NCBI RefSeq assembly: GCF_028368935.1
Contig: NZ_JAQNDK010000004.1
Coordinates: forward strand, 558,001-622,000
DNA from: Sorangium aterium
GTDB taxonomy: Bacteria > Myxococcota_A > Polyangia > Polyangiales > Polyangiaceae
Length of the DNA: 64,000 nt
Direction: 5' to 3'
Below are positions 1 to 64,000 of the stretch, piece after piece (positions within the stretch are counted from its first letter, which is position 1; every line of letters begins with the position of its first letter). The translations under genes and the position numbers were made by a program. Below the pieces are notes generated by a model. It made no database searches. It was not told the DNA's origin and was given only the letters and a program-made list of their open reading frames with translations.

Positions 1-1853
1 ATGCGGCCGCGCTCCATCACGAAGATCTGGTCGCAGTCGACGACCGTGCTCAGGCGGTGGCTCATGAGGACGATCGTCCGCTTCCCCTTCAGCGCGCGCA
101 GCGCCTCGCCGATGGTCCGCTCGTGCTCGGCGTCGAGCCCGTCGGTCGGCTCGTCGATCACGAGGATGGGCGCGTCCGTCAGCAGCGCGCGCGCGATCGC
201 GATGCGCTGCCGCTGGCCTGTCGACAGGTTGAGCCCGCCGTCGGCGATCGCCGTCCGGTAGCCGTCCGGCAGCGCCTCGACGAAGCCGGCCGCCCCCGCC
301 ATCTCCGCCGCCATCCGGATCTCCGCGTCGGTCGCGGACGGGCGGCCGTAGGCGATGTTCTCCGCGATCGTGGCCGGCAGGAGGATGCTGTCCTGGAGGA
401 CGAGCGCGATGTGCCGGCGCAGGTCGGCCACGCGGATCGCGCGCGTGTCGATGCCGTCGAGCCGCAGCGCCCCGCAGGTCGGGTTGTGGAAGCGCGGCAG
501 CAGGCCGAGCAGCGTGGTCTTGCCGGCGCCGACCGAGCCCACGAACGCGACCATCTCGCCCGGCCGGATCGTCGCGTCGACCCCGCGCAGCACCGGGTGG
601 CCCGGGCGGTACTCGAACCCGACGCCATCGAGCGAGAGCGCGCGCGGCTGCGGCGGGAGGTGGGCCGCGTCGTGCCTGTCGACGACCGCCTGGTCGCGGT
701 CCAGCACCTCGAAGACGCGCTGCGCGCCCGCGACGCCGCCCTGCACCGCGGCGCCGGCGCCGGTCAGCTTGCAGAGCGGGTCGTAGAGCATGCCCAGGTA
801 ACCGAGGAACGCCGTCAGCGCGCCGAGCGTCATGCCCGCCTCGCCCCCGCCCGCCCGGGCCTGGACGATGAGGTAGCCGCCGTAGCCGAGCACCAGCGCG
901 CCGCCGAGCCCGAGGATCGAGCCCATGGCGAGCGTGTGGCGGAGCTCGTCGTGGTGGAGCCTCAGCCACGCCTTCACGCTGTTGCGCAGCGTCGTGTGGA
1001 AGCGCGCCTCCTCGTCCGCCTCGCGGCCGAACGCCTGGACGAGGCCGATCGACGCCATCGAGCGCTGGACGGACGTCGCGAACTCGCTCTCGACCTCCTT
1101 CGCCTCGGTGCACTTCTTGTGCAGCACGCGCCCGAACTTGGCGTTCGTGAGGAGGAGCGGCGGCACGACCGCGAGCGCGAGGATCGTGAGCTCCAGGCTG
1201 CGCGAGGCCATGATGCAGATCATGACGGCGAGCGTCAGCGCGCTCCCCATCACGGCGACCGCCACGTTGAGGATGCCGTGGCACCCGGAGGCGTCCTGGT
1301 TGAGCCGGTAGAGGGCGTCCCCCTGCGGCTGCGCCCGGTGATAGCCCATGTGGAGCGCCTGAAGCTTCCGGTACACGTCGCGCCGCACGCGCGTGAGCCC
1401 GCCATAGCCGATGCGGAACGTGAGCAAGGCGCGGCCCATGCCCACGAACTCCTGCGCCACCCGGAGGACGAGCGTGATCGCCGCGAGCCCGAGGACGCGG
1501 CCGAGCAGGCTGTCCGGGAGCGGGGCGAGCAGGATGCGATGGACGAAGTCCCCCGTGCGCGGGCCGGTCGAGATGAGATCCACGATCACGGCGACGGGCC
1601 ACACCTGGAGCAGGCTGATCGCGATCGAGACGCAGACCAGCACGGCGAGCGCGCCGAGGCGCGCCCACTCGCCCTTGAAGTACGCGCCCACCCGGAGGAA
1701 GAAGCGGACCCGCTCCGCGCCGGCCGGCTGGCTGGGCGCGGCGCGCGCGGCGGTCAGCTGCCCGGTCGTCCTCGGAGAATGCCTCGAGCTCCTGAGCCTG
1801 CCTTCGCGCCGAGGCGAAGGATGATAGTTCTTGCGGTGAGCGTGTGCGCTCAT
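1..1853 (-). CDS. ABC exporter, fused membrane and ATPase domains (3' end beyond window)
   Basis: A type I ABC exporter half-transporter, presumably moving a lipid, peptide or small molecule across the inner membrane as a dimer. Read on the minus strand from ATG at 1853, 617 residues are visible with no stop, so the C-terminus lies left of the window. Residues about 60-370 form the six-helix membrane domain. The ATPase domain follows, with Walker A GSVGAGKTT (about 439-447), signature LSTGQRQR (normally LSGGQ), Walker B ILVIDEP (Asp567, Glu568) and H-loop MSHRLSTV. The first 45 residues are basic and proline-rich. The substrate cannot be told from sequence, and no partner gene is visible upstream. 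Confidence 0.93.
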   Translation of the reverse strand, partial: MSAHAHRKNYHPSPRREGRLRSSRHSPRTTGQLTAARAAPSQPAGAERVRFFLRVGAYFKGEWARLGALAVLVCVSIAISLLQVWPVAVIVDLISTGPRTGDFVHRILLAPLPDSLLGRVLGLAAITLVLRVAQEFVGMGRALLTFRIGYGGLTRVRRDVYRKLQALHMGYHRAQPQGDALYRLNQDASGCHGILNVAVAVMGSALTLAVMICIMASRSLELTILALAVVPPLLLTNAKFGRVLHKKCTEAKEVESEFATSVQRSMASIGLVQAFGREADEEARFHTTLRNSVKAWLRLHHDELRHTLAMGSILGLGGALVLGYGGYLIVQARAGGGEAGMTLGALTAFLGYLGMLYDPLCKLTGAGAAVQGGVAGAQRVFEVLDRDQAVVDRHDAAHLPPQPRALSLDGVGFEYRPGHPVLRGVDATIRPGEMVAFVGSVGAGKTTLLGLLPRFHNPTCGALRLDGIDTRAIRVADLRRHIALVLQDSILLPATIAENIAYGRPSATDAEIRMAAEMAGAAGFVEALPDGYRTAIADGGLNLSTGQRQRIAIARALLTDAPILVIDEPTDGLDAEHERTIGEALRALKGKRTIVLMSHRLSTVVDCDQIFVMERGR

Positions 1854-2072
1854 GGTTCGCTGAGCTCTCTCCTGTCTACGGCTGAGGTGGTCGCCGGCGG
1901 CCCATCTCGGGCCCGGCCTGACGAACCATCGGTTATGACCGGTAGCGAGGTATCGCCGCTGGTGTAACAGCCCAACGCGGAGGCGCTCTACGCGAGTGCC
2001 GAAGAAGAGGCTGGCGCTTGCTGATTTGCTGCGCGGTTGTCCGGGACTCCAGGGCCGGCGGCGCCAGCGCGG

Positions 2073-2702
2073 TCAACGGCACAGGCCGACGGCGCGGCCG
2101 GCTCTCCGCGCCTGCCCGCGAGTCCGGTCCTCGAACAGCGCGAGCCTGCGGCCGAGGGCGCGCGCCGGCGCGAGGTCGAGCTCCGCCGGCGCGTGATCCG
2201 CGCTCGCCCGAGGCGGGCCGTCGCGCTGCGCGGCCCTGCTCGTCGGATCCAGCTCCGCGCGGGCGGGGGCCTGGAGCAGGAGTCCATGGCCGGCGAGGGA
2301 GGCGAGCGTCGCCTGGAGCGTCGCGCGCTGCGCTCCCTGGACCGCGGACGGCGAGCAGAACACCGAGGCTACCTTGCCGGCGAGATCTCCCGACGGCTGC
2401 CTCGATCCGTCGAGGAAGCGCCGGATCTCCGCGCACATCGCGCCATAACGCGCGGGCGAGCCGATGGCGATGCCGTCCGCCCAGAAGAGGTCGTCTCGCT
2501 GCGCCAGCGGCACGGAGGTGAGGTGTTCCCGCGCGGCACGGATCCGCTCATTCGCCGTGCTCCACCGGTCCTCGATCGCCGCCAGATCGGCGACGCGCCG
2601 GAGCCGCACGGTCGCTCCGGCCTGCTCGGCGCCCTGCGCGACGGCGGCCGCGAGCGCGGCCGTGCCGCCATAGAGGGAATAGAAGATCACGGCCACGTTC
2701 AT
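2073..2702 (-). CDS. WrbA-like flavodoxin / NAD(P)H:quinone oxidoreductase
   Basis: A cytoplasmic FMN-binding flavodoxin-fold protein of 209 residues, close to the length of WrbA-type quinone reductases. The start at 2702 gives the expected beginning MNVAVIFYS, followed by the FMN phosphate loop region YSLYGGTAALA. The middle has GIAIGSPARYGAMCAEIRRF, the counterpart of the GTPTRFG segment of WrbA, then GKVASVFCS. Family members reduce quinones by two electrons and protect against oxidative stress; that role is inferred here. The C-terminal third is arginine-rich and poorly conserved. It is transcribed away from the receiver gene at 3013. Confidence 0.75.
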   Translation of the reverse strand: MNVAVIFYSLYGGTAALAAAVAQGAEQAGATVRLRRVADLAAIEDRWSTANERIRAAREHLTSVPLAQRDDLFWADGIAIGSPARYGAMCAEIRRFLDGSRQPSGDLAGKVASVFCSPSAVQGAQRATLQATLASLAGHGLLLQAPARAELDPTSRAAQRDGPPRASADHAPAELDLAPARALGRRLALFEDRTRGQARRAGRAVGLCR

Positions 2703-3012
2703 GCCGAGCGCGCATGCAGCCCTCATACCGCCGTGGCCGCTGCCGGGGCGCTTCGATGGCGCTCCGGACGAGCTCGGCACGCGCACCGTCATGGCGTCGT
2801 CAGGAACGGCCCGCTGGCAGGCTCCGCAGCCGCGGAGGACGCATGGCGCATAGAATGCGGCGCGATTCAAATTGCGCGCCGCGGCTCCGCGCCTTATGGG
2901 TCCCTCGATGGGCCGGAGCGGATCGCGCAGGGGCGCTGGCGTCGATGTCCCGTGCGCTCCCGGAGGGGGGCGCGGCGCGGAGCGGGGCGATCCGGCGCGC
3001 CCTCCGGGCCCG
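2703..3012. other. Intergenic region between divergent genes
   Basis: This 310-base stretch separates the divergent flavodoxin and receiver genes and should hold both promoters. The only structure noticed is a small inverted repeat at 2859-2880: GGCGCG, an A/T-rich loop of ten bases, then CGCGCC. No gene is supported, and the open frames that cross it look like shadows. Confidence 0.4.
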
Positions 3013-3399
3013 ATGGGGCGGAGGCTCGCGGAGCAGGGCCCCTCTCGACGGAAGACGATCTTCATCATCGAGGACGACCCAGGCGTCTGCGATGCGCTCG
3101 TGACCGTCCTGTGCGACGAGGGATACGAGGTGATGACGGCCCGGGACGGCGCGGACGCGCTGGCCAGGCTCCGCGAGGCGCCGACGCCGGCGCTCATCGT
3201 GCTCGATCTGATGATGCCGGGGATGGACGGATACGCGTTCCGCGCAGAGCAGCTGCGCACGCCCGCGATCTCCGACGTCCCCGTGGTCGTGCTGACGGCG
3301 GGGGCGGCGCCGCGGGCCACGGAGCTCGGATCGGTCGACATCCTGAAGAAGCCTGTCGATCTCGTCGCGTTGCTCGACGTGGTCGGTCGCAACACCTGA
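3013..3399 (+). CDS. Stand-alone receiver-domain response regulator
   Basis: A 128-residue protein made almost only of a CheY-like receiver. Visible landmarks are the acidic pair in IFIIEDDPG, the phosphoacceptor Asp65 in IVLDLMMPGMDGY, a Thr in VVLTAG and the conserved Lys in DILKKPVDL. There is no output domain, so it probably acts as a phosphate relay or by protein contact. The start is uncertain: ATG at 3013 leaves about 15 residues before the domain, while the frame is open upstream to 2872. No kinase is adjacent. It resembles the receiver at 23546 in size and in its C-terminal pattern (KKPVDL...LL.VV), which suggests a paralogue. Confidence 0.85.
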   Translation: MGRRLAEQGPSRRKTIFIIEDDPGVCDALVTVLCDEGYEVMTARDGADALARLREAPTPALIVLDLMMPGMDGYAFRAEQLRTPAISDVPVVVLTAGAAPRATELGSVDILKKPVDLVALLDVVGRNT

Positions 3400-3538
3400 G
3401 TCGGCGCCGGGCGCCCGAAACGAACATCGCCGAGAGCGCGGCGCGACGGACGCGTTACAGCGCTCATTTCCGCTTGCCGGGGCGGCGGTGCGCGCGTCAT
3501 ACGCAGCTCACCGCACGCGGTCGACGAGGGGCGAGATC

Positions 3539-5155
3539 ATGTCGATGGCCCGGCGAAGCATCCTTTGCAGCGTATCCATGTTCAGCCTCGCCGCGCTCCC
3601 CGGAGTGTCGGGCGGCGGGGGCGGCGCGCCGGACGGCGGTGAGCCTCTGCCGGCGTCGGGGGACGCCCCGCCGCCGGACAGCGAGCTGTCGAAGGCGGTA
3701 TTCCAGCACGGCGTGGCGAGCGGGGATCCGCTGCCGGATGCCGTCATCCTCTGGACGCGCGTGACGCCGGTGAGGGCAGGCGCGGTGGCGGTGACATGGC
3801 AGATCGCGCTCGACGCCGGCTTCATCCGGATCGTGGGCGCGGGGGCGCTCCTGACGGACGAGGAGCGCGATCACACGGTCAAGGTCGACGCCGGCGGGCT
3901 CGACCCGGGGAAGACCTATTATTACCGGTTCATCGCCCTCGGCGGATCGTCCCCGGTCGGGCGCACGAGGACGGCGCCGCGCGGCCTCGCTGAGCGGCTG
4001 CGCTTCGCCGTCGCGTCGTGCTCGAGCTATGCGCACGGGCTGTTCCACGGCTACCGGCACATCGCCGCGCGCCTCGACCTCGACGCGGTGATCCACCTCG
4101 GCGATTACATCTACGAATTCGGCACCGGCGAGTACGGGGGCGCGCGGCATTGCGAGCCCGCGCACGAGCTCGTGACGCTCGCCGACTACCGCGCGCGTTA
4201 TGCCCAGTACCGGCGCGACAGGGATCTCCAGGCGGCTCACCAGCAGCACCCGTTCATCACGGTCTGGGACGACCATGAGCTCGCGAACAACACCTGGAAG
4301 GGCGGCGCGGCGAACCACACGTGGCCTGCCGAGGGGTCGTGGGAGGTGCGCAGGGCGGTCGCGCAGCGCGTCTACGCGGAGTGGATGCCGATCCGCGAGC
4401 ACCCGCGCGATGCCGGCCGGATCTGGCGCGCGCTGCGCTATGGCGATCTCGTCGACCTCTTCTTGCTCGACACGCGCTCCTGGGGGCGCGACCGGCAGGC
4501 CGACCCGGGCGACCGCGCGGCGATCGAGGCGCCGGCGCGGACGATCCTCGGGCGCGATCAGGAGGCGTGGCTGCGCGCGGAGCTCGCGGGCTCGACGGCG
4601 GCGTGGAAGGTCATCGGCCAGCAGGTGCTGATGGGCCATGTCCCGCAGGACCTGAACACGGACGCGTGGGACGGGTACCCGGCGGCGCGCCAGCGCTTCT
4701 TCGAGCTCCTCGACGAGGAGCGCGTGCGCGACGTCGTCGTGCTCAGCGGCGACACCCACGCGTCGTGGGCGATCGAGCTCGCGCCGGCGCCGCTCGATCC
4801 GGCGCGCTACGACGCCGCGACCGGCCGGGGCGCGCTGGCGGTCGAGATCGCGGTGCCGGGGATCACCTCCCCGTGGCTCACCGAGGAGCAGGCCCGGACG
4901 ACCGAGCCGCTGTTCCTCACGAACCCGCACGTCAAGTACGTCGACCTGTGGCGCCGCGGGTACGTGGTCCTCGACGTGGCGCCGGAGCGCGTGCAGGGCG
5001 CGTGGTTCCTGTACGACGCGCCCGAGCGCCCGCAGGTCGACGAGGTCTTCGCCGCGGCGTTCGCCGCGCGCCGCGGCGAGAGCCACCTGCGCCGGGAGGA
5101 GGCGGCGGCGCCCGCCATCGACGACCCGCCCGAGGCCGCGCCTCGGCTGAGCTGA
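3539..5155 (+). CDS. phoD: PhoD-type alkaline phosphatase / phosphodiesterase
   Basis: A secreted metallophosphoesterase of the PhoD family, which hydrolyses phosphomono- and diesters with iron and calcium. From ATG at 3539 (GAGGGGCGAG just upstream) it has 538 residues. The N-terminus has a signal-like segment (SMARRSILCSVSMFSLAALPG), then a Gly/Pro-rich linker. The PhoD N-terminal sandwich domain begins near FQHGVASGDPLPDAVILWTR. The catalytic domain carries FAVASCSSY, VIHLGDYIYEFG, WDDHELANNTWKG and VLSGDTHASW. The C-terminal 30 residues are charged and probably disordered. A hairpin just downstream separates it from the copper oxidase gene. Phosphate-starvation control is typical of the family, but no Pho box was identified. 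Confidence 0.92.
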   Translation: MSMARRSILCSVSMFSLAALPGVSGGGGGAPDGGEPLPASGDAPPPDSELSKAVFQHGVASGDPLPDAVILWTRVTPVRAGAVAVTWQIALDAGFIRIVGAGALLTDEERDHTVKVDAGGLDPGKTYYYRFIALGGSSPVGRTRTAPRGLAERLRFAVASCSSYAHGLFHGYRHIAARLDLDAVIHLGDYIYEFGTGEYGGARHCEPAHELVTLADYRARYAQYRRDRDLQAAHQQHPFITVWDDHELANNTWKGGAANHTWPAEGSWEVRRAVAQRVYAEWMPIREHPRDAGRIWRALRYGDLVDLFLLDTRSWGRDRQADPGDRAAIEAPARTILGRDQEAWLRAELAGSTAAWKVIGQQVLMGHVPQDLNTDAWDGYPAARQRFFELLDEERVRDVVVLSGDTHASWAIELAPAPLDPARYDAATGRGALAVEIAVPGITSPWLTEEQARTTEPLFLTNPHVKYVDLWRRGYVVLDVAPERVQGAWFLYDAPERPQVDEVFAAAFAARRGESHLRREEAAAPAIDDPPEAAPRLS

Positions 5156-5184
5156 CCTGGAGCCGACGCGCGGCGGGCCGGCGA

Positions 5185-5206
5185 AGCCCGCGAAAACACG
5201 CGGGTT
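5185..5206 (+). terminator. Hairpin after phoD
   Basis: CCCGCG and CGCGGG arms enclose the loop AAAACA (5187-5204). One A-T and one G-T pair extend the stem. It lies 30 bases after the phoD stop and 36 bases before the next start. There is no long T tract, so termination is inferred from structure and position. Confidence 0.5.
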
Positions 5207-5241
5207 CTCCGCCGGTTGGTGGTAAGATCCGTCCGCGCGAT

Positions 5242-6663
5242 ATGCTGTGCCGGCGTTCTGCTTGTCCTTTCGCGGGCCTCTGGCTCGCCGTCGCCGCGAT
5301 AGGGTGTGCGGTCGAGCCTCCGTCGCAGCCGGAGGGGTGGGACAGCGCTGTGGCGCTGCGACCGGCGCGCGATCTCGACGCGAGGCCGGGGGTGCTCGAG
5401 GTCGATCTGACGGCGCGCGTCGAGGACGTGGAGATCGCGGCCGGCAAGAAGACGCCGACCTGGACCTACAACGGCGGGCTCCCCGGCCCGCTGCTCCGCG
5501 CCAGGGTGGGAGATCGCGTGATCGTGCACCTCCGCAACGAGCTGCCGGCGCCAACGACGGTGCACTGGCATGGCGTGCGTTTGCCGGCGGCGATGGATGG
5601 CGCGCCCGGGCACAGCCAGCCCGAGACGCCGCCGGGCGGCGACTTCACGTACGACTTCGTGGTGCCGGACGCGGGGCTGTACTGGTACCACCCGCACGTC
5701 GACTCCGCGGTGCAGGAGGGCAATGGCCTCTACGGCCCGCTGCTCGTCGAGGATCCGGACGAGCCCGCGGGGCTCGGCGACCAGCTCGTGCTCGTGCTCA
5801 GCGACGTCAGCCTGCGCGACGACGGCTCGCTCGAGGACCCGCAGGCGGGCGGCAATCTCGGCACGCTGTTCGGGCGCGAGGGCGACCTCCTGCTCGTCAA
5901 CGGGCGCGTCAACCCGGTGATCGGGGCGCGCGCCGGGCTCAGGCAGCGGTGGCGCATCGTCAACGCGGCCAAGTCCCGCTATTACCAGCTCCTGATCACG
6001 GATCACCGCTTCACCCGCATCGGCGGAGACGGCGGGCTCCTGGAGCACCCGGTCGAGGAGGACAGGATCCTGCTCACCCCCGGAGAGCGCGCCGACGTGC
6101 TCGTGACGCCGCGCGGGGCGCCGGGCGCGACGCTCTCGGTGCGCTGGGTGCCCTACGATCGCGGCTATGGCGCGACCTTCGGGAGGCCCGAGGTCGAGGC
6201 CTTCCGGCTGCGCCTCGCGGACGAGCCCCTGGCCGAGGACGACCCGCTCCCCGAGGTCGCGCGGCGCATCGAGGCGCTCGACACGGCGGCGGCGAGGCGC
6301 GTCGATCTGCAGCTCACGCGGGAGGAGGGCCCGGGCGACCTCGTGATGGGCATCAACGGCGTGCCCTCGTGGGAGGCGGAGCCGCTCGTGGCGGCGGTGG
6401 GCGAGACCGCGGTGTGGACCGTCGAGAACACGATGGAGTTCGATCACCCGTTCCACCTGCACGGCTTCTTTTTTCAGGTGCTCGGCGCCGACGGTCAGCC
6501 GGTCAGGCCTCTCGCGTGGAAGGACACGGTGAACGTGCCTGTCGACGGCGCGGCCCGCTTCGCGGTGCGTTACGACAACCGGCCTGGCATGTGGATGTTC
6601 CACTGCCACATCCTCGATCACGCCGACGCGGGCATGATGGGGATGCTGCACGTCGTGCCGTGA
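5242..6663 (+). CDS. Multicopper oxidase lipoprotein
   Basis: A 473-residue multicopper oxidase, a laccase-like enzyme that couples substrate or metal oxidation to reduction of oxygen to water. The N-terminus ends in AAIGC, a lipobox, so it is likely a lipid-anchored envelope protein. All copper ligand motifs are present: HWHG (His108, His110), WYHPH (His150, His152), HPFHLHG (His402, His405, His407) and HCHILDH (His454, Cys455, His456, His460) with Met465 as likely axial ligand. The three cupredoxin domains fit the length. There is no methionine-rich insert like that of CueO, so a copper-efflux role is not indicated. Phenol or metal oxidation is possible but unproven. Confidence 0.93.
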   Translation: MLCRRSACPFAGLWLAVAAIGCAVEPPSQPEGWDSAVALRPARDLDARPGVLEVDLTARVEDVEIAAGKKTPTWTYNGGLPGPLLRARVGDRVIVHLRNELPAPTTVHWHGVRLPAAMDGAPGHSQPETPPGGDFTYDFVVPDAGLYWYHPHVDSAVQEGNGLYGPLLVEDPDEPAGLGDQLVLVLSDVSLRDDGSLEDPQAGGNLGTLFGREGDLLLVNGRVNPVIGARAGLRQRWRIVNAAKSRYYQLLITDHRFTRIGGDGGLLEHPVEEDRILLTPGERADVLVTPRGAPGATLSVRWVPYDRGYGATFGRPEVEAFRLRLADEPLAEDDPLPEVARRIEALDTAAARRVDLQLTREEGPGDLVMGINGVPSWEAEPLVAAVGETAVWTVENTMEFDHPFHLHGFFFQVLGADGQPVRPLAWKDTVNVPVDGAARFAVRYDNRPGMWMFHCHILDHADAGMMGMLHVVP

Positions 6664-6876
6664 GAGGCGGCCGCGGGGGAAGGCGGCGAAGCGCGCGAAG
6701 CAGGGCGCGGAAGGCTTGCGATGCGCGGGTCGGGTTGATAACAGCGCTGTAGAAAAACAGGGGCTCTGTCGGTATCTCGCACAACACAGCACCTCCGCCG
6801 CGGCGGGAGGGGGCTGCGAGGCGCGGACAGGCATGATCCCGAGACGGGGAGGCCCTGGATCGGGTAGGATGGGCGC

Positions 6877-8031
6877 GTGGTGGATCTCGATGCGATCTCG
6901 GACCGAACCTACGTGGCTGCGGGGGCGGACTTCGCGTTCGTGATCACCCGGCGGGGGCGGCTCGTCACCAGACGCGTGCCGCGCGACATGCCCAGGGAGG
7001 GCCGCAGCCAGATCGTCGACGCGGCGCTGGGCCTCGGGGAGCGGGGCCGGCTCGGGTGCGTGGAGCTGAGGCGCGAGGATCTGGTGCCGTACGGGGGCGC
7101 GGCGCCCGTCGACGTGTACTTCGGGGTGGCCGCCGAGGCGATCCTCTGCGTGGTGATGCCCACGTGGGCGGACCGGCGCGATGTGGCGTCCGCGATCGAG
7201 CACGGCCTGCGCGAGATCGACGAGGGGACCCCGGCGGCGTCGCGGCAGGTCCGGGCGGCGCCGCGGCGCACCCGGTCGCGCCCGCGCGGGGAGGCGGTGA
7301 CCTTGCCGGCGCGCCGGCCGGCCGCCGAGGTGCGCGAGGTGCCGCCGGCGATCAGCGGGGCGGCGGCGTCCTTCAGCGAGCCGCAGCCGCTGGCAGCGAA
7401 GCACGCCGCGCCGCCGTCGTCGCCGGGGCGCAAGCGCAGCGCCGTCGCAGGGCTGGTCCTCCTGGCCAACGGGGGGCCGCCGCGGTCGCTGGCGCGCCCG
7501 GTGGCGGTGCGCGAGGCGCCGGCGTCGCCTGGGACGCCAGCGCGGCCGTCCGGGTCGTTGCCGGACATCCGCATCGGCGAGGCGACGCTCGGGCGCGAGA
7601 GCCTCGATGCGATCGGGCGAGAGCTCGGCGGGGCGTGGCCGTCGGCGCCCGAGATCCGGATCGGCGCGGCGCCGGTGGGGGAGGGGGCCGCGGCGGTGAT
7701 CGGGGCGGAGATGCCGGAGCCGGCGCGGGCGGGCTCGATGCCGGAGGCGGTGCGCCTCGAGCTGGTGAGCATCAGCCGCGAGAGCCTGATGGAGATCGCG
7801 GCCGAGGAGGGGCGCATGGCGGCGGCGGGGCCGAGGCCGTGGGCGCCGCCGGTGCGGCCGGTGCAGAGCACGCAGCCGTGGGAGGAGCCGCCCGAGGACG
7901 CGGGGCGCATGGCCGAGGCCGAGAGCGGGGCCGGCGAGGCGGCGGCCGCGGAGCTGGAGGGCGAGGCGGGGGAGCCCGAGAGCCAGATTATCGAGGTGGG
8001 GCCGGCGGGGCGGGGCGCTCGCGCGGGCTGA
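6877..8031 (+). CDS. Protein with roadblock/LC7-like N-terminus and long disordered tail
   Basis: A 384-residue protein beginning at tandem GTG codons, preceded by GGTAGGAT. The first 110 residues alternate predicted strands and helices (ADFAFVITRRGRLVTRRVP, AILCVVMPTWADRRDVASAI) in a way that recalls roadblock/LC7 domains, which in myxobacteria (MglB) act on small GTPases. This is a fold guess. From about residue 120 onward the protein is Ala/Pro/Gly/Glu-rich and probably disordered. Within it, a motif of the type (L)PDIRIG/PEIRIG occurs twice and SRESL / GRESLD also recurs, perhaps as short docking motifs. No GTPase gene is adjacent. Confidence 0.6.
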   Translation: MVDLDAISDRTYVAAGADFAFVITRRGRLVTRRVPRDMPREGRSQIVDAALGLGERGRLGCVELRREDLVPYGGAAPVDVYFGVAAEAILCVVMPTWADRRDVASAIEHGLREIDEGTPAASRQVRAAPRRTRSRPRGEAVTLPARRPAAEVREVPPAISGAAASFSEPQPLAAKHAAPPSSPGRKRSAVAGLVLLANGGPPRSLARPVAVREAPASPGTPARPSGSLPDIRIGEATLGRESLDAIGRELGGAWPSAPEIRIGAAPVGEGAAAVIGAEMPEPARAGSMPEAVRLELVSISRESLMEIAAEEGRMAAAGPRPWAPPVRPVQSTQPWEEPPEDAGRMAEAESGAGEAAAAELEGEAGEPESQIIEVGPAGRGARAG

Positions 8032-8060
8032 GGCGAGAGCGGGGGAGCGTCTCGGTCGGC

Positions 8061-8282
8061 GGAGACGCGACGCTGGTCGCTTACGCATGGCCGGGAAACG
8101 GGCGCGAGCTACGCAACGTGATCGAGCGGGTGTCGTGCCTGGCCGCCGCAGGGGAGCTCGGGCGCAGGGCGCTCGTGGATATCGCGCCAGAGCTCGTGCC
8201 AGGCTTTGCGATCGGAGGAGGTGAGCGCGAGGCTCCTCTCCTTCGCGCTCGCTCCTCCGGAGGACGTAGCGGCGGAGCCTGA
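8061..8282 (+). pseudogene. Relic of a sigma-54 activator (C-terminal end of AAA+ domain)
   Basis: Read in the frame ending at the TGA at 8280-8282, the sequence gives LVAYAWPGNGRELRNVIERV. This matches the highly conserved C-terminal signature of NtrC-family activators (WPGNVRELRN), with Val changed to Gly. Neither the GAFTGA loop, the Walker motifs nor a helix-turn-helix domain is present on either side; the roadblock-like gene ends only 30 bases upstream. It is best read as a leftover fragment of a deleted enhancer-binding protein gene. Confidence 0.75.
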
Positions 8283-8290
8283 GCCGAAGT

Positions 8291-8307
8291 GTCGCCTGCC
8301 AGGCGAC
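8291..8307. repeat. Perfect 17-base inverted repeat
   Basis: GTCGCCTG, one C, then CAGGCGAC. As RNA it would fold as a 6-base stem with a 5-base loop. It lies 8 bases after the stop codon of the sigma-54 activator relic, so it could be that gene's former terminator; an operator for the gene at 8504 is the alternative. Confidence 0.5.
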
Positions 8308-8503
8308 AACCTGCCGGCGCGATGTGACCGCCGCGCGACAACTCGCTCGCCCACGGAGACTGCCAGTCACGCCGAGCACCACGAATCCAGGCTTTTCGCG
8401 CTCCCGGAAGCCCACGGCACGGGCGCTGCAAAACGCGGCTGCGGGCGCGGACGGAGGGCACCGCTCCCGACAAACAACAGTTGCCCTCCGGAGAACTCCT
8501 CAC

Positions 8504-8968
8504 ATGAGCACCACCTTCAAGAGCTTCCTCCTCGCCGCCATGGCCGCCGTCTCCGTCGGTGCTGTCGCCGCGCCCGCCACCGCCAGGACGACGACGGCGA
8601 GCGCCGGGACCACCGTCGCGCCTTCCGATCGCGCGTGCTTCTCGGAGTACTGGGGCAACATCTACAACAACGGCTCTACCGGCTGCGCTGGCCCGCGTGC
8701 CTGGCTCGTCCCCGCCGTCGTGGACCACGCCGGCTGGACCAACTTCTCGGTGGGCGGCATTGCCTTCAACCTCAGCAGCGACGTGAGCTGCCGCGCCATC
8801 GGCACGAGCTGGGACGGCTACGTCTGGGATCTCTATGCGGCGAAGTCGCTCACCTCCGTCAACGTGTTCCAGCAGATCAACGTGACGAGCTACCACACCG
8901 CCAACGGGTCGTCGTACCTGGCGTGCGACATCACCCCCAACGGCCGCATCACCACTGTGACGTACTGA
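8504..8968 (+). CDS. Small exported protein of unknown function
   Basis: A 154-residue protein with a clear Sec signal peptide (basic start, SFLLAAMAAVSVGAVAAPATA, likely cleavage near residue 28). The mature part has about four cysteines (DRACFSEYWG, STGCAGPRA, DVSCRAI, YLACDITPN), which could form two disulfides, and is rich in aromatic, Asn and Ser residues, as in extracellular beta proteins. Family not recognised. ATG at 8504 is preceded by GGAGAA. It sits alone after the decayed activator fragment. The gene at 9045 follows in the same direction, 76 bases downstream. Confidence 0.8.
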   Translation: MSTTFKSFLLAAMAAVSVGAVAAPATARTTTASAGTTVAPSDRACFSEYWGNIYNNGSTGCAGPRAWLVPAVVDHAGWTNFSVGGIAFNLSSDVSCRAIGTSWDGYVWDLYAAKSLTSVNVFQQINVTSYHTANGSSYLACDITPNGRITTVTY

Positions 8969-9044
8969 GCACGACGGCCGGCCCCGGGGAGCGCGCCTCC
9001 CCGGGCCCGTCCCGCAGCGAGCGACACTTGCTCTGGAGACAGCC

Positions 9045-9701
9045 ATGAAGAACGGTCATGTCATCGTCACATTCGTCGTGCTCGTCGGGGCCGCCGCCGG
9101 GTTCAACGTGATGAGCGAACGGCGGCACGAGAAGCAGCTTGCGGGCCTCCGCACCGAGATGCAATCGCTGTCCGTGTCGGTGGAGGCGGCGCAGGGCCGC
9201 CCGCCGAACAAGGCCGTTCTGACCGCGGCCGCGCCCGTGCTCGCGCGGCAGACGGCTCCGCTCGCTCCGGACCCGGGGCAGGATGACGAGGACGAGGCGT
9301 CGCCCCGGGGCGATGCGCAGGACGAGCCGGCCCGCCCCACGCTCGAGCCCGCGGAGATGAAGAGCGAGCTCGACACGGTATTCGCGTCCGAGCGCCCCGA
9401 CCCCGCCTGGACCGCGGAGGCGAGCCGCACGGTCAGCTCCCGCGTCGCCGCGGTGCTGCCCGAGTCATCGGCGCTGCGCAACGTCGATTGCCACGGCAGC
9501 ATGTGCCGTATCGAGACGAGCCACACCGACTTCGAGAGCTACCGGCGCTTCGTCCAGGGGGCCTTCATGACCCCCGGCTCCCGGATCTGGAACGCCGGCT
9601 TCTTCGCCTCGCCGCCGATGCCCGACGAGAGGGGCGAGCTGACCGCCACTGTCTACCTCGCGCGCGAAGGCGAGCCCTTGCCGGTGAGCATGGTGCAATG
9701 A
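9045..9701 (+). CDS. Membrane-anchored protein with conserved Cys pair, unknown function
   Basis: A 218-residue protein with one N-terminal membrane helix (VIVTFVVLVGAAAGFNV) without a clear cleavage site. A short coiled-coil stretch (RRHEKQLAGLRTEMQSL), an acidic Pro-rich linker and a compact C-terminal domain from about residue 105 follow. That domain contains VDCHGSMCRIE, a CxxxxC pair suited to a disulfide in the periplasm. The layout suggests a periplasmic domain on a tether. No specific family is claimed. GGAGA precedes the ATG, and the protein may be co-transcribed with the exported protein at 8504. Confidence 0.78.
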   Translation: MKNGHVIVTFVVLVGAAAGFNVMSERRHEKQLAGLRTEMQSLSVSVEAAQGRPPNKAVLTAAAPVLARQTAPLAPDPGQDDEDEASPRGDAQDEPARPTLEPAEMKSELDTVFASERPDPAWTAEASRTVSSRVAAVLPESSALRNVDCHGSMCRIETSHTDFESYRRFVQGAFMTPGSRIWNAGFFASPPMPDERGELTATVYLAREGEPLPVSMVQ

Positions 9702-9903
9702 GCAGCCATGCGCGCGGGAGGATTGCCCATATGGAGGAGCTCGCCCGCGAAGAGCAACGGCGTAACCTTCAGTGACTGTCACGGCGACGCGACGTCCTCA
9801 TGCGCAGCTCCGCCACCCCTCCTGCGCACCTTTGCCATCATGGGATCTGACGCGCCCTGGCACGCGCCATGCACTTGCTTCGGGCCGAGGCGCGACAAGG
9901 CCT

Positions 9904-11436
9904 ATGCGAGTGCGCGAGATCGTTCCTGAAGTCGCCCTGATCGCCACGCTGACGAGGCCGCCCTCGCGCTCCGGCGACGAGCTCACGGCGCTGCCGGCGA
10001 GGGTGCGCTTCGTGGAGGTGCGCGCGGATCAGGTGGGCAGCGTCGATCCGGGCGTCCTCCGCCGCCATTTCAATGGAAAGCTCGTTTACAGCCTGCGGAG
10101 CCGCCGCGAGGGGGGCTCGTTCGACGGCGAGCTCGCGGCGCGCCATGAGCGGCTGATCGCAGCGGCGGAGCGGTACGATCGCGTCGATCTCGAGGCCGAG
10201 CGGGATCTGGTGCCCCGCGTCCTCGAGCGCATCCCGGCGGAGCGGCGCGTGATCTCGTGGCACGGGACCGCGGCAGACCGCTGGGACTACCGCGGTCGGC
10301 TCGGCGTGCTGGATCGCGCGGCGGCGTGGCTCTATCGGATGGTGCCGACCGTGACCCGCACGGCCGAGGCGCTCGCAGCGCTGGAGTTCCTCGCGGAGCT
10401 CGGACGGCGGGACGTGACGGCGTTCGCCGCCGGCCCGGCGGGCACGTGGACGAGCCTCCTCGCCCCCCGCCTGGGCGCGCCGGTCGCGTTCGGTGCGGTC
10501 GAGCTCCGCGAGCCGGACGCGGGGGAGATCAGCGCGGCGCAGCTCGTCGCCGACTACGGGCTGCCATCGCTCAAGCCGGTGCGCGAGCTGTTCGGTATCG
10601 TCGGCTCGGTCGTCTCCCGCTCGCTGTCCCCGAGGCTCCACAACGCGGCGTACCGCGCGGCCAGCGTGCCGGCGTTGTACCTGCCCTTCTCGGCGGAGCG
10701 CTTCGAAGACCTCTGGTCCGACAGGGTGCGGGCACGTCTGGCCGCGCTGGGGATGCCTTTGAAGGGGCTCACGGTCATCTCTCCGCACAAGGAGGCCGCG
10801 CTCGCGGCCGCGGCCGTGGCGAGCCCCGTCGCTCGGCGCGCGGGGGCGGCGAACCTCCTCGTCCAGCGCGGCCGATCGTGGCTCGCGACGACGACCGATG
10901 CCGAGGGGGTCCTCTTGCCGCTGCGCGCGCGGAGGGTCGACGTGGCGAGGCGCAGGGTGGCCGTGGTCGGCTGCGGGGGCGCGGGGCGCGCGGCGGCGGC
11001 GGCCTTCGATGGAGCCGGCGCGGAGGTGACGCTCGTGAACCGTGGCCTCGAGCGTGGCCGCTTCGCGGCGTCCCTCTTGGGCCTGCCGTTCGCGCCGCTC
11101 GCCGACTTCGCGGTGGGCGACTACGCCATCGTGGTCAATGCGACACCGTGCGCGGGCCACGATGGCGAGTTCCCCTTCGATGTTCGAGGGCTGGCGAGGG
11201 GGGCAATCGTCGTGGATCTGGTGGTTGGAGCCGCGCCGACGCCGCTCGTTCGGGCCGCAGAGGCGCTGGGACATACGGTGATCGACGGCCGGGAGGTGCT
11301 CCTCGTCGAGGCCCGCCGCCAGTTCCGCCTGATGACCGGGCGGCACATGGCGGCCGAAGCGGCGCGCAAGCTCCTCGACGGCCATGGCAACGAGCGTGCT
11401 GACGAGGCAGCGGAGCGGCGGCAGGCGATCGCGTGA
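9904..11436 (+). CDS. Fused 3-dehydroquinate dehydratase (type I) / shikimate dehydrogenase-like protein
   Basis: A 510-residue fusion. Residues 1-215 resemble type I dehydroquinate dehydratase: FVEVRAD, SLRSRREGGSFDG, DLEAE and the catalytic-type His120 in VISWHG. The Schiff-base lysine expected near residue 145 (KIA in other enzymes) reads YRMVP, so an arginine appears to replace it. Residues 225-495 are a shikimate dehydrogenase: SRSLSPRLHN for substrate binding, catalytic Lys in GLTVISPHK, Asp in TTTDAEG, the NADP loop VVGCGGAGRAA and NATPCAG. The usual QA pair near the end is EA (LLVEARRQF). The dehydratase half may be inactive or altered. Its stop overlaps a possible GTG start of the acyl-CoA dehydrogenase gene, so the two are probably coupled. 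Confidence 0.85.
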   Translation: MRVREIVPEVALIATLTRPPSRSGDELTALPARVRFVEVRADQVGSVDPGVLRRHFNGKLVYSLRSRREGGSFDGELAARHERLIAAAERYDRVDLEAERDLVPRVLERIPAERRVISWHGTAADRWDYRGRLGVLDRAAAWLYRMVPTVTRTAEALAALEFLAELGRRDVTAFAAGPAGTWTSLLAPRLGAPVAFGAVELREPDAGEISAAQLVADYGLPSLKPVRELFGIVGSVVSRSLSPRLHNAAYRAASVPALYLPFSAERFEDLWSDRVRARLAALGMPLKGLTVISPHKEAALAAAAVASPVARRAGAANLLVQRGRSWLATTTDAEGVLLPLRARRVDVARRRVAVVGCGGAGRAAAAAFDGAGAEVTLVNRGLERGRFAASLLGLPFAPLADFAVGDYAIVVNATPCAGHDGEFPFDVRGLARGAIVVDLVVGAAPTPLVRAAEALGHTVIDGREVLLVEARRQFRLMTGRHMAAEAARKLLDGHGNERADEAAERRQAIA

Positions 11437-11462
11437 GGGGAGAGGAGGAAATAAAGTTGTCG

Positions 11463-12653
11463 ATGTTCAAGCTCCCCCCGGAAAGGCAGGCGCTCGTCGA
11501 TCGCGTCCGCGCCCTCGCCAGCGAGCGCTTCGCTCCGCGTGCGGGGCGCTATGATCGCGCGGCGGCCTTCCCGGTCGAGGATTTCGAGGATCTGTCCCGC
11601 GAGGGCCTGCTCGCGGCGGCGGTGCCGGCGGGGTACGGCGGGCTCGGGCTCGGGCCGCGCGGCGGCGACGCGCTCACCCTGTGGATGATGACCAAGGAGC
11701 TCGCGAAGGCCGATCTGTCGCTCGCGCGCTGCTGGGAGGGCCACGCGAACTCGATGGTGCTGCTCGACGCGATGGCGGACCTCGCCCAGAAGGAGCGATG
11801 GTTCGATGGCGTCGTGCGCCGAGGCGAGAAATGGGTCGCGTGGAGCGGTGAGCCGCAATCTCCGGCCCCTGGAGAGAAGGCGCGGTTCGGCACCCACGTC
11901 GAGCGCGCCCCGGGCGGATGGGTCGTCGACGGCTCCAAAGTCTTCTCCACCAGCGCGGGCGGGGTCGAGTGGGCGATCCTGCTCGTGAACAGCGCTGGGC
12001 CCGGCGGCGCGAGGCACGCGCAGGGCTCGCCGGAGGCGCTGCTCCTGCTCGCGTGCGAGCTCGGCGATCGCTCGGTCACGTTCGACGGCTCGTGGTGGGA
12101 TCCCGTCGGCATGCGGGCGACCGTGAGCCACCTTGTGAAGTTCGATCGTACGTTCATCCCGGAGGAGAACCTGATCGGGGCGCCGGGGCAGTATCTCCGC
12201 GAGGGGTGGCAGACGGCGTTCACGCCCCATTACGCGTCGAGCTTCCTCGGCGCGGCGGAGGCGGCCTATGACTATGCGATCGAGTGCATCGCGTCGCAAG
12301 GCAAAGGGGGCGATCCCTATGTGCAGCAGCGGGTCGCGCGCATGGCGGTGAACCTCGATACCGCGCAGCTCTGGCTACGCCACGTCGCCTCGCTCTGGGA
12401 CGGGGCGCGCCACGCCGAGGCGCAGCTCGCGGGGATCCGCGCGCGGCACGTCATCGAGCACCTCGCGGCGGAGACGGTGGACCACGCCATCCGCGCCTGC
12501 GGCGCTCGCTCGCTGATCCGCCCGAGCCCCGTGGAGCGCATCCTCCGCGATCTCACGTTCTACCTGCGGCACGACAACGACGATCAGCTCCTCTCGACGA
12601 TCGGAAAATCGGTGCTGGGGCAGGTGTTCGACCCCTCGTTTTACAAGCCATGA
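11463..12653 (+). CDS. Acyl-CoA dehydrogenase family flavoprotein
   Basis: A roughly 396-residue acyl-CoA dehydrogenase-fold enzyme. The N-terminal helical domain is followed by the flavin-binding middle domain (VAWSGEPQSP, VDGSKVFSTSAGG) and a C-terminal helical domain. The last part (RDLTFYLRHDNDDQLLSTIG) resembles the C-terminal type found in DszC-like or hydroxylase-like members rather than classical dehydrogenases, and the usual YEGT region is not seen. It may therefore oxidise or hydroxylate a non-standard substrate. GGAGG at 11444-11448 is 8 bases before TTG 11457 and 14 before ATG 11463; a GTG at 11433 overlaps the upstream stop. The start is thus open. Pairing with an AroDE-like gene hints at a shikimate-derived acyl substrate. 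Confidence 0.82.
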   Translation: MFKLPPERQALVDRVRALASERFAPRAGRYDRAAAFPVEDFEDLSREGLLAAAVPAGYGGLGLGPRGGDALTLWMMTKELAKADLSLARCWEGHANSMVLLDAMADLAQKERWFDGVVRRGEKWVAWSGEPQSPAPGEKARFGTHVERAPGGWVVDGSKVFSTSAGGVEWAILLVNSAGPGGARHAQGSPEALLLLACELGDRSVTFDGSWWDPVGMRATVSHLVKFDRTFIPEENLIGAPGQYLREGWQTAFTPHYASSFLGAAEAAYDYAIECIASQGKGGDPYVQQRVARMAVNLDTAQLWLRHVASLWDGARHAEAQLAGIRARHVIEHLAAETVDHAIRACGARSLIRPSPVERILRDLTFYLRHDNDDQLLSTIGKSVLGQVFDPSFYKP

Positions 12654-13064
12654 GCGTCGCGCTGCCATGCTCGCTCCGGCGAGGTGGCAGCCTCGTCCTC
12701 GCTGCCGCTCTCAAGGAGATCCATCACGCCGTCAGGGACCTGTATCGAGAGGGCGCCCTGTGCTCGCACCGATGGACGTCCTCCTGAGGCGCTCTCGCCT
12801 CGAACGTCGGGGCGGTCGGTCCTCCTGAAGCGAGGAGCCACTGGAGGATTTTTCTTTTGAATGATCCTGTGTACTCTCTCACCTCAAAACCTGCCTTCGC
12901 ACCTCGAAAACGATGACCTGATCCCCTGCAAGCGGATCAGAACGGGCGATAACGTCTCTGATGTGGGGACGTGTAATGCGATTCACAAAATTCCCGTTTC
13001 AAGGGCACGTCGGTGGCGAGGGGATTCAGTGTGAAGCGAATTTTCTCATGGAGAGGCACAGCGC
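12654..13064. other. Intergenic region upstream of the repeat-protein gene
   Basis: 411 bases without a supported gene. The half nearest the next gene (about 12840-13060) has visibly lower G+C than its surroundings (runs such as TTTTTCTTTTGAATGATC), as expected for a promoter region of the following gene. GGAG at 13050-13053 serves as its ribosome binding site. No operator was recognised. Confidence 0.4.
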
Positions 13065-14597
13065 ATGAACCAACAAGCTCGAACCGTTTTCTCGGTAGTG
13101 CTCGTGGCAGCTTCGATGGGCGCGGCCGGGCCGGCCTATGCTGACGTGTCCGTCTCGGGGAGTGTGACGCCCGCTGTCGCTGACCCAGGCGACCCGTGGG
13201 ATCTCGGGTCGAACGCGCTGGTGGTCGGCAGCGCGCTCAACGCCGAGGAGCCGATGGGAGAGGTGATCGTCAGCCACCAGGGGACGTTGATCAGCGCCGG
13301 CGCCTCGGTGGCGGCGGTCCCCTACTCGAGCGGCAGGGTCCAGGTCATCGGATACGGTTCGCGGTGGATCAACCATGGGCAGCTCGCGCTCGGGCTCCGC
13401 ACCGGGGCGTCCGGCTCGCTCCTCGTCAAACGGGGCGCCCAGGTGACCACCGACGACCTCGTGCTCGGCGTGCGCGGCTATTCGGCCTTCGGATACGTGC
13501 TCGTCGAGGGGTACGACGCCTCCCTGACGAGCCAGACGAACGCGTACATCGGCCGCTCGGAGGAGCTCAGCGTCCTCGAGATCAAGCAGGGAGGGAGCTT
13601 CTTCTCGAACAACGTATTCATCGCGACGTGCCAGATCTGCCAGGGCGACGTGAACGTCACGGGCTCCGCGACGAGGTGGGTCAACACGGGCGAGTTCATC
13701 GTGGGCGCGAACGGCGGCGCGAGGCTGCGCATCGAGCAGGGGGCCCAGGTCTTCACCGCGAACGCGCAGATCGAGACCCGTCCCGGCGGGCCCTACAACT
13801 TCGCGAGCTCGGCGATCGTGAGGGGCTGGGACGCCACCTGGACCAACGAGGGGCTGCTGCGCGTCGGGGCCGCCGGCCATGGCGAGCTCACGGTCGGCGC
13901 TTATGGAACCCTCGTGACGGAAGAGACGGAGATCCGCTCCACGTACGGCCACGGATTCGTCTGGGTAAACGAGCCCTACGCGTCATGGCGCAACAGCGGC
14001 GATGTGACGATCTACGCGACCTTCTCGATTTCCCCGTCGCTCCTCGTCGACGGGCGAGGCAAGGTCAGCATCGGCGGCCTCCTCCGGATCACGCCCTTGG
14101 TCGAAGGCGGAACGCCTGGCCCGGAGCCCATCGTGCGCCTCACGCGCGGGGAGCTCACCGCGGGCGCGATCGAGATCCAGGCGCGCGACTTCGACTTCGC
14201 CGGCGGCCGCCTGAGCACTGGCAGCTTCGTCGGCGATCTCGCCAATACGCAGGCCGGCGCGCTCTCCGTGGGAGACATCTACGCCTCGACGGAGGTGGCC
14301 GGCGATTACAGCCAGGGCCCGAGCGCCACGCTGAGCGCCACCGTGGCGGGCCCGGGCGCCGCGCCGCTCCTGGTCGTGGACGGGGACGTGAGCCTCGATG
14401 GTGTGCTGGAGGTGGTCCCGGCGGACGACACGGCGCCGTTCCAGGCCGGGGACACCGTCGCCCTGCTCGGCTGGAGCGGAGAGCTCACAGGGACCTTCGC
14501 TGACGTGCACATCGCCCTGCCGCTCGCCCCCGGGCTCGCCTGGGATACCTCCGCGCTGTACACGACCGGAGAGATCACCGTCGTGCCTTCCGCCTGA
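13065..14597 (+). CDS. Exported beta-helix protein with T5SS/PEP-CTERM-type repeats
   Basis: A 510-residue protein with a signal peptide (VVLVAASMGAAGPAYA, cleavage near residue 27). The mature part is built from degenerate repeats of about 45-50 residues with the pattern W-x-N-x-G-x-L-x-V-G...G-x-L-x-I-x-x-G-A-x-V, for example SRWINHGQLALG, TRWVNTGEFIVG, ATWTNEGLLRVG and ASWRNSGDVTIY. This matches the repeat known from autotransporter passengers and PEP-CTERM proteins, which fold as right-handed beta-helices. The C-terminal 100 residues (LLGWSGELTGTF) resemble the end of such passengers. No autotransporter barrel and no PEP-CTERM sorting signal are present, so how it reaches or stays on the surface is unclear. 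Confidence 0.82.
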   Translation: MNQQARTVFSVVLVAASMGAAGPAYADVSVSGSVTPAVADPGDPWDLGSNALVVGSALNAEEPMGEVIVSHQGTLISAGASVAAVPYSSGRVQVIGYGSRWINHGQLALGLRTGASGSLLVKRGAQVTTDDLVLGVRGYSAFGYVLVEGYDASLTSQTNAYIGRSEELSVLEIKQGGSFFSNNVFIATCQICQGDVNVTGSATRWVNTGEFIVGANGGARLRIEQGAQVFTANAQIETRPGGPYNFASSAIVRGWDATWTNEGLLRVGAAGHGELTVGAYGTLVTEETEIRSTYGHGFVWVNEPYASWRNSGDVTIYATFSISPSLLVDGRGKVSIGGLLRITPLVEGGTPGPEPIVRLTRGELTAGAIEIQARDFDFAGGRLSTGSFVGDLANTQAGALSVGDIYASTEVAGDYSQGPSATLSATVAGPGAAPLLVVDGDVSLDGVLEVVPADDTAPFQAGDTVALLGWSGELTGTFADVHIALPLAPGLAWDTSALYTTGEITVVPSA

Positions 14598-14621
14598 GCG
14601 GAGGTGCGGTACGACGGGAGC

Positions 14622-16499
14622 TCAGTGGAAGCACACCTCGAGCGAGGGGCGGTCGCCGAGGATGTCGTGCTCGCTCGAACGGTAGCTGGTGAGCGCCGTC
14701 AGGTCCTCCTCCAGGAGGAAACCGTGATTCGGGTGCACGCCGTCGACCCACGCCTGGACGAGCGCAGTCAGGTCGACGGTCGCGACGCCGGACGACGCCC
14801 CGAGGAACGTCGCCTCGACGGCCGGCTCGAAGCTGTCGGCGAAGCTGCTCCAGGTCACCGTGGACTCCGCCCAGGAGGCGTTGATGCGGTGCACCCGGAT
14901 CTCCCCTGTGCCGGAGCTGTAGAGCGTGGTGCTGAACGTGGCCGACTCGACGGTGGCCCCGTACGGGATGGAGTCGAGCTCGAAACGGTACAGGGCGTTC
15001 TTCTCCGCGCCGCTGCTCAGGCCCGTGTGGAGATAGGGAGCGCTGCCCTCGTTGTAGCTCGGGTACAGCGCCCAGATCGCCGTGTCCGCCACCTGGCCGA
15101 AGGTGCCCCGCTGGATCATCACGCAGATGACGTCGCAGGCGTCGCCCACGCCGTCACCGTCGCTGTCGGCCTGGTCGGGGTTGTGGTTGAACGGGCAGTT
15201 GTCCGCTCCGTCGCAGCGCCCATCGCTGTCGCCGTCTACCCCGCCCGATCCTGCGCAGGCGTCGCAGGCGTTGCCCACGCCATCACCGTCGCTGTCGGCC
15301 TGGTCGGGGTTGTGGTTGAACGGGCAGTTGTCCGCTCCGTCGCAGCGCCCATCGCTGTCGCCATCGGCGTCGCTCTGGTTCGGGTTGAAGCCGTAGCAGT
15401 TGTCCTCCCCGTCGCAGACCCCGTCAAAGTCGACGTCGTCGAACCCGGAGCCTCTGCAGCCGTCGCAGGCGTCGCCGAACCCGTCGCCGTCGTTGTCGGC
15501 TTGGTCGGGGTTGGTGCGGTCCGCGCAGTTGTCCGCCGAGTCGCAGACCCCGTCGCTGTCCCAGTCGAGGTCCCCGGACGCGTAGCAGGCGTCGCACGCG
15601 TCGCCGCGGCCGTTGAAGTCGTAGTCTTCCTGGCCGGGGTTCGGCGTGTCCGCGCAGTTGTCGCAGCGGTCGCCCACGCCATCGCCGTCTGCGTCGCTCT
15701 GGTCCGGGTTGGCGTAGAAGTAGCAATTGTCCGGCCCGTTGCAGATCGTATCCGAGTCGAAGTCGTCCGACCCCGGGCCTGCGCAGCGATCGCACGCATC
15801 ACCGAACCCGTCGCCGTCGGCGTCGCTTTGGTCCGGGTTGGCGGTCGCGTCGCAGTTGTCCTCCCCTTCGCAGAGCCCATCGCCGTCGCTGTCGTCCGAT
15901 CCCGGGCCCACGCAGCGATCGCAGGCATCACCGAACCCGTCGCCGTCGGCGTCGCTCTGGTCCGGGTTGGCGGTGGCGGAGCAGTTGTCGCACCCCGAGC
16001 CCGCACCCGCCATGAGGCCGTCGCCATCCCCGTCCGCGCTCCCCACGGGGAACGGGTTGACCTCATAGGCTTCGCAGATATCCCGGTCGGCGCAGTTGTG
16101 GGTGATCATGTTGGCGTCGAAAAGACACGCTGACGCCGCCCCCTCGTCCGACGTGACGTCGATGCGCATGTAGCCCCACAAAACGAACTCATCACCGACC
16201 GTTGCGACCTGGAAGTCGTTACAGCTCGCGGGGTTGTAGAGCTCGAGCAACGCCGGATCGGTGATGCTCACCCGGAGCGGCGGGGAGTTGCACTCGCAGT
16301 CGTTCGAGCTTGGCACGGTGTCGAGCAGCGTGCCGTTCATGTACAGCGCGAAGCTGTTGTTCGCGCCGCAATCGGCGTGGCCGATGGTGTACGTGATCGC
16401 GGTGGTGGCCGCGCGCGCCGCATCGGGCAGCAGCGCGAAGCCGAACAACATGCCAAGCGTACGGAATAGCAAAAAGCCAATTTTGCCGTGACGGCGCAT
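14622..16499 (-). CDS. Secreted thrombospondin type 3 repeat protein with DNRLRE-like C-terminal domain
   Basis: A 625-residue exported protein, start at 16499 behind GAGGAGG. A signal peptide (LGMLFGFALLPDAARA) is followed by a domain of about 150 residues with paired cysteines. Then come about nine thrombospondin type 3 units of the type DNCxxxxNPDQSDADGDGxGDACD, which bind calcium through Asp-rich loops. The last 165 residues, from IQRGTFGQVADTAIW to SLEVCFH, look like a DNRLRE/carbohydrate-binding-type beta-sandwich (RFELDSIPYGATVESATF, SWAESTVTW, VDLTALVQAWVDG). Such proteins are common surface or adhesion factors in myxobacteria. The gene converges on the beta-helix gene, with only 24 bases between the two stops. 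Confidence 0.9.
   Translation of the reverse strand: MRRHGKIGFLLFRTLGMLFGFALLPDAARAATTAITYTIGHADCGANNSFALYMNGTLLDTVPSSNDCECNSPPLRVSITDPALLELYNPASCNDFQVATVGDEFVLWGYMRIDVTSDEGAASACLFDANMITHNCADRDICEAYEVNPFPVGSADGDGDGLMAGAGSGCDNCSATANPDQSDADGDGFGDACDRCVGPGSDDSDGDGLCEGEDNCDATANPDQSDADGDGFGDACDRCAGPGSDDFDSDTICNGPDNCYFYANPDQSDADGDGVGDRCDNCADTPNPGQEDYDFNGRGDACDACYASGDLDWDSDGVCDSADNCADRTNPDQADNDGDGFGDACDGCRGSGFDDVDFDGVCDGEDNCYGFNPNQSDADGDSDGRCDGADNCPFNHNPDQADSDGDGVGNACDACAGSGGVDGDSDGRCDGADNCPFNHNPDQADSDGDGVGDACDVICVMIQRGTFGQVADTAIWALYPSYNEGSAPYLHTGLSSGAEKNALYRFELDSIPYGATVESATFSTTLYSSGTGEIRVHRINASWAESTVTWSSFADSFEPAVEATFLGASSGVATVDLTALVQAWVDGVHPNHGFLLEEDLTALTSYRSSEHDILGDRPSLEVCFH
15131..15365. repeat. 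Near-perfect tandem 129-base repeat inside the TSP3 gene
   Basis: The stretch 15131-15236 recurs at 15260-15365 with about two differences, a period of 129 bases or exactly 43 codons. The encoded units differ only at the ends. Nucleotide identity this high, including third positions, points to recent unit duplication or gene conversion. Confidence 0.85.
15783..15999. repeat. Second tandem 129-base repeat inside the TSP3 gene
   Basis: A second pair of copies begins at 15783 and 15912, again 129 bases apart. They match closely for about 65 bases (GCAGCGATCGCA..., then CACCGAACCCGTCGCCGTC) before diverging. The shared period with the 15131 pair shows a common 43-residue building block. Confidence 0.8.
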
Positions 16500-16976
16500 C
16501 GTTCCTCCTCGGTTTCGGGGCGCTCGCACCGGAGCGCACGGGGCAAGGAGCACATCCGATCTGCCCGGAGACCCGCCGGGCCGCGCTGCGCCCGTCGAGC
16601 TGCACGGTCCAGAGCTCGTCGCCTCCCGCCACAGATGCGACAGCGCTTGCCAAAATTCACCGTCCGGTGAGGATCGCCGCGGCGGGGTCGCTGGAGGCTC
16701 GAACGCCGCCGTCATGACGATGGCGGCCTCGACTCCTCGATGCGCAGGTGGATGAAGCGCGGGAGCGCGACGAGGAGAGGCTCGCCCTCCGTCGGATCCA
16801 CGTTGGACGATCGGTTGATTTTTTTTTTGATGTTTCAGGCATAGAAAGTCTACCTGCCGGGACGTACGGTGCAACGGTGAACGGGCGGCGAACACGGGCC
16901 GCCATCCCGCCGAAGGACGTCGAGCAGCGCTCGCGCGCCGCCGACGACCGAAGAGAGCCCGGAGAGAAAGACGATC
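16500..16976. other. Divergent intergenic region with a T10 run
   Basis: 477 bases between the divergent TSP3 and hydrolase genes. No gene is supported. A run of ten T (about 16819-16828) stands out in this G+C-rich DNA and is flanked by A/T-rich sequence to about 16850, likely part of the promoter region of the hydrolase gene. Confidence 0.4.
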
Positions 16977-18074
16977 ATGCGGATGATTTCCACGCGGCGA
17001 ATCGCGTCCTTCGCGGCCTCACTCCTGCTGCTCGGAGGCGCTCTGACTCTCCCCGCCGCGTGCGCCGCCCCGGCCCCGCCGCGCAGCAGCGCTCCGGCGA
17101 GCCCGGCGGCTCCGGAGCAGCCCGCCGCGACGCCGGCGGCACCGGCACCGCCGCCGTCTCCGGCGGCGAGCGCGCCGATTCCGTCCGGCGGCGAGAGGCG
17201 TCAGGCGGGCTTCTATCACACGCGCGTGGGCGACATCGACGTGACCGTGCTTTCCGACGGCACGTTCGGCCTGGATATCTCGCATGACCTCGTCCTCAAC
17301 GCCAAGCCGGGTGAGGTCGACAAGCTCCTCGCGCAATCCTTCCAGAGGTCGCCGATCGACGTGTCCTTCAACACCTTCCTGATCCACAGGAACGGCAGGA
17401 CGATCCTCGTCGACACCGGGTGCGCAGAGCTCATGGGCCCAACGACCGGGAAGCTCCCCGCGTCGCTCTCTGCGGCGGGCGTGAGCGTCGAGAGCGTCAC
17501 CGACGTCTTCCTCACGCACGCTCACCCGGATCACGTCGGTGGGCTCGTGATCGGCGGGAAGCGGGCCTTCCCGAACGCCACCGTCCACGTGAACCAGAAG
17601 GAACTCGACTACTGGATGGACAAGGCGGCCGCCGCGAAGTCCTCGGGGATGCAAGCCCAGTTCTACGCCGCGGCGCAAGCCACGTTGCAGCCGTACCTCG
17701 ACGCCGGGCAAGTGAAGCCGTTCAACGGAGCGGCCGAGTTCTTTCCGGGGTTCCGCGCGGAGCCGGCGTACGGCCACACGCCCGGCCACACGCTGTACGC
17801 TCTCGAGAGCGGCGGCCAGAGGCTCGTTCTGTGGGGCGACCTCGTCCACATCATGGCCGTTCAGTTCGACGATCCCTCGGTGGCGGTGGCCTTCGACGTG
17901 AACGCGCCGACGGCCGTGGAGACGCGCAAGAAGGCGCTCGCCGACGCGGCCGACAAGGGCTACCTCGTCGCGCACACCCACGCCCCGTTTCCCGGGCTGG
18001 GCCACGTCCGGAGAGACGGAGCGTCCTACCGCTGGGTGCCCGCCCCCTACGTCGACGACGCGAAGAGGAAGTAG
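16977..18074 (+). CDS. Exported metallo-beta-lactamase-fold hydrolase
   Basis: A 365-residue protein with an N-terminal export signal (FAASLLLLGGALTLPAACAAP) whose AAC could be a lipobox. A linker of about 40 residues rich in Ala and Pro follows, then an MBL-fold domain. Metal ligands are visible: LTHAHPDHVGG (HxHxDH), GHTPGHT, the Asp in LWGDLVH and a late His in AHTHAPFPGLGH. This is the ligand set of lactonase/hydrolase-type members that bind two metals; AHL lactonases share it, but so do many other hydrolases. GGAGAG precedes the start, and a second in-frame ATG lies two codons in. A strong hairpin follows the gene. Confidence 0.87.
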   Translation: MRMISTRRIASFAASLLLLGGALTLPAACAAPAPPRSSAPASPAAPEQPAATPAAPAPPPSPAASAPIPSGGERRQAGFYHTRVGDIDVTVLSDGTFGLDISHDLVLNAKPGEVDKLLAQSFQRSPIDVSFNTFLIHRNGRTILVDTGCAELMGPTTGKLPASLSAAGVSVESVTDVFLTHAHPDHVGGLVIGGKRAFPNATVHVNQKELDYWMDKAAAAKSSGMQAQFYAAAQATLQPYLDAGQVKPFNGAAEFFPGFRAEPAYGHTPGHTLYALESGGQRLVLWGDLVHIMAVQFDDPSVAVAFDVNAPTAVETRKKALADAADKGYLVAHTHAPFPGLGHVRRDGASYRWVPAPYVDDAKRK

Positions 18075-18146
18075 CGCGACGCCGCGAGAACGCACGGACG
18101 GGCTCCCCCCCGCGGATGGATAACGCGCATGGCCCCTCTCCCTCGA

Positions 18147-18191
18147 TGACGATCGGATCGAGCGCCTCGAGCGCGCTCGATCCGATCGTCA
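18147..18191. terminator. Long perfect hairpin between convergent genes
   Basis: Arms TGACGATCGGATCGAGCGC (18147-18165) and its exact complement (18173-18191) enclose a 7-base loop. The hairpin lies between the hydrolase gene (plus, ends 18074) and the cupin gene (minus, ends 18260), so it can serve both as a bidirectional terminator. There is no T tract. Confidence 0.7.
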
Positions 18192-18259
18192 CCGGCTTCG
18201 CGCCCTCGAGGTCGACCTCGGCGGGAGACAAGGTCCTCAGGTATCCCACGCGAGGACCA

Positions 18260-18697
18260 TCATTTGACCGGCAGCAGCGCGGGCACGCCCCGGTTCTTCA
18301 CGAGCACGACCAGGAACTTCGCGGGCTTCGTGGTGCTCGCGTTCCGGCCGACGGTGTGGATGTCGTTGGGCCCCTCGTAGAAGGTCTGGCCAGGGGTGAG
18401 AGTCACCTCCTTGCCGCCTTTCACGCCCATCACGATCGAGCCCTCGAGGACGTAGATGAAGCCGTGGGCGTCGTGACGGTGCACCGGATCGGCGCCGCCG
18501 GGGGGGTAGACGACGGTGAGCATCAGCACCTCCTTGCCGGGGATGTTGGCGAGCTCCTTCGTCAGGAGCGGCGTGACGATCGGCTCGTGCACGGCGGCCG
18601 CGGGGCGGGCAAGCAGGCCCACCGCGACGGTCGCCACGATGACGGCGCTCTTCACGAACGTCCAAGTGCGAGAGGCGAGACGGAGATTCTGGAGCAT
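18260..18697 (-). CDS. Exported cupin-domain protein
   Basis: A 145-residue protein: a signal sequence (SAVIVATVAVGLLARPAAA) and a single cupin barrel. Cupin motif 1 is DPVHRHDAHGFIYVLEGS, with two His and the later Glu as metal ligands; motif 2 is PNDIHTVGRNAS. Cupins of this length bind a metal and a small ligand, or act as simple dioxygenases or isomerases, so the substrate is open. The ATG at 18697 is chosen because the signal peptide begins there. The frame continues upstream into a GST-like remnant, which is not thought to be part of this gene. Confidence 0.85.
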   Translation of the reverse strand: MLQNLRLASRTWTFVKSAVIVATVAVGLLARPAAAVHEPIVTPLLTKELANIPGKEVLMLTVVYPPGGADPVHRHDAHGFIYVLEGSIVMGVKGGKEVTLTPGQTFYEGPNDIHTVGRNASTTKPAKFLVVLVKNRGVPALLPVK

Positions 18698-18763
18698 GGG
18701 ATCCTCGTGGTCGATCAGGAGGCTCGTCGATCGCGAGCGCCGTCTGCACGGCCGGGTCGGCGC

Positions 18764-18958
18764 GCATGCGAGGAACGCTGCCCAGCGCATCACCTTCGCG
18801 CGAGCACGCGGCGTGCCGTCGCAGAGGAGCCGCGTTCCAGGGAACGTCTCGGCGAGATATCCGAGGATCGCGAGGTTCTCGCTCAGCACGAACGTGCGGT
18901 CGATGAGCAGGGGAACGGCGCCGCCCGGATCGATCGCGAGATGCTCGGTGATTTGATG
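18764..18958 (-). pseudogene. Relic of a glutathione S-transferase N-terminal domain
   Basis: In the minus-strand frame that runs into the cupin gene, the sequence reads HLAIDPGGAVPLLID, then FVLSENLAILGYLAETFPG and DGTPRARAKVMRWAAFLA. This is the typical thioredoxin-fold part of a bacterial GST (xNPxGxVPxL, then the SENxAIxxYL motif). The beginning of the domain and the whole C-terminal helical domain are missing, replaced by unrelated sequence. A functional GST gene lies 1.4 kb away at 20310, but the two are not close in sequence. Confidence 0.8.
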
Positions 18959-19103
18959 CTTTACCCGCCTCTTCCGTGATCCCGCGCCCGACATCGAGAT
19001 GGCGGCGAAACCACCGCAGCGCGCTCAGGCCGCGAGACCGGCTCGACCTGCACCGCCCTCCAGAAAACCGGTCGAGAGCGAGCGGCAACCACCCGCATCG
19101 GGT

Positions 19104-20231
19104 TCACGAGGGGACGATCAGCTCGGCGAGCGGGAGCAAAGCGTAATCGGTGGCTGCGGCAAACCGCATCTCCCCGTCGATCAGGTAGAGGTCCGTCGCT
19201 CCGGGCCGATCGTCCAGGATTCCGAGGTCGTACACGACGACGTCGCCGTCGACGCGCAGCGTGCGGATCCCTCCGATCTCCTTCCGGTACGCTGCCGCCG
19301 TGAGCCAGTCGTGACCGAGCTCCGCCTTGCACTTCCTGTGACCGGTGTGACCGGCGACCTGTCGCAGGCCGCGCGGGAGCGACCGCGGCTCGAAGCGCCG
19401 TGGCCGCGCCGGATCGAGCTCCCATGCCGGGTCGCCGCCAGGGCGATCGATGTGCGCAGGTCGATGATAGAGGAGGCCGCCACCCTCGTTGCCTGCGGCG
19501 CCTGCGACGTGGAGAGGCTCGAGCGAAAGCGGCGTGCGCTCGCCGCGCTGCCATTCCGTGCGCCGCGCGTCGACCGCGGCGCGCATCTGTCGCTCGAGGG
19601 CCGCCGCAAGTCGATGCGGATCGCGCTCGTCCGGCATGCCAAGCATCGCGAGCTCGCGCGTCGTCACGCCCGCGTGGGTCAGCAGCACCGCGCGGCCGTC
19701 GGGCAGCACGCCTGAGAGCGCGAGATGAAGGCGGCCGCAGAGCAGCAGCTCGATGACGAGCTCGCGCTGGGACTCGCTGAACGACGCGTAGTCGCGCGCC
19801 GCGAGCCCCGAGGTCGCCACATCGGGAAACTGCGCCGCGAACTCGTCGCGCTGGCGCCGGGCGGCGGCCTCGGCGCCTTCACGCCGCCTGGTCTCGCTGA
19901 TCGAGCGCCCGAGCGCGCGCGCCGCAGCGAACCGCACGTCGTCGAGGCCGGCGAGCTCCATGACCCGCGCAGCGTCATGATTGCCGAACAGGAGCCTCAC
20001 CTGCGCAGGATCGTGGCTCGCCAGCCAGCGCAGCGTGCGGAGCCCCTCCGCGCCCGCGCCCACCGGATCATCGAGGTCATAATCGAAGTGATCGCCGATC
20101 GACACGAGCACGACGTCGTCGGCCAGCCGGCCGTCCGCGCCGAGCAAAGCGTGCGTCGCGAGCACGGCCATCACCTTGGCCATCGGCGCCTGCGGGTCGC
20201 CCATCACGAAGATGCGCCGGGGCGTCACCAT
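19104..20231 (-). CDS. Calcineurin-like metallophosphoesterase
   Basis: A 375-residue cytoplasmic phosphoesterase. The metallophosphatase blocks are in order: IFVMGDPQAP (DxQ where most members have DxH), SIGDHFDYD, LLFGNHD, a His in LLTHAGV and VAGHTGHRK late in the protein. The GNHD and GDxxD motifs support a two-metal active site, with Gln replacing one metal-ligand His. Substrate unknown; related folds cleave phosphoproteins, nucleotides or diadenosine tetraphosphate. The domain begins directly at the first Met, which supports the start at 20231. It is followed on the same strand by the GST relic and cupin genes. Confidence 0.87.
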   Translation of the reverse strand: MVTPRRIFVMGDPQAPMAKVMAVLATHALLGADGRLADDVVLVSIGDHFDYDLDDPVGAGAEGLRTLRWLASHDPAQVRLLFGNHDAARVMELAGLDDVRFAAARALGRSISETRRREGAEAAARRQRDEFAAQFPDVATSGLAARDYASFSESQRELVIELLLCGRLHLALSGVLPDGRAVLLTHAGVTTRELAMLGMPDERDPHRLAAALERQMRAAVDARRTEWQRGERTPLSLEPLHVAGAAGNEGGGLLYHRPAHIDRPGGDPAWELDPARPRRFEPRSLPRGLRQVAGHTGHRKCKAELGHDWLTAAAYRKEIGGIRTLRVDGDVVVYDLGILDDRPGATDLYLIDGEMRFAAATDYALLPLAELIVPS

Positions 20232-20309
20232 GTTCGACCGGTGGCATTGGCCATGTTCGCGAGTTGTAGCATGTCCTCGACGGCTTCGACAGCAGGGCCC
20301 TCCCGGCTT

Positions 20310-20981
20310 TCAGACCGACTGAGGCTTCGCTCCTGGGACATCTGCGCGCGGCACCTCCGGGAGCTCCGGGGCGTCGAGCCCCGCGAACGGATCGCGCCAG
20401 GCGTCGAGCTGCCACAGGCGCGCGTGCCAGGCCGCGACGTGCGGGTAGTCCGCCAGCGGAAGGCCGGCGAGATCCGCGAACGGAAGCACCGACGCCATGC
20501 GAAAGTCTGCATACGAAACCGCGCTCCCGACGAGCCAGTCCCTGCCGCTCAGGACCTGCTCGAGCAGCGTCGCCGCTTCGGCAAACCCCGAGAGCCCCTC
20601 CGCCACGACGTCGTCGCGGATGGGACCGAGCCCGTAGCGCTGCTTCGTCACGCGCTCGAAGTGGACCTTGTCGCACGCGGCGACGAAGTTGTGCGTGCCC
20701 CAGCTCAACCAGCGGATCATCTCCGGTTGCGCGGTGCCCGTGCGCCAGAATTCAGAGCCCGTGAGCTGCGAAAGACGGCACGCGATCGCGTCCGTTTCCC
20801 AGAGCGAATGGTCCCCCTCGACCAGGATGGGCACGCGCAGGTTCGGATTCAGCGCTCGAAACTTCTCCTGCTGTGAGGGGTCGAGAGGAGCCGCGTGGAC
20901 GTATTCCACGGGTGCATCGAGGTAGCGCGCCACGGCGACGGCGACCCGTGGATTCAAGTTTCGGCTGAAGTACAGCTTCAT
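20310..20981 (-). CDS. Glutathione S-transferase family protein
   Basis: A 223-residue GST. The N-terminal thioredoxin-like domain starts at MKLYFSRNLNPR and contains NPNLRVPILVEGDHSLWETDAIACRL, the glutathione gamma-glutamyl site (VP, then ETD in place of ES). The C-terminal helical domain has the WLVGSAVSYADF motif (N-capping Asp). Ser6 may be the catalytic residue. The start at 20981 is preceded by GGAAAGGA. Family roles are conjugation or reduction of electrophiles with glutathione or another thiol. It lies 78 bases upstream of the phosphoesterase gene and may be co-transcribed with it. Confidence 0.88.
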   Translation of the reverse strand: MKLYFSRNLNPRVAVAVARYLDAPVEYVHAAPLDPSQQEKFRALNPNLRVPILVEGDHSLWETDAIACRLSQLTGSEFWRTGTAQPEMIRWLSWGTHNFVAACDKVHFERVTKQRYGLGPIRDDVVAEGLSGFAEAATLLEQVLSGRDWLVGSAVSYADFRMASVLPFADLAGLPLADYPHVAAWHARLWQLDAWRDPFAGLDAPELPEVPRADVPGAKPQSV

Positions 20982-21140
20982 GGAGCGTCCTTTCCTGCCA
21001 GCTGGCTCTATGCGTCGATGACGTGCCGGCGCCGGGCATTCACACTGGAGAGCACTCTTCTGCCATCCGGGCTCGCTCGTGGCGGGGCAGCAGCAGCACC
21101 TGCGCGACACGTCCTTTGGTGCACATGGGCGAGGTATAAC

Positions 21141-21420
21141 ATGGCCAGTCCCTCCGCGGCTGCGACGAGGCGGGGGCCCTTCCCGCAGGCGGCGCTCCCC
21201 GTCCCTGAGCGGCTCCTGGAGCGCGAGCGGCAGCTTGGCGCGCGGGCGGGGAGCGGGCCCGACGGCTTCCTTCACAAGCACGCCCTGATCCGCCCCGAGA
21301 TCGCCCGGCTCCGTGGGGGAAGCCTTGGAGGCCGCCCGGCTCCACGAGCAGGCCATCGCGGCGGCGCGGGACGGCGCCCGGGAGCCGCCGCGCTCGCCCG
21401 AGCGGCGACGTGCCGGCCCG
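21141..21420 (+). pseudogene. Relic of a large ATPase-GAF-kinase sensor protein
   Basis: From 21141 the frame includes DGFLHKHALIRPEIARLR, matching the helical-repeat region of very large Ser/Thr-kinase/ATPase/histidine-kinase proteins. After one extra base in the G-run near 21317, the frame continues as GEALEAARLHEQAIAAARDG, the next conserved helix pair of the same region. The fragment is therefore frameshifted and lacks the kinase and ATPase parts upstream. It fills most of the 565-base gap between the GST gene and the histidine kinase gene; nothing else was recognised in that gap. Confidence 0.75.
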
Positions 21421-21546
21421 GCGTGACGTCACCAGGTCCGGGGCGCGTACGTTGCCTGCCGGATCGCTGGGGGGCGTCGGTGAGCGTAATTGTGGATTGC
21501 TTGACAACCCGATGGCCCTTCGCACGATTCGTCATCGTGGGGGAGC

Positions 21547-23562
21547 ATGCGTACAGGACCCGACGAACACACGGAGCCAGGCGCGCTCGTTGTCGACCAT
21601 GCCCGCCACCGCGGGCCGGGCGAGCCCGCGCCCGCGGAGCGCGCCGAGCGCGCGGGCCTCGGGCCGCATAAGGCCGCCTCGGGCTGCCCGCCGGAGCAAC
21701 GTACGGACGAGCTCGGGACGAAGAGCCCTCCGCCGGGGAGCGGCCGAAGAACCCAGTCGAGCACGGCCGCGACCGACATCCCGGCGGACATCGCTCGCAA
21801 GTGGCAGGAGATGACCGATCTCCTCGCGGAGATCCTGCGCGTCCCGGCCGCTCTGATCATGAGAGTCGAGCCGCCCGAGATCGTCGTCTGCGCCTCCAGC
21901 GAGTCGAAGGGGAACCCTTACGCGCCCAACGAACGCGCGCGCCTCGACACTGGGCTCTACTGCGAGACCGTGATGAAGACCCGAACGCCGCTGCTGGTCC
22001 CTGACGCCTCGAAAGACGAGAATTGGACGTCGAACCCGGACATCGAGCTCGGGATGATATCCTACCTCGGTTTCCCGATCACCTGGCCCACAGGGGATAT
22101 CTTCGGAACCATCTGCGTGCTGGATGACCGCACGAACCATTACAGCAAGGCCTACCAGGCGCTCATGGAGCAGTGTCGCGACGTGATCGAGATGGACCTG
22201 AAATCCATCTTCGCCTTCGATGCTCGCCTGACAGAAGAGGCCCGGGCGAAAGAGCGGCTGGAGCAGCAGGTCGCCGAGCGCACCGCCGACCTGCGCCATG
22301 CCAACGCCCAGCTCAGGCAGAAGATCGCCGAGCACGAGCGGACGGAGGCGGTGCTGCGGAAGGTCGCGGAGGAGCGCAGGTGCGCGGAGGAGGCGTTGCG
22401 CACGAGCCAGGCGCTCCTGCGCGCCATCATCGACAGCTCGACGGCCATCGTCGCCGTCAAGGACATCGAGGGGCGCTACCTCCTCGTCAACCGCCGCTTC
22501 GAGGAGCTGTTCGGCGTTGCTCGGGAGGCCATCGTGGGCAAGAGCGACGATGACGTGTTCTCTCGGGAGCACGCCGAGGCGCTTCGCGCTTTCGACCGGC
22601 GGGCGCTCCTCGCCGGGACGGCGCTGAAGGACGAAGAGGTGATGCCCGAGGACGACGGCGTGCACACCTATCTCACCATCAAGTTCCCTCTGCGCGACGT
22701 CGCCGGCGTCCCGTACGCGGTGGGCGGCATCTCCACGGACATCACGGAGCGGAAGAAGATCGAGGCGGAGCGCGCCCTGGTCCTGGAGCACGAGCAGAGG
22801 GCCCGGACCGCCGCCGAAGCAGCGGTGCGGATGCGCGACGACTTCCTGTCGATCGCCTCACATGAGCTCTACACCCCCATCGCGGGCCTGAAGCTCGCCG
22901 TGCAAGGCTTGATGCGCGAGGCGACGACGCTCCCCGCCGGCGCGACGAAGCTGGCCAGGATGGCCGAGCGGCAGTGCCAGCGGCTCGTCAGGCTCATCGA
23001 AGATTTGCTCGACGTGGCTCGGATCCAGGCAGACAAGCTCGATCTGAAGCTGGGAGACGTCGATCTCCGGGCGCTCTCGCAGGAGGTCGTGGAGAGCTTC
23101 GACGTGGAGCTGAAGCAGGCAGGAAGTGCAGTGAGCTGGCGGGCAGACGCTCCCGTGGTGGGTATGTGGGACAGGGCCCGTCTGGAGCAGGTGGTGACGA
23201 ACCTGGTGCTGAACGCCATCAAGTATGGGAGGGGCAAGCCGATCGAGATCAGCGTCGCGGCCGAGGGCGAGGTGGCCAGGCTGGTCGTCGCCGATCGCGG
23301 CATCGGGATCGATGCGGGCTGCGTGCCGTACATCTTCGAACGCTTCGAGCGAGGCGTCTCGGCGCAGCACTACGGCGGGCTCGGCCTGGGGCTGTACATC
23401 AGCCGCCAGATCGTGGACGCCCATGATGGCTCGATCCGGGTCGAGAGCGAGCTCGGTGCGGGGGCTGCCTTCATCGTGGAGCTCCCCCTGCGCCGGCGCC
23501 GCGACGCTCTGCCGGCCGAGGTGTCTCCGCCGGCTGGAGGTCCCGATGAGCCCGCAGGATGA
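21547..23562 (+). CDS. GAF-PAS sensor histidine kinase
   Basis: A 671-residue soluble sensor kinase with no membrane segment. Residues 1-75 are low-complexity and may not be translated. A GAF domain spans about 85-235 (LLAEILRVPAALIMR, GFPITWPTGDIFGTICVLDD). A coiled coil (about 230-295) leads to a PAS domain at about 298-410 (IIDSSTAIVAVKDIEGRYL, then FPLRDVAG, GGISTDITERK). The dimerisation domain holds the phosphoacceptor His439 in SIASHELYTPI. The ATPase domain has NLVLNAIKYGRG, VADRGIGID and the GLGLGLYIS lid. The ATG at 21547 has a poorly spaced ribosome site, so an internal start near the GAF domain is possible. Its end overlaps the receiver gene by 17 bases, so the receiver is its likely partner. 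Confidence 0.92.
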   Translation: MRTGPDEHTEPGALVVDHARHRGPGEPAPAERAERAGLGPHKAASGCPPEQRTDELGTKSPPPGSGRRTQSSTAATDIPADIARKWQEMTDLLAEILRVPAALIMRVEPPEIVVCASSESKGNPYAPNERARLDTGLYCETVMKTRTPLLVPDASKDENWTSNPDIELGMISYLGFPITWPTGDIFGTICVLDDRTNHYSKAYQALMEQCRDVIEMDLKSIFAFDARLTEEARAKERLEQQVAERTADLRHANAQLRQKIAEHERTEAVLRKVAEERRCAEEALRTSQALLRAIIDSSTAIVAVKDIEGRYLLVNRRFEELFGVAREAIVGKSDDDVFSREHAEALRAFDRRALLAGTALKDEEVMPEDDGVHTYLTIKFPLRDVAGVPYAVGGISTDITERKKIEAERALVLEHEQRARTAAEAAVRMRDDFLSIASHELYTPIAGLKLAVQGLMREATTLPAGATKLARMAERQCQRLVRLIEDLLDVARIQADKLDLKLGDVDLRALSQEVVESFDVELKQAGSAVSWRADAPVVGMWDRARLEQVVTNLVLNAIKYGRGKPIEISVAAEGEVARLVVADRGIGIDAGCVPYIFERFERGVSAQHYGGLGLGLYISRQIVDAHDGSIRVESELGAGAAFIVELPLRRRRDALPAEVSPPAGGPDEPAG

Positions 23563-23923
23563 TCATCACGACGGTGTCCTGATCGTCGACGACGACAGCG
23601 GATTTCGCGCCGTCGTGGAGGAGCTCTTGCAGGCATTCGGCTACGAGGTCGTGTGCGCGGAAAATGGCGCGGTGGCGCTGGATCTGCTCCGCCGCGGCCT
23701 CCGCCCGAGCATCATCCTGCTCGACCTCATGATGCCGGAGATCAATGGCTGGGAGTTCCTCGCGCTCAAGCGACGGGAGCCCGCGCTGGCCGACATCCCG
23801 GTGGCCATCCTGTCGGGCGTCGACTCTCTGGAGGCCAAAGCGGCCACCGTGGACGCGTGTGCGCTGCTCAAGAAGCCGATCGATCTCGACACCCTCCTCG
23901 CCGTGGTCGCCAAGACCCGATGA
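23546..23923 (+). CDS. Stand-alone receiver, partner of the GAF-PAS kinase
   Basis: A 125-residue CheY-like receiver with VLIVDDDSG (acidic pocket), phosphoacceptor Asp60 in IILLDLMMP, Ser in AILSGVD and Lys in ALLKKPIDL. There is no output domain. The gene starts inside the end of the kinase gene (overlap 23546-23562, GGAGG at 23536-23540), so the two are translationally coupled and very likely form a kinase-regulator pair. It resembles the receiver at 3013. The downstream target of the phosphorylated protein is not evident here. Confidence 0.92.
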   Translation: MSPQDDHHDGVLIVDDDSGFRAVVEELLQAFGYEVVCAENGAVALDLLRRGLRPSIILLDLMMPEINGWEFLALKRREPALADIPVAILSGVDSLEAKAATVDACALLKKPIDLDTLLAVVAKTR

Positions 23924-23952
23924 GCTCGTGAGCCGCCGCCGCTATCGCGAGG

Positions 23953-24960
23953 TCACTTCTCGCTGTCGAGCATCGCCATCATGGGCGCGGGGTAGCGGGC
24001 GCCGGCGATCTCGTCCGCGGGGACGGCGGCCTCGATCTCGGCGAGGTCGGAGGGCGCCAGCGCGATCTCGAGGCCGGCGAGGGCATCCTCGAGCTGCTTC
24101 CGCGTGCGCGCGCCCATCGTCGGGATCACCGTGACGCCCTGCGCGGCGCCCTTGGCGCGGACCCAGGCGATCGCCAGCTGCGCGGGGGTGACGCCGCGCC
24201 CCTGGGCGAGGCGAGCGAAGGCGTCGACGAGGGCCTGGTTCTTCCGGGCGTTCTCGCCCGAGAAGCGCGGCAGGTGGGCCCGCATGTCGCCCGCGCCGGA
24301 CGGCTTGCTCCCGGCCAGCAGGCCGCGCGAGAGCACGCCGTACGCGGTGACCGCGATGCCGAGCTCGGCGAGCGCGGGGAAGATCGTCGCCTCGGGGCTG
24401 CGGCTCACGACCGCGTACTCGATCTGGAGGTCCACGATCGGGTGCACCTTCGCGGCGCGGCGGATCGTCTCCGCGCCCACCTCGGAGAGGGCGATGTGGC
24501 GGACATAGCCCGCCTTCACCATGTCGGCGATGGCGCCGATCGTGTCTTCGATCGGCACCGCCGGGTCCAGGCGCGAGGGCCGGTAGACGTCGATGTAGTC
24601 GACGCCGAGGCGCGACAGGCTATGGGCGAGGAAGCTCTTCGTCGCCATCGGGCGGGCGTCGAAGCCGAGGAAGGTGCCGTCGGGCGCGCGCAGGCCGCCG
24701 TACTTCACGCTGAGCACGGCCTTGTCGCGCCGGTCCTTGATCGCCCTGCCGACGAGCATCTCGTTCTTGCCCATGCCGTAGAAGTCGCCGGTGTCGAGGA
24801 GGCTCACGCCCCGATCGAGCGCCGCGTGGATGGTCGCGATGCTCTCCGCCTCGTCGCTCGCGCCGTAGGGGCTGCCCCCGGCCATGCTCATGCAGCCGAG
24901 GGCGAGGGGGAAGACGGAGGGGCCAGTTTTGCCGAGCTTGGTGGTGTTCGTCGTCGTCAT
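23953..24960 (-). CDS. Aldo/keto reductase
   Basis: A 335-residue NADPH-dependent aldo/keto reductase with a TIM-barrel fold. Catalytic Asp and Tyr lie in LLDTGDFYG, the Lys in LSVKYGG. The usual His of the QHRxD segment is replaced: the sequence reads DVYRPSRLDPAVPIED. A subfamily with YRPxRLDP is known, so this is probably natural, but carbonyl protonation must differ from the classic tetrad. Cofactor contacts are in VIPTMGARTRKQL. It is transcribed divergently from a LysR regulator across only 57 bases that hold two palindromes, so direct control by that regulator is likely. Confidence 0.92.
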   Translation of the reverse strand: MTTTNTTKLGKTGPSVFPLALGCMSMAGGSPYGASDEAESIATIHAALDRGVSLLDTGDFYGMGKNEMLVGRAIKDRRDKAVLSVKYGGLRAPDGTFLGFDARPMATKSFLAHSLSRLGVDYIDVYRPSRLDPAVPIEDTIGAIADMVKAGYVRHIALSEVGAETIRRAAKVHPIVDLQIEYAVVSRSPEATIFPALAELGIAVTAYGVLSRGLLAGSKPSGAGDMRAHLPRFSGENARKNQALVDAFARLAQGRGVTPAQLAIAWVRAKGAAQGVTVIPTMGARTRKQLEDALAGLEIALAPSDLAEIEAAVPADEIAGARYPAPMMAMLDSEK

Positions 24961-24983
24961 GCCGTCACCCTAGGCGCTCGCGT

Positions 24984-25012
24984 TTCATTGCTCCAATGAA
25001 TACTATGTATTC
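24984..25012. promoter_or_regulatory. Twin palindromes in the reductase-LysR promoter region
   Basis: TTCATTGCTCCAATGAA (24984-25000) and GAATACTATGTATTC (24998-25012) are two perfect inverted repeats sharing the bases GAA. They fill half of the 57-base gap between the divergent genes; the second ends 5 bases before the regulator's ATG. Their size and A/T-rich arms fit LysR-type recognition and activation sites. Binding itself is inferred. Confidence 0.7.
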
Positions 25013-25017
25013 TCGAT

Positions 25018-25929
25018 ATGCCTGATATTTATGGAAGGAACCTCGACCTGAACCTGCTCCGCGTCTTCGCCGTCGTCGCGGAGGCAGGCAGCGTCACCGA
25101 GGCGGCGAGCCGGCTGTACCTGACGCAGCCGGCGGTGAGCGCCGCGCTCCGGCGCCTGACCACGACGGTCGGCGCGCCGCTCTTCGTGCGGAGCGGGCGT
25201 GGGCTCGCGCTGACGAGCCGCGGCGAACGGCTGCGCGCGTCGCTGAGGCCGCACCTCGGCGCCCTGATCGAGGCCGCGCTGGCGCCGCCGACCTTCGACC
25301 CGAAGACGTGCGAACGCACCCTGCGCCTCGGGCTCTCCGACACGGCCGAGGTGTGGCTGCTCCCGCCGCTCTTGCGCGTGCTCGAGCGCGAGGCGCCGCG
25401 CGTGCGCGTCGTCGCCGTGCCCGTGCAGTTCCGCACCGTGGGCGCGGCGCTCGCGGGCGGCGTCGACGCGGCGATCTCGGTCGCCGACGATCTACCTTCG
25501 AACGTCCGCCGGCAGCGGCTCTTGAGGACCGGCTTCACCTGCCTGTACGACCCGCGCCACGCGCGCCTGCGCAAGCTGACGGAGGCCCAGTACTTCGCGC
25601 ACGATCACGTCATCGTCTCGTACAACGGGGACCTGCGCGGCTTCGTGGAGGACCTGCTCGGCAAGACGCGGAGGATCCGGTGCTCCGTCGCGACCTTCTC
25701 CAACCTGGGCGCGCTGATCGACGGCACCGCGATGCTGGCGACCGTGCCCGAGATCGTCGCCGACGACATCCGCGCCGTCAGGCCGCACCTCCGGACCAAG
25801 CCCCTGCCGTTCGATGTCCAGCCCGGGTACATGGAGCTGCTCTGGCCCGCCGCCACGGACGACGACGAGGCGTGCAAGTTCGCGCGGGAGAAGATCGTCC
25901 AGATCGCGCGGCCGCTGAGCAAGAGATGA
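25018..25929 (+). CDS. LysR-type transcriptional regulator
   Basis: A 303-residue LysR regulator. The N-terminal winged helix-turn-helix is typical (LNLLRVFAVVAEAGSVTEAA, LTQPAVSAALRRL, PLFVRSGRGLALT). The effector domain begins near residue 95 (RTLRLGLSDTAEVWLLPPLL) and resembles the NodD/NahR-like group in layout. These proteins act as tetramers and respond to a small ligand. It is divergent from the aldo/keto reductase gene and probably controls both that gene and itself through the palindromes between them. The ATG at 25018 leaves very little room for a ribosome site, because the second palindrome ends at 25012. Confidence 0.93.
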   Translation: MPDIYGRNLDLNLLRVFAVVAEAGSVTEAASRLYLTQPAVSAALRRLTTTVGAPLFVRSGRGLALTSRGERLRASLRPHLGALIEAALAPPTFDPKTCERTLRLGLSDTAEVWLLPPLLRVLEREAPRVRVVAVPVQFRTVGAALAGGVDAAISVADDLPSNVRRQRLLRTGFTCLYDPRHARLRKLTEAQYFAHDHVIVSYNGDLRGFVEDLLGKTRRIRCSVATFSNLGALIDGTAMLATVPEIVADDIRAVRPHLRTKPLPFDVQPGYMELLWPAATDDDEACKFAREKIVQIARPLSKR

Positions 25930-25994
25930 CCGGCCGTGTGACGACTCGGGCCGGGGCGGGCTCCACCGTAGGAAATCGAGTCAAGGCCCTGCGA

Positions 25995-26468
25995 TCACAG
26001 GCCGCAGCCGACCCAGGTGCGCTCGATGGTCTTGTAGTCCTGGTTCATGCCGCTGGCGCTGGGACAGCCGGTCGAGATGATCACCGTGCCCTGGATCTGG
26101 CAAGATGACGAGTTCAAGAACGTGCTGTTGCCGGTGGAGATAGGGGCCTGCGGCGTGCCGACCAGGCCGGCCTGCTGCGCGCTCAGCGTCGACCAGGACG
26201 CGGTCGAGCTGGGCTTGACCGAGGAGGCGACGAACACGGCGTACTCCATACCGCTCTCGATGCCTGGCACGAACGGGTTGTCCTTGACCTGCCCGGACTG
26301 GGACTGGACGGTCGCGGTGCTGGTGGTCTGGCCAAAGGAGATATCGACCTTCGCTTGCAGATGGCTGTTGCACAGATAGACCTGCTGCGAGAAGTTCGGC
26401 GGCGGGGCGCTGGCCGAAGCCGCGCTCGTGAACATGAAGAGGGGGAGCGCGAGCACGCGGATTTTCAT
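25995..26468 (-). CDS. Small exported protein of unknown function
   Basis: A 157-residue protein with a short signal peptide (RVLALPLFMFTSAASA), start at 26468 behind a GGAGATC ribosome site. The mature chain is rich in Ser, Thr and Gln and contains about four cysteines (YLCNSHL, SSCQIQ, TGCPSA, WVGCGL), which could pair. The alternation of polar and hydrophobic residues suggests a beta structure. No family was recognised. It resembles the exported protein at 8504 only in general character. The gene stands alone between the LysR and kinase genes. Confidence 0.75.
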   Translation of the reverse strand: MKIRVLALPLFMFTSAASASAPPPNFSQQVYLCNSHLQAKVDISFGQTTSTATVQSQSGQVKDNPFVPGIESGMEYAVFVASSVKPSSTASWSTLSAQQAGLVGTPQAPISTGNSTFLNSSSCQIQGTVIISTGCPSASGMNQDYKTIERTWVGCGL

Positions 26469-26753
26469 CGTGATCTCCTGTTTGTTTCGTCGTGGGGACG
26501 CGGCGATACCCATCGGCAGCGCCGCGCGCGGGCGATCTCCGCAGAGCCTGCGGGCGCTGGCAAGCGCGCAGCAAGGCTCCGGCAGCGCGTCGACGCGAGC
26601 GGCGGGCTCGACGTCCGGCCCAAGCTCGCTCACCCTTCCAGTGCAACCGGCCTTGGCCGGGAGAGGGGTGCCGCGAAGGCGGGGAGATCCTTGATCTTTC
26701 TTCCGGCCGTCCCGCCCTCTGGCTCTACCTGGAGCGCTGCCTGCCCCTGGTCC

Positions 26754-27707
26754 CTACGCCCCCGTCGCCCCGCGCGGCTGCCGCGCCGCGGCCGTCGCAT
26801 AAGGCGGCTCGCGGCCGGCGCGCACGGCGGCGAGATCGGCGCGCATCGTCCTCGCGTCGGGATAACGCTCCTGCTTGAGGAAGGCGAGGGCGCGGTCGAC
26901 AACGGCGCACAGGCCGGGCGGCGCCGTGGGGGCGTGCAGCGAAAGGGGCGGCGCCCTCTCCGTGGCGACCGCGATGAGCAGGCGCGCGTCGTCCAGGTTG
27001 CCGTGGATCGTGCGTCCCGCGAGCAGCCGGAACATCGTCGCTCCGAGGCCGAAGAGGTCCGTCCGGCCGTCGATCTCGGCGATGAGGCCCAGGGCCTGCT
27101 CCGGCGCCATGTAATCGTCGGTGCCGATCGACACGCCCGTCGCGGTCTTCGTCATCTCCGGCATCCCGGCGACGTCCTCGAGCAGCGGGTCGAGGACGCG
27201 CGCGAGGCCGAAATCGAGCACCCGCACGCGCCCGTCGTTGCCGATGTGGAGGTTCTCGGGCTTGAGATCGCGGTGAACGACGCCGTGCTCGTGCGCCACG
27301 ATCAGCACGTCGAGGACCCGCTCGGCGAGCGCGATCACCTGGCCGACGGGGAGCGTCCCGTGCCGGGCCATGCGGTCGAACACGGTCTCTCCCTCGAGCA
27401 CCTCCATGGCCATGTAGACGAGGCCGTCGTCCGTGGCCGCGGCTTCCAGCACCTGGGGGAGCCCCTCGCAGAGCGGCGCCACGGCGGCCAGCGCGCTCCC
27501 GATCGGCCCCTCGCGCAAGAACCGCTTTCGCACCGCCTCGATCTCGGCGAGCTCGGCGTGCAGGAGCTTGACCGCTGCCACGCACCCGTCAGCCCGCCGG
27601 CAAAAGAAGACGCTCGCCATGCCGCCGACCCCGAGGACGCTCTCCACCGCCCAGGGGCCGATCCGCGTGCCGACGCGCTGCTCTGCCAGCTCCTCTTCGG
27701 TCACCAT
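26754..27707 (-). CDS. Hanks-type Ser/Thr protein kinase
   Basis: A 317-residue eukaryote-like kinase consisting of the catalytic domain only, without the usual membrane helix or sensor domain, hence cytoplasmic. Landmarks: the Gly loop LGVGGMASVF, Lys in AAVKLLHAE, the catalytic loop VVHRDLKPEN with Asp147, the metal-binding DFG in VLDFGLA and the activation segment ending GTDDYMAPEQA. The Arg before the catalytic Asp marks it as an RD-type kinase activated by phosphorylation of the loop. The last 20 residues are Ala/Arg-rich. Such single-domain kinases are abundant in myxobacteria. It is divergent from the lipoate-ligase-like gene across 90 bases; no target is indicated. Confidence 0.95.
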   Translation of the reverse strand: MVTEEELAEQRVGTRIGPWAVESVLGVGGMASVFFCRRADGCVAAVKLLHAELAEIEAVRKRFLREGPIGSALAAVAPLCEGLPQVLEAAATDDGLVYMAMEVLEGETVFDRMARHGTLPVGQVIALAERVLDVLIVAHEHGVVHRDLKPENLHIGNDGRVRVLDFGLARVLDPLLEDVAGMPEMTKTATGVSIGTDDYMAPEQALGLIAEIDGRTDLFGLGATMFRLLAGRTIHGNLDDARLLIAVATERAPPLSLHAPTAPPGLCAVVDRALAFLKQERYPDARTMRADLAAVRAGREPPYATAAARQPRGATGA

Positions 27708-27797
27708 GGAGCGATGTTACCACCGGCGGCTCCCCGCAGGGCCTCGTCCCGCAGGGCTCCTCCGCGCGCCGAGCTTCACGCCAAGGAGACCCACTCG

Positions 27798-28814
27798 ATG
27801 CCCGCCATGCATTCGCTCCCGCCGGTTCATCGTCCTCTCGAGGACGCGCTCGCGCTCGGCCCAGCGCTCCTCGCGCGCGCCCGCGCGGCGGAGGGAGCGC
27901 CGTGGCTCGCCGCCAGCCTCGTCGAGGGGCCCGCCGTGGTGCTGGGCGCGGCCCAGCGCGCGGCGCGCGTCGTCGACCTTGCGGCCTGCGCCGCGCGCGG
28001 CGCGAAGGTCCTGCGGCGCACCACGACGGGCACCGCCGCTTTCCTCGGCGGGCGCGGCGTCGTGTGGACCCTCGCGCTGCCGCACGCCGCCGCGCTCGCG
28101 CCCGACGCCACGGCCCGGACGCTCCTCAACCGCAACGTGCGCGGCTTTCTCAAGGGCTTCTCCCGCGCCGGTGCGCCAGCGCATTACTTCGGGCGCGAGT
28201 GGATCTCGCTGCAGCACCGCCCCGCCGCGCTGCTCGGCCTCGACGCCACGCCGGACGGCGCGGTCCTCATCGAGGTCTTCGCGGGTCTCGACGCGGCGCT
28301 CGCGATCCCTCCGGATCTCGCGGCGCCGGACGAGCGCGTCGTCGACCGCTGGCTGGGCAAGGCCCCGGCCGCGCTGTGCGACGTCCTTCCGGCGCGCCTC
28401 TCGCTCGAAGAGATCGCGCGCGCCGTCGTCGAGGGGGTCGCCCTCCGCGCCGCGCTCCCGCTGATCGGCGGCGGCGAGGCGCCCGAGCTCGCTGCCGAGC
28501 GCTTCCAGCCCGTGACCGAGCCCGACGACCCGGTGCCGCCGGGCGTCTCCGCCGCGGCGCTGGCGCGCGTGCCCATCGGCTGGATCGAAGCCGCGGTGGT
28601 CTCCGAGGTTCCGCACGTTTCGCCGGCGCGCGCGTGGCTCGGCGGCGACGTCCTCACGGCGCGCTGGCTCCTCGACGCGCTCGGCCGGGGTGATGCGCCG
28701 GCGCGCGGCGAGGACGTCGACGCCGAGGCCTCGCCGCTGGAGGGCGCGACCCTCGCCGACCTGCGCGCGCTCGCGCGGCGCGCCCTCGCCGTGGGCCGCG
28801 CGCCCGGGGGCTGA
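27798..28814 (+). CDS. Lipoate-protein-ligase-like protein
   Basis: A 338-residue protein. Residues about 20-180 resemble the biotin/lipoate ligase catalytic fold: VEGPAVVLGAAQ at the start, then VLRRTTTGTAAFLGGRGVVWTLALP, which corresponds to the RRxSGGGxVxHxxGNLxY block of lipoate ligases with several Gly changed to Thr or Ala. The catalytic Lys of the GxKISG segment is not seen; the matching part reads FGREWISLQHR. An octanoyl/lipoyl-transferring activity is therefore uncertain, and a non-enzymatic or divergent acyl-binding role is possible. The C-terminal 150 residues are not recognised. The ATG at 27798 follows AAGGAG. The gene converges on the next one with 6 bases between the stops. 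Confidence 0.55.
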   Translation: MPAMHSLPPVHRPLEDALALGPALLARARAAEGAPWLAASLVEGPAVVLGAAQRAARVVDLAACAARGAKVLRRTTTGTAAFLGGRGVVWTLALPHAAALAPDATARTLLNRNVRGFLKGFSRAGAPAHYFGREWISLQHRPAALLGLDATPDGAVLIEVFAGLDAALAIPPDLAAPDERVVDRWLGKAPAALCDVLPARLSLEEIARAVVEGVALRAALPLIGGGEAPELAAERFQPVTEPDDPVPPGVSAAALARVPIGWIEAAVVSEVPHVSPARAWLGGDVLTARWLLDALGRGDAPARGEDVDAEASPLEGATLADLRALARRALAVGRAPGG

Positions 28815-28820
28815 TCCGCC

Positions 28821-30275
28821 TCAGAGGGGCGCCTGGCACGGCGCGAGCTGGCTCGCCAGGGGCCCGTCCGCCGCGCCTGCCGCGCCTCCGGCGAGGAGGC
28901 CGGCCAGCGCAGGGCGCGGGCGAGGATCCGGATCGGGGACGTATCGCCCTGCGTCGAGGCGATAACGCCAGCGGGGACCCTGGGCGACGAGATCGGCGAG
29001 CGCGAGGAGGAACCGATCGACGTCCGCGGCGCTGGTGCCGACGCCGAAGCTCACCCGCACCGCGAGAGGCACCGCCGCGTCGTCGCTCGCCTCCGGCGCG
29101 CGATTCCTGGCGAGCGCCATCATGAGCGGGTGCGCGCAGAACGAGCCGTCCCGGACGCCGATGCCGTGCTCGGCGCTCAGGACCGCGGCGACCGCGCCGG
29201 GATGGAACCCCCGCACATTGAACGTCACGACGCCGATCCGGGGGCTCGCCGGGCCCCACATCGCGAGTCGCTTGACCGCCGGCAAGGCGTGGAGACCGCG
29301 CGTGAGGCGGTCGAGCAGGCTCGCCTCATGCGCCGCCACGGCGGACATGCCCACCGCGGAGAGCGCGCGGCACGCAGCCGCCAGCGACACCGCACCGACC
29401 ACGTTGGGCGTGCCGGCCTCGTGGCGGTGCGGGCCGCTCGCCCATTCGACGTCGTTGCGCGTGACGCGCCGGACGGCGCCTCCGCCGGCTAAGTAGGGAC
29501 GCGCGGCATCGAGCCAGTCCCCGCGGCCAACGAGAACGCCGCCGCCGAAGGGGGCATAGAGCTTGTGACCGGACAGCGCGACGTAATCGGCCCCGATCCC
29601 GGCGATGTCGATCGCGCAGTGGGGCGCGAGCTGAGCCGCGTCCACGGCGAGCCGCGCCCGGTGGCGATGGGCGACCGCGGCGAGCTCCGGGACCGGCCAC
29701 AGCTCGCCCGTGACATTGCTCGCCCCCGTCACGGCGAGCAACCGATGGCGCGAGGTCACGTCGCGCAGCGCGTCTTCGGCCCGCATGACCGCCTCCTCCG
29801 CGCTCACGGGCACCGGGAGGACGACGCACCGACCGCGCCGCCACGGCAGCTGGTTGGCGTGGTGCTCCGAGGCGAACGTCACCACCGTCGTGTCCTCGGG
29901 CAACGCCGCGGCGAGCAGGTTGAGCGCGTCGGTGGTGTTCCTCGTGAACACCACCGTATCCTCGGCGCGCGCTCCCACGAAGGCGCCCACCTCCTGGCGG
30001 GCGGCGGCATAGAGCTCCGTCGTCACGGTGGACGCGAACCCCGCGCCGCGATGCACGCTGCTGTACCAGGGAAGGAGCGCCGCGACAGCGTCGAGCACCG
30101 AGCGCAGGCAAGGGGCGCTGGCCGCGTAATCGAGGTTCACATAACCCACCTGCTCGCCGGTGACGAGCGGCACCGAGAGGTCCGCCCCGACGACGGGTAA
30201 AGGGAAAGCGCCGAAATCGGACGGCGCCGGCGCGCCCGCGTCAGGGCGCGAATCCACGATGGAAGCGATCGACAT
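28821..30275 (-). CDS. Class V aminotransferase, cysteine-desulfurase-like
   Basis: A 484-residue PLP enzyme of the class V aminotransferase/cysteine desulfurase group. Visible: substrate-side NLDYAASAPC, TRNTTDALNLLA, ASEHHANQLPW, the cofactor Asp in LAVDAAQLAPH and the Schiff-base Lys in LSGHKLYAPFGGG. A cysteine in DGSFCAHPLM occupies the region of the active-site loop of SufS-type desulfurases. It is longer than SufS (about 405 residues) because of an N-terminal extension of 45 residues and a Pro/Gly-rich tail. It has no Fe-S assembly genes beside it, so a role in specialised sulfur transfer or amino-acid cleavage is as likely. ATG 30275 is preceded by GAGGTGG. Confidence 0.85.
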   Translation of the reverse strand: MSIASIVDSRPDAGAPAPSDFGAFPLPVVGADLSVPLVTGEQVGYVNLDYAASAPCLRSVLDAVAALLPWYSSVHRGAGFASTVTTELYAAARQEVGAFVGARAEDTVVFTRNTTDALNLLAAALPEDTTVVTFASEHHANQLPWRRGRCVVLPVPVSAEEAVMRAEDALRDVTSRHRLLAVTGASNVTGELWPVPELAAVAHRHRARLAVDAAQLAPHCAIDIAGIGADYVALSGHKLYAPFGGGVLVGRGDWLDAARPYLAGGGAVRRVTRNDVEWASGPHRHEAGTPNVVGAVSLAAACRALSAVGMSAVAAHEASLLDRLTRGLHALPAVKRLAMWGPASPRIGVVTFNVRGFHPGAVAAVLSAEHGIGVRDGSFCAHPLMMALARNRAPEASDDAAVPLAVRVSFGVGTSAADVDRFLLALADLVAQGPRWRYRLDAGRYVPDPDPRPRPALAGLLAGGAAGAADGPLASQLAPCQAPL

Positions 30276-30650
30276 ACCACCTCGCGAGTCCAGGGGACTC
30301 CGGGCGACCAGAGTCCGCGCTTGCCTGCCGCACATGCGGCCGGCCAGGTCGTCACCCGGGACACCCCACCGCGGTTCGGAGGGTTGTCGGCCAGCGAGCC
30401 GGGGCTACGCGCTGGCGCTCATGACCTGCCGAACCATTACCTCGATTGCTTCGTTGTGGCAAGTACAGACTCGACATTGCACCGGCCCGCTCGGCTGCGA
30501 ACGCCGGTACGGTGGTTGCATTGTGAATCTCCGGGGCAATGCGATGCCGCACATCGTGGCTCCTGGACAGGGCCCTCACGGCCGACTCTGCCGCACGAAG
30601 CGGGGTGTGACCGTGGGCCCTGCGTCCTCCAGCGCATCCCGAGAGAACCC
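30276..30650. other. Divergent intergenic region
   Basis: 375 bases between the divergent aminotransferase and gamma-glutamyltransferase genes. The part around 30430-30550 is less G+C-rich and likely holds the promoter of the latter. No riboswitch, operator or gene could be supported. Confidence 0.35.
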
Positions 30651-32582
30651 ATGACGAAACGCACACTCCTTCTCGCTCTCTTCCTCCTTTGCGCCTCCTG
30701 CAGCTCCTGCAGCCCGGACGAGAGGCTCGCTCCGGTGGGCAACGGCGGCTCCACGTCGTCCACGTCGTCCGCGTCGTCCACGTCGGGCGACGCAGGCGCG
30801 GAGCCGGACGCCGCCGGGGACGACCCGTTCGCCCAGCTCCCGGAGATCGCGCCGACGGCCACCGGGCGGCGGGGGGCGGCGGCGACGGTCGATCTCCGCG
30901 GGACGCTGGCCGCCATCGAGATCCTGAAGCGAGGGGGGAACGCCGTCGACGCCGCGGTCGCCGCGGCGGGCGTGCTCGGCGTGACTGACCCGTTCTCCTG
31001 CGGTATCGGCGGCGGCGGCTTCATGCTCGTCTACCTGGCCGGCGAGGGCAAGGTGATCGCCCTGGATCACCGCGAGACGGCGCCGTCCCGGCTCGAGGCG
31101 AGGTCCTTTTATGAGAACGGCGCGCCGATCGCCTTCAATGAGCTCGTCACGAGCGGCCTGTCGGTCGGCGTGCCCGGCACGGTGCGGGGCTGGAGCGAGG
31201 CGCTCCGCCGCCATGGAACGCTCGGGCTCGGAGACGTGCTGAAGCGGGCCATCCAGGTCGCCGAGGCGGGGTTCGACGTCGACGCGACCTTCTTCGAGCA
31301 GACAGGCCGCAACCTCGCGCGATTCCAGGCGATCACGAGCACCAAAAAGCTCTTCCTGGGGCCCGACGGCCAGCCGTGGCCCGTCGGCACGATCTTCAAG
31401 AACCCGGATCTGGCCGGCACCTACCGGCTCATCGCCGAGGGGGGAGAGAAGGCGTTCTACGAAGGGCGGGTCGCGGAGGCCATCGTCGCCGCGGTGAAGT
31501 CGCCTCCCGTCGAGCCCGGGAGCGCGCTCAACGTCCGGGCGGGGGTGATCGAGCTCCCGGACCTCCAGGGCTACGAGGCCCGCGTCCGCCCCGCGGTCTC
31601 GACGACGTACCGCGACACCACCATCTACGGCCTGGGCCTCCCGAGCAGCGGCGGGATCGCCGTCGCGGAGGCGCTGAACCTGCTCGAGGGGTATGACACG
31701 GCGACCCTCACGCCGGTCGAGGTGCTGCACCGCTACCTCGGCGCCTCCCGGCTCGCGTTCGCGGATCGAGGCGCCTTCCTCGGCGATCCCGAGTTCGTGG
31801 ACGCCCCCGTCAAGGGGCTGCTCTCGAAGGACTACGCCGACGCGCGGCGCGCCCTCATCGATCTCGCCGAGGCCCCTTCGGCCGCGGCGGCGCCGGGCGA
31901 CCCCTACGCATTCCAGAGCGATCCGAGCCCCGCGCCCGGCGGCGCCCCGGCGGCGAGGCGCGGGGGCGCCGGCCCGAAGGACGCGCACGACAACGAGACG
32001 ACGCACATCACGGTCAGCGACGCGGCCGGGAACATCGTGTCCTACACCTGCACCATCGAGTACGAGGGCGGCAATGGCATCGTCGTCCCGGGGTACGGCT
32101 TCCTGCTGAACAACGAGCTCACGGACTTCAACATCCCGCCCGACCCGAGCTCGCCGCACCCCAACGCGGTCGAGCCGGGCAAGCGCCCGCGCAGCAGCAT
32201 GAGCCCCACGATCGTCCTCAAGGACGGCAAACCCGAGCTCGCGCTCGGCTCGCCAGGCGGGTCCACCATCATCACCACGGTGCTCCAGATCCTCGTCGGT
32301 CATATCGATCTGGGCCTCCCCATCGACAAGGCGCTCGCGGCGCCGCGCCTCTCCCAGCGCAACTCGGGCAACGGCGCCACCGACGCGGAGACGGCATTCC
32401 TGAGCGCCCCGGAGGCCGAGGGGCTCGCGTCTCTGGGCCACGTCCTCTCCGACGCAGGCACGATGGGAGGCGAGATCGGCGCGGCCACCGCCTTGCGCTT
32501 CAACGGCGATGGGACCGTGACCGCGGTCGCCGAGCCGGTCCGGCGCCACGGCGGGAGCGCGATGGTCGAGAAGGAGCGGTGA
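30651..32582 (+). CDS. ggt: Gamma-glutamyltransferase lipoprotein
   Basis: A 643-residue gamma-glutamyltransferase, an N-terminal nucleophile enzyme that cleaves itself to form two subunits and hydrolyses or transfers the gamma-glutamyl group of glutathione. The signal peptide ends in LLCASCSSC, a lipobox-like segment, so the protein is probably lipid-anchored; a Ser/Thr-rich linker follows. The large-subunit motif RGGNAVDAAVAAAGVLGV and GGGGFMLVY are typical. The self-cleavage site and nucleophile is Thr450 in NETTHITVSD. The small subunit has NNELTDF, RPRSSMSPTIV and GSPGGSTIITTVLQ. The family norm is about 550-580 residues; the surplus lies in the N-terminal linker and a Gly/Ala-rich segment before the cleavage site. 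Confidence 0.95.
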   Translation: MTKRTLLLALFLLCASCSSCSPDERLAPVGNGGSTSSTSSASSTSGDAGAEPDAAGDDPFAQLPEIAPTATGRRGAAATVDLRGTLAAIEILKRGGNAVDAAVAAAGVLGVTDPFSCGIGGGGFMLVYLAGEGKVIALDHRETAPSRLEARSFYENGAPIAFNELVTSGLSVGVPGTVRGWSEALRRHGTLGLGDVLKRAIQVAEAGFDVDATFFEQTGRNLARFQAITSTKKLFLGPDGQPWPVGTIFKNPDLAGTYRLIAEGGEKAFYEGRVAEAIVAAVKSPPVEPGSALNVRAGVIELPDLQGYEARVRPAVSTTYRDTTIYGLGLPSSGGIAVAEALNLLEGYDTATLTPVEVLHRYLGASRLAFADRGAFLGDPEFVDAPVKGLLSKDYADARRALIDLAEAPSAAAAPGDPYAFQSDPSPAPGGAPAARRGGAGPKDAHDNETTHITVSDAAGNIVSYTCTIEYEGGNGIVVPGYGFLLNNELTDFNIPPDPSSPHPNAVEPGKRPRSSMSPTIVLKDGKPELALGSPGGSTIITTVLQILVGHIDLGLPIDKALAAPRLSQRNSGNGATDAETAFLSAPEAEGLASLGHVLSDAGTMGGEIGAATALRFNGDGTVTAVAEPVRRHGGSAMVEKER

Positions 32583-32657
32583 GCGCCGCGCCCACGCGCC
32601 CGCCGCCACCCGCGCCCGGCCCCGACGGCCGCCCCGAGCACCCCCGAGGCGGGGCGC

Positions 32658-33128
32658 TCAGGGCGCCGGGGGCCACGCGCCGATCTGCGCCAATGCGGTG
32701 AACCAGTCCTCGAGGTGCCACGTCCGCGCGATCCGGCCCTCCCGCAGCGCATGAAAATCGTGGCACGGGACGCTGATCTCCCTCCCGCTCGGCGCCACCC
32801 CCAAGAACGTGTCTCGATGGGTCCCCGTGAGGACAGACCGGACCGCAGCCCGGCCTGGCTCCTGGAGGATGTCCAGCACCTCGAGCTTCACGTCGGGAAA
32901 GGCCTTGAAGAACGCGCGCAGGATGGGCTTGACGCTCTCCGGGCCCACCCCTTGACCGGGGGGCAGCGGGATGTCCTCCCAGTCCTGGGTCACCGCCTCG
33001 TCGATGAGCTCCGGCCGCCGCTCGCTGAAGGCGCGGTAGAACGTCAGCAAAGCCGCGCGCTCCGCCTGGACCGCGGTCGCCGCGGCCGCGGCAGGGGCGG
33101 TCGGAATGACGGCATCGATGTTCGCCAT
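32658..33128 (-). CDS. SnoaL-like (NTF2-fold) protein
   Basis: A 156-residue protein. After about 25 Ala-rich residues comes an NTF2-like cone domain of the SnoaL/ester-cyclase kind: ALLTFYRAFSERRPELIDEAVTQDWEDI, FFKAFPDVKLEVLDI, VRSVLTGTHRDTFLGVAPSGREI and HDFHALREGRIARTWHLEDWF. The pattern with GTH(R) and the closing His-Leu-Glu-Asp is characteristic. SnoaL cyclises aromatic polyketides, but most bacterial homologues have unknown substrates. ATG 33128 is preceded by AGAAGAGG. It resembles the protein at 49347. It is divergent from the ketosynthase gene at 33711. Confidence 0.85.
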   Translation of the reverse strand: MANIDAVIPTAPAAAAATAVQAERAALLTFYRAFSERRPELIDEAVTQDWEDIPLPPGQGVGPESVKPILRAFFKAFPDVKLEVLDILQEPGRAAVRSVLTGTHRDTFLGVAPSGREISVPCHDFHALREGRIARTWHLEDWFTALAQIGAWPPAP

Positions 33129-33710
33129 GGTTGCCTCTTCTCTGTCGGGTGGGACGGCGGATTGACCGCCCCCGGATAGCAAGGGCGTGCCGCTTGGCAA
33201 TGTGCGCGCCAGCGGGCAGCTACCGCGCCCGCCGGCGCACCTCCCCGCCGCTCGTCCGAACGAGGCGCACAGCGCGCCGCCATCGGGAGAGCGGCAGGGC
33301 GAGGCCCGCCGCACGCGGGTGCTGCCGGGGCAGCAGTCGATAAGTAACGCTGATGCTTTAGCAGCAGCGGCCATCGCTTCCCGCGATGGATCGCGGACAC
33401 TGATTCCGTCCACGCAGAATCCATTGCGGTCGCTCGGCATTGCCGTCGGTGAAGTAGGGCCGAAATCTGCCCGACAAGTCCAGACGACAAATCGGCGTGT
33501 CGAGAGGCCGAACGCGGCGAGGGGCAGCAAGCTGTGCGGCACGTTCCTTGTTTACTTGGCCGCGAGTCGAGCGAAGGTGTCGGCGGCCTCGGTCATCCCG
33601 GGGAGCGGTGATTGGCTCCGCGCGCCGCTTTGGGTCGCTCGCCGTAGCAGCATTTCGACGCTCGCTCCTCGAGCGCCGCGTCGACCCGCCTGCGCCGGGG
33701 AAATTGGATT
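33129..33710. other. Intergenic region before the ketosynthase gene
   Basis: 582 bases between divergent genes. No reading frame here shows recognisable protein features. The segment from about 33340 to 33540 is lower in G+C than its flanks and may contain promoter elements of the ketosynthase operon. A minus-strand frame ends near 33552, but nothing in it was recognised. Confidence 0.4.
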
Positions 33711-34703
33711 ATGGCGGCTCAGATCATCGATGTTGTCAGCTTCATGCCAGAGCGCCGGGTCGTGAACGAGCCGCCCGAGGGCAGCTCCGAGGACGCGCTG
33801 GCGGACAACGCCTTCTTCAGCGGGGTTCACGAGCGGAGGTTCGCCTCGCCGGATTACCTCTCCGAGGACCTCGGCGTGCGCGCCGTCGAGCGGCTCCTCG
33901 AGAGGACAGGGATCCTCCCCGAGACGATCGATCTCCTCGTGTGCTCCTGCATCTTCTCCGACACGTTCTGGCCAGGCATCGGCCCTGCGATCCAGCACCG
34001 CGTCGGCGCCCGGCAGGCGACGATCCTCAACATCGACACGAGCTGCTCCTCGTACCTGTCGGGGCTCAATACGGCCCGCGCGTTCGTCGAGTCGGGCCAG
34101 TACAAGCGCGTCGTCGTGGTGACGGTGACGAACTTCATCTCTCGCCTGCCCGAGTTCCAGAAGTCCCGCCGGTCGTCCGTGCTCGGCGACGGCGCCTCGG
34201 CCACGCTCGTGATGCCGGGCGAGGCGTCGATCATCGCCCGCTACGAGCGCTCCCACGGCGAGCACTACGGCCTGTTCCGCTTCGAGCCCGACGTCGTCGA
34301 CGGGGTGTTCAAGAACTACTGGGAGCGCGGCTGCGGCCCGATCACCGTCAATTTCTCCAGGGACATGGTCGAGGCGATCCGCACGAACGCGCTGCAGCTC
34401 GTGCCTGACGCGGTGGGGCGGTGCCTCGCGGAGGCCCGGCTGTCGCCGAGCGACGTCAACCTCCTCATCACCCACCAGCCGAACGAGACGTTCCTCAAGG
34501 AGTGGCGCGCCCGGATAGGGATCCTCCCTCCGCGCACGCACGACACCCTGTCGCGTTATGGCAACCTGTTCCAGGGCTCGATTCCGGTCACGCTCGCGGA
34601 CGCGCTGGAGAGCGGCCGCATTCGACGCGGCGATATCGTCGCGCTCGGGACATTCTCGAACGGCGGAGACTTCGTGAGCTCGATGGTGCTGCGCTGGCAG
34701 TAG
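33711..34703 (+). CDS. FabH-like beta-ketoacyl synthase III
   Basis: A 330-residue thiolase-fold ketosynthase of the FabH type. The catalytic triad is complete: Cys112 in IDTSCSSYLSG, His255 in ITHQPNE and Asn285 in YGNLFQGSIP. The Asn motif differs from housekeeping FabH (YGNTSAASIP), and the window around Cys112 is TSCSS, which suggests a specialised acyl substrate. Enzymes of this type condense acyl-CoA with malonyl-ACP or transfer acyl groups to hydroxyl or amino groups. The ThDP enzyme gene follows 35 bases downstream, so the two probably work in the same pathway. Confidence 0.92.
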   Translation: MAAQIIDVVSFMPERRVVNEPPEGSSEDALADNAFFSGVHERRFASPDYLSEDLGVRAVERLLERTGILPETIDLLVCSCIFSDTFWPGIGPAIQHRVGARQATILNIDTSCSSYLSGLNTARAFVESGQYKRVVVVTVTNFISRLPEFQKSRRSSVLGDGASATLVMPGEASIIARYERSHGEHYGLFRFEPDVVDGVFKNYWERGCGPITVNFSRDMVEAIRTNALQLVPDAVGRCLAEARLSPSDVNLLITHQPNETFLKEWRARIGILPPRTHDTLSRYGNLFQGSIPVTLADALESGRIRRGDIVALGTFSNGGDFVSSMVLRWQ

Positions 34704-34738
34704 TCGCCCGAGGTCCACGCACGGAAGGTACACGCTGT

Positions 34739-36496
34739 ATGAAGTTGGCCGACGCGTTGGTCGAGATGCTGAGGGATTGGGACGTTCAATACGTCTTCGG
34801 AGTGAGCGGCGCGAACATCGAGCACCTGCACGACGCCATTCATCGGCACGGGCAAGGGAAGCTGGTCTCCGTCCTCGCGAGGACAGAGATGGGCGCCGCG
34901 TTCATGGCGGACTGCAGGGCGAGGGTCCACAGGCGCCTCTCGGTCTGCTGCGCGACGTCGGGCGGCGGGATGCTCAACCTGGCTGTCGGGATCGCCGAGT
35001 CCTACGCCGAGGCGGTCCCCGTGCTCGCGATCGTCGGCCAGCCCCCGACGTCGCTCGAGGGGCGGGGGGCGTTCCAGGACTCGTCGGGCATCGGCAACTG
35101 CGTCGATGCCGTCCTGCTCTGGCGCTCGATCTCGAAGTACGTCGGAAAGATCAGGAGCCCACACGACTTCTGGCCGATGCTGCGCGAAGCGGTCGTGGCG
35201 GCGACGTCGGGCCGGCAGGGCCCGGCCGTGCTCCTCGTGCCCCGGGACCTCTTCGATCAGGAGGTCAGCCCGCCCCCGGTCGACTGGCCCTCTGATCTCC
35301 AGAGCTTCTGCCGATCGCGGCCGGTCGGGATCGGCGAGGTGATGCCGCTGCTCGAGGCCATCCGCAGCGCGCGCCGCCCGTTGCTCCTCGTCGGCCAGGG
35401 GGTGCGCCGCTCCGACGACGCCGGCGCGGTCGAGGCGTTCGCGCGCGCGGTCGGTCTCCCGGTGGTGACCACGATGTCGGCCCGCGCCGACTTTCCGAAC
35501 GACGACCCGCTGTACCTGGGGACCGTCGGCGCGGCGGGACACCCGTCGGCGCACGCGTACCTGCGCGACGAGGCGGATCTCGTCATCGCCGCGGGCGCGA
35601 CGCTCGACGTCATGACGCGCGCCGCGGTCGAGAAGAGCTTCAAGGACAAGCGCTTCGTCGTCATCGACGTCGATCCCGAGGCGATCCACCGCGTCCTTCA
35701 GCCCGAGATCACCCTGTATGCGGACGTCGGCCGCGCCTTCCGCGCGCTGCTCGATCTCCTGGAGAGGCGCCCGATGTCACCGCTCCCTCCGATCGAAGGG
35801 TACACGCGGCGCTGCTACGAGCCCCGCCTCGCGCCGGCCATCCCGGGCGACGACCCGGGCGCCGCGGGGCCCGATACGCTCCTGCAGAGCGAGGCCCTGG
35901 CCATCCTGGCGGAGTTCCTGCCGGCGAAGGGCCACGTCGTGCTCGACGCCGGCAACTGCGCCGCCGCGGCCATGCACTACCTCCCCGTCCCGGAGGGCTC
36001 GACATCGACGATCGCGCTCGGGATGGGGGGAATGGGCTACTCGATCCCCGGCGCCATCGGCGCGCAGCTCGGGTCGGAGCCCGGGACGCGGACGACGGTC
36101 ATCTGCGGCGACGGATCGTTCCTGATGCTCGGCCTGGAGGTGCACACGGCCGTCGATCTCGGCCTGCCCATCCTGTTCGTCGTGTTCAACAACGCGATGC
36201 ACGGGATGTGCGTCACGCGTCAACAGCTCCTCTTCGAGTCCCGGATCGAGGCCGTTCGTTATCCGGAGGTCGACTTCGCGGCCCTCGCGGGCGGGCTCGC
36301 CCCGGGCGACCGGCTCTGGGTGGGCTCCGCGTCCACGCCGCAGGAGCTGCGCGAGCGCCTGAGCGATTATCGCGACAACCACCGCGACGTGCCTGGCGTG
36401 CTCGATCTGCGGCTCTTGCGCGAGGAGATCCCGCCTTTCGCGCCGTTCCTCGGAGCGGACGCGCCGACGATACCGACGTCGGCGTTCGCGGCATGA
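34739..36496 (+). CDS. ThDP-dependent enzyme of the acetolactate synthase family
   Basis: A 585-residue thiamine diphosphate enzyme with the three-domain layout of acetolactate synthase, benzoylformate decarboxylase and relatives. Catalytic Glu50 is in ARTEMGAAF, and the N-terminal domain has the pattern GVSGANIEHLHDAI. The central domain (RRPLLLVGQGVRRS) follows. The ThDP-binding C-terminal domain has GDGSFLMLGLEVHTA and FNNAMHGM. A regulatory subunit gene is absent, which argues against branched-chain amino acid synthesis. Such enzymes form alpha-hydroxyketones (acyloins) from a 2-oxo acid and a second carbonyl or acyl-CoA. The preceding ketosynthase gene is 35 bases away; a ribosome site (GGAAGG) precedes ATG 34739. 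Confidence 0.9.
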   Translation: MKLADALVEMLRDWDVQYVFGVSGANIEHLHDAIHRHGQGKLVSVLARTEMGAAFMADCRARVHRRLSVCCATSGGGMLNLAVGIAESYAEAVPVLAIVGQPPTSLEGRGAFQDSSGIGNCVDAVLLWRSISKYVGKIRSPHDFWPMLREAVVAATSGRQGPAVLLVPRDLFDQEVSPPPVDWPSDLQSFCRSRPVGIGEVMPLLEAIRSARRPLLLVGQGVRRSDDAGAVEAFARAVGLPVVTTMSARADFPNDDPLYLGTVGAAGHPSAHAYLRDEADLVIAAGATLDVMTRAAVEKSFKDKRFVVIDVDPEAIHRVLQPEITLYADVGRAFRALLDLLERRPMSPLPPIEGYTRRCYEPRLAPAIPGDDPGAAGPDTLLQSEALAILAEFLPAKGHVVLDAGNCAAAAMHYLPVPEGSTSTIALGMGGMGYSIPGAIGAQLGSEPGTRTTVICGDGSFLMLGLEVHTAVDLGLPILFVVFNNAMHGMCVTRQQLLFESRIEAVRYPEVDFAALAGGLAPGDRLWVGSASTPQELRERLSDYRDNHRDVPGVLDLRLLREEIPPFAPFLGADAPTIPTSAFAA

Positions 36497-36694
36497 CAGC
36501 GCGCGGAGGCCTCGTCGCGCGGAGATCTCGAGCGAGCTCGCGTTTCCTGGAGAGTCTCGAAAGGCCTTGTTGCGCCCAGTGGCTTCGATGAATCGAGGCG
36601 TGTTGATTTTGAATTATGTCCATTGTTGTTGTTCGAGGTCGAGTCATCATTGGTTGATTGCCGGCGCTGGAGTCGGTGACATGAGGAGGCTTTG

Positions 36695-37483
36695 ATGTAT
36701 CTGCGCGGTTCCGTGAGTTCCTTGCTTCTCGCTAGCGTCTTCACCGCCGGTTGCGCCGTGGAGGCCGCCGACCCCGAGATCACCGCTGAAGCACAGCAGG
36801 AGATCCGGGGGTTCAGCCTCAGCTTGACGAACGTCGTCGAGACGATCGGCCTGGATCTCGTCCCGACCGACGAGGCCGATGCCCTGGTCCCGGAGGAGTT
36901 CGTGCTCGCCGGTGAGGGGGGGCCCGTCACCCCGATCGTCGTGAGGACGTCGCACGCCGACGGCATCTCGGTGAACGGCGGCACGCCGACGCCGGGCTCG
37001 GTCGTCCAGGTTGGCCTCGCCGTCGTTCCGCCCGACGGGACCGGGGACGTCAACAGCTACACGCTCTGGTATTACACCGACCACGCGCTGCTCGCGTACA
37101 AGCTGCTTCAAGCCGGCTTCCTGGTTCAGTACGTCCCGTCGCTCGACTACGATCTCGCGTTCTCGGGCGGCGTCGGCGACCTCCACGTGAGCGTGCCGTT
37201 CCCTGGCTACCCTCGCCTGGTCGTCGACGGGACGGTCGCGACGCCCAGCGGGCCCCCGGCGCCGTTCGTGGCCAACTGGTGGGTGTCCACCTGGCAAGGC
37301 CCCGTCAAGCAGTCGACGGTGATCTCGAACCTCTTCTTCGGCGGCGCGGACGCCACCCTCGAGACCCGCGCGCAGAACCCGCTCGGGACCCTGATCGGCG
37401 GCTCGACGGCGGAGTTCTCGGTGCTCGACAGCTACAACGAGTTCCCGACCGCCGACGTGACCGTGGGGCTGTCGCCGTTCTAG
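36695..37483 (+). CDS. Lipoprotein of unknown function
   Basis: A 262-residue predicted lipoprotein. The signal ends in VFTAGC (lipobox TAGC, Cys20). The mature part alternates hydrophobic and polar residues with many Val, Thr and aromatic residues (SYTLWYYTDHALLAYKLLQ, PFVANWWVSTWQG), consistent with a beta-sandwich, perhaps binding a hydrophobic ligand. No family was recognised. GAGGAGG at 36683-36689 gives a strong ribosome site for ATG 36695. It lies about 200 bases after the ThDP gene and 96 before the START-fold gene, all in one direction, so it is treated as part of the same locus. Confidence 0.75.
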   Translation: MYLRGSVSSLLLASVFTAGCAVEAADPEITAEAQQEIRGFSLSLTNVVETIGLDLVPTDEADALVPEEFVLAGEGGPVTPIVVRTSHADGISVNGGTPTPGSVVQVGLAVVPPDGTGDVNSYTLWYYTDHALLAYKLLQAGFLVQYVPSLDYDLAFSGGVGDLHVSVPFPGYPRLVVDGTVATPSGPPAPFVANWWVSTWQGPVKQSTVISNLFFGGADATLETRAQNPLGTLIGGSTAEFSVLDSYNEFPTADVTVGLSPF

Positions 37484-37579
37484 CGCGGCGTCCAGCCGAT
37501 GAGATGCGACGCGAGCCGGCGCCGCGCAGGCCAGCGTACGACGTGATGTGATTGTGATGTCGAATTGAAGGAGAGCACG

Positions 37580-38251
37580 ATGACCGCACATGACGACAGA
37601 GGGCCGTGGAGCCGATCCGGGCTCGTGAAGAACGGGGTCTCCAGCAGGGAGATCCCCGGCCTGTACGTCTCCGAGGATCACTCCATCGAGGAGTGCGTGA
37701 AGCACCTGGAGGGGATCACCAAGCCGACGTACTCGCACGAGGAGATCTTCGGCCAGTATTGCCACCTCGGCGAGTACATCCACGTCCCGGTCGAGGTGGC
37801 GTACGAGTACGCGGCGAACGTCTACAGCCTGGAGGAGTGGACGTTCAGCCTGCGGAGCCTCCACCACATCGGCGGCGGCCTCTATAAGGGGAAGGAGTTC
37901 CTCGCGAAGGACACGTCGATCTACGTTCGCGCCGAGGCCTACCCGGACAGCCGCGTCGTCGATTACCCTTGCGCCTGGGACCAGGGCGACGAGCTGTGGA
38001 TGCGGTACCACTTCCGCTTCGTCGACGCGAGGCCCACCATTCGCAAGCCGGGCACCATCGTGCTCTGGACCAACGTGAAACACCCGTACTACGACAGGGC
38101 CACGGGGGAGCTTCCCGATTACATCAGCAAGCCCCGCGCGCGGACGGACCGGGCCTGGGTCGGCGATATCTGGCCCCATTTCGACGCGATCCACAAGATC
38201 GAGATCGCCAACTTCAAGGCCATCCTGGAGCACCGGTACTCCAAGCTGTAG
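37580..38251 (+). CDS. SRPBCC/START-fold protein (probable ligand-binding or cyclase-like)
   Basis: A 223-residue soluble protein. From about residue 50 it follows the SRPBCC pattern: a first strand and helix (GEYIHVPVEVAYEYAANVYS, LEEW), a beta-sheet series (SIYVRAEAYPDSRVVDYPCA, ELWMRYHFRF, GTIVLWTNVKH) and a long closing helix (IHKIEIANFKAILEHRY). The fold encloses a deep hydrophobic pocket; in biosynthetic loci such proteins are polyketide cyclases or carry hydrophobic ligands. The first 50 residues, including GLYVSEDHSIEECVKHLEG, are not assigned. AAGGAG at 37568-37573 is well placed for ATG 37580. The fold call is by pattern only. Confidence 0.7.
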   Translation: MTAHDDRGPWSRSGLVKNGVSSREIPGLYVSEDHSIEECVKHLEGITKPTYSHEEIFGQYCHLGEYIHVPVEVAYEYAANVYSLEEWTFSLRSLHHIGGGLYKGKEFLAKDTSIYVRAEAYPDSRVVDYPCAWDQGDELWMRYHFRFVDARPTIRKPGTIVLWTNVKHPYYDRATGELPDYISKPRARTDRAWVGDIWPHFDAIHKIEIANFKAILEHRYSKL

Positions 38252-38424
38252 CGCCGCCCGCTTTTATTCCCACCCCGATGGCGAGGCCGGCCCCATCCCC
38301 GTGCGCTCCTCTGCTCGCGCTTCTCTGTTCGCGTTTCTTGGGCGGCCTCGCGACGGCCGTCGCGCGCGCCACCGGCGGTGGGCCGGCGGCGGGCCGGCGG
38401 CCCTCACACCCTGATAGGAGATCT

Positions 38425-41400
38425 GTGAACTTCATGCATGAAAGGCGCGGTGTCTGGGCCGCGCGGCTGGCTGCGGCCGCCAGCCTGCTCCTCCCGACCT
38501 CGGCCTTCGCCACCGGCTCCGGCGTCCTGACAGGCACGGTCCTCGATTCGTCGACGAGGCAGCCAGCCGCCGATGTCGTCGTGACCGTGACCTCCCCAGC
38601 GCTCCAGGGAGAGCAGCTGGTCGTCACCGACCCTTCCGGCCAGTTCCGGATCCCGAACCTGCCGCCGGGCACGTACACCCTCCGGCTCGACAAGGACGCA
38701 TACAGGCCGTACAGCCGCGGCGGCATCGAGCTGCGCGTCGACAGCACCATCCGGGTGAACAGCGAGCTGCTGCCCGAGGCGCTGAAGGCCGAGGAGATCG
38801 TTGTCGTCGGCAGCGCGCCTATCGTGGATGTCGGGTCGAGCGCGACCGGCGTGAACGTCGGCTCGGAGTTCGCGAGCCGCATCCCGCTCATCCCCACGGG
38901 CGCGAAGGGCGCCGCGACCCGCTCCTTCGAGGCGCTCGCCGACGTGGCGCCCGGCGCGAGCGCCGACCGTTACGGCGTGTCGATCAGCGGGACGACGTCG
39001 CCGGAGAACCAGTACGTGATCGACGGCCTGTCGGTGAACAACCCGGCCTTCGGCGTCATCGGGACGCCGCTGTCCGTGGAGTTCATCAAGGAGGTCAAGG
39101 TGATCACCGGCGGCTACCTGCCGGAGTACGGCCGCGCCACCGGCGGCTACCTCGACGCGGTGACGAAGTCGGGCTCGAACGAGTTTCACGGCGCGGTGTT
39201 CTTCAGCATCACGCCGGGCCTCTTCGAGGCGTCGCAGACGGGGGTGCAGAGCGAGGCGAGCACGATCACGACCGACACCCGGCTTTCGTCGCTCCGGGAC
39301 GTCGGCGTCGAGATCGGCGGCCCGATTTTGAAGGACAGGCTCTGGTTCTTCGCCGGGGTCTCTCCCTCGGCCGCGAGCTACCGCCTCGAGCGCGAGCTGC
39401 GCTTTGGCAGGTCCGACCCGATCCCCGGCACTCAGCGGGTCTACTACGCCACCCAGCAGAGCGTCCAGTACCTCGGCAAGCTCACGTGGCTGATCGACCC
39501 GGACAACACCGTCTCGCTGTCGGTCTACGGCTCGCCCACGACGTCGGGGGGAGACGGCGACTTCGGCATCAGCCCGAAGGACGGCACCGTGGAGCTGAAC
39601 AACAGCTCGAGCAACAACGTCATCAACGGCAGCTTCGGCGCCCTCGCGCACAGGTACGTGTCGAGCGCGACGGACGGCGCGCTGAAGTGGTCCTCGGCGT
39701 TCCAGAACAAGACGTACCTGCTCGACGTCACGCTCGGCGTCCACCACGAGGAGAACGCGATCCGCGCCGCCGACGGCACGAGGATCGGGAGCGGGAAGGG
39801 GCTCTCCGACATCGCGCAGGTCCACTGGCAAAGGAGCGATCCCGGGTTCCACTCCATCAACGATTTCGAGCCGTCCGAGGCGACGCGCGAATGCGACCCC
39901 GCGGGCACGCAGGCCGCCGAGCGGTGCCCCGTCGCGACGTACTTCAGCGGCGGGCCGGGGGCGCTCAGCGAGACGACGCTCGACAGGTACCAGGGCAAGG
40001 CCGTGTTCACGGGCCTGTTCACCGCCCTCGGCCACCACATCGTCAAGGCGGGCGCCGACCTCGAGCTGATGCGTTATGCGTCGTCCCGCGGCCACTCGGG
40101 GCGCAACGTCTTCGCCGAGACGACCGACGGGGCCGCGTTCACCGGCTTCCGCCGGCTCGGCTTCATCGCCAACCCCGACGAGGGCGTGCCGCTCGACAAG
40201 TTCGAGACGGTGTCGAAATCGACCACGATCGGCGGCTTCGTGCAGGACAGCTGGAGCATCCTCGACAAGGTCACGCTGAATGCGGGGGTCCGTTACGACG
40301 CGCAGCTGCTGTATGGAGGCGACGACAAGCTGGCGATAGCCCTCCCCAACCAGTGGTCGCCGCGCGTCGGCGTGATCTACGATTTCACGCAGGCCGGCCG
40401 CTCCAAGCTGTTCGTGAACTACGCGCGGTTCTACGAGAGCGTGCCGCTCAACATCATCGACCGCGCGTTCCCCGGCGAACGGCAGGTCTTCACGCTTCAC
40501 GCCGCGGCGGTGTGCGATCCCCGGGACCGCGCGCAGCAGCGCGACGCGTGCGATCGGAACGAGAACCTGATCCCGACGGCCGCCCCGTACAGCCCCAACC
40601 AGAAGTGGCGTGTCATCGGGGGCGACGGCGGCATCGATCCGGACCTCGAGCCGCAATCGACGGACGAGATCGTGCTCGGCGGCGAGGTCGAGATCTATCC
40701 CCGGCTGCGCGTGGGCGCGCAGTACACGAAGCGCTACCAGAACCAGGTCATCGAGGACATCAGCCGGGACGAGGCGAGGACGTACCTCATCGGCAACCCA
40801 GGCTACGGCGTCGCCAAGGATTTCCCGAAGCCGACGCGCGACTACGATGCGGTCACCGTCCATGCCGAGAAGGCCTTCGCCGACGCGTGGCTCGCGCAGG
40901 CGAGCTACACGATCTCCTACCTGCGCGGCAACTGGGCCGGGCTCTTCCGCCCCGAGACCGGGCAGCTCGATCCGAACGTCAACTCGGACTTCGATCTGGT
41001 GTCGCTCCTGCCGAACCGCACGGGGCCGCTCCCCGGGGATCGCAGGCACCAGTTCAAGGTCTTCGGCGCCAAGGACTTCACGGTTCATCACCGCGTGATC
41101 GTCAGCGTGGGCGGGACGTACCGGTCCGCCTCCGGCGGGCCGACGAGCCACCTCGGCTCGCACCCGCTCTATGGCCCCGATCAGGTCTACATCCTCGAGC
41201 GCGGGAGCGGCGAGCGCCTCCCCTGGGCGCATTCCGTCGATGCCCACGTCGGCGTGGGCGTGCAGCTCGCCAAGGAGAGCACGCTGACCGTCACGGTCGA
41301 TTCGTTCAACATCTTCAATTTCCAGGCGGCGACTGCCGTGGACCAGCGGTACACGGTGGCCTCCGTCCTTCCGATCGTGAACGGGACGAAGGGCGATCTC

Positions 41401-41523
41401 GGGCAGCTCAAGAACGTCGATGGCTCGACGTTCAACCCGATCAACAAGAACCCGAACTTCGGAAAGCCTGTTGCATATCAGGCGCCGCGCACGTTCAGGA
41501 TCGGCGCCAAGGTGACCTTCTAG
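38425..41523 (+). CDS. Oar-like TonB-dependent outer membrane receptor
   Basis: A roughly 1030-residue outer membrane receptor. The signal peptide (AARLAAAASLLLPTSAFA) is followed by a carboxypeptidase-regulatory-like beta-sandwich (about 35-115: VLTGTVLDSSTRQPAADVVV, LPPGTYTLRL). The plug comes next (YVIDGLSVNNPAFG, FIKEVKVITGGYLPEYGRATGG), then a large barrel with repeated aromatic girdle strands, ending FRIGAKVTF. This layout is that of the myxobacterial Oar protein, a TonB-energised importer or export-linked receptor. Start options are GTG 38425 (4 bases after GGAG) and ATG 38434. The lipoprotein gene follows 27 bases after the stop and is very probably co-transcribed. Confidence 0.93.
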   Translation: MNFMHERRGVWAARLAAAASLLLPTSAFATGSGVLTGTVLDSSTRQPAADVVVTVTSPALQGEQLVVTDPSGQFRIPNLPPGTYTLRLDKDAYRPYSRGGIELRVDSTIRVNSELLPEALKAEEIVVVGSAPIVDVGSSATGVNVGSEFASRIPLIPTGAKGAATRSFEALADVAPGASADRYGVSISGTTSPENQYVIDGLSVNNPAFGVIGTPLSVEFIKEVKVITGGYLPEYGRATGGYLDAVTKSGSNEFHGAVFFSITPGLFEASQTGVQSEASTITTDTRLSSLRDVGVEIGGPILKDRLWFFAGVSPSAASYRLERELRFGRSDPIPGTQRVYYATQQSVQYLGKLTWLIDPDNTVSLSVYGSPTTSGGDGDFGISPKDGTVELNNSSSNNVINGSFGALAHRYVSSATDGALKWSSAFQNKTYLLDVTLGVHHEENAIRAADGTRIGSGKGLSDIAQVHWQRSDPGFHSINDFEPSEATRECDPAGTQAAERCPVATYFSGGPGALSETTLDRYQGKAVFTGLFTALGHHIVKAGADLELMRYASSRGHSGRNVFAETTDGAAFTGFRRLGFIANPDEGVPLDKFETVSKSTTIGGFVQDSWSILDKVTLNAGVRYDAQLLYGGDDKLAIALPNQWSPRVGVIYDFTQAGRSKLFVNYARFYESVPLNIIDRAFPGERQVFTLHAAAVCDPRDRAQQRDACDRNENLIPTAAPYSPNQKWRVIGGDGGIDPDLEPQSTDEIVLGGEVEIYPRLRVGAQYTKRYQNQVIEDISRDEARTYLIGNPGYGVAKDFPKPTRDYDAVTVHAEKAFADAWLAQASYTISYLRGNWAGLFRPETGQLDPNVNSDFDLVSLLPNRTGPLPGDRRHQFKVFGAKDFTVHHRVIVSVGGTYRSASGGPTSHLGSHPLYGPDQVYILERGSGERLPWAHSVDAHVGVGVQLAKESTLTVTVDSFNIFNFQAATAVDQRYTVASVLPIVNGTKGDLGQLKNVDGSTFNPINKNPNFGKPVAYQAPRTFRIGAKVTF

Positions 41524-41550
41524 GGCGATGGCCCCGAGAGACACACGACC

Positions 41551-42351
41551 ATGAGACGAATCCTCGGAACATCTCTCGCGCTCCTCGCGCTCCTCGCGCT
41601 CCTCACGCTCTCCGCGTCCTGCGAGCAGCGGCGCGTCACCTGCACCGCGGCCCACGGCGGCTTCGCCGCGAAGTACACGCTGAAGCCCGGCTCGAAGCGG
41701 GGCGAGGGCGCGTGCGACACGCTGAAGGGGGAGATCATCGGCATCGAGAAGTACAACCCCCGGCAGGCCGGGAACCCGCAGCGCCCTGATCCGACGAGGG
41801 CCCACCTCGCGGTCCGGGCCTCGGGGATCGCCTTTCCCGCCTTCGCGGCCCAGGGCGCGCAGGTGGAGCTCGGCCCGACAGCGCTCGACGCGCTCGGAGA
41901 CTTCGCCTCCGTCGATCCGGACGGCAGCGACGTCTGCGCGGTCCCCTCGTTCACGGAGGCCACGCTGAGCATCCCGGCGTACGAGGAGCCCCCGCCTCCC
42001 GACGCGCCGGAGGGCACGCCGCCCACGCAGCACCCGGCCGTCGATATCAGCTATGCATGGAGCAATTTCCGCATCTACGTGACGGCCGCCTACCCGGGCA
42101 CGCAGATCGTCGGAGAGCTGACGTACACGCAGGACGGCTGCTCTGCGTCCTACAGCGTCGTGGGCCTCTATCCCGCGGTGGAGTGCGCGCCCGGCGGCGT
42201 GCCGGATCCGAGCCTCTGCGATCCGCACCCCGACCTGGCGAACGGCCGCGCGTTCGGCTCCGGGATCAACCCGGACTTCGCCGATCGCGTGACCTGCGAC
42301 GCCGAGACCGGCCTCTGCGTGCTCACGTCACTCCCGGAGGAGCTGCGATAA
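41551..42351 (+). CDS. Lipoprotein encoded with the TonB receptor
   Basis: A 266-residue lipoprotein: LLALLALLTLSASC is the signal with lipobox SASC. The mature chain contains about nine cysteines (CEQRRVTCTAAHGG, GACDTLKGE, DVCAVP, DGCSASY, VECAPG, SLCDP, VTCDAETGLC), enough for several disulfides, and two Pro-rich linkers. This gene type is regularly seen next to Oar-like receptors in myxobacteria, so a partner role at the outer membrane is reasonable, but the sequence itself was not recognised. Convergent with the O-methyltransferase gene; two inverted-repeat structures lie between them. Confidence 0.8.
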   Translation: MRRILGTSLALLALLALLTLSASCEQRRVTCTAAHGGFAAKYTLKPGSKRGEGACDTLKGEIIGIEKYNPRQAGNPQRPDPTRAHLAVRASGIAFPAFAAQGAQVELGPTALDALGDFASVDPDGSDVCAVPSFTEATLSIPAYEEPPPPDAPEGTPPTQHPAVDISYAWSNFRIYVTAAYPGTQIVGELTYTQDGCSASYSVVGLYPAVECAPGGVPDPSLCDPHPDLANGRAFGSGINPDFADRVTCDAETGLCVLTSLPEELR

Positions 42352-42447
42352 CGCCGCTTGCACCATGGTCTCGGCGACGCGAGCGGCCAGTTCGGCGTGT
42401 CACAGATCCATCCAGGGATCTGTCTCGCGAACCAAGCGAGATGTTGA

Positions 42448-42534
42448 CGCAAAGACGCCAAGGGCGCAAAGACGCAAAAATACAAATAATCTGCTCTTTC
42501 TCGCGCCTTTGCGTCTTTGCGTCTTTGCGTTGAA
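42448..42534. repeat. CGCAAAGA-type heptad repeats forming a large imperfect hairpin
   Basis: The left part (42448-42480) repeats units of the form ACGCAAAG and the right part (42503-42534) repeats the complementary form CTTTGCGT three times. Together they can form an imperfect hairpin of about 28 base pairs around an A/T-rich loop. The low G+C and regular units contrast with the surrounding DNA. Repeats of this GACGCAAAG kind are known between genes in various bacteria. It lies between convergent genes, so termination is one possible role. Confidence 0.8.
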
Positions 42535-42583
42535 ATCTCTCTCCGGATCCCTGGCCGGCGGAGCTCGCGGAGGGCGGAGCGCA

Positions 42584-42614
42584 GCGCCCCGCTGGACTCG
42601 CTCCAGCGGGGCGC
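42584..42614. terminator. Strong hairpin at the end of the methyltransferase gene
   Basis: GCGCCCCGCTGGA (42584-42596), loop of five bases, then the exact complement (42602-42614). The hairpin ends 5 bases from the last codon of the minus-strand methyltransferase gene. There is no T run, but position and strength suggest a terminator. Confidence 0.65.
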
Positions 42615-42619
42615 GCTCT

Positions 42620-43630
42620 TCACTTCACGCCGACGACGAACGAATCCGAGCCGATGAGCTTCTCCGCGCGGACCTCGCGGAAGCCCTGCTCGCGAAACCA
42701 TCCAGCGCAATCGGCGCTCGTGTAGTCGAATCCCTCGGGCGTCTCGAGGAGGATGGTGAGGCTCATCATGAACCCGGCCACGTTCTCGCGGCGCTCGTCG
42801 TCGATCATCGCATCATAGACGATGAGCACGCCCCCCTCGGGGAGCGCGTCGTACGCCTTCTTGATGAAGCCCCGTTTGTCCGCGAGCTTCCACCCGTGGA
42901 GGATGTGACCCATGGTGATCACGTCCACCTTGGGGATCGAGTCTTTGAAGAGGTCGAACACCTGGAAGCGCAGCCGATCCGCGACCCCGTGCTCCCGGAC
43001 ATAGTCCTCGAAGACCGGCTGCACGGGCGACAGATCGAGCCCGATGCCGGTCAGTTTCGGGTGGGCCAGCGCGACCTGGACAGGCAAGCCGCCCTGGGCC
43101 GTGCCGACGTCGGCGAACGTCTTGTAGCGACCCCACGGGAACTTCGCCGCGAGCGCCCGCGCCGACGGCAGGCTGAGCCCCGTCATCGCCTGGGTGAACT
43201 CACGATATTTCTCGGGGGTCTTGGAGAGCCACGTGAAGATGTCCTCGCGCGCCCCGATCTCGTTCTGCGGCTCGCCCGTGCGCAGCGCCTCGGTGAGCGA
43301 GCCCCAGATCCCGTAGAGCCGCGCGTTCGACATCTCCAGCATTCCGCCGATGTACGACTTCTTGGTCTTGTCCAGGAAGAGGTCCGCCTCTCGTGTGTTC
43401 GAGTACCGGCCGTCCTCGCGCTGCAGGACGCGCAGCGCCACCAGCGCGTCGAAGAAATCGCGCGCCGCGCGGGGGTGGATGCCGATCCGCTCGCGCAGCG
43501 TCTGCCAATCGAGCGGCTCTTTCGCGAGCGCCGTGAACACGCCGAGCTCGACGGCGCTGAGCAGCGTCTTCGATTCGGCGTAAGCCATTCCCAGTCGTAC
43601 AATCGCGTTGTGATCGAACTCTTGCGTCAT
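42620..43630 (-). CDS. Class II O-methyltransferase (acetylserotonin-OMT-like)
   Basis: A 336-residue SAM-dependent small-molecule methyltransferase. The N-terminal winged-helix dimerisation domain is typical (AYAESKTLLSAVELGVFTAL, RERIGIHPRAARDFFDALVA). The Rossmann domain has the SAM loop FADVGTAQGGLPVQVA, GLDLSPV, and the catalytic-base region with His in MGHILHGWKLADK (the base in this family). These enzymes methylate phenolic or enolic hydroxyls of natural products. The start at 43630 has AGGTGA 7 bases upstream; a GTG at 43639 has no site. It faces the receptor/lipoprotein operon, so a link with the nearby ketosynthase/ThDP genes is possible but not shown by co-transcription. Confidence 0.9.
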   Translation of the reverse strand: MTQEFDHNAIVRLGMAYAESKTLLSAVELGVFTALAKEPLDWQTLRERIGIHPRAARDFFDALVALRVLQREDGRYSNTREADLFLDKTKKSYIGGMLEMSNARLYGIWGSLTEALRTGEPQNEIGAREDIFTWLSKTPEKYREFTQAMTGLSLPSARALAAKFPWGRYKTFADVGTAQGGLPVQVALAHPKLTGIGLDLSPVQPVFEDYVREHGVADRLRFQVFDLFKDSIPKVDVITMGHILHGWKLADKRGFIKKAYDALPEGGVLIVYDAMIDDERRENVAGFMMSLTILLETPEGFDYTSADCAGWFREQGFREVRAEKLIGSDSFVVGVK

Positions 43631-43836
43631 ATGGATCACCTGTGTTCGTGCTTCGGGGGCACACCTATGTATTGCATATAAGAATCACAGGCGCTCTCGA
43701 AAAGTCAGAATCATAGCTGTCATTTGTTCGCGGCACTCGCCCCCTGGGCCCTTGGTTCGCGAGGTGGCGAGCAGACGCGGTCGTGTCTGCGCAGTTCAAC
43801 TGGATTCATGCGAGTCGAATCCATTCTGGAGGCTGT

Positions 43837-45693
43837 ATGAGGTTGAGTAGACTGGTTCATGTGGGCTGGATTGTCGTCGCCGCGCTGGCGTACAGCGCTT
43901 GCCGGGACGACGATGCTTTGAGCCCGGCGCCCTCCGCCGCCGGGCCGGCTTGCGCTGACGTCGACGCCGAGTTCGAGGGTAGCTTCGACGCGCTGGCCAG
44001 GCTGGTCGCCGCCGAGACCTACCGCGCCGAGCAGTTCGCGAACGAGGACGCGTTCGTCACCAGCATGCAGGCGATCGTCGATGACCTGAAGGCCCAGGCG
44101 CAGCAGTTCAACGAGGGGCAAAAGACCCACAGGATCGAGCCGTGGGAGTGGAAGGTCGAGAGCGGCAACGCGGCCGAGCCCAGGTACTACTGGGTCTTCG
44201 GGTTGCGTCTCGGCAATGGGCCCCGCAAGATCTCCCTGAACACGCACTTCGATACGGTGTCTCCGGGGGACACCGACGTGTGGGAGCCGTTCGTGCTGAC
44301 GAAGTCGAGGGGCGCGACCAAGCACGGCGGCGAGCAGGATCTATGGGTCGGCCGCGGCGCCATCGACGACAAGGGGCCGGCGCTGGCGACGTTCCTCGTG
44401 CTCAAGGACATCGCCCGGGCCTACGACGGCAGCCCCCTGCTCGACGACATCACGGTGGAGCTCATCTTCGACACCACCGAGGAGATCGGCGCCATGTCGA
44501 TGCGGCGGTACCGCGAGGAGAACGCCGAGGAGGCGGCGGATCTCGAGATCATCTTCGACACGTTCTGGGCCGTGCGCGCGGAGAAGGGCATCGAGCGCCC
44601 CGTGTTCACGCTCCCGCGCGAGGCGCCGCCCACGGCGGGCGTGTGGATCGACTCGCTGAACACCCCCTCCGGCCCCGTCAACCAGCTCCCCGATCGGGCC
44701 GAGGCGATCCTCCGCAGCGATTCACCCGAGGCGCTCGAGGAGCTCGCCCTGCACATCGAGGCGGAGTATGCCGAGCATCCGTTCGACGATCCGTCGTACA
44801 GGCGGGCCGAGCTCACGGTCGACACCTCCGGCCTGCCGGACGCGATCAAGCTGACGACCCTGGTGGCGGGCGCGCAGCACGCGTCCGTGCCGCAGGAGAA
44901 CCGCGCGAACGGCGCCAATCCGCTCGTGTCCCTCACCAATTTCCTGGGCGCGCTCGCGGAGGAGGAGGTGATCGTCGACAACGACGTGGCCCGGATGTGC
45001 AGGTTCATCAAGTCCACCTGGGGCACGAGGACATTCGGGGAGGCTCACCCCGAGCTGCTCGAGCGACACGACGAGGTGTTCACCGAGGGCAACGGCACCA
45101 CCTATGCGCTGACCAGGCTCTACACGGAGCCGGAGCCCGGGGCGATCACGCTCAACCTCGACATCCGGTACGCGATAGGCCACCACAGCCAGCCGTGGGA
45201 TGGGGAGAGCGAAGGGCTCCTGTGCGGTGACGCGAGCGAGTTCGCCGGCATCTTCGGGCAGATCGTCGACGAGTTCAACGCCACCTCCGGCGGCGCGCCG
45301 ATCACGTTCGAGACCGCCACCCGGATCGCGCCGGATATTCGCCGGGTCGACGGCCCCACCTTCAGCCGGATCAGCAGCGCGTTCGAGGAGGTGACCGGCG
45401 AGCCGGCGCCCGCGGTGGCCATGGGCGCCGGCACCGACGCGAAGGCGTACGTCAAGGCGATCGCCGCGGGCGCCCTGTTCGACACAACGTTCGGCGCCCC
45501 GGTCAATTACCATGGAATCAGGGAGGCCGCGCCGGTCCGCGATCTCGCGCTGAGCACCAAGATCCTTTGCAGCGTCGTCGACCGGGAGATCAAGCAAGCG
45601 AAGGAGGAGCACCCGGAGCCGGTCGCCGGCGTGTGCGACGACTCTTCTGCGCGCAAGCGCTCCTCCGTGACGGACGACGGCCACGACCATTGA
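43837..45693 (+). CDS. M20-family metallopeptidase lipoprotein
   Basis: A 618-residue zinc peptidase of the M20 (dipeptidase/carboxypeptidase) family, probably lipid-anchored (signal ending LAYSAC). Metal-binding motifs: LNTHFDTVSPGD (His and Asp), the bridging Asp in GRGAIDDKGPAL and the Glu pair in DTTEEIGA, plus a late His in VNYHGIREAAPV. The lid/dimerisation domain is inserted in the middle. These enzymes remove residues from di- or oligopeptides; a periplasmic scavenging role is inferred. Start 43837 is chosen because GGAGG lies at 43828-43832 and the signal begins there. The tail of about 35 residues is charged. It runs convergently towards the NmrA-like gene, with 42 bases between the ends. 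Confidence 0.92.
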   Translation: MRLSRLVHVGWIVVAALAYSACRDDDALSPAPSAAGPACADVDAEFEGSFDALARLVAAETYRAEQFANEDAFVTSMQAIVDDLKAQAQQFNEGQKTHRIEPWEWKVESGNAAEPRYYWVFGLRLGNGPRKISLNTHFDTVSPGDTDVWEPFVLTKSRGATKHGGEQDLWVGRGAIDDKGPALATFLVLKDIARAYDGSPLLDDITVELIFDTTEEIGAMSMRRYREENAEEAADLEIIFDTFWAVRAEKGIERPVFTLPREAPPTAGVWIDSLNTPSGPVNQLPDRAEAILRSDSPEALEELALHIEAEYAEHPFDDPSYRRAELTVDTSGLPDAIKLTTLVAGAQHASVPQENRANGANPLVSLTNFLGALAEEEVIVDNDVARMCRFIKSTWGTRTFGEAHPELLERHDEVFTEGNGTTYALTRLYTEPEPGAITLNLDIRYAIGHHSQPWDGESEGLLCGDASEFAGIFGQIVDEFNATSGGAPITFETATRIAPDIRRVDGPTFSRISSAFEEVTGEPAPAVAMGAGTDAKAYVKAIAAGALFDTTFGAPVNYHGIREAAPVRDLALSTKILCSVVDREIKQAKEEHPEPVAGVCDDSSARKRSSVTDDGHDH

Positions 45694-45735
45694 CGGCGCG
45701 CTGGCGGGAGAGCGGCGCCGTCGCGCCGCTCTCCG

Positions 45736-46614
45736 TCACTGGAACGAGGCGGCGAAGGTGGCGACCGTCGTCTCCGGCTTGCCGAGCTCCTTCCAGGTCG
45801 ACTCCGCCTGGAACGGCTCCGGCGCGTTGTTGATCGCGTCGGAGATGTGCCAGACGTAGTTGAACGTCGGTGAGAACAGCCCGAGCACCTTGAAGATCCC
45901 GAGCGGCGCCGCCCCGACGGAGAGCTTCTCCTTCGTGTAGTGCTTGGCGAACTGGTCCGCCGCCTCCTTGATGGTGAGCGGCTCGGGCCCCTGCACCACG
46001 TACTCTCGCGACGCGTCGCCGGGGAGGGCGAGGGCGCGCGCGACCTGCTTGCCGTAGTCGCGCGCCGAGATCCAGTACGCCTTCTCGCGCGGGCTGCCGG
46101 CGAGGTTGATCCGGCTGCCCTGGCGGCTCCGGTAGGGGATCGACTCGATGAAGTTCGACGGGAAGAAGACCGTGCTCGGGATCCCGCTCTCCTTCAGGAT
46201 CGAGAGCGCCTCCCGCTTCATGTCGAAGACCCACCAGCGGAAGCCGTCGTATCGGTGCAGGAGCGAAGACAGGTAGGCGATCCGCTTGATGCCCGCCTCG
46301 CGCGCGGCGGCGACGATGTTCTTCATGCCCTCCGACTCGACGCGCCACGCGTTCGCGGATGCGGTGATCGGCACCGCCAGGCTCACATAGACGATGTCGT
46401 GCCCGCGGAAGGCCGCCGTCAATGCCTTCACGTCGCTGACGTCGCCCGCGACGAGCGCGACGCCCGCCGGCAGCCGCTTGCTCGCGCGGGTCGCCTCGGG
46501 TTCGCGGACGAGGGCGGTCACGGCGAAATTGGCGGCGACGAGCTCCTGGGTCACGGGGGCGCCGAGCATGCCGGTGCTCCCAATCACGACGATGCGAGGA
46601 GAAGCGCTGCTCAT
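45736..46614 (-). CDS. NmrA-like NAD(P)-binding reductase (module copy 1)
   Basis: A 292-residue atypical short-chain dehydrogenase/NmrA-like protein. The dinucleotide loop is IVVIGSTGMLGAPV (GxxGxxG), followed by ALVREPEA and AGDVSDVKAL. The active-site region differs from classic SDRs (YLSSLLHRYDGF with no clear YxxxK), as usual in the NmrA/quinone-reductase-2 group. Such proteins reduce quinones or sense the NADP redox state. It is divergent from the AraC regulator at 46873, an arrangement repeated at 50006-51959, so this regulator most likely controls it. Start 46614 has AGGAGAG upstream. Confidence 0.88.
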   Translation of the reverse strand: MSSASPRIVVIGSTGMLGAPVTQELVAANFAVTALVREPEATRASKRLPAGVALVAGDVSDVKALTAAFRGHDIVYVSLAVPITASANAWRVESEGMKNIVAAAREAGIKRIAYLSSLLHRYDGFRWWVFDMKREALSILKESGIPSTVFFPSNFIESIPYRSRQGSRINLAGSPREKAYWISARDYGKQVARALALPGDASREYVVQGPEPLTIKEAADQFAKHYTKEKLSVGAAPLGIFKVLGLFSPTFNYVWHISDAINNAPEPFQAESTWKELGKPETTVATFAASFQ

Positions 46615-46710
46615 GAAGATCTCTCCTGAGGTCTCGGGGGTACAGGGGTACCCATGAAAGGTCGTCGCGGCGCGGGGCGTGCGGCGTTGACTGCACGCTG
46701 CGCCAGATCC

Positions 46711-46780
46711 GCTCCGGCCCGCCAGCGGGGGCCGGAGCGCCGGATATGCACCGATCTGTAGCGGCCATGCGCTGGCGCAT
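46711..46780. promoter_or_regulatory. Inverted repeats in the first NmrA-AraC promoter region
   Basis: GCTCCGGCCC (46711-46720) and its complement (46729-46738) form a 10-base repeat with an 8-base spacer. A second palindrome, ATGCGCTGGCGCAT, lies at 46767-46780. Both are in the 258-base gap between the divergent genes and are candidate regulator sites. Confidence 0.5.
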
Positions 46781-46872
46781 CCATGCGACTTTGGCTCGTT
46801 CCCTTTCGAGATCGTCCACGGTGGCGTCGGATTGATGGACCGTCTCGGGTCCTCTATCCTGGCGCGGAGAGC

Positions 46873-47904
46873 ATGGACCTCCTCAGCGAAATCGTCGGCG
46901 AGCTCCGCCTCGAGAGCGTGTCGTACTGGCGGCTGGAGCTCACGGCGCCCTGGGCGCTCCGCTTCCCGGCCGGCGGGCGGGGCATCCACATCGTCACGCG
47001 CGGGAGCTGCTGGCTCGAGGTCGATGGAGGGCGGGCGCCCGCCGCCGTCGCGAGCGGCGATCTCGTCGTGATGCCGAGCGGCCGCGGGCACGTGCTCCGC
47101 GACGCGCCCAGGCCGCGCAAGGCGAGCCCCATCGAGGAGCTCGTCCGGGGCGCGTCGCCGGGGCGCGCGATCGAGCACGGCGGGGCCGGCCTGCCGACCA
47201 CGATCGTGTGCGGGCAGTTCCGCTTCGGCACCCTCGGGCACCCCGCGCTCGAGGCGCTGCCGCCCGTGCTCCACCTGCGCGGCGACGAGCGGATCGGCCC
47301 CTTCATCCAGGCGCACACGCAGTGCATCGCCGCCGAGGTCAGCGCGCCGGCCGAGGGCGCGGCGATCGTGACGGCGCGCCTCTCGGACGTGCTGCTCGTG
47401 CAGGCGCTGCGCGCGTACCTCCGCGACGTGCCCGCCGACGAGCGCGGATGGCTGCGCGGCCTCGCCGATCCGCAGATCGGGCGCGCGCTCGCGCGGATGC
47501 ACCGGAGCCCGGAGCTCGACTGGTCGGTGCCCGCGCTGGCGCAGGAGGCCGGCATGTCGCGGGCGGCCTTCTCCGCGCGCTTCTCCGAGCAGATGGGCGT
47601 GTCGCCGGGCAAATACCTCGCGGACTGGCGCATGTACCGCGCGAAGGTCCTCTTGCGGTCAGGGTCGGCCCTGGTGGCGGAGGTGGCCGCGGAGGTCGGC
47701 TATCGCTCGGAGGCCGCGTTCTCGTTCGCCTTCAAGCGGCTCGTGGGCTCGTCGCCGTCGGCCTACCGGGACGACCATCGAGCCGCCGATGTTGCAACCG
47801 CAACACGCGAACAGCAGCCGCTGCTGCGCCCTCAGCAGTCGGCCCTCGACGGCGGCGCCCTCTCTCGCCGTTCTGGCATGCGGCTGAAGCGGCGCCTCCC
47901 GTGA
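46873..47904 (+). CDS. Cupin-AraC transcriptional regulator (module copy 1)
   Basis: A 343-residue AraC-family regulator with an N-terminal cupin-type sensing domain (RGIHIVTRGSCWLEVDGG, SGDLVVMPSGRGHVLRD) and the C-terminal pair of helix-turn-helix motifs at about 215-310 (WSVPALAQEAGMSRAAFSARF, GVSPGKYLADWRM, VAEVAAEVGYRSEAAFSFAF). The start at 46873 begins directly at the cupin domain; the frame is open to 46783. It is divergent from an NmrA-like reductase gene, and the same pair occurs again at 50006-51959. The C-terminal tail is Arg/Gln-rich and probably disordered. The effector is not known. Confidence 0.92.
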   Translation: MDLLSEIVGELRLESVSYWRLELTAPWALRFPAGGRGIHIVTRGSCWLEVDGGRAPAAVASGDLVVMPSGRGHVLRDAPRPRKASPIEELVRGASPGRAIEHGGAGLPTTIVCGQFRFGTLGHPALEALPPVLHLRGDERIGPFIQAHTQCIAAEVSAPAEGAAIVTARLSDVLLVQALRAYLRDVPADERGWLRGLADPQIGRALARMHRSPELDWSVPALAQEAGMSRAAFSARFSEQMGVSPGKYLADWRMYRAKVLLRSGSALVAEVAAEVGYRSEAAFSFAFKRLVGSSPSAYRDDHRAADVATATREQQPLLRPQQSALDGGALSRRSGMRLKRRLP

Positions 47905-48043
47905 GCGCCCGCCGCCGGTCTCGGCGCGGAACTTGATAGGCCGAGGCCGCCGGCGGGGGAGCGTGCCAGTCCTGGCGCGCCGCAGAGGGCCGGAGCCGTC
48001 GCGCCCGCGAGCTCTCGCCTGGAATCAGAGGAGCAGAACTTTC

Positions 48044-49285
48044 ATGGCCACCCGTGATGTCGAGAAGACGCCGCTCACCCCCTACCAGTGGCGGCTCCTC
48101 GCGTTCCTGAGCGTCGCCTCGTTCTTCGAGGGCTACGACCGACTGGCGATCACGCAGATCCTGCCGAACCTCGGCGCGGAGATGGGGCTCTCCGCGAAGG
48201 GGGAAGGGCTCCTCATCGGGGTCATCAGCTTTGGCTCGATGCTCGCCTTCCTCCTCGTCCGCAAGGCGGACCACTGGGGCCGGCGGCGGCTCCTGACGAT
48301 CACCATCGCGGGCTACACCTTGTTCTCCCTGCTCACGGGCCTCGCGCCGAACGTCTTCGTGTTCGCCGGCTGCCAGCTCCTCGCGCGCGTCTTCCTCGTC
48401 GCCGAGTACGCGGTCAGCGTGGTCTACGCGGCCGAGGAGTTCCCGAAGGACCGGCGCGGGCTGGCGATCGGCCTCATCGAGGCGTTCTCCAGCCTGGGCA
48501 CCATCACGTGCGCCGGGCTCGTGCCGCTGTTCCTCTCGACCTCACTCGGGTGGCGGACCATCTACTTCGTCGGCGCCATCCCCTTGGTACTCGTCGCGCT
48601 GGCCCGGCGCGGCCTCCGCGAGACTGCGCGGTTCGAGCGGCTCGCGCTCGAGCGGAGGCACGAGGAAGCACAGCCGTTCACGCGCATCCTCAGCTCCGAG
48701 TACCGCGGGAGGATGCTGAAGCTCGCCCTGATCTGGGGGCTGATGTTCGTCTGCGTCCAGAACGCCGTCACGTTCTGGAAGACGTTCGCCACCCGCGAGC
48801 GCGGGCTCACCGACGGTCAGGTGGGCACCAGCATCATGATCGCCGCGATCGTCGCCATGCCGTTCGTCTTCACGTCGGGGAAGCTGCTCGACGCCGTGGG
48901 CCGCCGCAAGGGCGCGGTGATCGCCTTCGCGCTGGCGTCCGCCGGCGTGTTCGGCGGGTACTCGCTCCGCTCGCACGCGGGGCTCACGGCCGCGCTGGCG
49001 CTCTGCATCTTCGGCGGGAGCGCCGTGCTCCCCGTGTTGAACGCGTACACGACCGAGCTGTTCCCGACGCACCTCAGGAGCGACGCGCTCGCCTGGTCGA
49101 ACAACCTGCTCGGCCGGACCGCGTACATGCTCTCGCCGGTCTTCCTGGGCATCGCGGCGGAGCGCGTCGGCTGGGGACCGGCCATGTCGGCGACGGTCAT
49201 CTTTCCGCTGATCGCGCTGGGACTCATCCTGTGGTTCCTCCCGGAGACGCGGGGCAAGGAGCTCGAGGAGACGGCGCGGGTTTGA
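48044..49285 (+). CDS. MFS transporter (sugar/organic acid porter type)
   Basis: A 413-residue major facilitator with 12 predicted helices. The loop between helices 2 and 3 reads RKADHWGRRRLL, close to the MFS signature GxxxDRxGRR, and the second half has GKLLDAVGRRKG at the equivalent position. The FEGYDRLAITQILP helix 1 pattern (GYD) and PETRGKELEE at the end are typical of the sugar-porter and aromatic-acid:H+ symporter groups. An importer of an organic acid or sugar is likely, though the substrate is unknown. AGAGGAG precedes the ATG. The SnoaL-like gene follows 61 bases downstream, and the pair lies between the two regulator modules. Confidence 0.92.
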   Translation: MATRDVEKTPLTPYQWRLLAFLSVASFFEGYDRLAITQILPNLGAEMGLSAKGEGLLIGVISFGSMLAFLLVRKADHWGRRRLLTITIAGYTLFSLLTGLAPNVFVFAGCQLLARVFLVAEYAVSVVYAAEEFPKDRRGLAIGLIEAFSSLGTITCAGLVPLFLSTSLGWRTIYFVGAIPLVLVALARRGLRETARFERLALERRHEEAQPFTRILSSEYRGRMLKLALIWGLMFVCVQNAVTFWKTFATRERGLTDGQVGTSIMIAAIVAMPFVFTSGKLLDAVGRRKGAVIAFALASAGVFGGYSLRSHAGLTAALALCIFGGSAVLPVLNAYTTELFPTHLRSDALAWSNNLLGRTAYMLSPVFLGIAAERVGWGPAMSATVIFPLIALGLILWFLPETRGKELEETARV

Positions 49286-49346
49286 CTGCGCACCGCGCAC
49301 GGCGCACCGCGCATTTCATCGAAGAGACGAAGAAGGAGCTTTGGCC

Positions 49347-49772
49347 ATGAGCACGCACGATCTCAAGTCGCTGTATCGGGAGTACGTCGAGGAGGTGTGG
49401 CACCGGAGGAACGTCGCCGCGGCGGACGCGTACTTCACCGACGACGTTGTCGACCACGCGGCGCCGCCGCAGCAGGGGCCGGGGCTCGCGGGGCTCAAGG
49501 CGACCTTCGCGATGTTCCTCGAGGCGTTCCCCGATTTTCACATCACGATAGAGGACCTGATCGCGGAGGGGGACAAGCTGGTCGCCCGCGTCTCGTTCAC
49601 CGGCACGCACCGCGGCGCGTACCACGGGATCCCGGCGACGAACCGCGCGATCGCGTCCAGCGGAACCCACATCGTGCGTTACGTCGGCAAGAGGGTGGCC
49701 GAGCACTGGGCGCACAGCGACGATCTGCGCACAAGGCAGCAGCTGGGCCTCCTTCCGGCGCCGGGGCAATAG
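49347..49772 (+). CDS. SnoaL-like ester-cyclase-family protein
   Basis: A 141-residue NTF2-fold protein with the ester-cyclase/SnoaL pattern: SLYREYVEEVWHRRNVAAADAYF, DDVVDHAAPP, FLEAFPDFHITIEDLIAEGD, RVSFTGTHRGAYHGIPAT and the closing VAEHWAHSD. Polyketide cyclases of this family use an acidic residue in the pocket to promote aldol ring closure, but most homologues have no known substrate. ATG 49347 has GGAG 8 bases upstream; a TTG at 49341 is less well spaced. It follows the MFS gene and resembles the protein at 32658. Confidence 0.9.
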   Translation: MSTHDLKSLYREYVEEVWHRRNVAAADAYFTDDVVDHAAPPQQGPGLAGLKATFAMFLEAFPDFHITIEDLIAEGDKLVARVSFTGTHRGAYHGIPATNRAIASSGTHIVRYVGKRVAEHWAHSDDLRTRQQLGLLPAPGQ

Positions 49773-50005
49773 GTCGAGGTCATGTGCGCCGCGCTCGACG
49801 CCTCTGGCTTCGATGATCGGCTGATCTGGCAGCTGTGCCAGTCGAGCTACCACGCTCCCGCGGTCGAGCTCGGCCTGGTTTGCCTTCTCGAGGGCGCCGC
49901 CCTCGACCCTCAGGGATCCTCGTGGAGCGCCGAGCAATGGAGTCGAGGGTGCGGTCCGACGACGGATCTCGCCGGACCGCACCGTCTATAGGTCGCGGGC
50001 CGCGC

Positions 50006-50884
50006 TCACGCCTTCCAGGCGTCCTTGTGGTCCTGAGCGTACTGCGCCAGGGTGCGCGGGGGCTGGCCGGTCAAGGTGGTCACGCCCGCGCTGACCTGCG
50101 CCGCGGCGCCCTGCCTCACGAACCCGAACAGCCCGGCGAGGAAGTTCGCGTATCCCTCGGAGATCCCCGCTTGCCGCGCTCCCTGGATGAAGGACGCGTC
50201 GTCCGTGTTCACGTACTGGATGGCTCGCCCCGACACCTTGGACAGGGCCGCGGCCGCCTCGGCGTAGGTCAGCGCCTCCGGGCCGGTGAGCGTGAACGCC
50301 TTCTTGTCGAACTTGTCCGATCGCAGCGCCGCGACCGCCGAGGCCGCGATGTCCCTCGCGTCGATGAAGGCCGTCCTGGAGTCCGCCGCCGGGATGGGGA
50401 GCACCCCGGCGTGGACGATCGGCCCGCGCCAGAACGTGTGGAAGTTGTCGAGGAACCAGGTCGGGCGCAGGATCACGTAAGGAGCCCCCGACCGCTCGAG
50501 GAAGAGCTCCACGCGGCGCAGGGGCTGGCTGTCGTCGTACTCCACGCCGGACGCGGTCAGCAGCACGATCTTGCGCTTACCGCCCGAGATCGCCGTCTCC
50601 AGGAACGGGACCAGCAGATCGTATTGAGACAGCTCGCCCGAGGGCGACAGCAAAAATACCCGGTTCACCCCCTCCAGGGCCCCGGCGAAGGTGCTGGAAT
50701 CGCGGTAATCGAAGCGCACCACCTCGACGCCGCGCACCGGCGCCACCTTCGCGGGATCGCGGGACCCCGCGCGCACCTGCTCCCCCGCCTGGGTGAGCTG
50801 CTCGATCAGGAGCTTCCCGACCGTTCCGGTGCTCGTCAGGACCAGGATCTTGTTGCCGCCGCCGCTGCCATTGCTGGTGCCCAT
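50006..50884 (-). CDS. NmrA-like NAD(P)-binding reductase (module copy 2)
   Basis: A 292-residue NmrA/quinone-oxidoreductase-2-like protein, the same length as the copy at 45736. The loop ILVLTSTGTVGKLLIEQL holds the GxxGxxG-type motif with Ser/Thr substitutions (TSTGTVG). Then come AGSRDPAKV, VVRFDYRDSSTF, VFLLSP and VLLTASGVEYDD, with PYVILRPTWFLDNF, a hallmark of the group. The start at 50884 is behind AGGAGGAGAG. The gene is divergent from the AraC regulator at 51027 across 142 bases with palindromes. NADPH-dependent quinone reduction is the usual activity of the nearest known types; the substrate is open. Confidence 0.9.
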   Translation of the reverse strand: MGTSNGSGGGNKILVLTSTGTVGKLLIEQLTQAGEQVRAGSRDPAKVAPVRGVEVVRFDYRDSSTFAGALEGVNRVFLLSPSGELSQYDLLVPFLETAISGGKRKIVLLTASGVEYDDSQPLRRVELFLERSGAPYVILRPTWFLDNFHTFWRGPIVHAGVLPIPAADSRTAFIDARDIAASAVAALRSDKFDKKAFTLTGPEALTYAEAAAALSKVSGRAIQYVNTDDASFIQGARQAGISEGYANFLAGLFGFVRQGAAAQVSAGVTTLTGQPPRTLAQYAQDHKDAWKA

Positions 50885-50965
50885 CTCTCTCTCCTCCTGC
50901 CGGCGTGTGTGGATGTTCGCCACGTCCGGATGCACGGCAGTATTGGGATGCTTGGAGAGATGATC

Positions 50966-51020
50966 CATACGAGTATGTCTTTATTTCATGTCCGATCGTC
51001 TCACCGCCCTGTACGATCGG
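50966..51020. promoter_or_regulatory. Palindromes in the second NmrA-AraC promoter region
   Basis: CATACGAGTATG (50966-50977) is a perfect palindrome with a two-base centre. CCGATCGT (50992-50999) recurs as its complement ACGATCGG at 51013-51020, just 6 bases before the regulator's ATG; TCACCG and CGGTGA are also mirrored there. They are candidate operators for AraC control. Confidence 0.55.
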
Positions 51021-51026
51021 TGAGCC

Positions 51027-51959
51027 ATGTCGACCGACGTCCTCACGGAGTGGTGCCGCGTGCTGAGCACGAAAGGGGTGCTGCTGGCCCGGAGCCGCCT
51101 GCCGGCGCCGTGGGGGATGCGCCTCGAGGCCCGCGCGCAGGTGACGTTCCACATCGTCACGGAGGGGGCCTGCTGGCTGCGGCGCGAGGGCGCTGCGCCG
51201 CTGGCCTTGCACCAGGGGGATCTCTGCCTCCTGCCGCAGGGGCTGGCGCACGAGCTGGTGCACGCCCGCGATGGCCGGGCCGAGCCGCTCGAGCGCCTGC
51301 TCGAGCGGCGATCCATTCTGCCCACCGGGGGCCCGGTGACGACCATGGTGTGCGGCGCCTACTGCCTCGACGCGCAGCTCGCCGAGCCGATGCTGCGCGG
51401 GCTGCCGCCGGTCGTGCACTTCGCCGCGAAGGAGGTGCGGGCGAACCCGCCGCTCTCGGCGGTCATGTCGCTGGTGACCGCCGAGCTGGATCGGCCGGGC
51501 CCGGGGAGCGAGGTGCTGGTGCAGCACCTGTTCGACGCCCTGTTCCTGTACATCCTGCGGGCGTGGGCGGACGGCGTGGCCGCGTCGGCGCCCGGGTGGC
51601 TGCCGGCGCTGAAGGACGCGGCGCTCTCGCGGGCGCTGGCCAGCATGCACGCGGACCCGGCGGCCCCCTGGACGGTGGAGACGCTGGCCCGGGAGGCAGG
51701 GCTGTCGCGCGCGGCGTTCGCCCGCCGGTTCACGGCCGAGCTGGGCGAGCCGCCGCTCGGGTACCTGACCCGCTGGCGCATGGGGCTCGCCTCGCGGATC
51801 CTGCTCCAGAGCGAGGCCTCCCTGGCCGAGGTGGCGCGCCGGGTGGGGTACGAGTCGGAGTTCGCCTTCAGCAGGGCCTTCAAGCGCAGCCGCGGGGTGG
51901 CCCCGGCGTCGTTCCGGCGCAGCCGGGCGGAGGCGCCGGGGCTCGGCGGCGCGCCGTGA
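51027..51959 (+). CDS. Cupin-AraC transcriptional regulator (module copy 2)
   Basis: A 310-residue AraC-family regulator laid out like the one at 46873: cupin domain (TFHIVTEGACWLRREG, QGDLCLLPQGLAHEL), middle helical region and two helix-turn-helix motifs (WTVETLAREAGLSRAAFARRF, LGYLTRWRMGLASRIL, LAEVARRVGYESEFAFSRAF). Segment by segment resemblance to copy 1 is clear (for example IVTEGACWL / IVTRGSCWL), so the pair is paralogous. It is divergent from its NmrA-like neighbour. The effector is unknown; this AraC subgroup commonly sits beside oxidoreductase genes. Confidence 0.93.
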   Translation: MSTDVLTEWCRVLSTKGVLLARSRLPAPWGMRLEARAQVTFHIVTEGACWLRREGAAPLALHQGDLCLLPQGLAHELVHARDGRAEPLERLLERRSILPTGGPVTTMVCGAYCLDAQLAEPMLRGLPPVVHFAAKEVRANPPLSAVMSLVTAELDRPGPGSEVLVQHLFDALFLYILRAWADGVAASAPGWLPALKDAALSRALASMHADPAAPWTVETLAREAGLSRAAFARRFTAELGEPPLGYLTRWRMGLASRILLQSEASLAEVARRVGYESEFAFSRAFKRSRGVAPASFRRSRAEAPGLGGAP

Positions 51960-52252
51960 GCGCTCGAGCCGACCCGCCGTGCACGCCGGAGCTCTTCGCG
52001 ATCTGATTGAGCTGCCAGCTGCGCGGCCCAGGCCAGCGCCGTGGAGATGGGGATCTGCGGCGTGTCCGTGGACCCGCCAGCGGCCGCTAGGCTGCCCAAA
52101 GTCGCTTGATTTCGGTCATTTAGCGCACACGACAAAAAGATTCGCCGGGCGTGTCGATCCGACCGACCCTCGTTCGTCTTCACGGTGAAGGCAGGGGGAC
52201 ACCCGGTCGAGGCCCGCTGGTCCCCCGCTTCGAACCTCCAGGAGAGACGACG

Positions 52253-52726
52253 ATGCGATTCATGATCACCGCAGGACGAGCCGAGGACGATGCGAAGGCG
52301 CCCGGCGCGAACGATCCGAAAGCCGAGGCGGATGCGCCTATCGACGAGAAGCTATTTGCCGCCTACATGAAATACAATGATGATATGACGAAGGCCGGCG
52401 TGCTGATCGCTTCCGAAGGGCTCAACCCGAGCGGGGCCCGCGCGCGCATCGGGATCGTCGGCGGAAAGCGCGCCGTGCTCGATGGGCCCTTCACCGAGTC
52501 GAAGGAGCTGGTCGGCGGGTTCTACCTTATCGAGGTGAACTCCAAGGAGGAGGCGATCGAATGGGCCTTGCGGTGTCCGGTCGGGTTCGGCAGCGACGAG
52601 GTGCTCACGATTCACCAGATGACGGAGCTCTCGGATATCCCGCTACAGTTCAGGAAGATCATCGAGGAAGTCGCGCCTGCCTGGAGCGCGTCGCTCTCGA
52701 AGGGGAGAGTGACTCATGGCAGCTGA
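52253..52726 (+). CDS. YCII/DGPF-domain protein
   Basis: A 157-residue protein with the YCII-related ferredoxin-like fold. The hallmark DGPFTESKELVGGFYLIEV (DGPFxExKE) is near residue 80, and MRFMITAGRAEDDA begins the first strand. In many genomes this protein is encoded beside an ECF sigma factor of the SigJ-like type; no sigma factor follows here. GGAGAG precedes ATG 52253. The biochemical role of the family is not settled; dehydrogenase- or isomerase-like functions have been proposed for relatives. Confidence 0.9.
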   Translation: MRFMITAGRAEDDAKAPGANDPKAEADAPIDEKLFAAYMKYNDDMTKAGVLIASEGLNPSGARARIGIVGGKRAVLDGPFTESKELVGGFYLIEVNSKEEAIEWALRCPVGFGSDEVLTIHQMTELSDIPLQFRKIIEEVAPAWSASLSKGRVTHGS

Positions 52727-53623
52727 ATACCTGCATCCGGCAAACGTGGCCGAAGGGCGCGCCGCCTTGTCGATCGCTCGCCGTTCCGCCCCATGCTCGC
52801 CGCGCGCGCCGCGCCTGAGACCGGGAGAGCCGACGCTCGTTCGTCCTGACAGCGGAGCGAGGTTTCACGCCCGGTCGCGACCGTGAGGCGGCCCGGCGTC
52901 ACACCAGGGAAGGACCTGGACCGGCCCGAGCAACGGGGAGCGCTGCGCATCGAGCGCACCGCATCAGGCGTCTCCCTCGTCCAGGAGCGCGAATTCGGCG
53001 GGCGTGTGCTCGAGCGCCACGAGCTCCCCCTGGGCTCGACATTCGAACGCACCCGCGCGTCGCTCCTTCAGGCTTGCTGTGCGTCGTCGCGGCGCACATC
53101 CTTTGCTTCCCTGCTACCTGCCTCCCTGCTGCCTCCTTCCACCCGCCTTCGACCTCCATGAGCTCCCTGTCGCGGAGCTCGCGCGCCTGTTCCGCGCGCG
53201 ATCGCTGTCGCTGCGGGGATGGCGCCTCCACTCGAGGATGCGCGCGCCGGCTGCAGGCCCACCAGCGCCAGCGCCTGCCCGCCTGCATACCACCAGAGTC
53301 GTGGCCTCGAACCTCATGGAGAGGATCCGGGCGCGCCGGCAAATCATCGCGACCGACAGGGACCAGATACGTGCGTGTTGAAAATTTCTATTGGAGATTC
53401 CGCCTACTCTCGTGGTAGGGTGATCCTGCTCGGGGGAGACGCCCCGCAGGTAGGTGGAAGAGGGGGAGTCGTGCTCATACGCAATGGCACGGCCATCCTA
53501 TGTCCGCTGAATCGGATCGAGGGGGGGCCCGACGATGTCCATCGGCCGCCGGAGGCAGCCCAGGATGAGCCGGCGCCCCGGTGCGCAGGGCGCCCGTTTT
53601 CCATCTCTCTCCATGGAGGCGTC
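52727..53623. other. Long intergenic region without a supported gene
   Basis: About 900 bases before the cheW gene. A plus-strand frame from 52883 reads LRIERTASGVSLVQEREFGG and a few more plausible residues up to about 53090, which may be a gene remnant, but no family was recognised. 53096-53160 is a pyrimidine-rich low-complexity stretch with repeated CTGC-CTCC units. The last 200 bases, less G+C-rich near 53375-53420, probably carry the chemotaxis promoter. Confidence 0.4.
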
Positions 53624-54178
53624 ATGATTCCCGACGCGTCGAGCCCCGTGTCGCAATATATCTCCTTCATCATCGCGGGGGACGAGTACGCCGTGAACAT
53701 CCTCCGGGCGCGGGAGATCGTCGAGCACAGCGTCATCTCGCGGGTCCCGATGATGCCAGCGTGCATCGTCGGCGCCATGAACCTTCGGGGCCGCGTCGTG
53801 CCGGTCATCGATCTCGCGGTCAAGCTCGGGCTGCCGCCGACGAGGGTGAGCCGGTGGACGTGCGTCCTCATCGTCGAGACCGAGCTCGATGGCGAGAGCA
53901 CCCGCCTCGGCCTGCTCATCGACGGCGTGGGCGATGTGCTCACGCTCTCCGAGGACGAGATCGAGCACACGCCGGCCTTTGGCGCGCAGGTGCGCGTGGA
54001 TCAGCTGCTCGGGATGGCGAAGGTGGGCCAGAAGCTCGTGCTGCTGCTCAACATCGACCGCATCCTCTCGCCGGCGGAGCTCCTGGCCTCGACGACGCCC
54101 GGCCCCTCGGCGGGGCTCGAAGGAAGCCGCACCACATCTAGCCCGGAGCACGCATCATGCTTGCGCATATCGGAGTAG
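53624..54178 (+). CDS. cheW: CheW chemotaxis coupling protein
   Basis: A 184-residue CheW, the SH3-like adaptor that links chemoreceptors to CheA. Typical parts: [49 protein letters not shown] (the conserved NLRGxxxPVxDL motif) and [13 protein letters not shown] tail of 30 Ser/Pro-rich residues is extra. GGAGGC at 53615-53620 supports ATG 53624. The receptor gene begins 22 bases before its stop, so the two are translationally coupled. No cheA, cheB, cheR or cheY is in the neighbourhood, so this pair must work with a kinase encoded elsewhere, or with other signalling partners. Confidence 0.94.
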
Positions 54179-55836
54179 GCCGGAAGCTCTACCTCGGATT
54201 CGCCGCCATGGTCGTCCTCGTCCTCGGACTGGCGGGCACGGCCTACAAGAGGTTCTCGGAGCTCGACGAGGCCCGCTCATGGGACCAGCACACGTACGAG
54301 GTGATGCTCACGACGAGCGAGATCATGAAGTCGCTGCTCGACACCGAGACAGGAGAGCGCGGCTTCGTCATCACCGGGGTGGAAGCGTTCCTGGAGCCGT
54401 ACCGCGGCGGGCGCGACCGGTTCGAGCAAAGCCTGAGCCGTGCCCGGGAGCTCACCAGGGACAACCCGCGCCAGCAGGCGCGCCTCGAGAAGATCGACAA
54501 GCTCCACGACGAGTGGCTCTCCTCCGTGCTGGAGCCGATCATCCAGCAGCGCCGCAGCGCGGACGAGGCGAGGGCGCCGGCGGATCGCGCCGTCGAGGAG
54601 GTCAGGAAGGGGCGCGGAAAGATCCTCATGGACCAGATGCGCGCGGCGCTCAAGGAGATCGACGACGAGGAGACCTCCCTCCTCGGCCAGCGGCAGGCGG
54701 CGACGAACGCGCTCATCAAGACGATGTACGTGACGCTGCAGATAGGAGGTCTGCTCGCGATCGTCGTCGCCGCCGTGCTCGCCGTCGTCTTCAGCAGGAT
54801 GATCCTCTTGCCGCTCACCCAGGCGGTGTCGATCCACCAGCGCATCGCCGGGGGCGACTTCACGGGCCACGTCACGGTGAAGAGCTCCGACGAGTTCGGC
54901 CAGATGCTCGGCGCCGTGAAGGCCATGTCGGAGCGCCTGGCGGGCCTCATCGGCGAAGTCCGGAGCGGCGCGGTCTCGGTCTCCTCGGTCTCGGTGCAGC
55001 TCTCGGCGACGGCGCAGAGCCTGTCGCAGGGCACCAGCGAGCAGGCGGCGTCCGTGGAAGAGACGATGACCAGCCTGCAGCAGCTGAGCGGCACGATCGC
55101 GAAGAACGCCGCCAACTGCAAGCAGGTCGAGGAGACGGCGCACCGGAGGACGAGGGACGCGGAGCAGAGCGGTCAGGCGGTCCGGGAGACGGTCGAGGCG
55201 ATGAAGTCGATCACCCAGCGGATCGTGATCATCGAGGAGATCGCGTACCAGACGAACCTGCTCGCCTTGAACGCCGCGATCGAGGCGGCTCGCGCGGGCG
55301 AGCACGGCAGGGGCTTCGCCGTGGTCGCCACGGAGGTGCGGCGGCTGGCCGAGCGAAGCCGGGATGCGGCGAAGGAGATCGGCTCGTTCGCCGCGTCGAG
55401 CATCGTCGTCGCGGAGCGCTCGGGACAGCTCATCGCGGAGCTCGTCCCGTCGATCCGGGAGACCGCGGAGCTGGTGCAGGGCGTCGCCATGGCATCCAGG
55501 GAGCAGTCGAACGGCGTGACCCAGATCAGCGGTGCGGTGGAGCTGATAGAGCAGGCCACGCAGCGCAACGCGGCGATCTCCGAGGAGCTCGCCAGCACGG
55601 CGGCCGAGCTCTCGGCACAGGCAGAGCAGCTCCAGAACGTGATGGCGTCGTTCCGCCTCGCGCAGGAGAGCGACGGCGACCCGGGCCACAGGCCTGCGGC
55701 GCCGGGGCGACTACCGGACCGCCGCGGCGACAGGGCGCTGTGGAGGGCGCCGCAGAAGGGCCCCCCGAGCGGCGGCGCATCGAGCAACGGGCGCGCGCCG
55801 CGCGCCGCGGGCGATCAGGACTTCGTCCCATTCTAG
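54157..55836 (+). CDS. Methyl-accepting chemotaxis protein with CHASE3-like sensor
   Basis: A 559-residue receptor. Helix 1 is at about 10-28 ([19 protein letters not shown]), then a periplasmic helical domain of CHASE3 type ([29 protein letters not shown]) and helix 2 at about 193-213. A HAMP domain follows ([20 protein letters not shown]). The long cytoplasmic coiled coil contains the signalling hairpin [19 protein letters not shown], then [18 protein letters not shown], which binds CheW/CheA. The tail is Pro/Gly/Arg-rich and lacks a CheR/CheB docking pentapeptide of the NWETF type. It overlaps cheW by 22 bases. Confidence 0.95.
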
Positions 55837-56037
55837 ATCCTGTCGGAGACGTGGGCGAGGCGCCGGCGTCATCAGCCCCCTTCACCGCTGACAGCCACCT
55901 CAGCGCGGAGCGCCTTGAGCTCCGACCTTACCCCGTCGTGCCGCCCCGACGCATCGTGGAAAGGTGGCGTGCCTTGGCTCGCCGTCGCCCCGACTCGGCA
56001 CGAGGAACGCACAGCAGCGGGGGCCGCCTCGCCCGCG

Positions 56038-57054
56038 TCACGGCTTGAACGGCAGCAGGACCGCCTCGATGAGCTCAGGATCGCGGATCTCTACGTCCTG
56101 GAGGAGGCCGATGGCGAAGTGCTCCGCGGAGATCTCTTCGGCGGAGAGGATGTACTCGGTCGTCGTCCCGAGCTGCTCGAACAGACCTTCCGCGGACTCG
56201 AGGGAGTGAAGCGCGCCGCTCTCGGGCTCCACCAGCCACAGATCCAGATAGTCGAAGAACGATCCACCTTCGTAGTCCGAGCGCGCGATGGTGGCGAGGG
56301 CCACGTCCACCGGCGCGCCGTCGAAGGAAACGTGGATGACCTCCTCGAGGAGCGGATCATCAGGGTTCGTGATTTTCCTGTCCGCCAGGCCCGGCGGAAG
56401 CGTCAGGCCCTGGACGCGGAAAAAGCCGAGCGCCTCATGCGCCGGCCAGCGGACGACGTCGGGGTTCGCGCGGCTCCAGATATGAAACAGCTCGTGCGCC
56501 ACGGTATGGATCTGAAGGGCGGGATCCAGGGCGAAGAACTGATCGCAGAGGAATACCGTTCCGCTCCGCGTGTAGGCAGCCGACGCTCCTTCTTCCTCGC
56601 CATCCGTGCGGACGAAGCGGACCTCCGGGGGATTCGCCGGGGGACGCAGGCCGCGCTCCGCCATCCGGTCGAGGACGGCGTTCACTTGTTCGCCGACGTT
56701 CTCCTCCTCGGCCTCGGAGAACGCGAGGACATGCTTCCGCACGACGCCCAGGTAGTCCTCGACCGCGACGGGCTGAGGAGCGCCCGTCCTGCTCTCCAGA
56801 TCGAACGCGCTCATGGCCGAGACGAATTCGTCTCGGCGAGTGATCTCCTCACGTGCCTCGTCCTCGCTCAGGAACACCGGCGTCATCGTGGCCGGGATCT
56901 CGCCGAGATCGCCGCTGTCCTCCGGGTCGTTTGCCTCGTCGTTGCAGGCGGCCGCCGAGAAGAGGAGCGCCATCACCGCAGGCCAAAGCGGTGCAGCAGC
57001 ATTGGCTCGGCGGCGAGATGTTCTCATTGCCGCGTCGCCGTGGATCGTATCCAT
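56038..57054 (-). CDS. Lipoprotein with HExxH zinc-protease motif
   Basis: A 338-residue lipoprotein; from ATG 57054 the signal ends in LLFSAAAC. The mature protein has an HExxH motif in HTVAHELFHIWSRANP, about halfway along, with Glu in WPAHEALGFFR about 15 residues later as a possible third ligand. This is the arrangement of gluzincin-like metallopeptidases. Overall similarity to a named peptidase family is not apparent, so the enzyme call rests on the motif. ATG 57054 is preferred because GGAGAAGAG lies upstream; 57027 and 57168 are alternatives. It stands alone, with about 200 bases on either side free of genes. Confidence 0.72.
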   Translation of the reverse strand: MDTIHGDAAMRTSRRRANAAAPLWPAVMALLFSAAACNDEANDPEDSGDLGEIPATMTPVFLSEDEAREEITRRDEFVSAMSAFDLESRTGAPQPVAVEDYLGVVRKHVLAFSEAEEENVGEQVNAVLDRMAERGLRPPANPPEVRFVRTDGEEEGASAAYTRSGTVFLCDQFFALDPALQIHTVAHELFHIWSRANPDVVRWPAHEALGFFRVQGLTLPPGLADRKITNPDDPLLEEVIHVSFDGAPVDVALATIARSDYEGGSFFDYLDLWLVEPESGALHSLESAEGLFEQLGTTTEYILSAEEISAEHFAIGLLQDVEIRDPELIEAVLLPFKP

Positions 57055-57236
57055 GCGGACTCTTCTCCTGTTCACGTCCATGGTCTCCGCCTTCATCGGA
57101 TCGCGCTTGTGCTCCATCAGGTTGGAGCGAGCTCCGAAGGAGTGCCCGGCGGCAGGAGGATCGTTCAAGGCGGCGATCTATTTCTTCCCGAGCCGCGGCG
57201 CCCCGTCTCCTCGTGCGCGCGCGCGACGCCCGGGCG

Positions 57237-58463
57237 TCAGCCGCTCCGCGCGCGCCGCAGCATCGCGACGCTCGCGAGCGTGGACGCGCTGAGCACGAGC
57301 CACATCGCGGCGTACCCCTCGGTGGAGGCGAAGAGCGGGCGCAGGAGATCGATGGCCGCGCCGGTGAGCGCGGGCCCAAGGAGCGTCCCGATGCCGCCGC
57401 TCACGTCGAAGAGGCCCGCCGCGGCGCCGTGGCTTCGAGCGGGCATCCGCTGCATGAGGATCGCGTAGGGCAGGGTGCTCGCTGCCCCGCCGCAGAAGGC
57501 GATGAGCGGGAGCTCCGCGCCGAGGAGGACCGTGGAGCTGGAGAAGGCGGGGAGGGCCAGCCCGAGCCCGAAGACGACGAGCGTGCGCGCGAGGACGCGC
57601 GCCGCGCCGTGCCGGTCCGCGAGGTGGCCGCTCACGAGCGCGCCGACGAGGGCCCCCACGGCGACGACGGTCATCGCGCCGGCGATGAACTTCATGCTCT
57701 TGCCGAGCCCCTCGGTCAGCCAGAGCACGACGAAGGCCTTCAAGCCGCCGAGCGTGAGCGAGAGGAGCGCGTTGGCGATCATGAGGGCGCGGATGGCGCG
57801 GTGGTCACGGAGCAGCGCCCAGACCTCCGCGGCGGGCGAGCGGGAGTCGCGCTGTGGGACCGCGGGCGGCCCTGGGGTCCCACGCAGCCCGAGCACCAGC
57901 AGCACGGTCCCGAGGAGCAAGGCGGCGGCCGCGACGAGGTACGGCAGCGGCCGCCAGAGCTCGAGGAGCACCCCCCCGCCGACGAGCGCGGATCCGAGGC
58001 CCACCTGGCTGAAGATGCCCTGGATCCCCTGCGCGCGGCCGCTCAGGTTCAGGGGGACGAGATCGGCGTAGAGCGCGCGATAGGGCGCGAGGTAGGTGAA
58101 ATAGGCGGCGTAGAAGAAGGACACTTCCACGGCCATGACGGGGAGGGAGCGCGCGAACGGGATGAGCGCGAGGGCGATCGCCGCGACGGGCGCTGTCGCC
58201 ATCAGGAACGGGACACGGCGGCCGAACCGGGTGTCGACGCGATCGGAGAAGCCGCCGATCCAGAGGGGGACGAGCAGGGCGACGAGCCCCTCGCCGCCGA
58301 CGAGCGCGCCGATGCCGGCGCGCGATCGCGTGAACTCGCGCGCGAGCACGGGGAGGTACGTGGAGATGACCGTGAGGGACAACGACAGTCCCAGGCCGGG
58401 GGCGCCGAGGAGAAGGAGGAGGCGTCGCTCCGCGCTCGAGAGCCGCGCCCGCGCCGGCCGCAT
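57237..58463 (-). CDS. MFS transporter
   Basis: A 408-residue, 12-helix major facilitator. The signature loop GGFSDRVDTRFGRRVPFL is seen after helix 2, the form common in glycoside-cation symporter-like and sucrose-transporter-like members. Helix 1 reads LGLSLSLTVISTYLPV, and the second half repeats SGHLADRHGAARVL. Substrate cannot be assigned. Its ATG overlaps the stop of the YoaK-type gene (TGATG), so the two proteins are probably made together and could share a substrate. Confidence 0.92.
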   Translation of the reverse strand: MRPARARLSSAERRLLLLLGAPGLGLSLSLTVISTYLPVLAREFTRSRAGIGALVGGEGLVALLVPLWIGGFSDRVDTRFGRRVPFLMATAPVAAIALALIPFARSLPVMAVEVSFFYAAYFTYLAPYRALYADLVPLNLSGRAQGIQGIFSQVGLGSALVGGGVLLELWRPLPYLVAAAALLLGTVLLVLGLRGTPGPPAVPQRDSRSPAAEVWALLRDHRAIRALMIANALLSLTLGGLKAFVVLWLTEGLGKSMKFIAGAMTVVAVGALVGALVSGHLADRHGAARVLARTLVVFGLGLALPAFSSSTVLLGAELPLIAFCGGAASTLPYAILMQRMPARSHGAAAGLFDVSGGIGTLLGPALTGAAIDLLRPLFASTEGYAAMWLVLSASTLASVAMLRRARSG

Positions 58464-59227
58464 CACTCGCCGCTCCGGCGCCGCTGCTCTCGCCGCCACG
58501 CGGCCGTCCCGCTGGGCCCGCCCATGGGCCACGCGAGGTCGAGCACCACCAGCGAGACGAGCAGCAGGACCGGGATCGCCAGCGCGTGCGCGCGCCAGCG
58601 CGCGTACGCGAGCGCGCTCACGGCGGCGCCCGCAACGAAGCTCGGCCAGATCAGCCCCGTGGCCACGAGGTGTCGCGCCGTCGAGCGCAGGTCGACGGGA
58701 GCATCGCGAGGCCTGGCGAGCAGCTGGGCCAGCTCTTCGGCGAAGTTGGTGAGCATGCCAGTGATGTACGTGGTGCGCACCGTCACGCCGTCGATGCGGC
58801 GGAACGTGGCCGTCTGCACCCCCATCGCCAGGCTGACGAGCGACGCCTGCAGGTCGAACGCCCAGGCTGGCTCGAGCGGGACCGGCCCCGCGTACGCGGT
58901 CACGCTCACCCCGGCGAGGAAGCCCACGAGCAGGGCCGCGGTGAGCGCGAGGCCCGGCGCGACGGCGGCGCGCACGCCGCGATGGATGCAGGCCTCGGCG
59001 AGCGTGGCGCCGCCCACCACGCCCGCCATGAAGACCACGGCCGGGAGCCCGCGCGTCACGATCGCGCGCGCATCTCCGCGGGCGATGGCCTGGCCGAGCG
59101 CGGCGCTGTTGCCCGTCATGTGCGCCGTGTAGAGGTGATCGAGCGACAGCCAGCCGATCACGTCGACGGCCCCGGACACGAAGGCGAGCGCGGCAGCCAC
59201 GCCGAACCTCGCGTCGATCACGTTCAC
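58463..59227 (-). CDS. YoaK/DUF1275-type membrane protein
   Basis: A 254-residue integral membrane protein with about six helices and the hallmarks of the YoaK (DUF1275) family: FVSGAVDVIGWLSLDHLYTAHMTGN at the start, GVQTATFRRIDGVTVRTTYITGML in the middle and ATGLIWPSFVAGAAVSAL later. The family has no agreed function; transport or redox roles have been suggested. No ATG fits the family's start, and GTG 59227 is chosen because it begins the domain. The stop codon overlaps the start of the MFS gene by one base. Confidence 0.85.
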   Translation of the reverse strand: MNVIDARFGVAAALAFVSGAVDVIGWLSLDHLYTAHMTGNSAALGQAIARGDARAIVTRGLPAVVFMAGVVGGATLAEACIHRGVRAAVAPGLALTAALLVGFLAGVSVTAYAGPVPLEPAWAFDLQASLVSLAMGVQTATFRRIDGVTVRTTYITGMLTNFAEELAQLLARPRDAPVDLRSTARHLVATGLIWPSFVAGAAVSALAYARWRAHALAIPVLLLVSLVVLDLAWPMGGPSGTAAWRREQRRRSGE

Positions 59228-59321
59228 CGGCCTGCCCACGCCGCCGCGCGATTTGCAACTTTTGCAACCGCTGCGCCACGAGGATCGCGCCGTGACACCG
59301 CGCGATCGTCGCGCCCGGGGC

Positions 59322-60809
59322 TCAGCGGCGACCACGCCCGCGCGCTCGCTCGGTGAGCGCGTCGGCGCTGGCGGCGTCGCGGCGGTACGTCCGGAGCGCG
59401 ATCAGGCTGATGAGCCCGCTTCCGCACAGCGAGATGAGCATGACGGAGAAGGTCGCGCGCAGGGGTGACGGACCGCCGCCGAAGACGTCCTCGGCGACGT
59501 ACCCGAAGACCACCGGCGCGGCGGCCTCCGCCGCTTTGCGTACCGTCATCCGGACGCCCTCCGCGCGACCCCACAGGTGCGAGGGCACGATGTCGAGCCG
59601 CGCTGCGTCGAGAGGAGGGTTGGCGGCCGCGAGCGCGAACGCGGCGAGGAAGTACAGGATCAGCGCTGTGGCGAGCGCGACGGAGAGCAGGCCGAGAAGG
59701 AACAGCGCCGCGCTCGCCAGGTACGCGCACGAGGCCACCCAGATGCGCGCCGTGTCGTGCCCGCGGGCAAGCAGCCCATCGACGCCCTTGCCGGCGGCGT
59801 AGACGCCGAGGACCGCGCCGGAGCCCACGATCGCGGCGACGCCGAGGGCCGCCTGGTGGCTGAGGTGGTAGCGGCCGGTCAGGAGCTCGATGGAGAAGAT
59901 GCGCAGCCCGCCGAAGAAGTAGTAGCCGAGCGCGGAGCTGATGATCAGGACCAGGTTGGTCGGGATGCGGAGCACGTAGCCGAGCCCCCAGACAAACGAC
60001 CGCTTGCGCGGGTCGACGTCGCGGACGAGGCGCTCGCGCGGCTCGACGCCGGCGGCGCGCGCCCTGGCGCCGACGCTCTGCGCCGGGCGGCGCCACGGCC
60101 CCTCGTCGCGTGACGCCGCCGCGCCCGGACGCGCTTCGATGCGTTCCTGGCCTGGCAGGAGCCAGCTCGCGCCGCCGCGCGCCGGCTCGGGGAGGCGATG
60201 GATGGCCCACGCCAGAAGGGGCGTCGGCAGCGCGAGGGCCCAGAAGCCGAGGCGCCACGAGATTTCGGCCAACAGTCCGGCGGCGATGACGCCGATCGCC
60301 GTGCCGATCAGCTCGCCCGAGAGGATGAAGCCGAACACCCGACCGCGCAGATCAGGTGGAGAGTAGTCGCCGACGAGGGACGCGACAGCGGGCTGCGCGG
60401 CCGCGATGACGGCGCCGAGCGCGACCTGCGCGGCGAGGAGGACGGCATAGGAGGTCGCGGCGCCGCAGGCGACCATCGCCACGCCCCACAGCACGATCGT
60501 CAGCGCCAGGAGCCGTGTCCGCGCCCTGCGATCGACCAGCCAGCCGAACACGATGGTGCCGGCGGCGGCGACGACGGACTCGACCGTGAACAACAGGCCG
60601 AGCTTGGTGCTGTCGATGCCGAGCGACCGCTGCAGCGGCGTGGCCATACCCCCGATCGCGCCGGCGTCGGCGCTGTCGAGCGACAGCACCAACGCCATCA
60701 GGACGATCACCCTGGCCTGCGCTCGCCCTCCGAGCTGTTGCAGCAGCGCATCGCCGATCCGGCGTGCGGAGCGCGTCCGCGGGAGGGGCTCGCTCGGAGG
60801 GGCGGTCAC
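59322..60809 (-). CDS. MFS transporter (spinster-like)
   Basis: A major facilitator of about 495 residues. After about 30 residues come helices 1 and 2 (VIVLMALVLSLDSADAG; GLLFTVESVVAAAGTIVFG) and the signature loop WLVDRRARTRLLALT; ALTIVLWGVAMVACGAATSY recalls the Spns/spinster-like branch. A central cytoplasmic loop of about 90 charged residues separates the halves, unusually long and Arg-rich. Start uncertain: the GTG at 60809 overlaps the stop of a 29-codon open frame (GTGA) that has a good ribosome site, and the main frame itself is open to 60995. Upstream neighbours are unrelated. Confidence 0.85.
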   Translation of the reverse strand: MTAPPSEPLPRTRSARRIGDALLQQLGGRAQARVIVLMALVLSLDSADAGAIGGMATPLQRSLGIDSTKLGLLFTVESVVAAAGTIVFGWLVDRRARTRLLALTIVLWGVAMVACGAATSYAVLLAAQVALGAVIAAAQPAVASLVGDYSPPDLRGRVFGFILSGELIGTAIGVIAAGLLAEISWRLGFWALALPTPLLAWAIHRLPEPARGGASWLLPGQERIEARPGAAASRDEGPWRRPAQSVGARARAAGVEPRERLVRDVDPRKRSFVWGLGYVLRIPTNLVLIISSALGYYFFGGLRIFSIELLTGRYHLSHQAALGVAAIVGSGAVLGVYAAGKGVDGLLARGHDTARIWVASCAYLASAALFLLGLLSVALATALILYFLAAFALAAANPPLDAARLDIVPSHLWGRAEGVRMTVRKAAEAAAPVVFGYVAEDVFGGGPSPLRATFSVMLISLCGSGLISLIALRTYRRDAASADALTERARGRGRR

Positions 60810-60895
60810 CGCCGGAGCACGGATGCCGTGCGGCTCGAGACGGTCTCGTCCCGCTCTGCGAACCCTTCGCGATCTTCGGGCCCCCTCGTTGTCAT
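60806..60895 (-). CDS. Possible 29-residue leader peptide, or the real N-terminus after a frameshift
   Basis: ATG 60895 is preceded by GGGGGA at an ideal distance and starts a frame of 29 codons (MTTRGPEDREG...) ending in a TGA that overlaps a GTG start of the transporter frame (GTGA). Either this is a coupled leader, or the transporter truly begins here and a frameshift (in nature or in the assembly) separates the parts. Confidence 0.35.
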   Translation of the reverse strand: MTTRGPEDREGFAERDETVSSRTASVLRR

Positions 60896-61172
60896 GATTT
60901 CCCCCTTCAGCGCCGGGAGCGCTGCCCATGCACCCACGATGCATACGCTGCGCCGCGCGCGGGGTCGGGCTCTCCCGAGGGGCGCGACAGGTCACCGGTC
61001 ATGTTGAGCGTGGATGCTCCCTTGCGGCGCGCTGGGCAAACTGGGCCGGCGTGGCGTCGTGCAAGCTCGATTGGGTGAGCCAAAAATGGGTGGCTCTCTG
61101 GAAGGCACTTGAAGCGCCTATCCGCTCCCCGGGCAGCTCGATGCGCTGATGGTCTGACGCAGCGCGCGGCCG

Positions 61173-61571
61173 TCACCCGTGATCGTCGGCCGCCATGGAG
61201 CGCAGGACGCGCTCGGAGGCTTCGGCGTGCTCGAGCAGCAGCGCCGCAAAACCGCGCTGAAGCTCGATCTTGCGGCGCATCCATGCCTCGAACGCGCCGC
61301 GGTCGAAGCGCGCGAGGTCGTGGGGGGCGGCGGGCAGATCGCCCGCAGCCCGCATCGCCTCCGCGGCGCGGCCCGCCGCGTCGCCGATCCCGCGGTAGCC
61401 GGCCGCCACCCGGCGCATCGCGTCGTGTTCGAGGCGGGCCTCGGGCGTGGCGCTGCCCACCCAGGCCGCGTGGGCTTCCAGGTTGTCTGCCACGTGTCGG
61501 AACAGCTCCGCCAGCCGCTCGGGGACCACCGCGTTGTTCGCCAGATCGCGTCCACAGGGCTCGTCGTCCAT
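61173..61571 (-). CDS. Small helical protein of unknown function
   Basis: A 132-residue soluble protein, almost entirely helical in appearance: RLAELFRHVADNLEAHAAWVG, DAMRRVAAGYRGIGDAAGR, GAFEAWMRRKIELQRGFAALLLEHAEASERV. The pattern suggests a four-helix bundle. No family was recognised. CAGGAGG is well placed before ATG 61571, which supports it as a real gene. It is separated from the transporter at 60809 by about 360 bases that contain the 60806-60895 leader frame and otherwise nothing recognised. Confidence 0.65.
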   Translation of the reverse strand: MDDEPCGRDLANNAVVPERLAELFRHVADNLEAHAAWVGSATPEARLEHDAMRRVAAGYRGIGDAAGRAAEAMRAAGDLPAAPHDLARFDRGAFEAWMRRKIELQRGFAALLLEHAEASERVLRSMAADDHG

Positions 61572-61706
61572 CGGTACCTCCTGTCCATTCGCCCCAACGC
61601 GCGAGGCGTCGGGTCGTGACCGCGGGCCGCAGTCCAGGTGCGGGCGGTCGAGCGTGCGTCGCGCGTCATCCATGGCGGCGGCAGTGACGGCTGCACGGCC
61701 TGCCGC

Positions 61707-61874
61707 CACCGCGGGCTCCAGGTGGTGACGATGGGGGGCGAGACGCTGCTCGCCACCGTGTCGTGGGCCCTGCTGGACGCGTCAGGCGGCGTGCTGTCGA
61801 CCTGGCGCGAGAGCTACAACCTGCCGCGCACGCCGCAGGGGCTGCGCATCTTCGCGTCGACGGACCACCGAGCC
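61707..61874 (+). pseudogene. Relic of an NTF2-like protein (C-terminal part)
   Basis: The frame reads HRGLQVVTMGGETLLATVSW, then ALLDASGGVLSTWRESYNL and RTPQGLRIFASTDH. This is the typical last three strands of SnoaL/NTF2-like proteins (ATVxWxLLD...WRExYxLVRTPxGWRI). The N-terminal helices are missing, and the frame continues downstream into unrelated sequence. The rest of the 536-base gap (61572-62107) shows nothing else. Confidence 0.6.
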
Positions 61875-62107
61875 AGCGGCGGCGCTCGGCTCGTCGTGGC
61901 GAGCCCCCAGCTCGGGAGGCTGCGGCTCCCTGCCCTGGGACCCCAGCTGTCCGTCCGGCTCAATGCTCTTCGGGCAAACCTGTACATCCATAACCGATGC
62001 TCATCGGACGCGTGGAGAGGGCCGATTCCCCTCGACGGCCGTCTTGGATGCGCCACGTTCGTTCAGCCGACCCCGTCGGAGGGGGCCGGACGCGAAGGGG
62101 GGACTCC

Positions 62108-63547
62108 ATGCAGCCGCAGATGACGCGCGTCTCGATGGACGCGCTGAAGGACCTTCCCACGCCCGTGCGCCGCCGCGTGGATGCCGCGGATGTCTGGGTC
62201 CCGGAGGGCTACGAGGTGGAGCCCGTCGTGGCGGGGTTATCCTTCCCCTGTGCCCTCTGCTTCGACGAGGACGGCACGCTCTTCTTCGCCGAAGGCGGCA
62301 GCACCTGGCCCACCCGACCTTATATGACACCGCGTATCTGGCGCATGGCCCCGGGACGGGCCCCGGAGGTCTTCGCGGTGGAGGACCTGGGCGGTCCCCG
62401 CGGTATGGCGGTTCGGGGCGGCTATCTCTACGTCTCGCTCAAGGGCGGCTACAACATGCGGGTCACGCGCCATGACCTGCGGACCAGGGAGCGTATCGTC
62501 CTCGTGGACGGGATCCCCTCGGGCGGCTGGCACGAGCCTGGGGGGCCGATCTTCGGGCCGCATGACGGGATGATGTATTTCGGCCAGGGCTCCGTGGGCT
62601 TGCAGGGCGTCGTGGTGCCCGAGGGCTTCACCGTGGACCTCGCCAAGCACCCCCACGCGCACGACGTGCCGGGCCAGGACGTCACGCTCACCGGCAATAC
62701 CGTATGGGCGCGCGATCCACGCCTGCCGTTCCCCTACTATGCCGAAACCGGACCCTTCCAGCCCTTCGGCACGCCCGTGACGAGGGGCCAGGTCGTCAAG
62801 GGCGAGCTCAAGTGCAATTCGGCCGTCTGGCGCTCGCGGCCCGACGGGAGCGAGCTCGAGCTCCTCGCCTGGGGCATCCGCAACCCCTTTGGACTTGCCT
62901 TCGGGGAAGACGGCCACCTCTACGCCACCGACAACGACTTCGAGGAGAAGGGCGAGCGCTCCATCGGCGAGGACCCGGACCGCATCTGGCGGATCAAGAA
63001 CGCTCGGGTGCCGCCCGGAGAGGTCAAGGAGCCCGAGTGGTTCGGTTATCCGGACCTCTGCGGCGACGGCCTCCCCGTCTGGCACGATCTCCACCGGCCG
63101 ATCCGGGGTAAAGCGGCCGAGCCCTTTCTTGAAAACCCGCCGCCTTGGGCCGGCCCCGCCGTCTTCCTGTTCCCGCCGCACACGGCGCTCGGCAAGCTCA
63201 CCTTCAGCCGCTCGGACGCGTTCGGCTTCCGCGGCCACGCGTTCGTCTGCCAGTTCGGCACCTATGCGCCGCTCAACACCAACCGCGAGGCTGCGCTGGG
63301 CCGGGGCTTCCAGGTCGTCCGCTGCGACATCGCGGCCGGCGCCGGTGAGCCCTTCCTGCGAAACCGAGCTCCCGGTCCCGCTTCCGGCACGCCGGGCAGC
63401 GGTGGAATCGAGCGGCCCGTGGATTGCGCGTTCAGCCCGGATGGCAAGAGCCTTTATGTGCTCGACTTCGGCAACAACACGGCAAACCGCAGCTACGTGG
63501 TCGCCTACGCCCATACGGGCGTCATCTGGCGCGTGACCAGGCGGTGA
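62108..63547 (+). CDS. Glucose/sorbosone dehydrogenase-like beta-propeller protein
   Basis: A 479-residue protein with the six-bladed propeller pattern of PQQ-dependent soluble glucose/L-sorbosone dehydrogenases: LCFDEDGTLFFAEGG, PRGMAVRGGYLYVSLKGG, PGGPIFGPHDGMMYFGQGS, AWGIRNPFGLAFGEDGHLYATDND and VDCAFSPDGKSLYVLDFG. The GxRNPxG and DGxLY motifs are diagnostic for the superfamily. No signal peptide is evident, unusual for PQQ enzymes, which act in the periplasm; a structural or hydrolase-like role is therefore possible. AAGGGGGG precedes ATG 62108. The partial gene at 63562 follows 14 bases after the stop. Confidence 0.82.
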   Translation: MQPQMTRVSMDALKDLPTPVRRRVDAADVWVPEGYEVEPVVAGLSFPCALCFDEDGTLFFAEGGSTWPTRPYMTPRIWRMAPGRAPEVFAVEDLGGPRGMAVRGGYLYVSLKGGYNMRVTRHDLRTRERIVLVDGIPSGGWHEPGGPIFGPHDGMMYFGQGSVGLQGVVVPEGFTVDLAKHPHAHDVPGQDVTLTGNTVWARDPRLPFPYYAETGPFQPFGTPVTRGQVVKGELKCNSAVWRSRPDGSELELLAWGIRNPFGLAFGEDGHLYATDNDFEEKGERSIGEDPDRIWRIKNARVPPGEVKEPEWFGYPDLCGDGLPVWHDLHRPIRGKAAEPFLENPPPWAGPAVFLFPPHTALGKLTFSRSDAFGFRGHAFVCQFGTYAPLNTNREAALGRGFQVVRCDIAAGAGEPFLRNRAPGPASGTPGSGGIERPVDCAFSPDGKSLYVLDFGNNTANRSYVVAYAHTGVIWRVTRR

Positions 63548-63561
63548 GGGAGGGAAATAGG

Positions 63562-64000
63562 ATGGATGGAATCGAAGCGGCCGATCCCGAGGGCCCCGGA
63601 CCCGCGGCGATCGAAGGCCCCTACCTCCTGAATCTCCACGGTGAGACCTGGGACGCGCACCTCGATCGTGCGGCCAGGTGGCTCGCCCATGTCATCACGG
63701 CGCAGACGGCCTTCCGCAACGCCCTGGAGATCGCCGTCCCCAAGGTGGAGGAGCCCAACATCCGCCAGTTCCTCTCGGAGATCCTCGACCGCGCGCGGAG
63801 GCACGAGGAGGTGGCCCACCGCCTTCCCCGCACCATCGGCCGCGAGGCGGCGGAGGGGACGCGAGGCCTCGCGGGCGTCGTGATGGACGTGGCGCGCAGG
63901 GCGCTCGACGCCGTCGAGGGGCTCGCAGGGGGTGCCAGGGGCAACTGGAAGGACCTCCACCACCTTCTCATGCTCAATCTCGACGCCATGGGCGCCTTCG
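63562..64000 (+). CDS. Unknown helical protein, cut by the right window edge
   Basis: From ATG 63562 (behind AGGGAGGGAAAT) an open frame of 146 codons runs off the window. It starts MDGIEAADPEGPGPAAI and continues with amphipathic helices (ARWLAHVITAQTAFRNALEI, FLSEILDRARRHEEVAHRL, LHHLLMLNLDAMGAF) separated by short turns. No family was recognised, although a long-helix, ferritin-like or hemerythrin-like bundle is conceivable. Because it follows the propeller gene by only 14 bases it is almost certainly co-transcribed with it and may be its partner. Confidence 0.7.
   Translation, partial: MDGIEAADPEGPGPAAIEGPYLLNLHGETWDAHLDRAARWLAHVITAQTAFRNALEIAVPKVEEPNIRQFLSEILDRARRHEEVAHRLPRTIGREAAEGTRGLAGVVMDVARRALDAVEGLAGGARGNWKDLHHLLMLNLDAMGAF

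What the first reader, a model, noticed from the sequence alone, without database searches (positions are those of the whole stretch)
33711..43630. Possible undescribed acyloin-type biosynthesis locus with its own outer membrane receptor
A FabH-type ketosynthase with an atypical Asn motif (YGNLFQGSIP) lies 35 bases before a ThDP enzyme of the acetolactate synthase family that has no regulatory subunit. A lipoprotein, a START-fold protein, an Oar-like TonB receptor and a Cys-rich lipoprotein follow in the same direction, and an acetylserotonin-type O-methyltransferase faces them. A ThDP enzyme plus FabH-like enzymes is the core of xenocyloin biosynthesis in Xenorhabdus, where an alpha-hydroxyketone is formed and acylated. 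The receptor and lipoproteins suggest the product is handled at the outer membrane. The grouping as one pathway is inference.
Basis: partly seen in the sequence, partly recalled or inferred. Interest (0 to 1): 0.8.

Follow-up and report, generated by a model that had tools for sequence, protein, structure and literature searches.

The report
Carbazole alkaloid gene cassette, myxobacterium
Three neighbouring genes in this myxobacterial genome very probably build the three-ring core of carbazole alkaloids, a known bacterial pathway, while the outer-membrane receptor next to them is most likely an unrelated neighbour.

Summary
The START-fold protein (37580-38251) is homologous to CqsB2, the carbazole synthase of carquinostatin (6ipv, E 1.2e-79, 55% identity), and keeps its five catalytic residues. 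With the ThDP enzyme (NzsH/CqsB3 type) and the KASIII-like enzyme (NzsJ/CqsB1 type) it forms the carbazole core cassette. Of 34 related loci, 34 hold START with KS and 33 also ThDP; the other starts at a contig end. Both enzymes lie apart from the genome's own FabH and IlvB. So acyloin formation is right for one step, and the xenocyloin parallel is poor. The TonB receptor and Cys-rich lipoprotein are in 0 of 34 cassettes and recur as a pair in 3 of 5 cassette-free congeners: not part of it. A 2020 review already mentions such a cluster in Sorangium cellulosum (PMC7466098). Testable lead: S. cellulosum Soce375 makes sorazolons, one being a dimer of 3-hydroxy-1,2-dimethylcarbazole; my searches found no paper tying them to genes. 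In passing: a sister clade whose ketosynthase has Asn for the catalytic His.

The parts
33711..34703 (+). KASIII-like condensing enzyme, CqsB1/NzsJ type (core)
   Evidence: Cys112-His255-Asn285 present; one clade with 6 other tier-1 KSs, SH-aLRT 100, apart from own FabH; 50.6% identity to the KS of an Embleya cluster whose cyclase is 85.6% identical to CqsB2
34739..36496 (+). ThDP-dependent acyloin synthase, CqsB3/NzsH type (core)
   Evidence: TPP_enzyme N, M and C domains; below the cut-off of each of the 25 NCBIfam models shown; groups with cassette ThDP enzymes, apart from own IlvB
37580..38251 (+). START/Bet v1-fold carbazole synthase (cyclase), CqsB2/NzsI type (core)
   Evidence: phmmer to CqsB2 6ipv E 1.2e-79; E105, Y144, Y172, H206, E209 conserved; predicted model best matches 6ipv
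36695..37483 (+). Lipoprotein between ThDP and START genes; membership doubtful
   Evidence: Same strand, but in 0 of 34 other cassettes; homologues at 34-39% in 3 genomes without START
42620..43639 (-). O-methyltransferase (Methyltransf_2); possible tailoring enzyme, unproven
   Evidence: 49% homologue directly behind the ThDP gene in the Planctomycetaceae cassette L048, 1 of 34 cassettes; at E <= 1e-30 in 6 of 59 genomes including the window's; of the other 5, 4 have no START gene and one has its cassette 2 Mb away
32658..33128 (-). SnoaL-like protein upstream of the KS, divergent; possible accessory, unproven
   Evidence: PF07366; 40% homologue beside START in Saccharothrix L032, whose best match in the window's genome is this gene, E 1.9e-21 against 2.2e-9 for the next; in 1 of 34 cassettes

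Best explanation
The three genes KS (33711-34703), ThDP (34739-36496) and START (37580-38251) are a carbazole alkaloid core cassette. [quoted passage not shown] The KASIII-like enzyme condenses this, with loss of CO2, with an acyl thioester. The START-fold synthase holds the unstable product, closes the ring onto indole C2 and aromatises it to a carbazole. Shown here: homology, catalytic residues, clade membership and cassette conservation. Inferred: substrates, order of steps and product. The acyl unit may be acetyl, because no ACP (motif scan) and no second KASIII was found nearby; that would give a 1,2-dimethylcarbazole, as in the sorazolons. The TonB receptor and its lipoprotein are neighbours, not parts.
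For: START protein matches CqsB2 at E 1.2e-79, with all five residues of the published mechanism (PMC7466098) conserved; the AlphaFold model's best PDB hit is 6ipv. 34 of 34 related loci carry START with KS, 33 of 34 with ThDP. KS tree: the 7 tier-1 rows including the window are one clade (100), and 22 other KSIII rows lie on one side of a branch (98). ThDP tree: 27 cassette rows apart from 14 others including own IlvB (100). One tier-1 member, Embleya L078, has START 85.6% identical to CqsB2, followed by squalene/phytoene synthase-like, KASIII and ACP genes, gene types the review describes for cqs/nzs. Scytonema L031 has a tryptophan dehydrogenase ScyB (NF035922, 621.9 bits, cut-off 600) 18 bases upstream of its ThDP gene, which would supply indole-3-pyruvate.
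Against: No cassette-specific aminotransferase or Trp dehydrogenase among the 20 window ORFs scanned with Pfam; the class-V aminotransferase at 28821-30335 is conserved in congener G004, which has no START gene. No ACP by motif scan (the same motif finds the Embleya ACP) and no second KASIII near. The lipoprotein gene interrupts the trio, which no other cassette shows. CqsB1, CqsB3 and Nzs sequences were not on hand; the Embleya cluster served as proxy. In the KS tree three of the 22 non-cassette rows (L093, L095, L105, long branches) fall nearest the cassette KSs. The START model aligns to 6ipv with TM 0.64 and rmsd 16.6. No expression, enzyme or metabolite data.
Confidence: 0.86

Rival explanations
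1. Same three-enzyme chemistry, but with another aryl- or alkyl-pyruvate instead of indole-3-pyruvate, giving a different fused aromatic.
For: No indole-pyruvate supply gene specific to the cassette among the ORFs scanned; ThDP acyloin synthases vary in donor and acceptor (PMC9822442 passages).
Against: START catalytic residues equal to CqsB2; the nearest cassette, Scytonema, has a tryptophan dehydrogenase directly upstream; KS and ThDP fall in the clade with the Embleya cqs/nzs-like cluster.
Confidence: 0.1
2. Xenocyloin-like pathway: the ThDP enzyme makes an acyloin and the FabH-like enzyme acylates it.
For: Same two enzyme types; ThDP acyloin formation is expected in both (xenocyloin pathway recalled).
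Against: A carbazole cyclase is with the KS in 34 of 34 loci (these loci were found through the cyclase, so the count says that cyclase implies KS, not the reverse); KS keeps Cys-His-Asn. XclA/XclB were not on hand for a tree.
Confidence: 0.04
3. The TonB receptor and lipoproteins belong to the pathway and export or sense the product.
For: Same direction; 173 bases between START and TonB genes.
Against: TonB and both lipoproteins in 0 of 34 other cassettes; TonB plus Cys-rich lipoprotein conserved at 73-74% DNA identity in 3 of 5 congeners, none of the 5 with START; lipoprotein 36695-37483 has homologues in 3 genomes without START. Many of the 34 loci are from Gram-positive bacteria or distant phyla, so absence there is weak; the congener result is the stronger one.
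Confidence: 0.06
4. Furanolide (cyanobacterin-like) pathway: ThDP acyloin synthase plus furanolide synthase.
For: ThDP acyloin step; butenolides are reported from a marine myxobacterium (PMC8777810, search listing only).
Against: A PMC13288894 passage describes CybE with ammonia lyase CybB, CoA ligase CybC and furanolide synthase CybF; no ammonia lyase or CoA ligase was among the 20 window ORFs scanned. CybF itself was not compared.
Confidence: 0.02
5. Housekeeping or catabolic FabH and IlvB paralogues lying together by chance.
For: Family resemblance to FabH and IlvB.
Against: Scores far below the curated cut-offs; true FabH and IlvB are elsewhere in the genome, over cut-off; trees separate them.
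Confidence: 0.01

Closest known systems
Carquinostatin core CqsB1-CqsB2-CqsB3 / neocarazostatin NzsJ-NzsI-NzsH
   Same: Same three enzyme families clustered; cyclase 55% identical to CqsB2 with all five catalytic residues; KS and ThDP in the clade of the Embleya cqs/nzs-like cluster
   Different: Gene order KS-ThDP-lipoprotein-START; no ACP by motif, no second KASIII nearby, no cassette-specific aminotransferase and no prenyltransferase among the 20 window ORFs scanned; product unknown
NzsJ/I/H homologues reported in Sorangium cellulosum and Scytonema tolypothrichoides (PMC7466098, citing its ref. 36, not read)
   Same: Scytonema L031 is the nearest cassette by tree distance (START 71%, KS 72%, ThDP 61%); the S. 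cellulosum locus may be this locus or an orthologue
   Different: The text I saw gives no sequence or coordinates, so identity with this window could not be checked
Chlocarbazomycin cluster chlCz of Streptomyces tubbatahanensis (PMC10100901, passages)
   Same: nzsH, nzsJ and nzsI homologues; proposed to use an acetyl unit and to yield a mono-hydroxyl carbazole
   Different: Has its own aminotransferase, ACP and oxidoreductases in the cluster; sequences not compared here
Sorazolons, carbazole alkaloids of S. cellulosum Soce375 (seen as citations and passages in PMC9811517, PMC9317524, PMC8401837, PMC6017429; original not read)
   Same: 3-hydroxy-1,2-dimethylcarbazole, the unit of sorazolon E2, is what this cassette would give from indole-3-pyruvate, pyruvate and an acetyl unit
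   Different: No gene cluster tied to them in the papers found; whether this strain makes them is unknown
Xenocyloin XclA/XclB
   Same: ThDP acyloin synthase plus FabH-like enzyme (recalled)
   Different: No carbazole cyclase in that pathway (recalled); not compared by sequence

Membership tests
Carbazole core cassette (CqsB1-B3 / NzsJ-I-H) | ThDP enzyme, KASIII-like enzyme and START-fold cyclase encoded together | tested here: met
   Window 33711-38251; trio in 33 of 34 other loci, the other truncated at the contig end
Carbazole core cassette (CqsB1-B3 / NzsJ-I-H) | Cyclase homologous to CqsB2 with Glu105, Tyr144, Tyr172, His206, Glu209 | tested here: met
   phmmer E 1.2e-79; all five residues
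Carbazole core cassette (CqsB1-B3 / NzsJ-I-H) | Bet v1-like fold like CqsB2 | tested here: met
   AlphaFold model pLDDT 80.4, pTM 0.82; best PDB match 6ipv E 1.8e-21, but TM 0.64 and rmsd 16.6
Carbazole core cassette (CqsB1-B3 / NzsJ-I-H) | KS in the CqsB1 clade with Cys-His-Asn | tested here: met
   Clade of 7, SH-aLRT 100, triad present; CqsB1 itself not on hand, Embleya L078 used as proxy
Carbazole core cassette (CqsB1-B3 / NzsJ-I-H) | ThDP enzyme in the NzsH/CqsB3 clade | tested here: met
   27 cassette ThDP enzymes on one side (100); 7 tier-1 rows together (83); NzsH and CqsB3 not on hand, Embleya L078 used as proxy
Carbazole core cassette (CqsB1-B3 / NzsJ-I-H) | Indole-3-pyruvate supply gene in the cluster | tested here: not met
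   None cassette-specific among 20 window ORFs scanned (for the class-V aminotransferase); accessory, may be served from elsewhere in the genome
Carbazole core cassette (CqsB1-B3 / NzsJ-I-H) | Dedicated ACP and second KASIII (CqsB6/CqsB5), used for the hydroxybutyryl side chain | tested here: not met
   No ACP by motif in the window (control positive); no other FabH-family hit near. Accessory; not needed if acetyl-CoA is used
Carbazole core cassette (CqsB1-B3 / NzsJ-I-H) | Forms a carbazole from indole-3-pyruvate, pyruvate and an acyl thioester | not testable with these tools
   Needs enzyme assay
Xenocyloin XclA/XclB | Enzymes clade with XclA and XclB | not tested
Biosynthetic acetolactate synthase IlvB | Score over TIGR00118 cut-off, clusters with IlvB | tested here: not met
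   265.9 bits against cut-off 538.35; own IlvB 751.9; tree
Housekeeping FabH | Score over TIGR00747 cut-off, clusters with FabH | tested here: not met
   139.5 bits against cut-off 292.1; own FabH 401.1; tree

The most novel reading that the evidence does not exclude
The cassette makes the sorazolon skeleton: a CqsB2-type synthase, fed with an acetyl instead of a 3-hydroxybutyryl unit, gives mono-oxygenated 3-hydroxy-1,2-dimethylcarbazole. If so, the mono- versus di-oxygenated branch of bacterial carbazoles, which the 2020 review calls unidentified and a 2023 paper ascribes only by proposal to its own carbazole synthase, is not decided by the five catalytic residues of the cyclase, which are the same here as in CqsB2, but by a reductase or by conditions.
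Probability: 0.35. Interest if true: 0.55.

Novelty: new member of a known kind. Interest (0 to 1): 0.4.

Why it matters
It replaces a vague 'acyloin locus with a receptor' by a specific, testable carbazole pathway in a myxobacterium, and it gives a candidate gene set for the sorazolons. The unit of sorazolon E2 carries one oxygen on ring A; the machinery for that branch was called unidentified in 2020 (PMC7466098) and has since been the subject of a proposal in a Streptomyces cluster (PMC10100901, passages). The comparison also exposes a large sister clade of cassettes in which the ketosynthase lacks the catalytic histidine; I saw no description of it in the passages I read.

Tried and rejected
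Receptor and lipoproteins as pathway parts: rejected. AraC(Cupin_6)/NmrA divergent pair (45736-47904) as a cassette companion: the gene types recur beside the tier-1 cassettes L032 and L033. However, 7 of 11 Cupin_6 regulators of the own genome, the window's two included, have an NmrA-like neighbour, so the pair is generic; rejected as evidence. Foreign origin by composition: GC3 of the three core genes 0.92-0.93, within the range of the neighbours, 0.88-0.95; no signal. Empty site: window 26784-32591 matches a stretch of congener G004 in pieces, but nothing further along the window matched that 19-kb stretch, so no clean empty site was found. Furanolide and xenocyloin readings: see rivals. 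Class-V aminotransferase 28821-30335 as indole-pyruvate supplier: conserved in G004, which has no START gene; not cassette-bound. Glu105 as a marker of the two clades: it fails, because L117, whose KS keeps the His and is 53% identical to the window's, has Asp105.

What the trees held. KS: 29 cassette rows, without L041 (same contig as L053) and L079 (KS matched in two pieces), plus 22 others, namely 19 of the 60 non-cassette matches that I count and 3 own-genome hits. ThDP: 27 cassette rows, without L041, L039, L040 (matches broken in two pieces) and L044 (no ThDP, contig end), plus 14 others, namely 11 of the 52 non-cassette matches that I count and 3 own-genome hits. L117-L120 came later and are in neither tree. 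Both are 'quick' IQ-TREE runs with SH-aLRT support only and carry long-branch warnings.

Mended: the Glu105 statement, the ACP control, the chlocarbazomycin paper, the wording on sorazolon E2 and on what was searched. The interest of the novel case was lowered from 0.6 to 0.55 and overall interest from 0.42 to 0.4 because of the chlocarbazomycin proposal.


Full report
What is there. The window holds, in one direction, a KASIII-like gene (33711-34703), a ThDP enzyme (34739-36496, 35 bases later), a lipoprotein (36695-37483), a START-like protein (37580-38251), an Oar-like TonB receptor (38425-41523) and a Cys-rich lipoprotein (41551-42351), with an O-methyltransferase facing them (42620-43639). 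The KS keeps Cys112, His255 and Asn285; only the residues after Asn (LFQGSIP) are unusual, and they resemble those of its nearest relatives.

Core cassette. Searches of 59 related genomes found the START-like protein in 5 (own included), and in each of these a ThDP and a KASIII relative lie close by. A scan of the collection with named organisms gave 22 loci: Syntrophus MAGs, Scytonema tolypothrichoides, Saccharothrix, Streptomyces, Kitasatospora and others. I added four plasmid stretches (4 of the 6 records hit) and four further genomes of the class (START in 9 of 317 genomes of the class, own included). This makes 34 loci besides the window, 33 distinct, as L041 and L053 are the same contig. 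Of the 34, 34 hold START and KS and 33 hold ThDP; L044 begins inside the cassette. Gene order varies, so the trio is kept together as a set. The loci were found through START, so the count does not say how often the KS or ThDP type occurs without it.

Identity of the START protein. It has no Pfam or NCBIfam hit, but phmmer matches CqsB2 (6ipv, 6ipw) at E 1.2e-79, 55% identity. CqsB2 is the carbazole synthase of carquinostatin. Of the review PMC7466098 I read parts 1-3 of 5 and two further passages. It names Glu105, Tyr144, Tyr172, His206 and Glu209 in the proposed mechanism; all five are present in the window protein. An AlphaFold model (pLDDT 80.4, pTM 0.82) matches 6ipv best (E 1.8e-21, TM 0.64, rmsd 16.6), then PYL receptors and aromatase/cyclases at E about 1e-5. 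The high rmsd is a caveat.

KS and ThDP. The own genome has a true FabH (401 bits, cut-off 292) and a true IlvB (752 bits, cut-off 538) elsewhere; the cassette enzymes score 139.5 and 265.9 on those models. In the KS tree the window and six other loci form one clade (tier 1; SH-aLRT 100) and 22 other cassette KSs form a sister clade (tier 2; 99). Twenty-two non-cassette KSIII including own FabH are on one side of a branch (98), although three of them on long branches lie nearest the cassettes. In the ThDP tree 27 cassette enzymes lie apart from 14 others including own IlvB (100). The tier-1 rows are together (83), and four tier-2 cassettes carry a ThDP enzyme of the tier-1 side (99). Among solved structures the ThDP enzyme is closest to BbmA (9e-64), then acetolactate synthases (about 1e-47); oxalyl-CoA decarboxylases are weaker (about 1e-31).

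A known-type cluster inside tier 1. The Embleya plasmid locus L078 has a START protein 85.6% identical to CqsB2. Behind its KS, START and ThDP genes are squalene/phytoene synthase-like, KASIII and ACP genes, gene types the review describes for cqs/nzs. Its KS and ThDP are 50.6% and 58.6% identical to those of the window. The nearest cassette by tree distance, Scytonema L031 (START 71%, KS 72%, ThDP 61%), has a tryptophan dehydrogenase ScyB over its cut-off directly upstream, which would make indole-3-pyruvate, the donor of NzsH/CqsB3.

Mechanism, inferred from the characterised homologues: the ThDP enzyme joins indole-3-pyruvate and pyruvate; [quoted passage not shown] START closes and aromatises ring A. 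None of this was assayed for the window proteins.

What is not part of it. TonB receptor, Cys-rich lipoprotein and the lipoprotein 36695-37483 are in 0 of 34 other cassettes. TonB plus Cys-rich lipoprotein occur as one unit at 73-74% DNA identity in three of five congeners (G001, G003, G005), and none of the five has the START gene. The lipoprotein at 36695-37483 has homologues in three relatives without START. These genes are most simply neighbours.

Possible accessories. The O-methyltransferase has a 49% homologue directly behind the ThDP gene of the Planctomycetaceae cassette L048; it is in 1 of 34 cassettes. At E <= 1e-30 it is in 6 of 59 genomes, the window's included, and of the other five only G024 has a cassette, 2 Mb away. 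The SnoaL-like gene upstream is the best own-genome match of the SnoaL beside START in Saccharothrix L032, also 1 of 34. Both are open.

Novelty. The machinery is known, and the review already mentions homologues in Sorangium cellulosum and Scytonema tolypothrichoides. The tools name neither the window's genome nor its genus; that it is Sorangium is my inference from kinship to large genomes (five of the six members of the genus held are 11-15 Mb; the 7.3 Mb one is a fragmented assembly). S. cellulosum Soce375 makes sorazolons (passages and citations in PMC8401837, PMC9317524, PMC9811517, PMC6017429, PMC11923644, PMC8024497; the original paper was not read). Sorazolon E2 is made by coupling 3-hydroxy-1,2-dimethylcarbazole. 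From the cassette this unit would need an acetyl group, which fits the absence of an ACP and second KASIII. The review says that carbazomycin enzymes likely accept acetyl-ACP, and PMC10100901 (passages) proposes an acetyl unit and a mono-hydroxyl carbazole for its own cluster, so the idea has a precedent. The 8 papers with 'sorazolon' and the 3 with NzsH/CqsB do not overlap, and one search showed none with both among the 20 of 916 listed. The sorazolon link is a hypothesis.

Against this reading: no cassette-specific indole-pyruvate supplier found, an interrupting lipoprotein gene, no CqsB1/CqsB3 sequences for direct comparison, moderate structural agreement, and no wet evidence.

Noticed in passing
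L034-L054, L079-L081, L118-L120: A large sister clade of cassettes (tier 2; 27 loci, 26 distinct). In all 27 the KS has Asn for the catalytic His (24, L118-L120), and in all 27 the cyclase has Asp for Glu105 (21, 6). Glu105 alone is not diagnostic, as L117 (KS with His) also has Asp. Found in Streptomyces, Kitasatospora, Nocardia, Rhodococcus, Tsukamurella, myxobacteria, a planctomycete and others. Product unknown; lipocarbazoles of Tsukamurella (source recalled) suggest mono-oxygenated carbazoles.
   Followed up: partly
L080 (Tsukamurella tyrosinosolvens plasmid): A tier-2 cassette lies near a TrpB-like gene, which hints at an indole substrate for this clade too.
   Followed up: no
L043, L048, L051, L054 (and L119, L120 by identity): Mixed cassettes: START and KS of tier 2 but a ThDP enzyme of the tier-1 side; L043, L048 and L051 have a gene of one P450-like cluster close behind the ThDP gene (cluster 5; tested with Pfam in L048, and with NCBIfam in L048 and L051).
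   Followed up: partly
L117 (G289): A second cassette of the class close to tier 1 (START 49%, ThDP 55%, KS 53% identity to the window), with KS His kept but Asp105 in the cyclase.
   Followed up: partly
L029, L030 (Syntrophus MAGs): A tier-1 cassette in MAGs of a genus of anaerobes (lifestyle recalled), where the final spontaneous oxidation to an ortho-quinone could not use oxygen.
   Followed up: no
window 42378-42587: A dispersed repeat with many copies, often matching on both strands, in the window's genome and its congeners, lying between the Cys-rich lipoprotein and the O-methyltransferase.
   Followed up: no
window 45736-47904 and around 50006-51959: Two AraC (Cupin_6)/NmrA-like pairs; 7 of 11 Cupin_6 regulators in the genome have an NmrA-like neighbour.
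   Followed up: yes
window 37580-38251 and START genes of L031, L038, L078: The carbazole synthase family has no NCBIfam hit in these four and no Pfam hit in the window protein, so annotation pipelines may miss these cassettes.
   Followed up: partly
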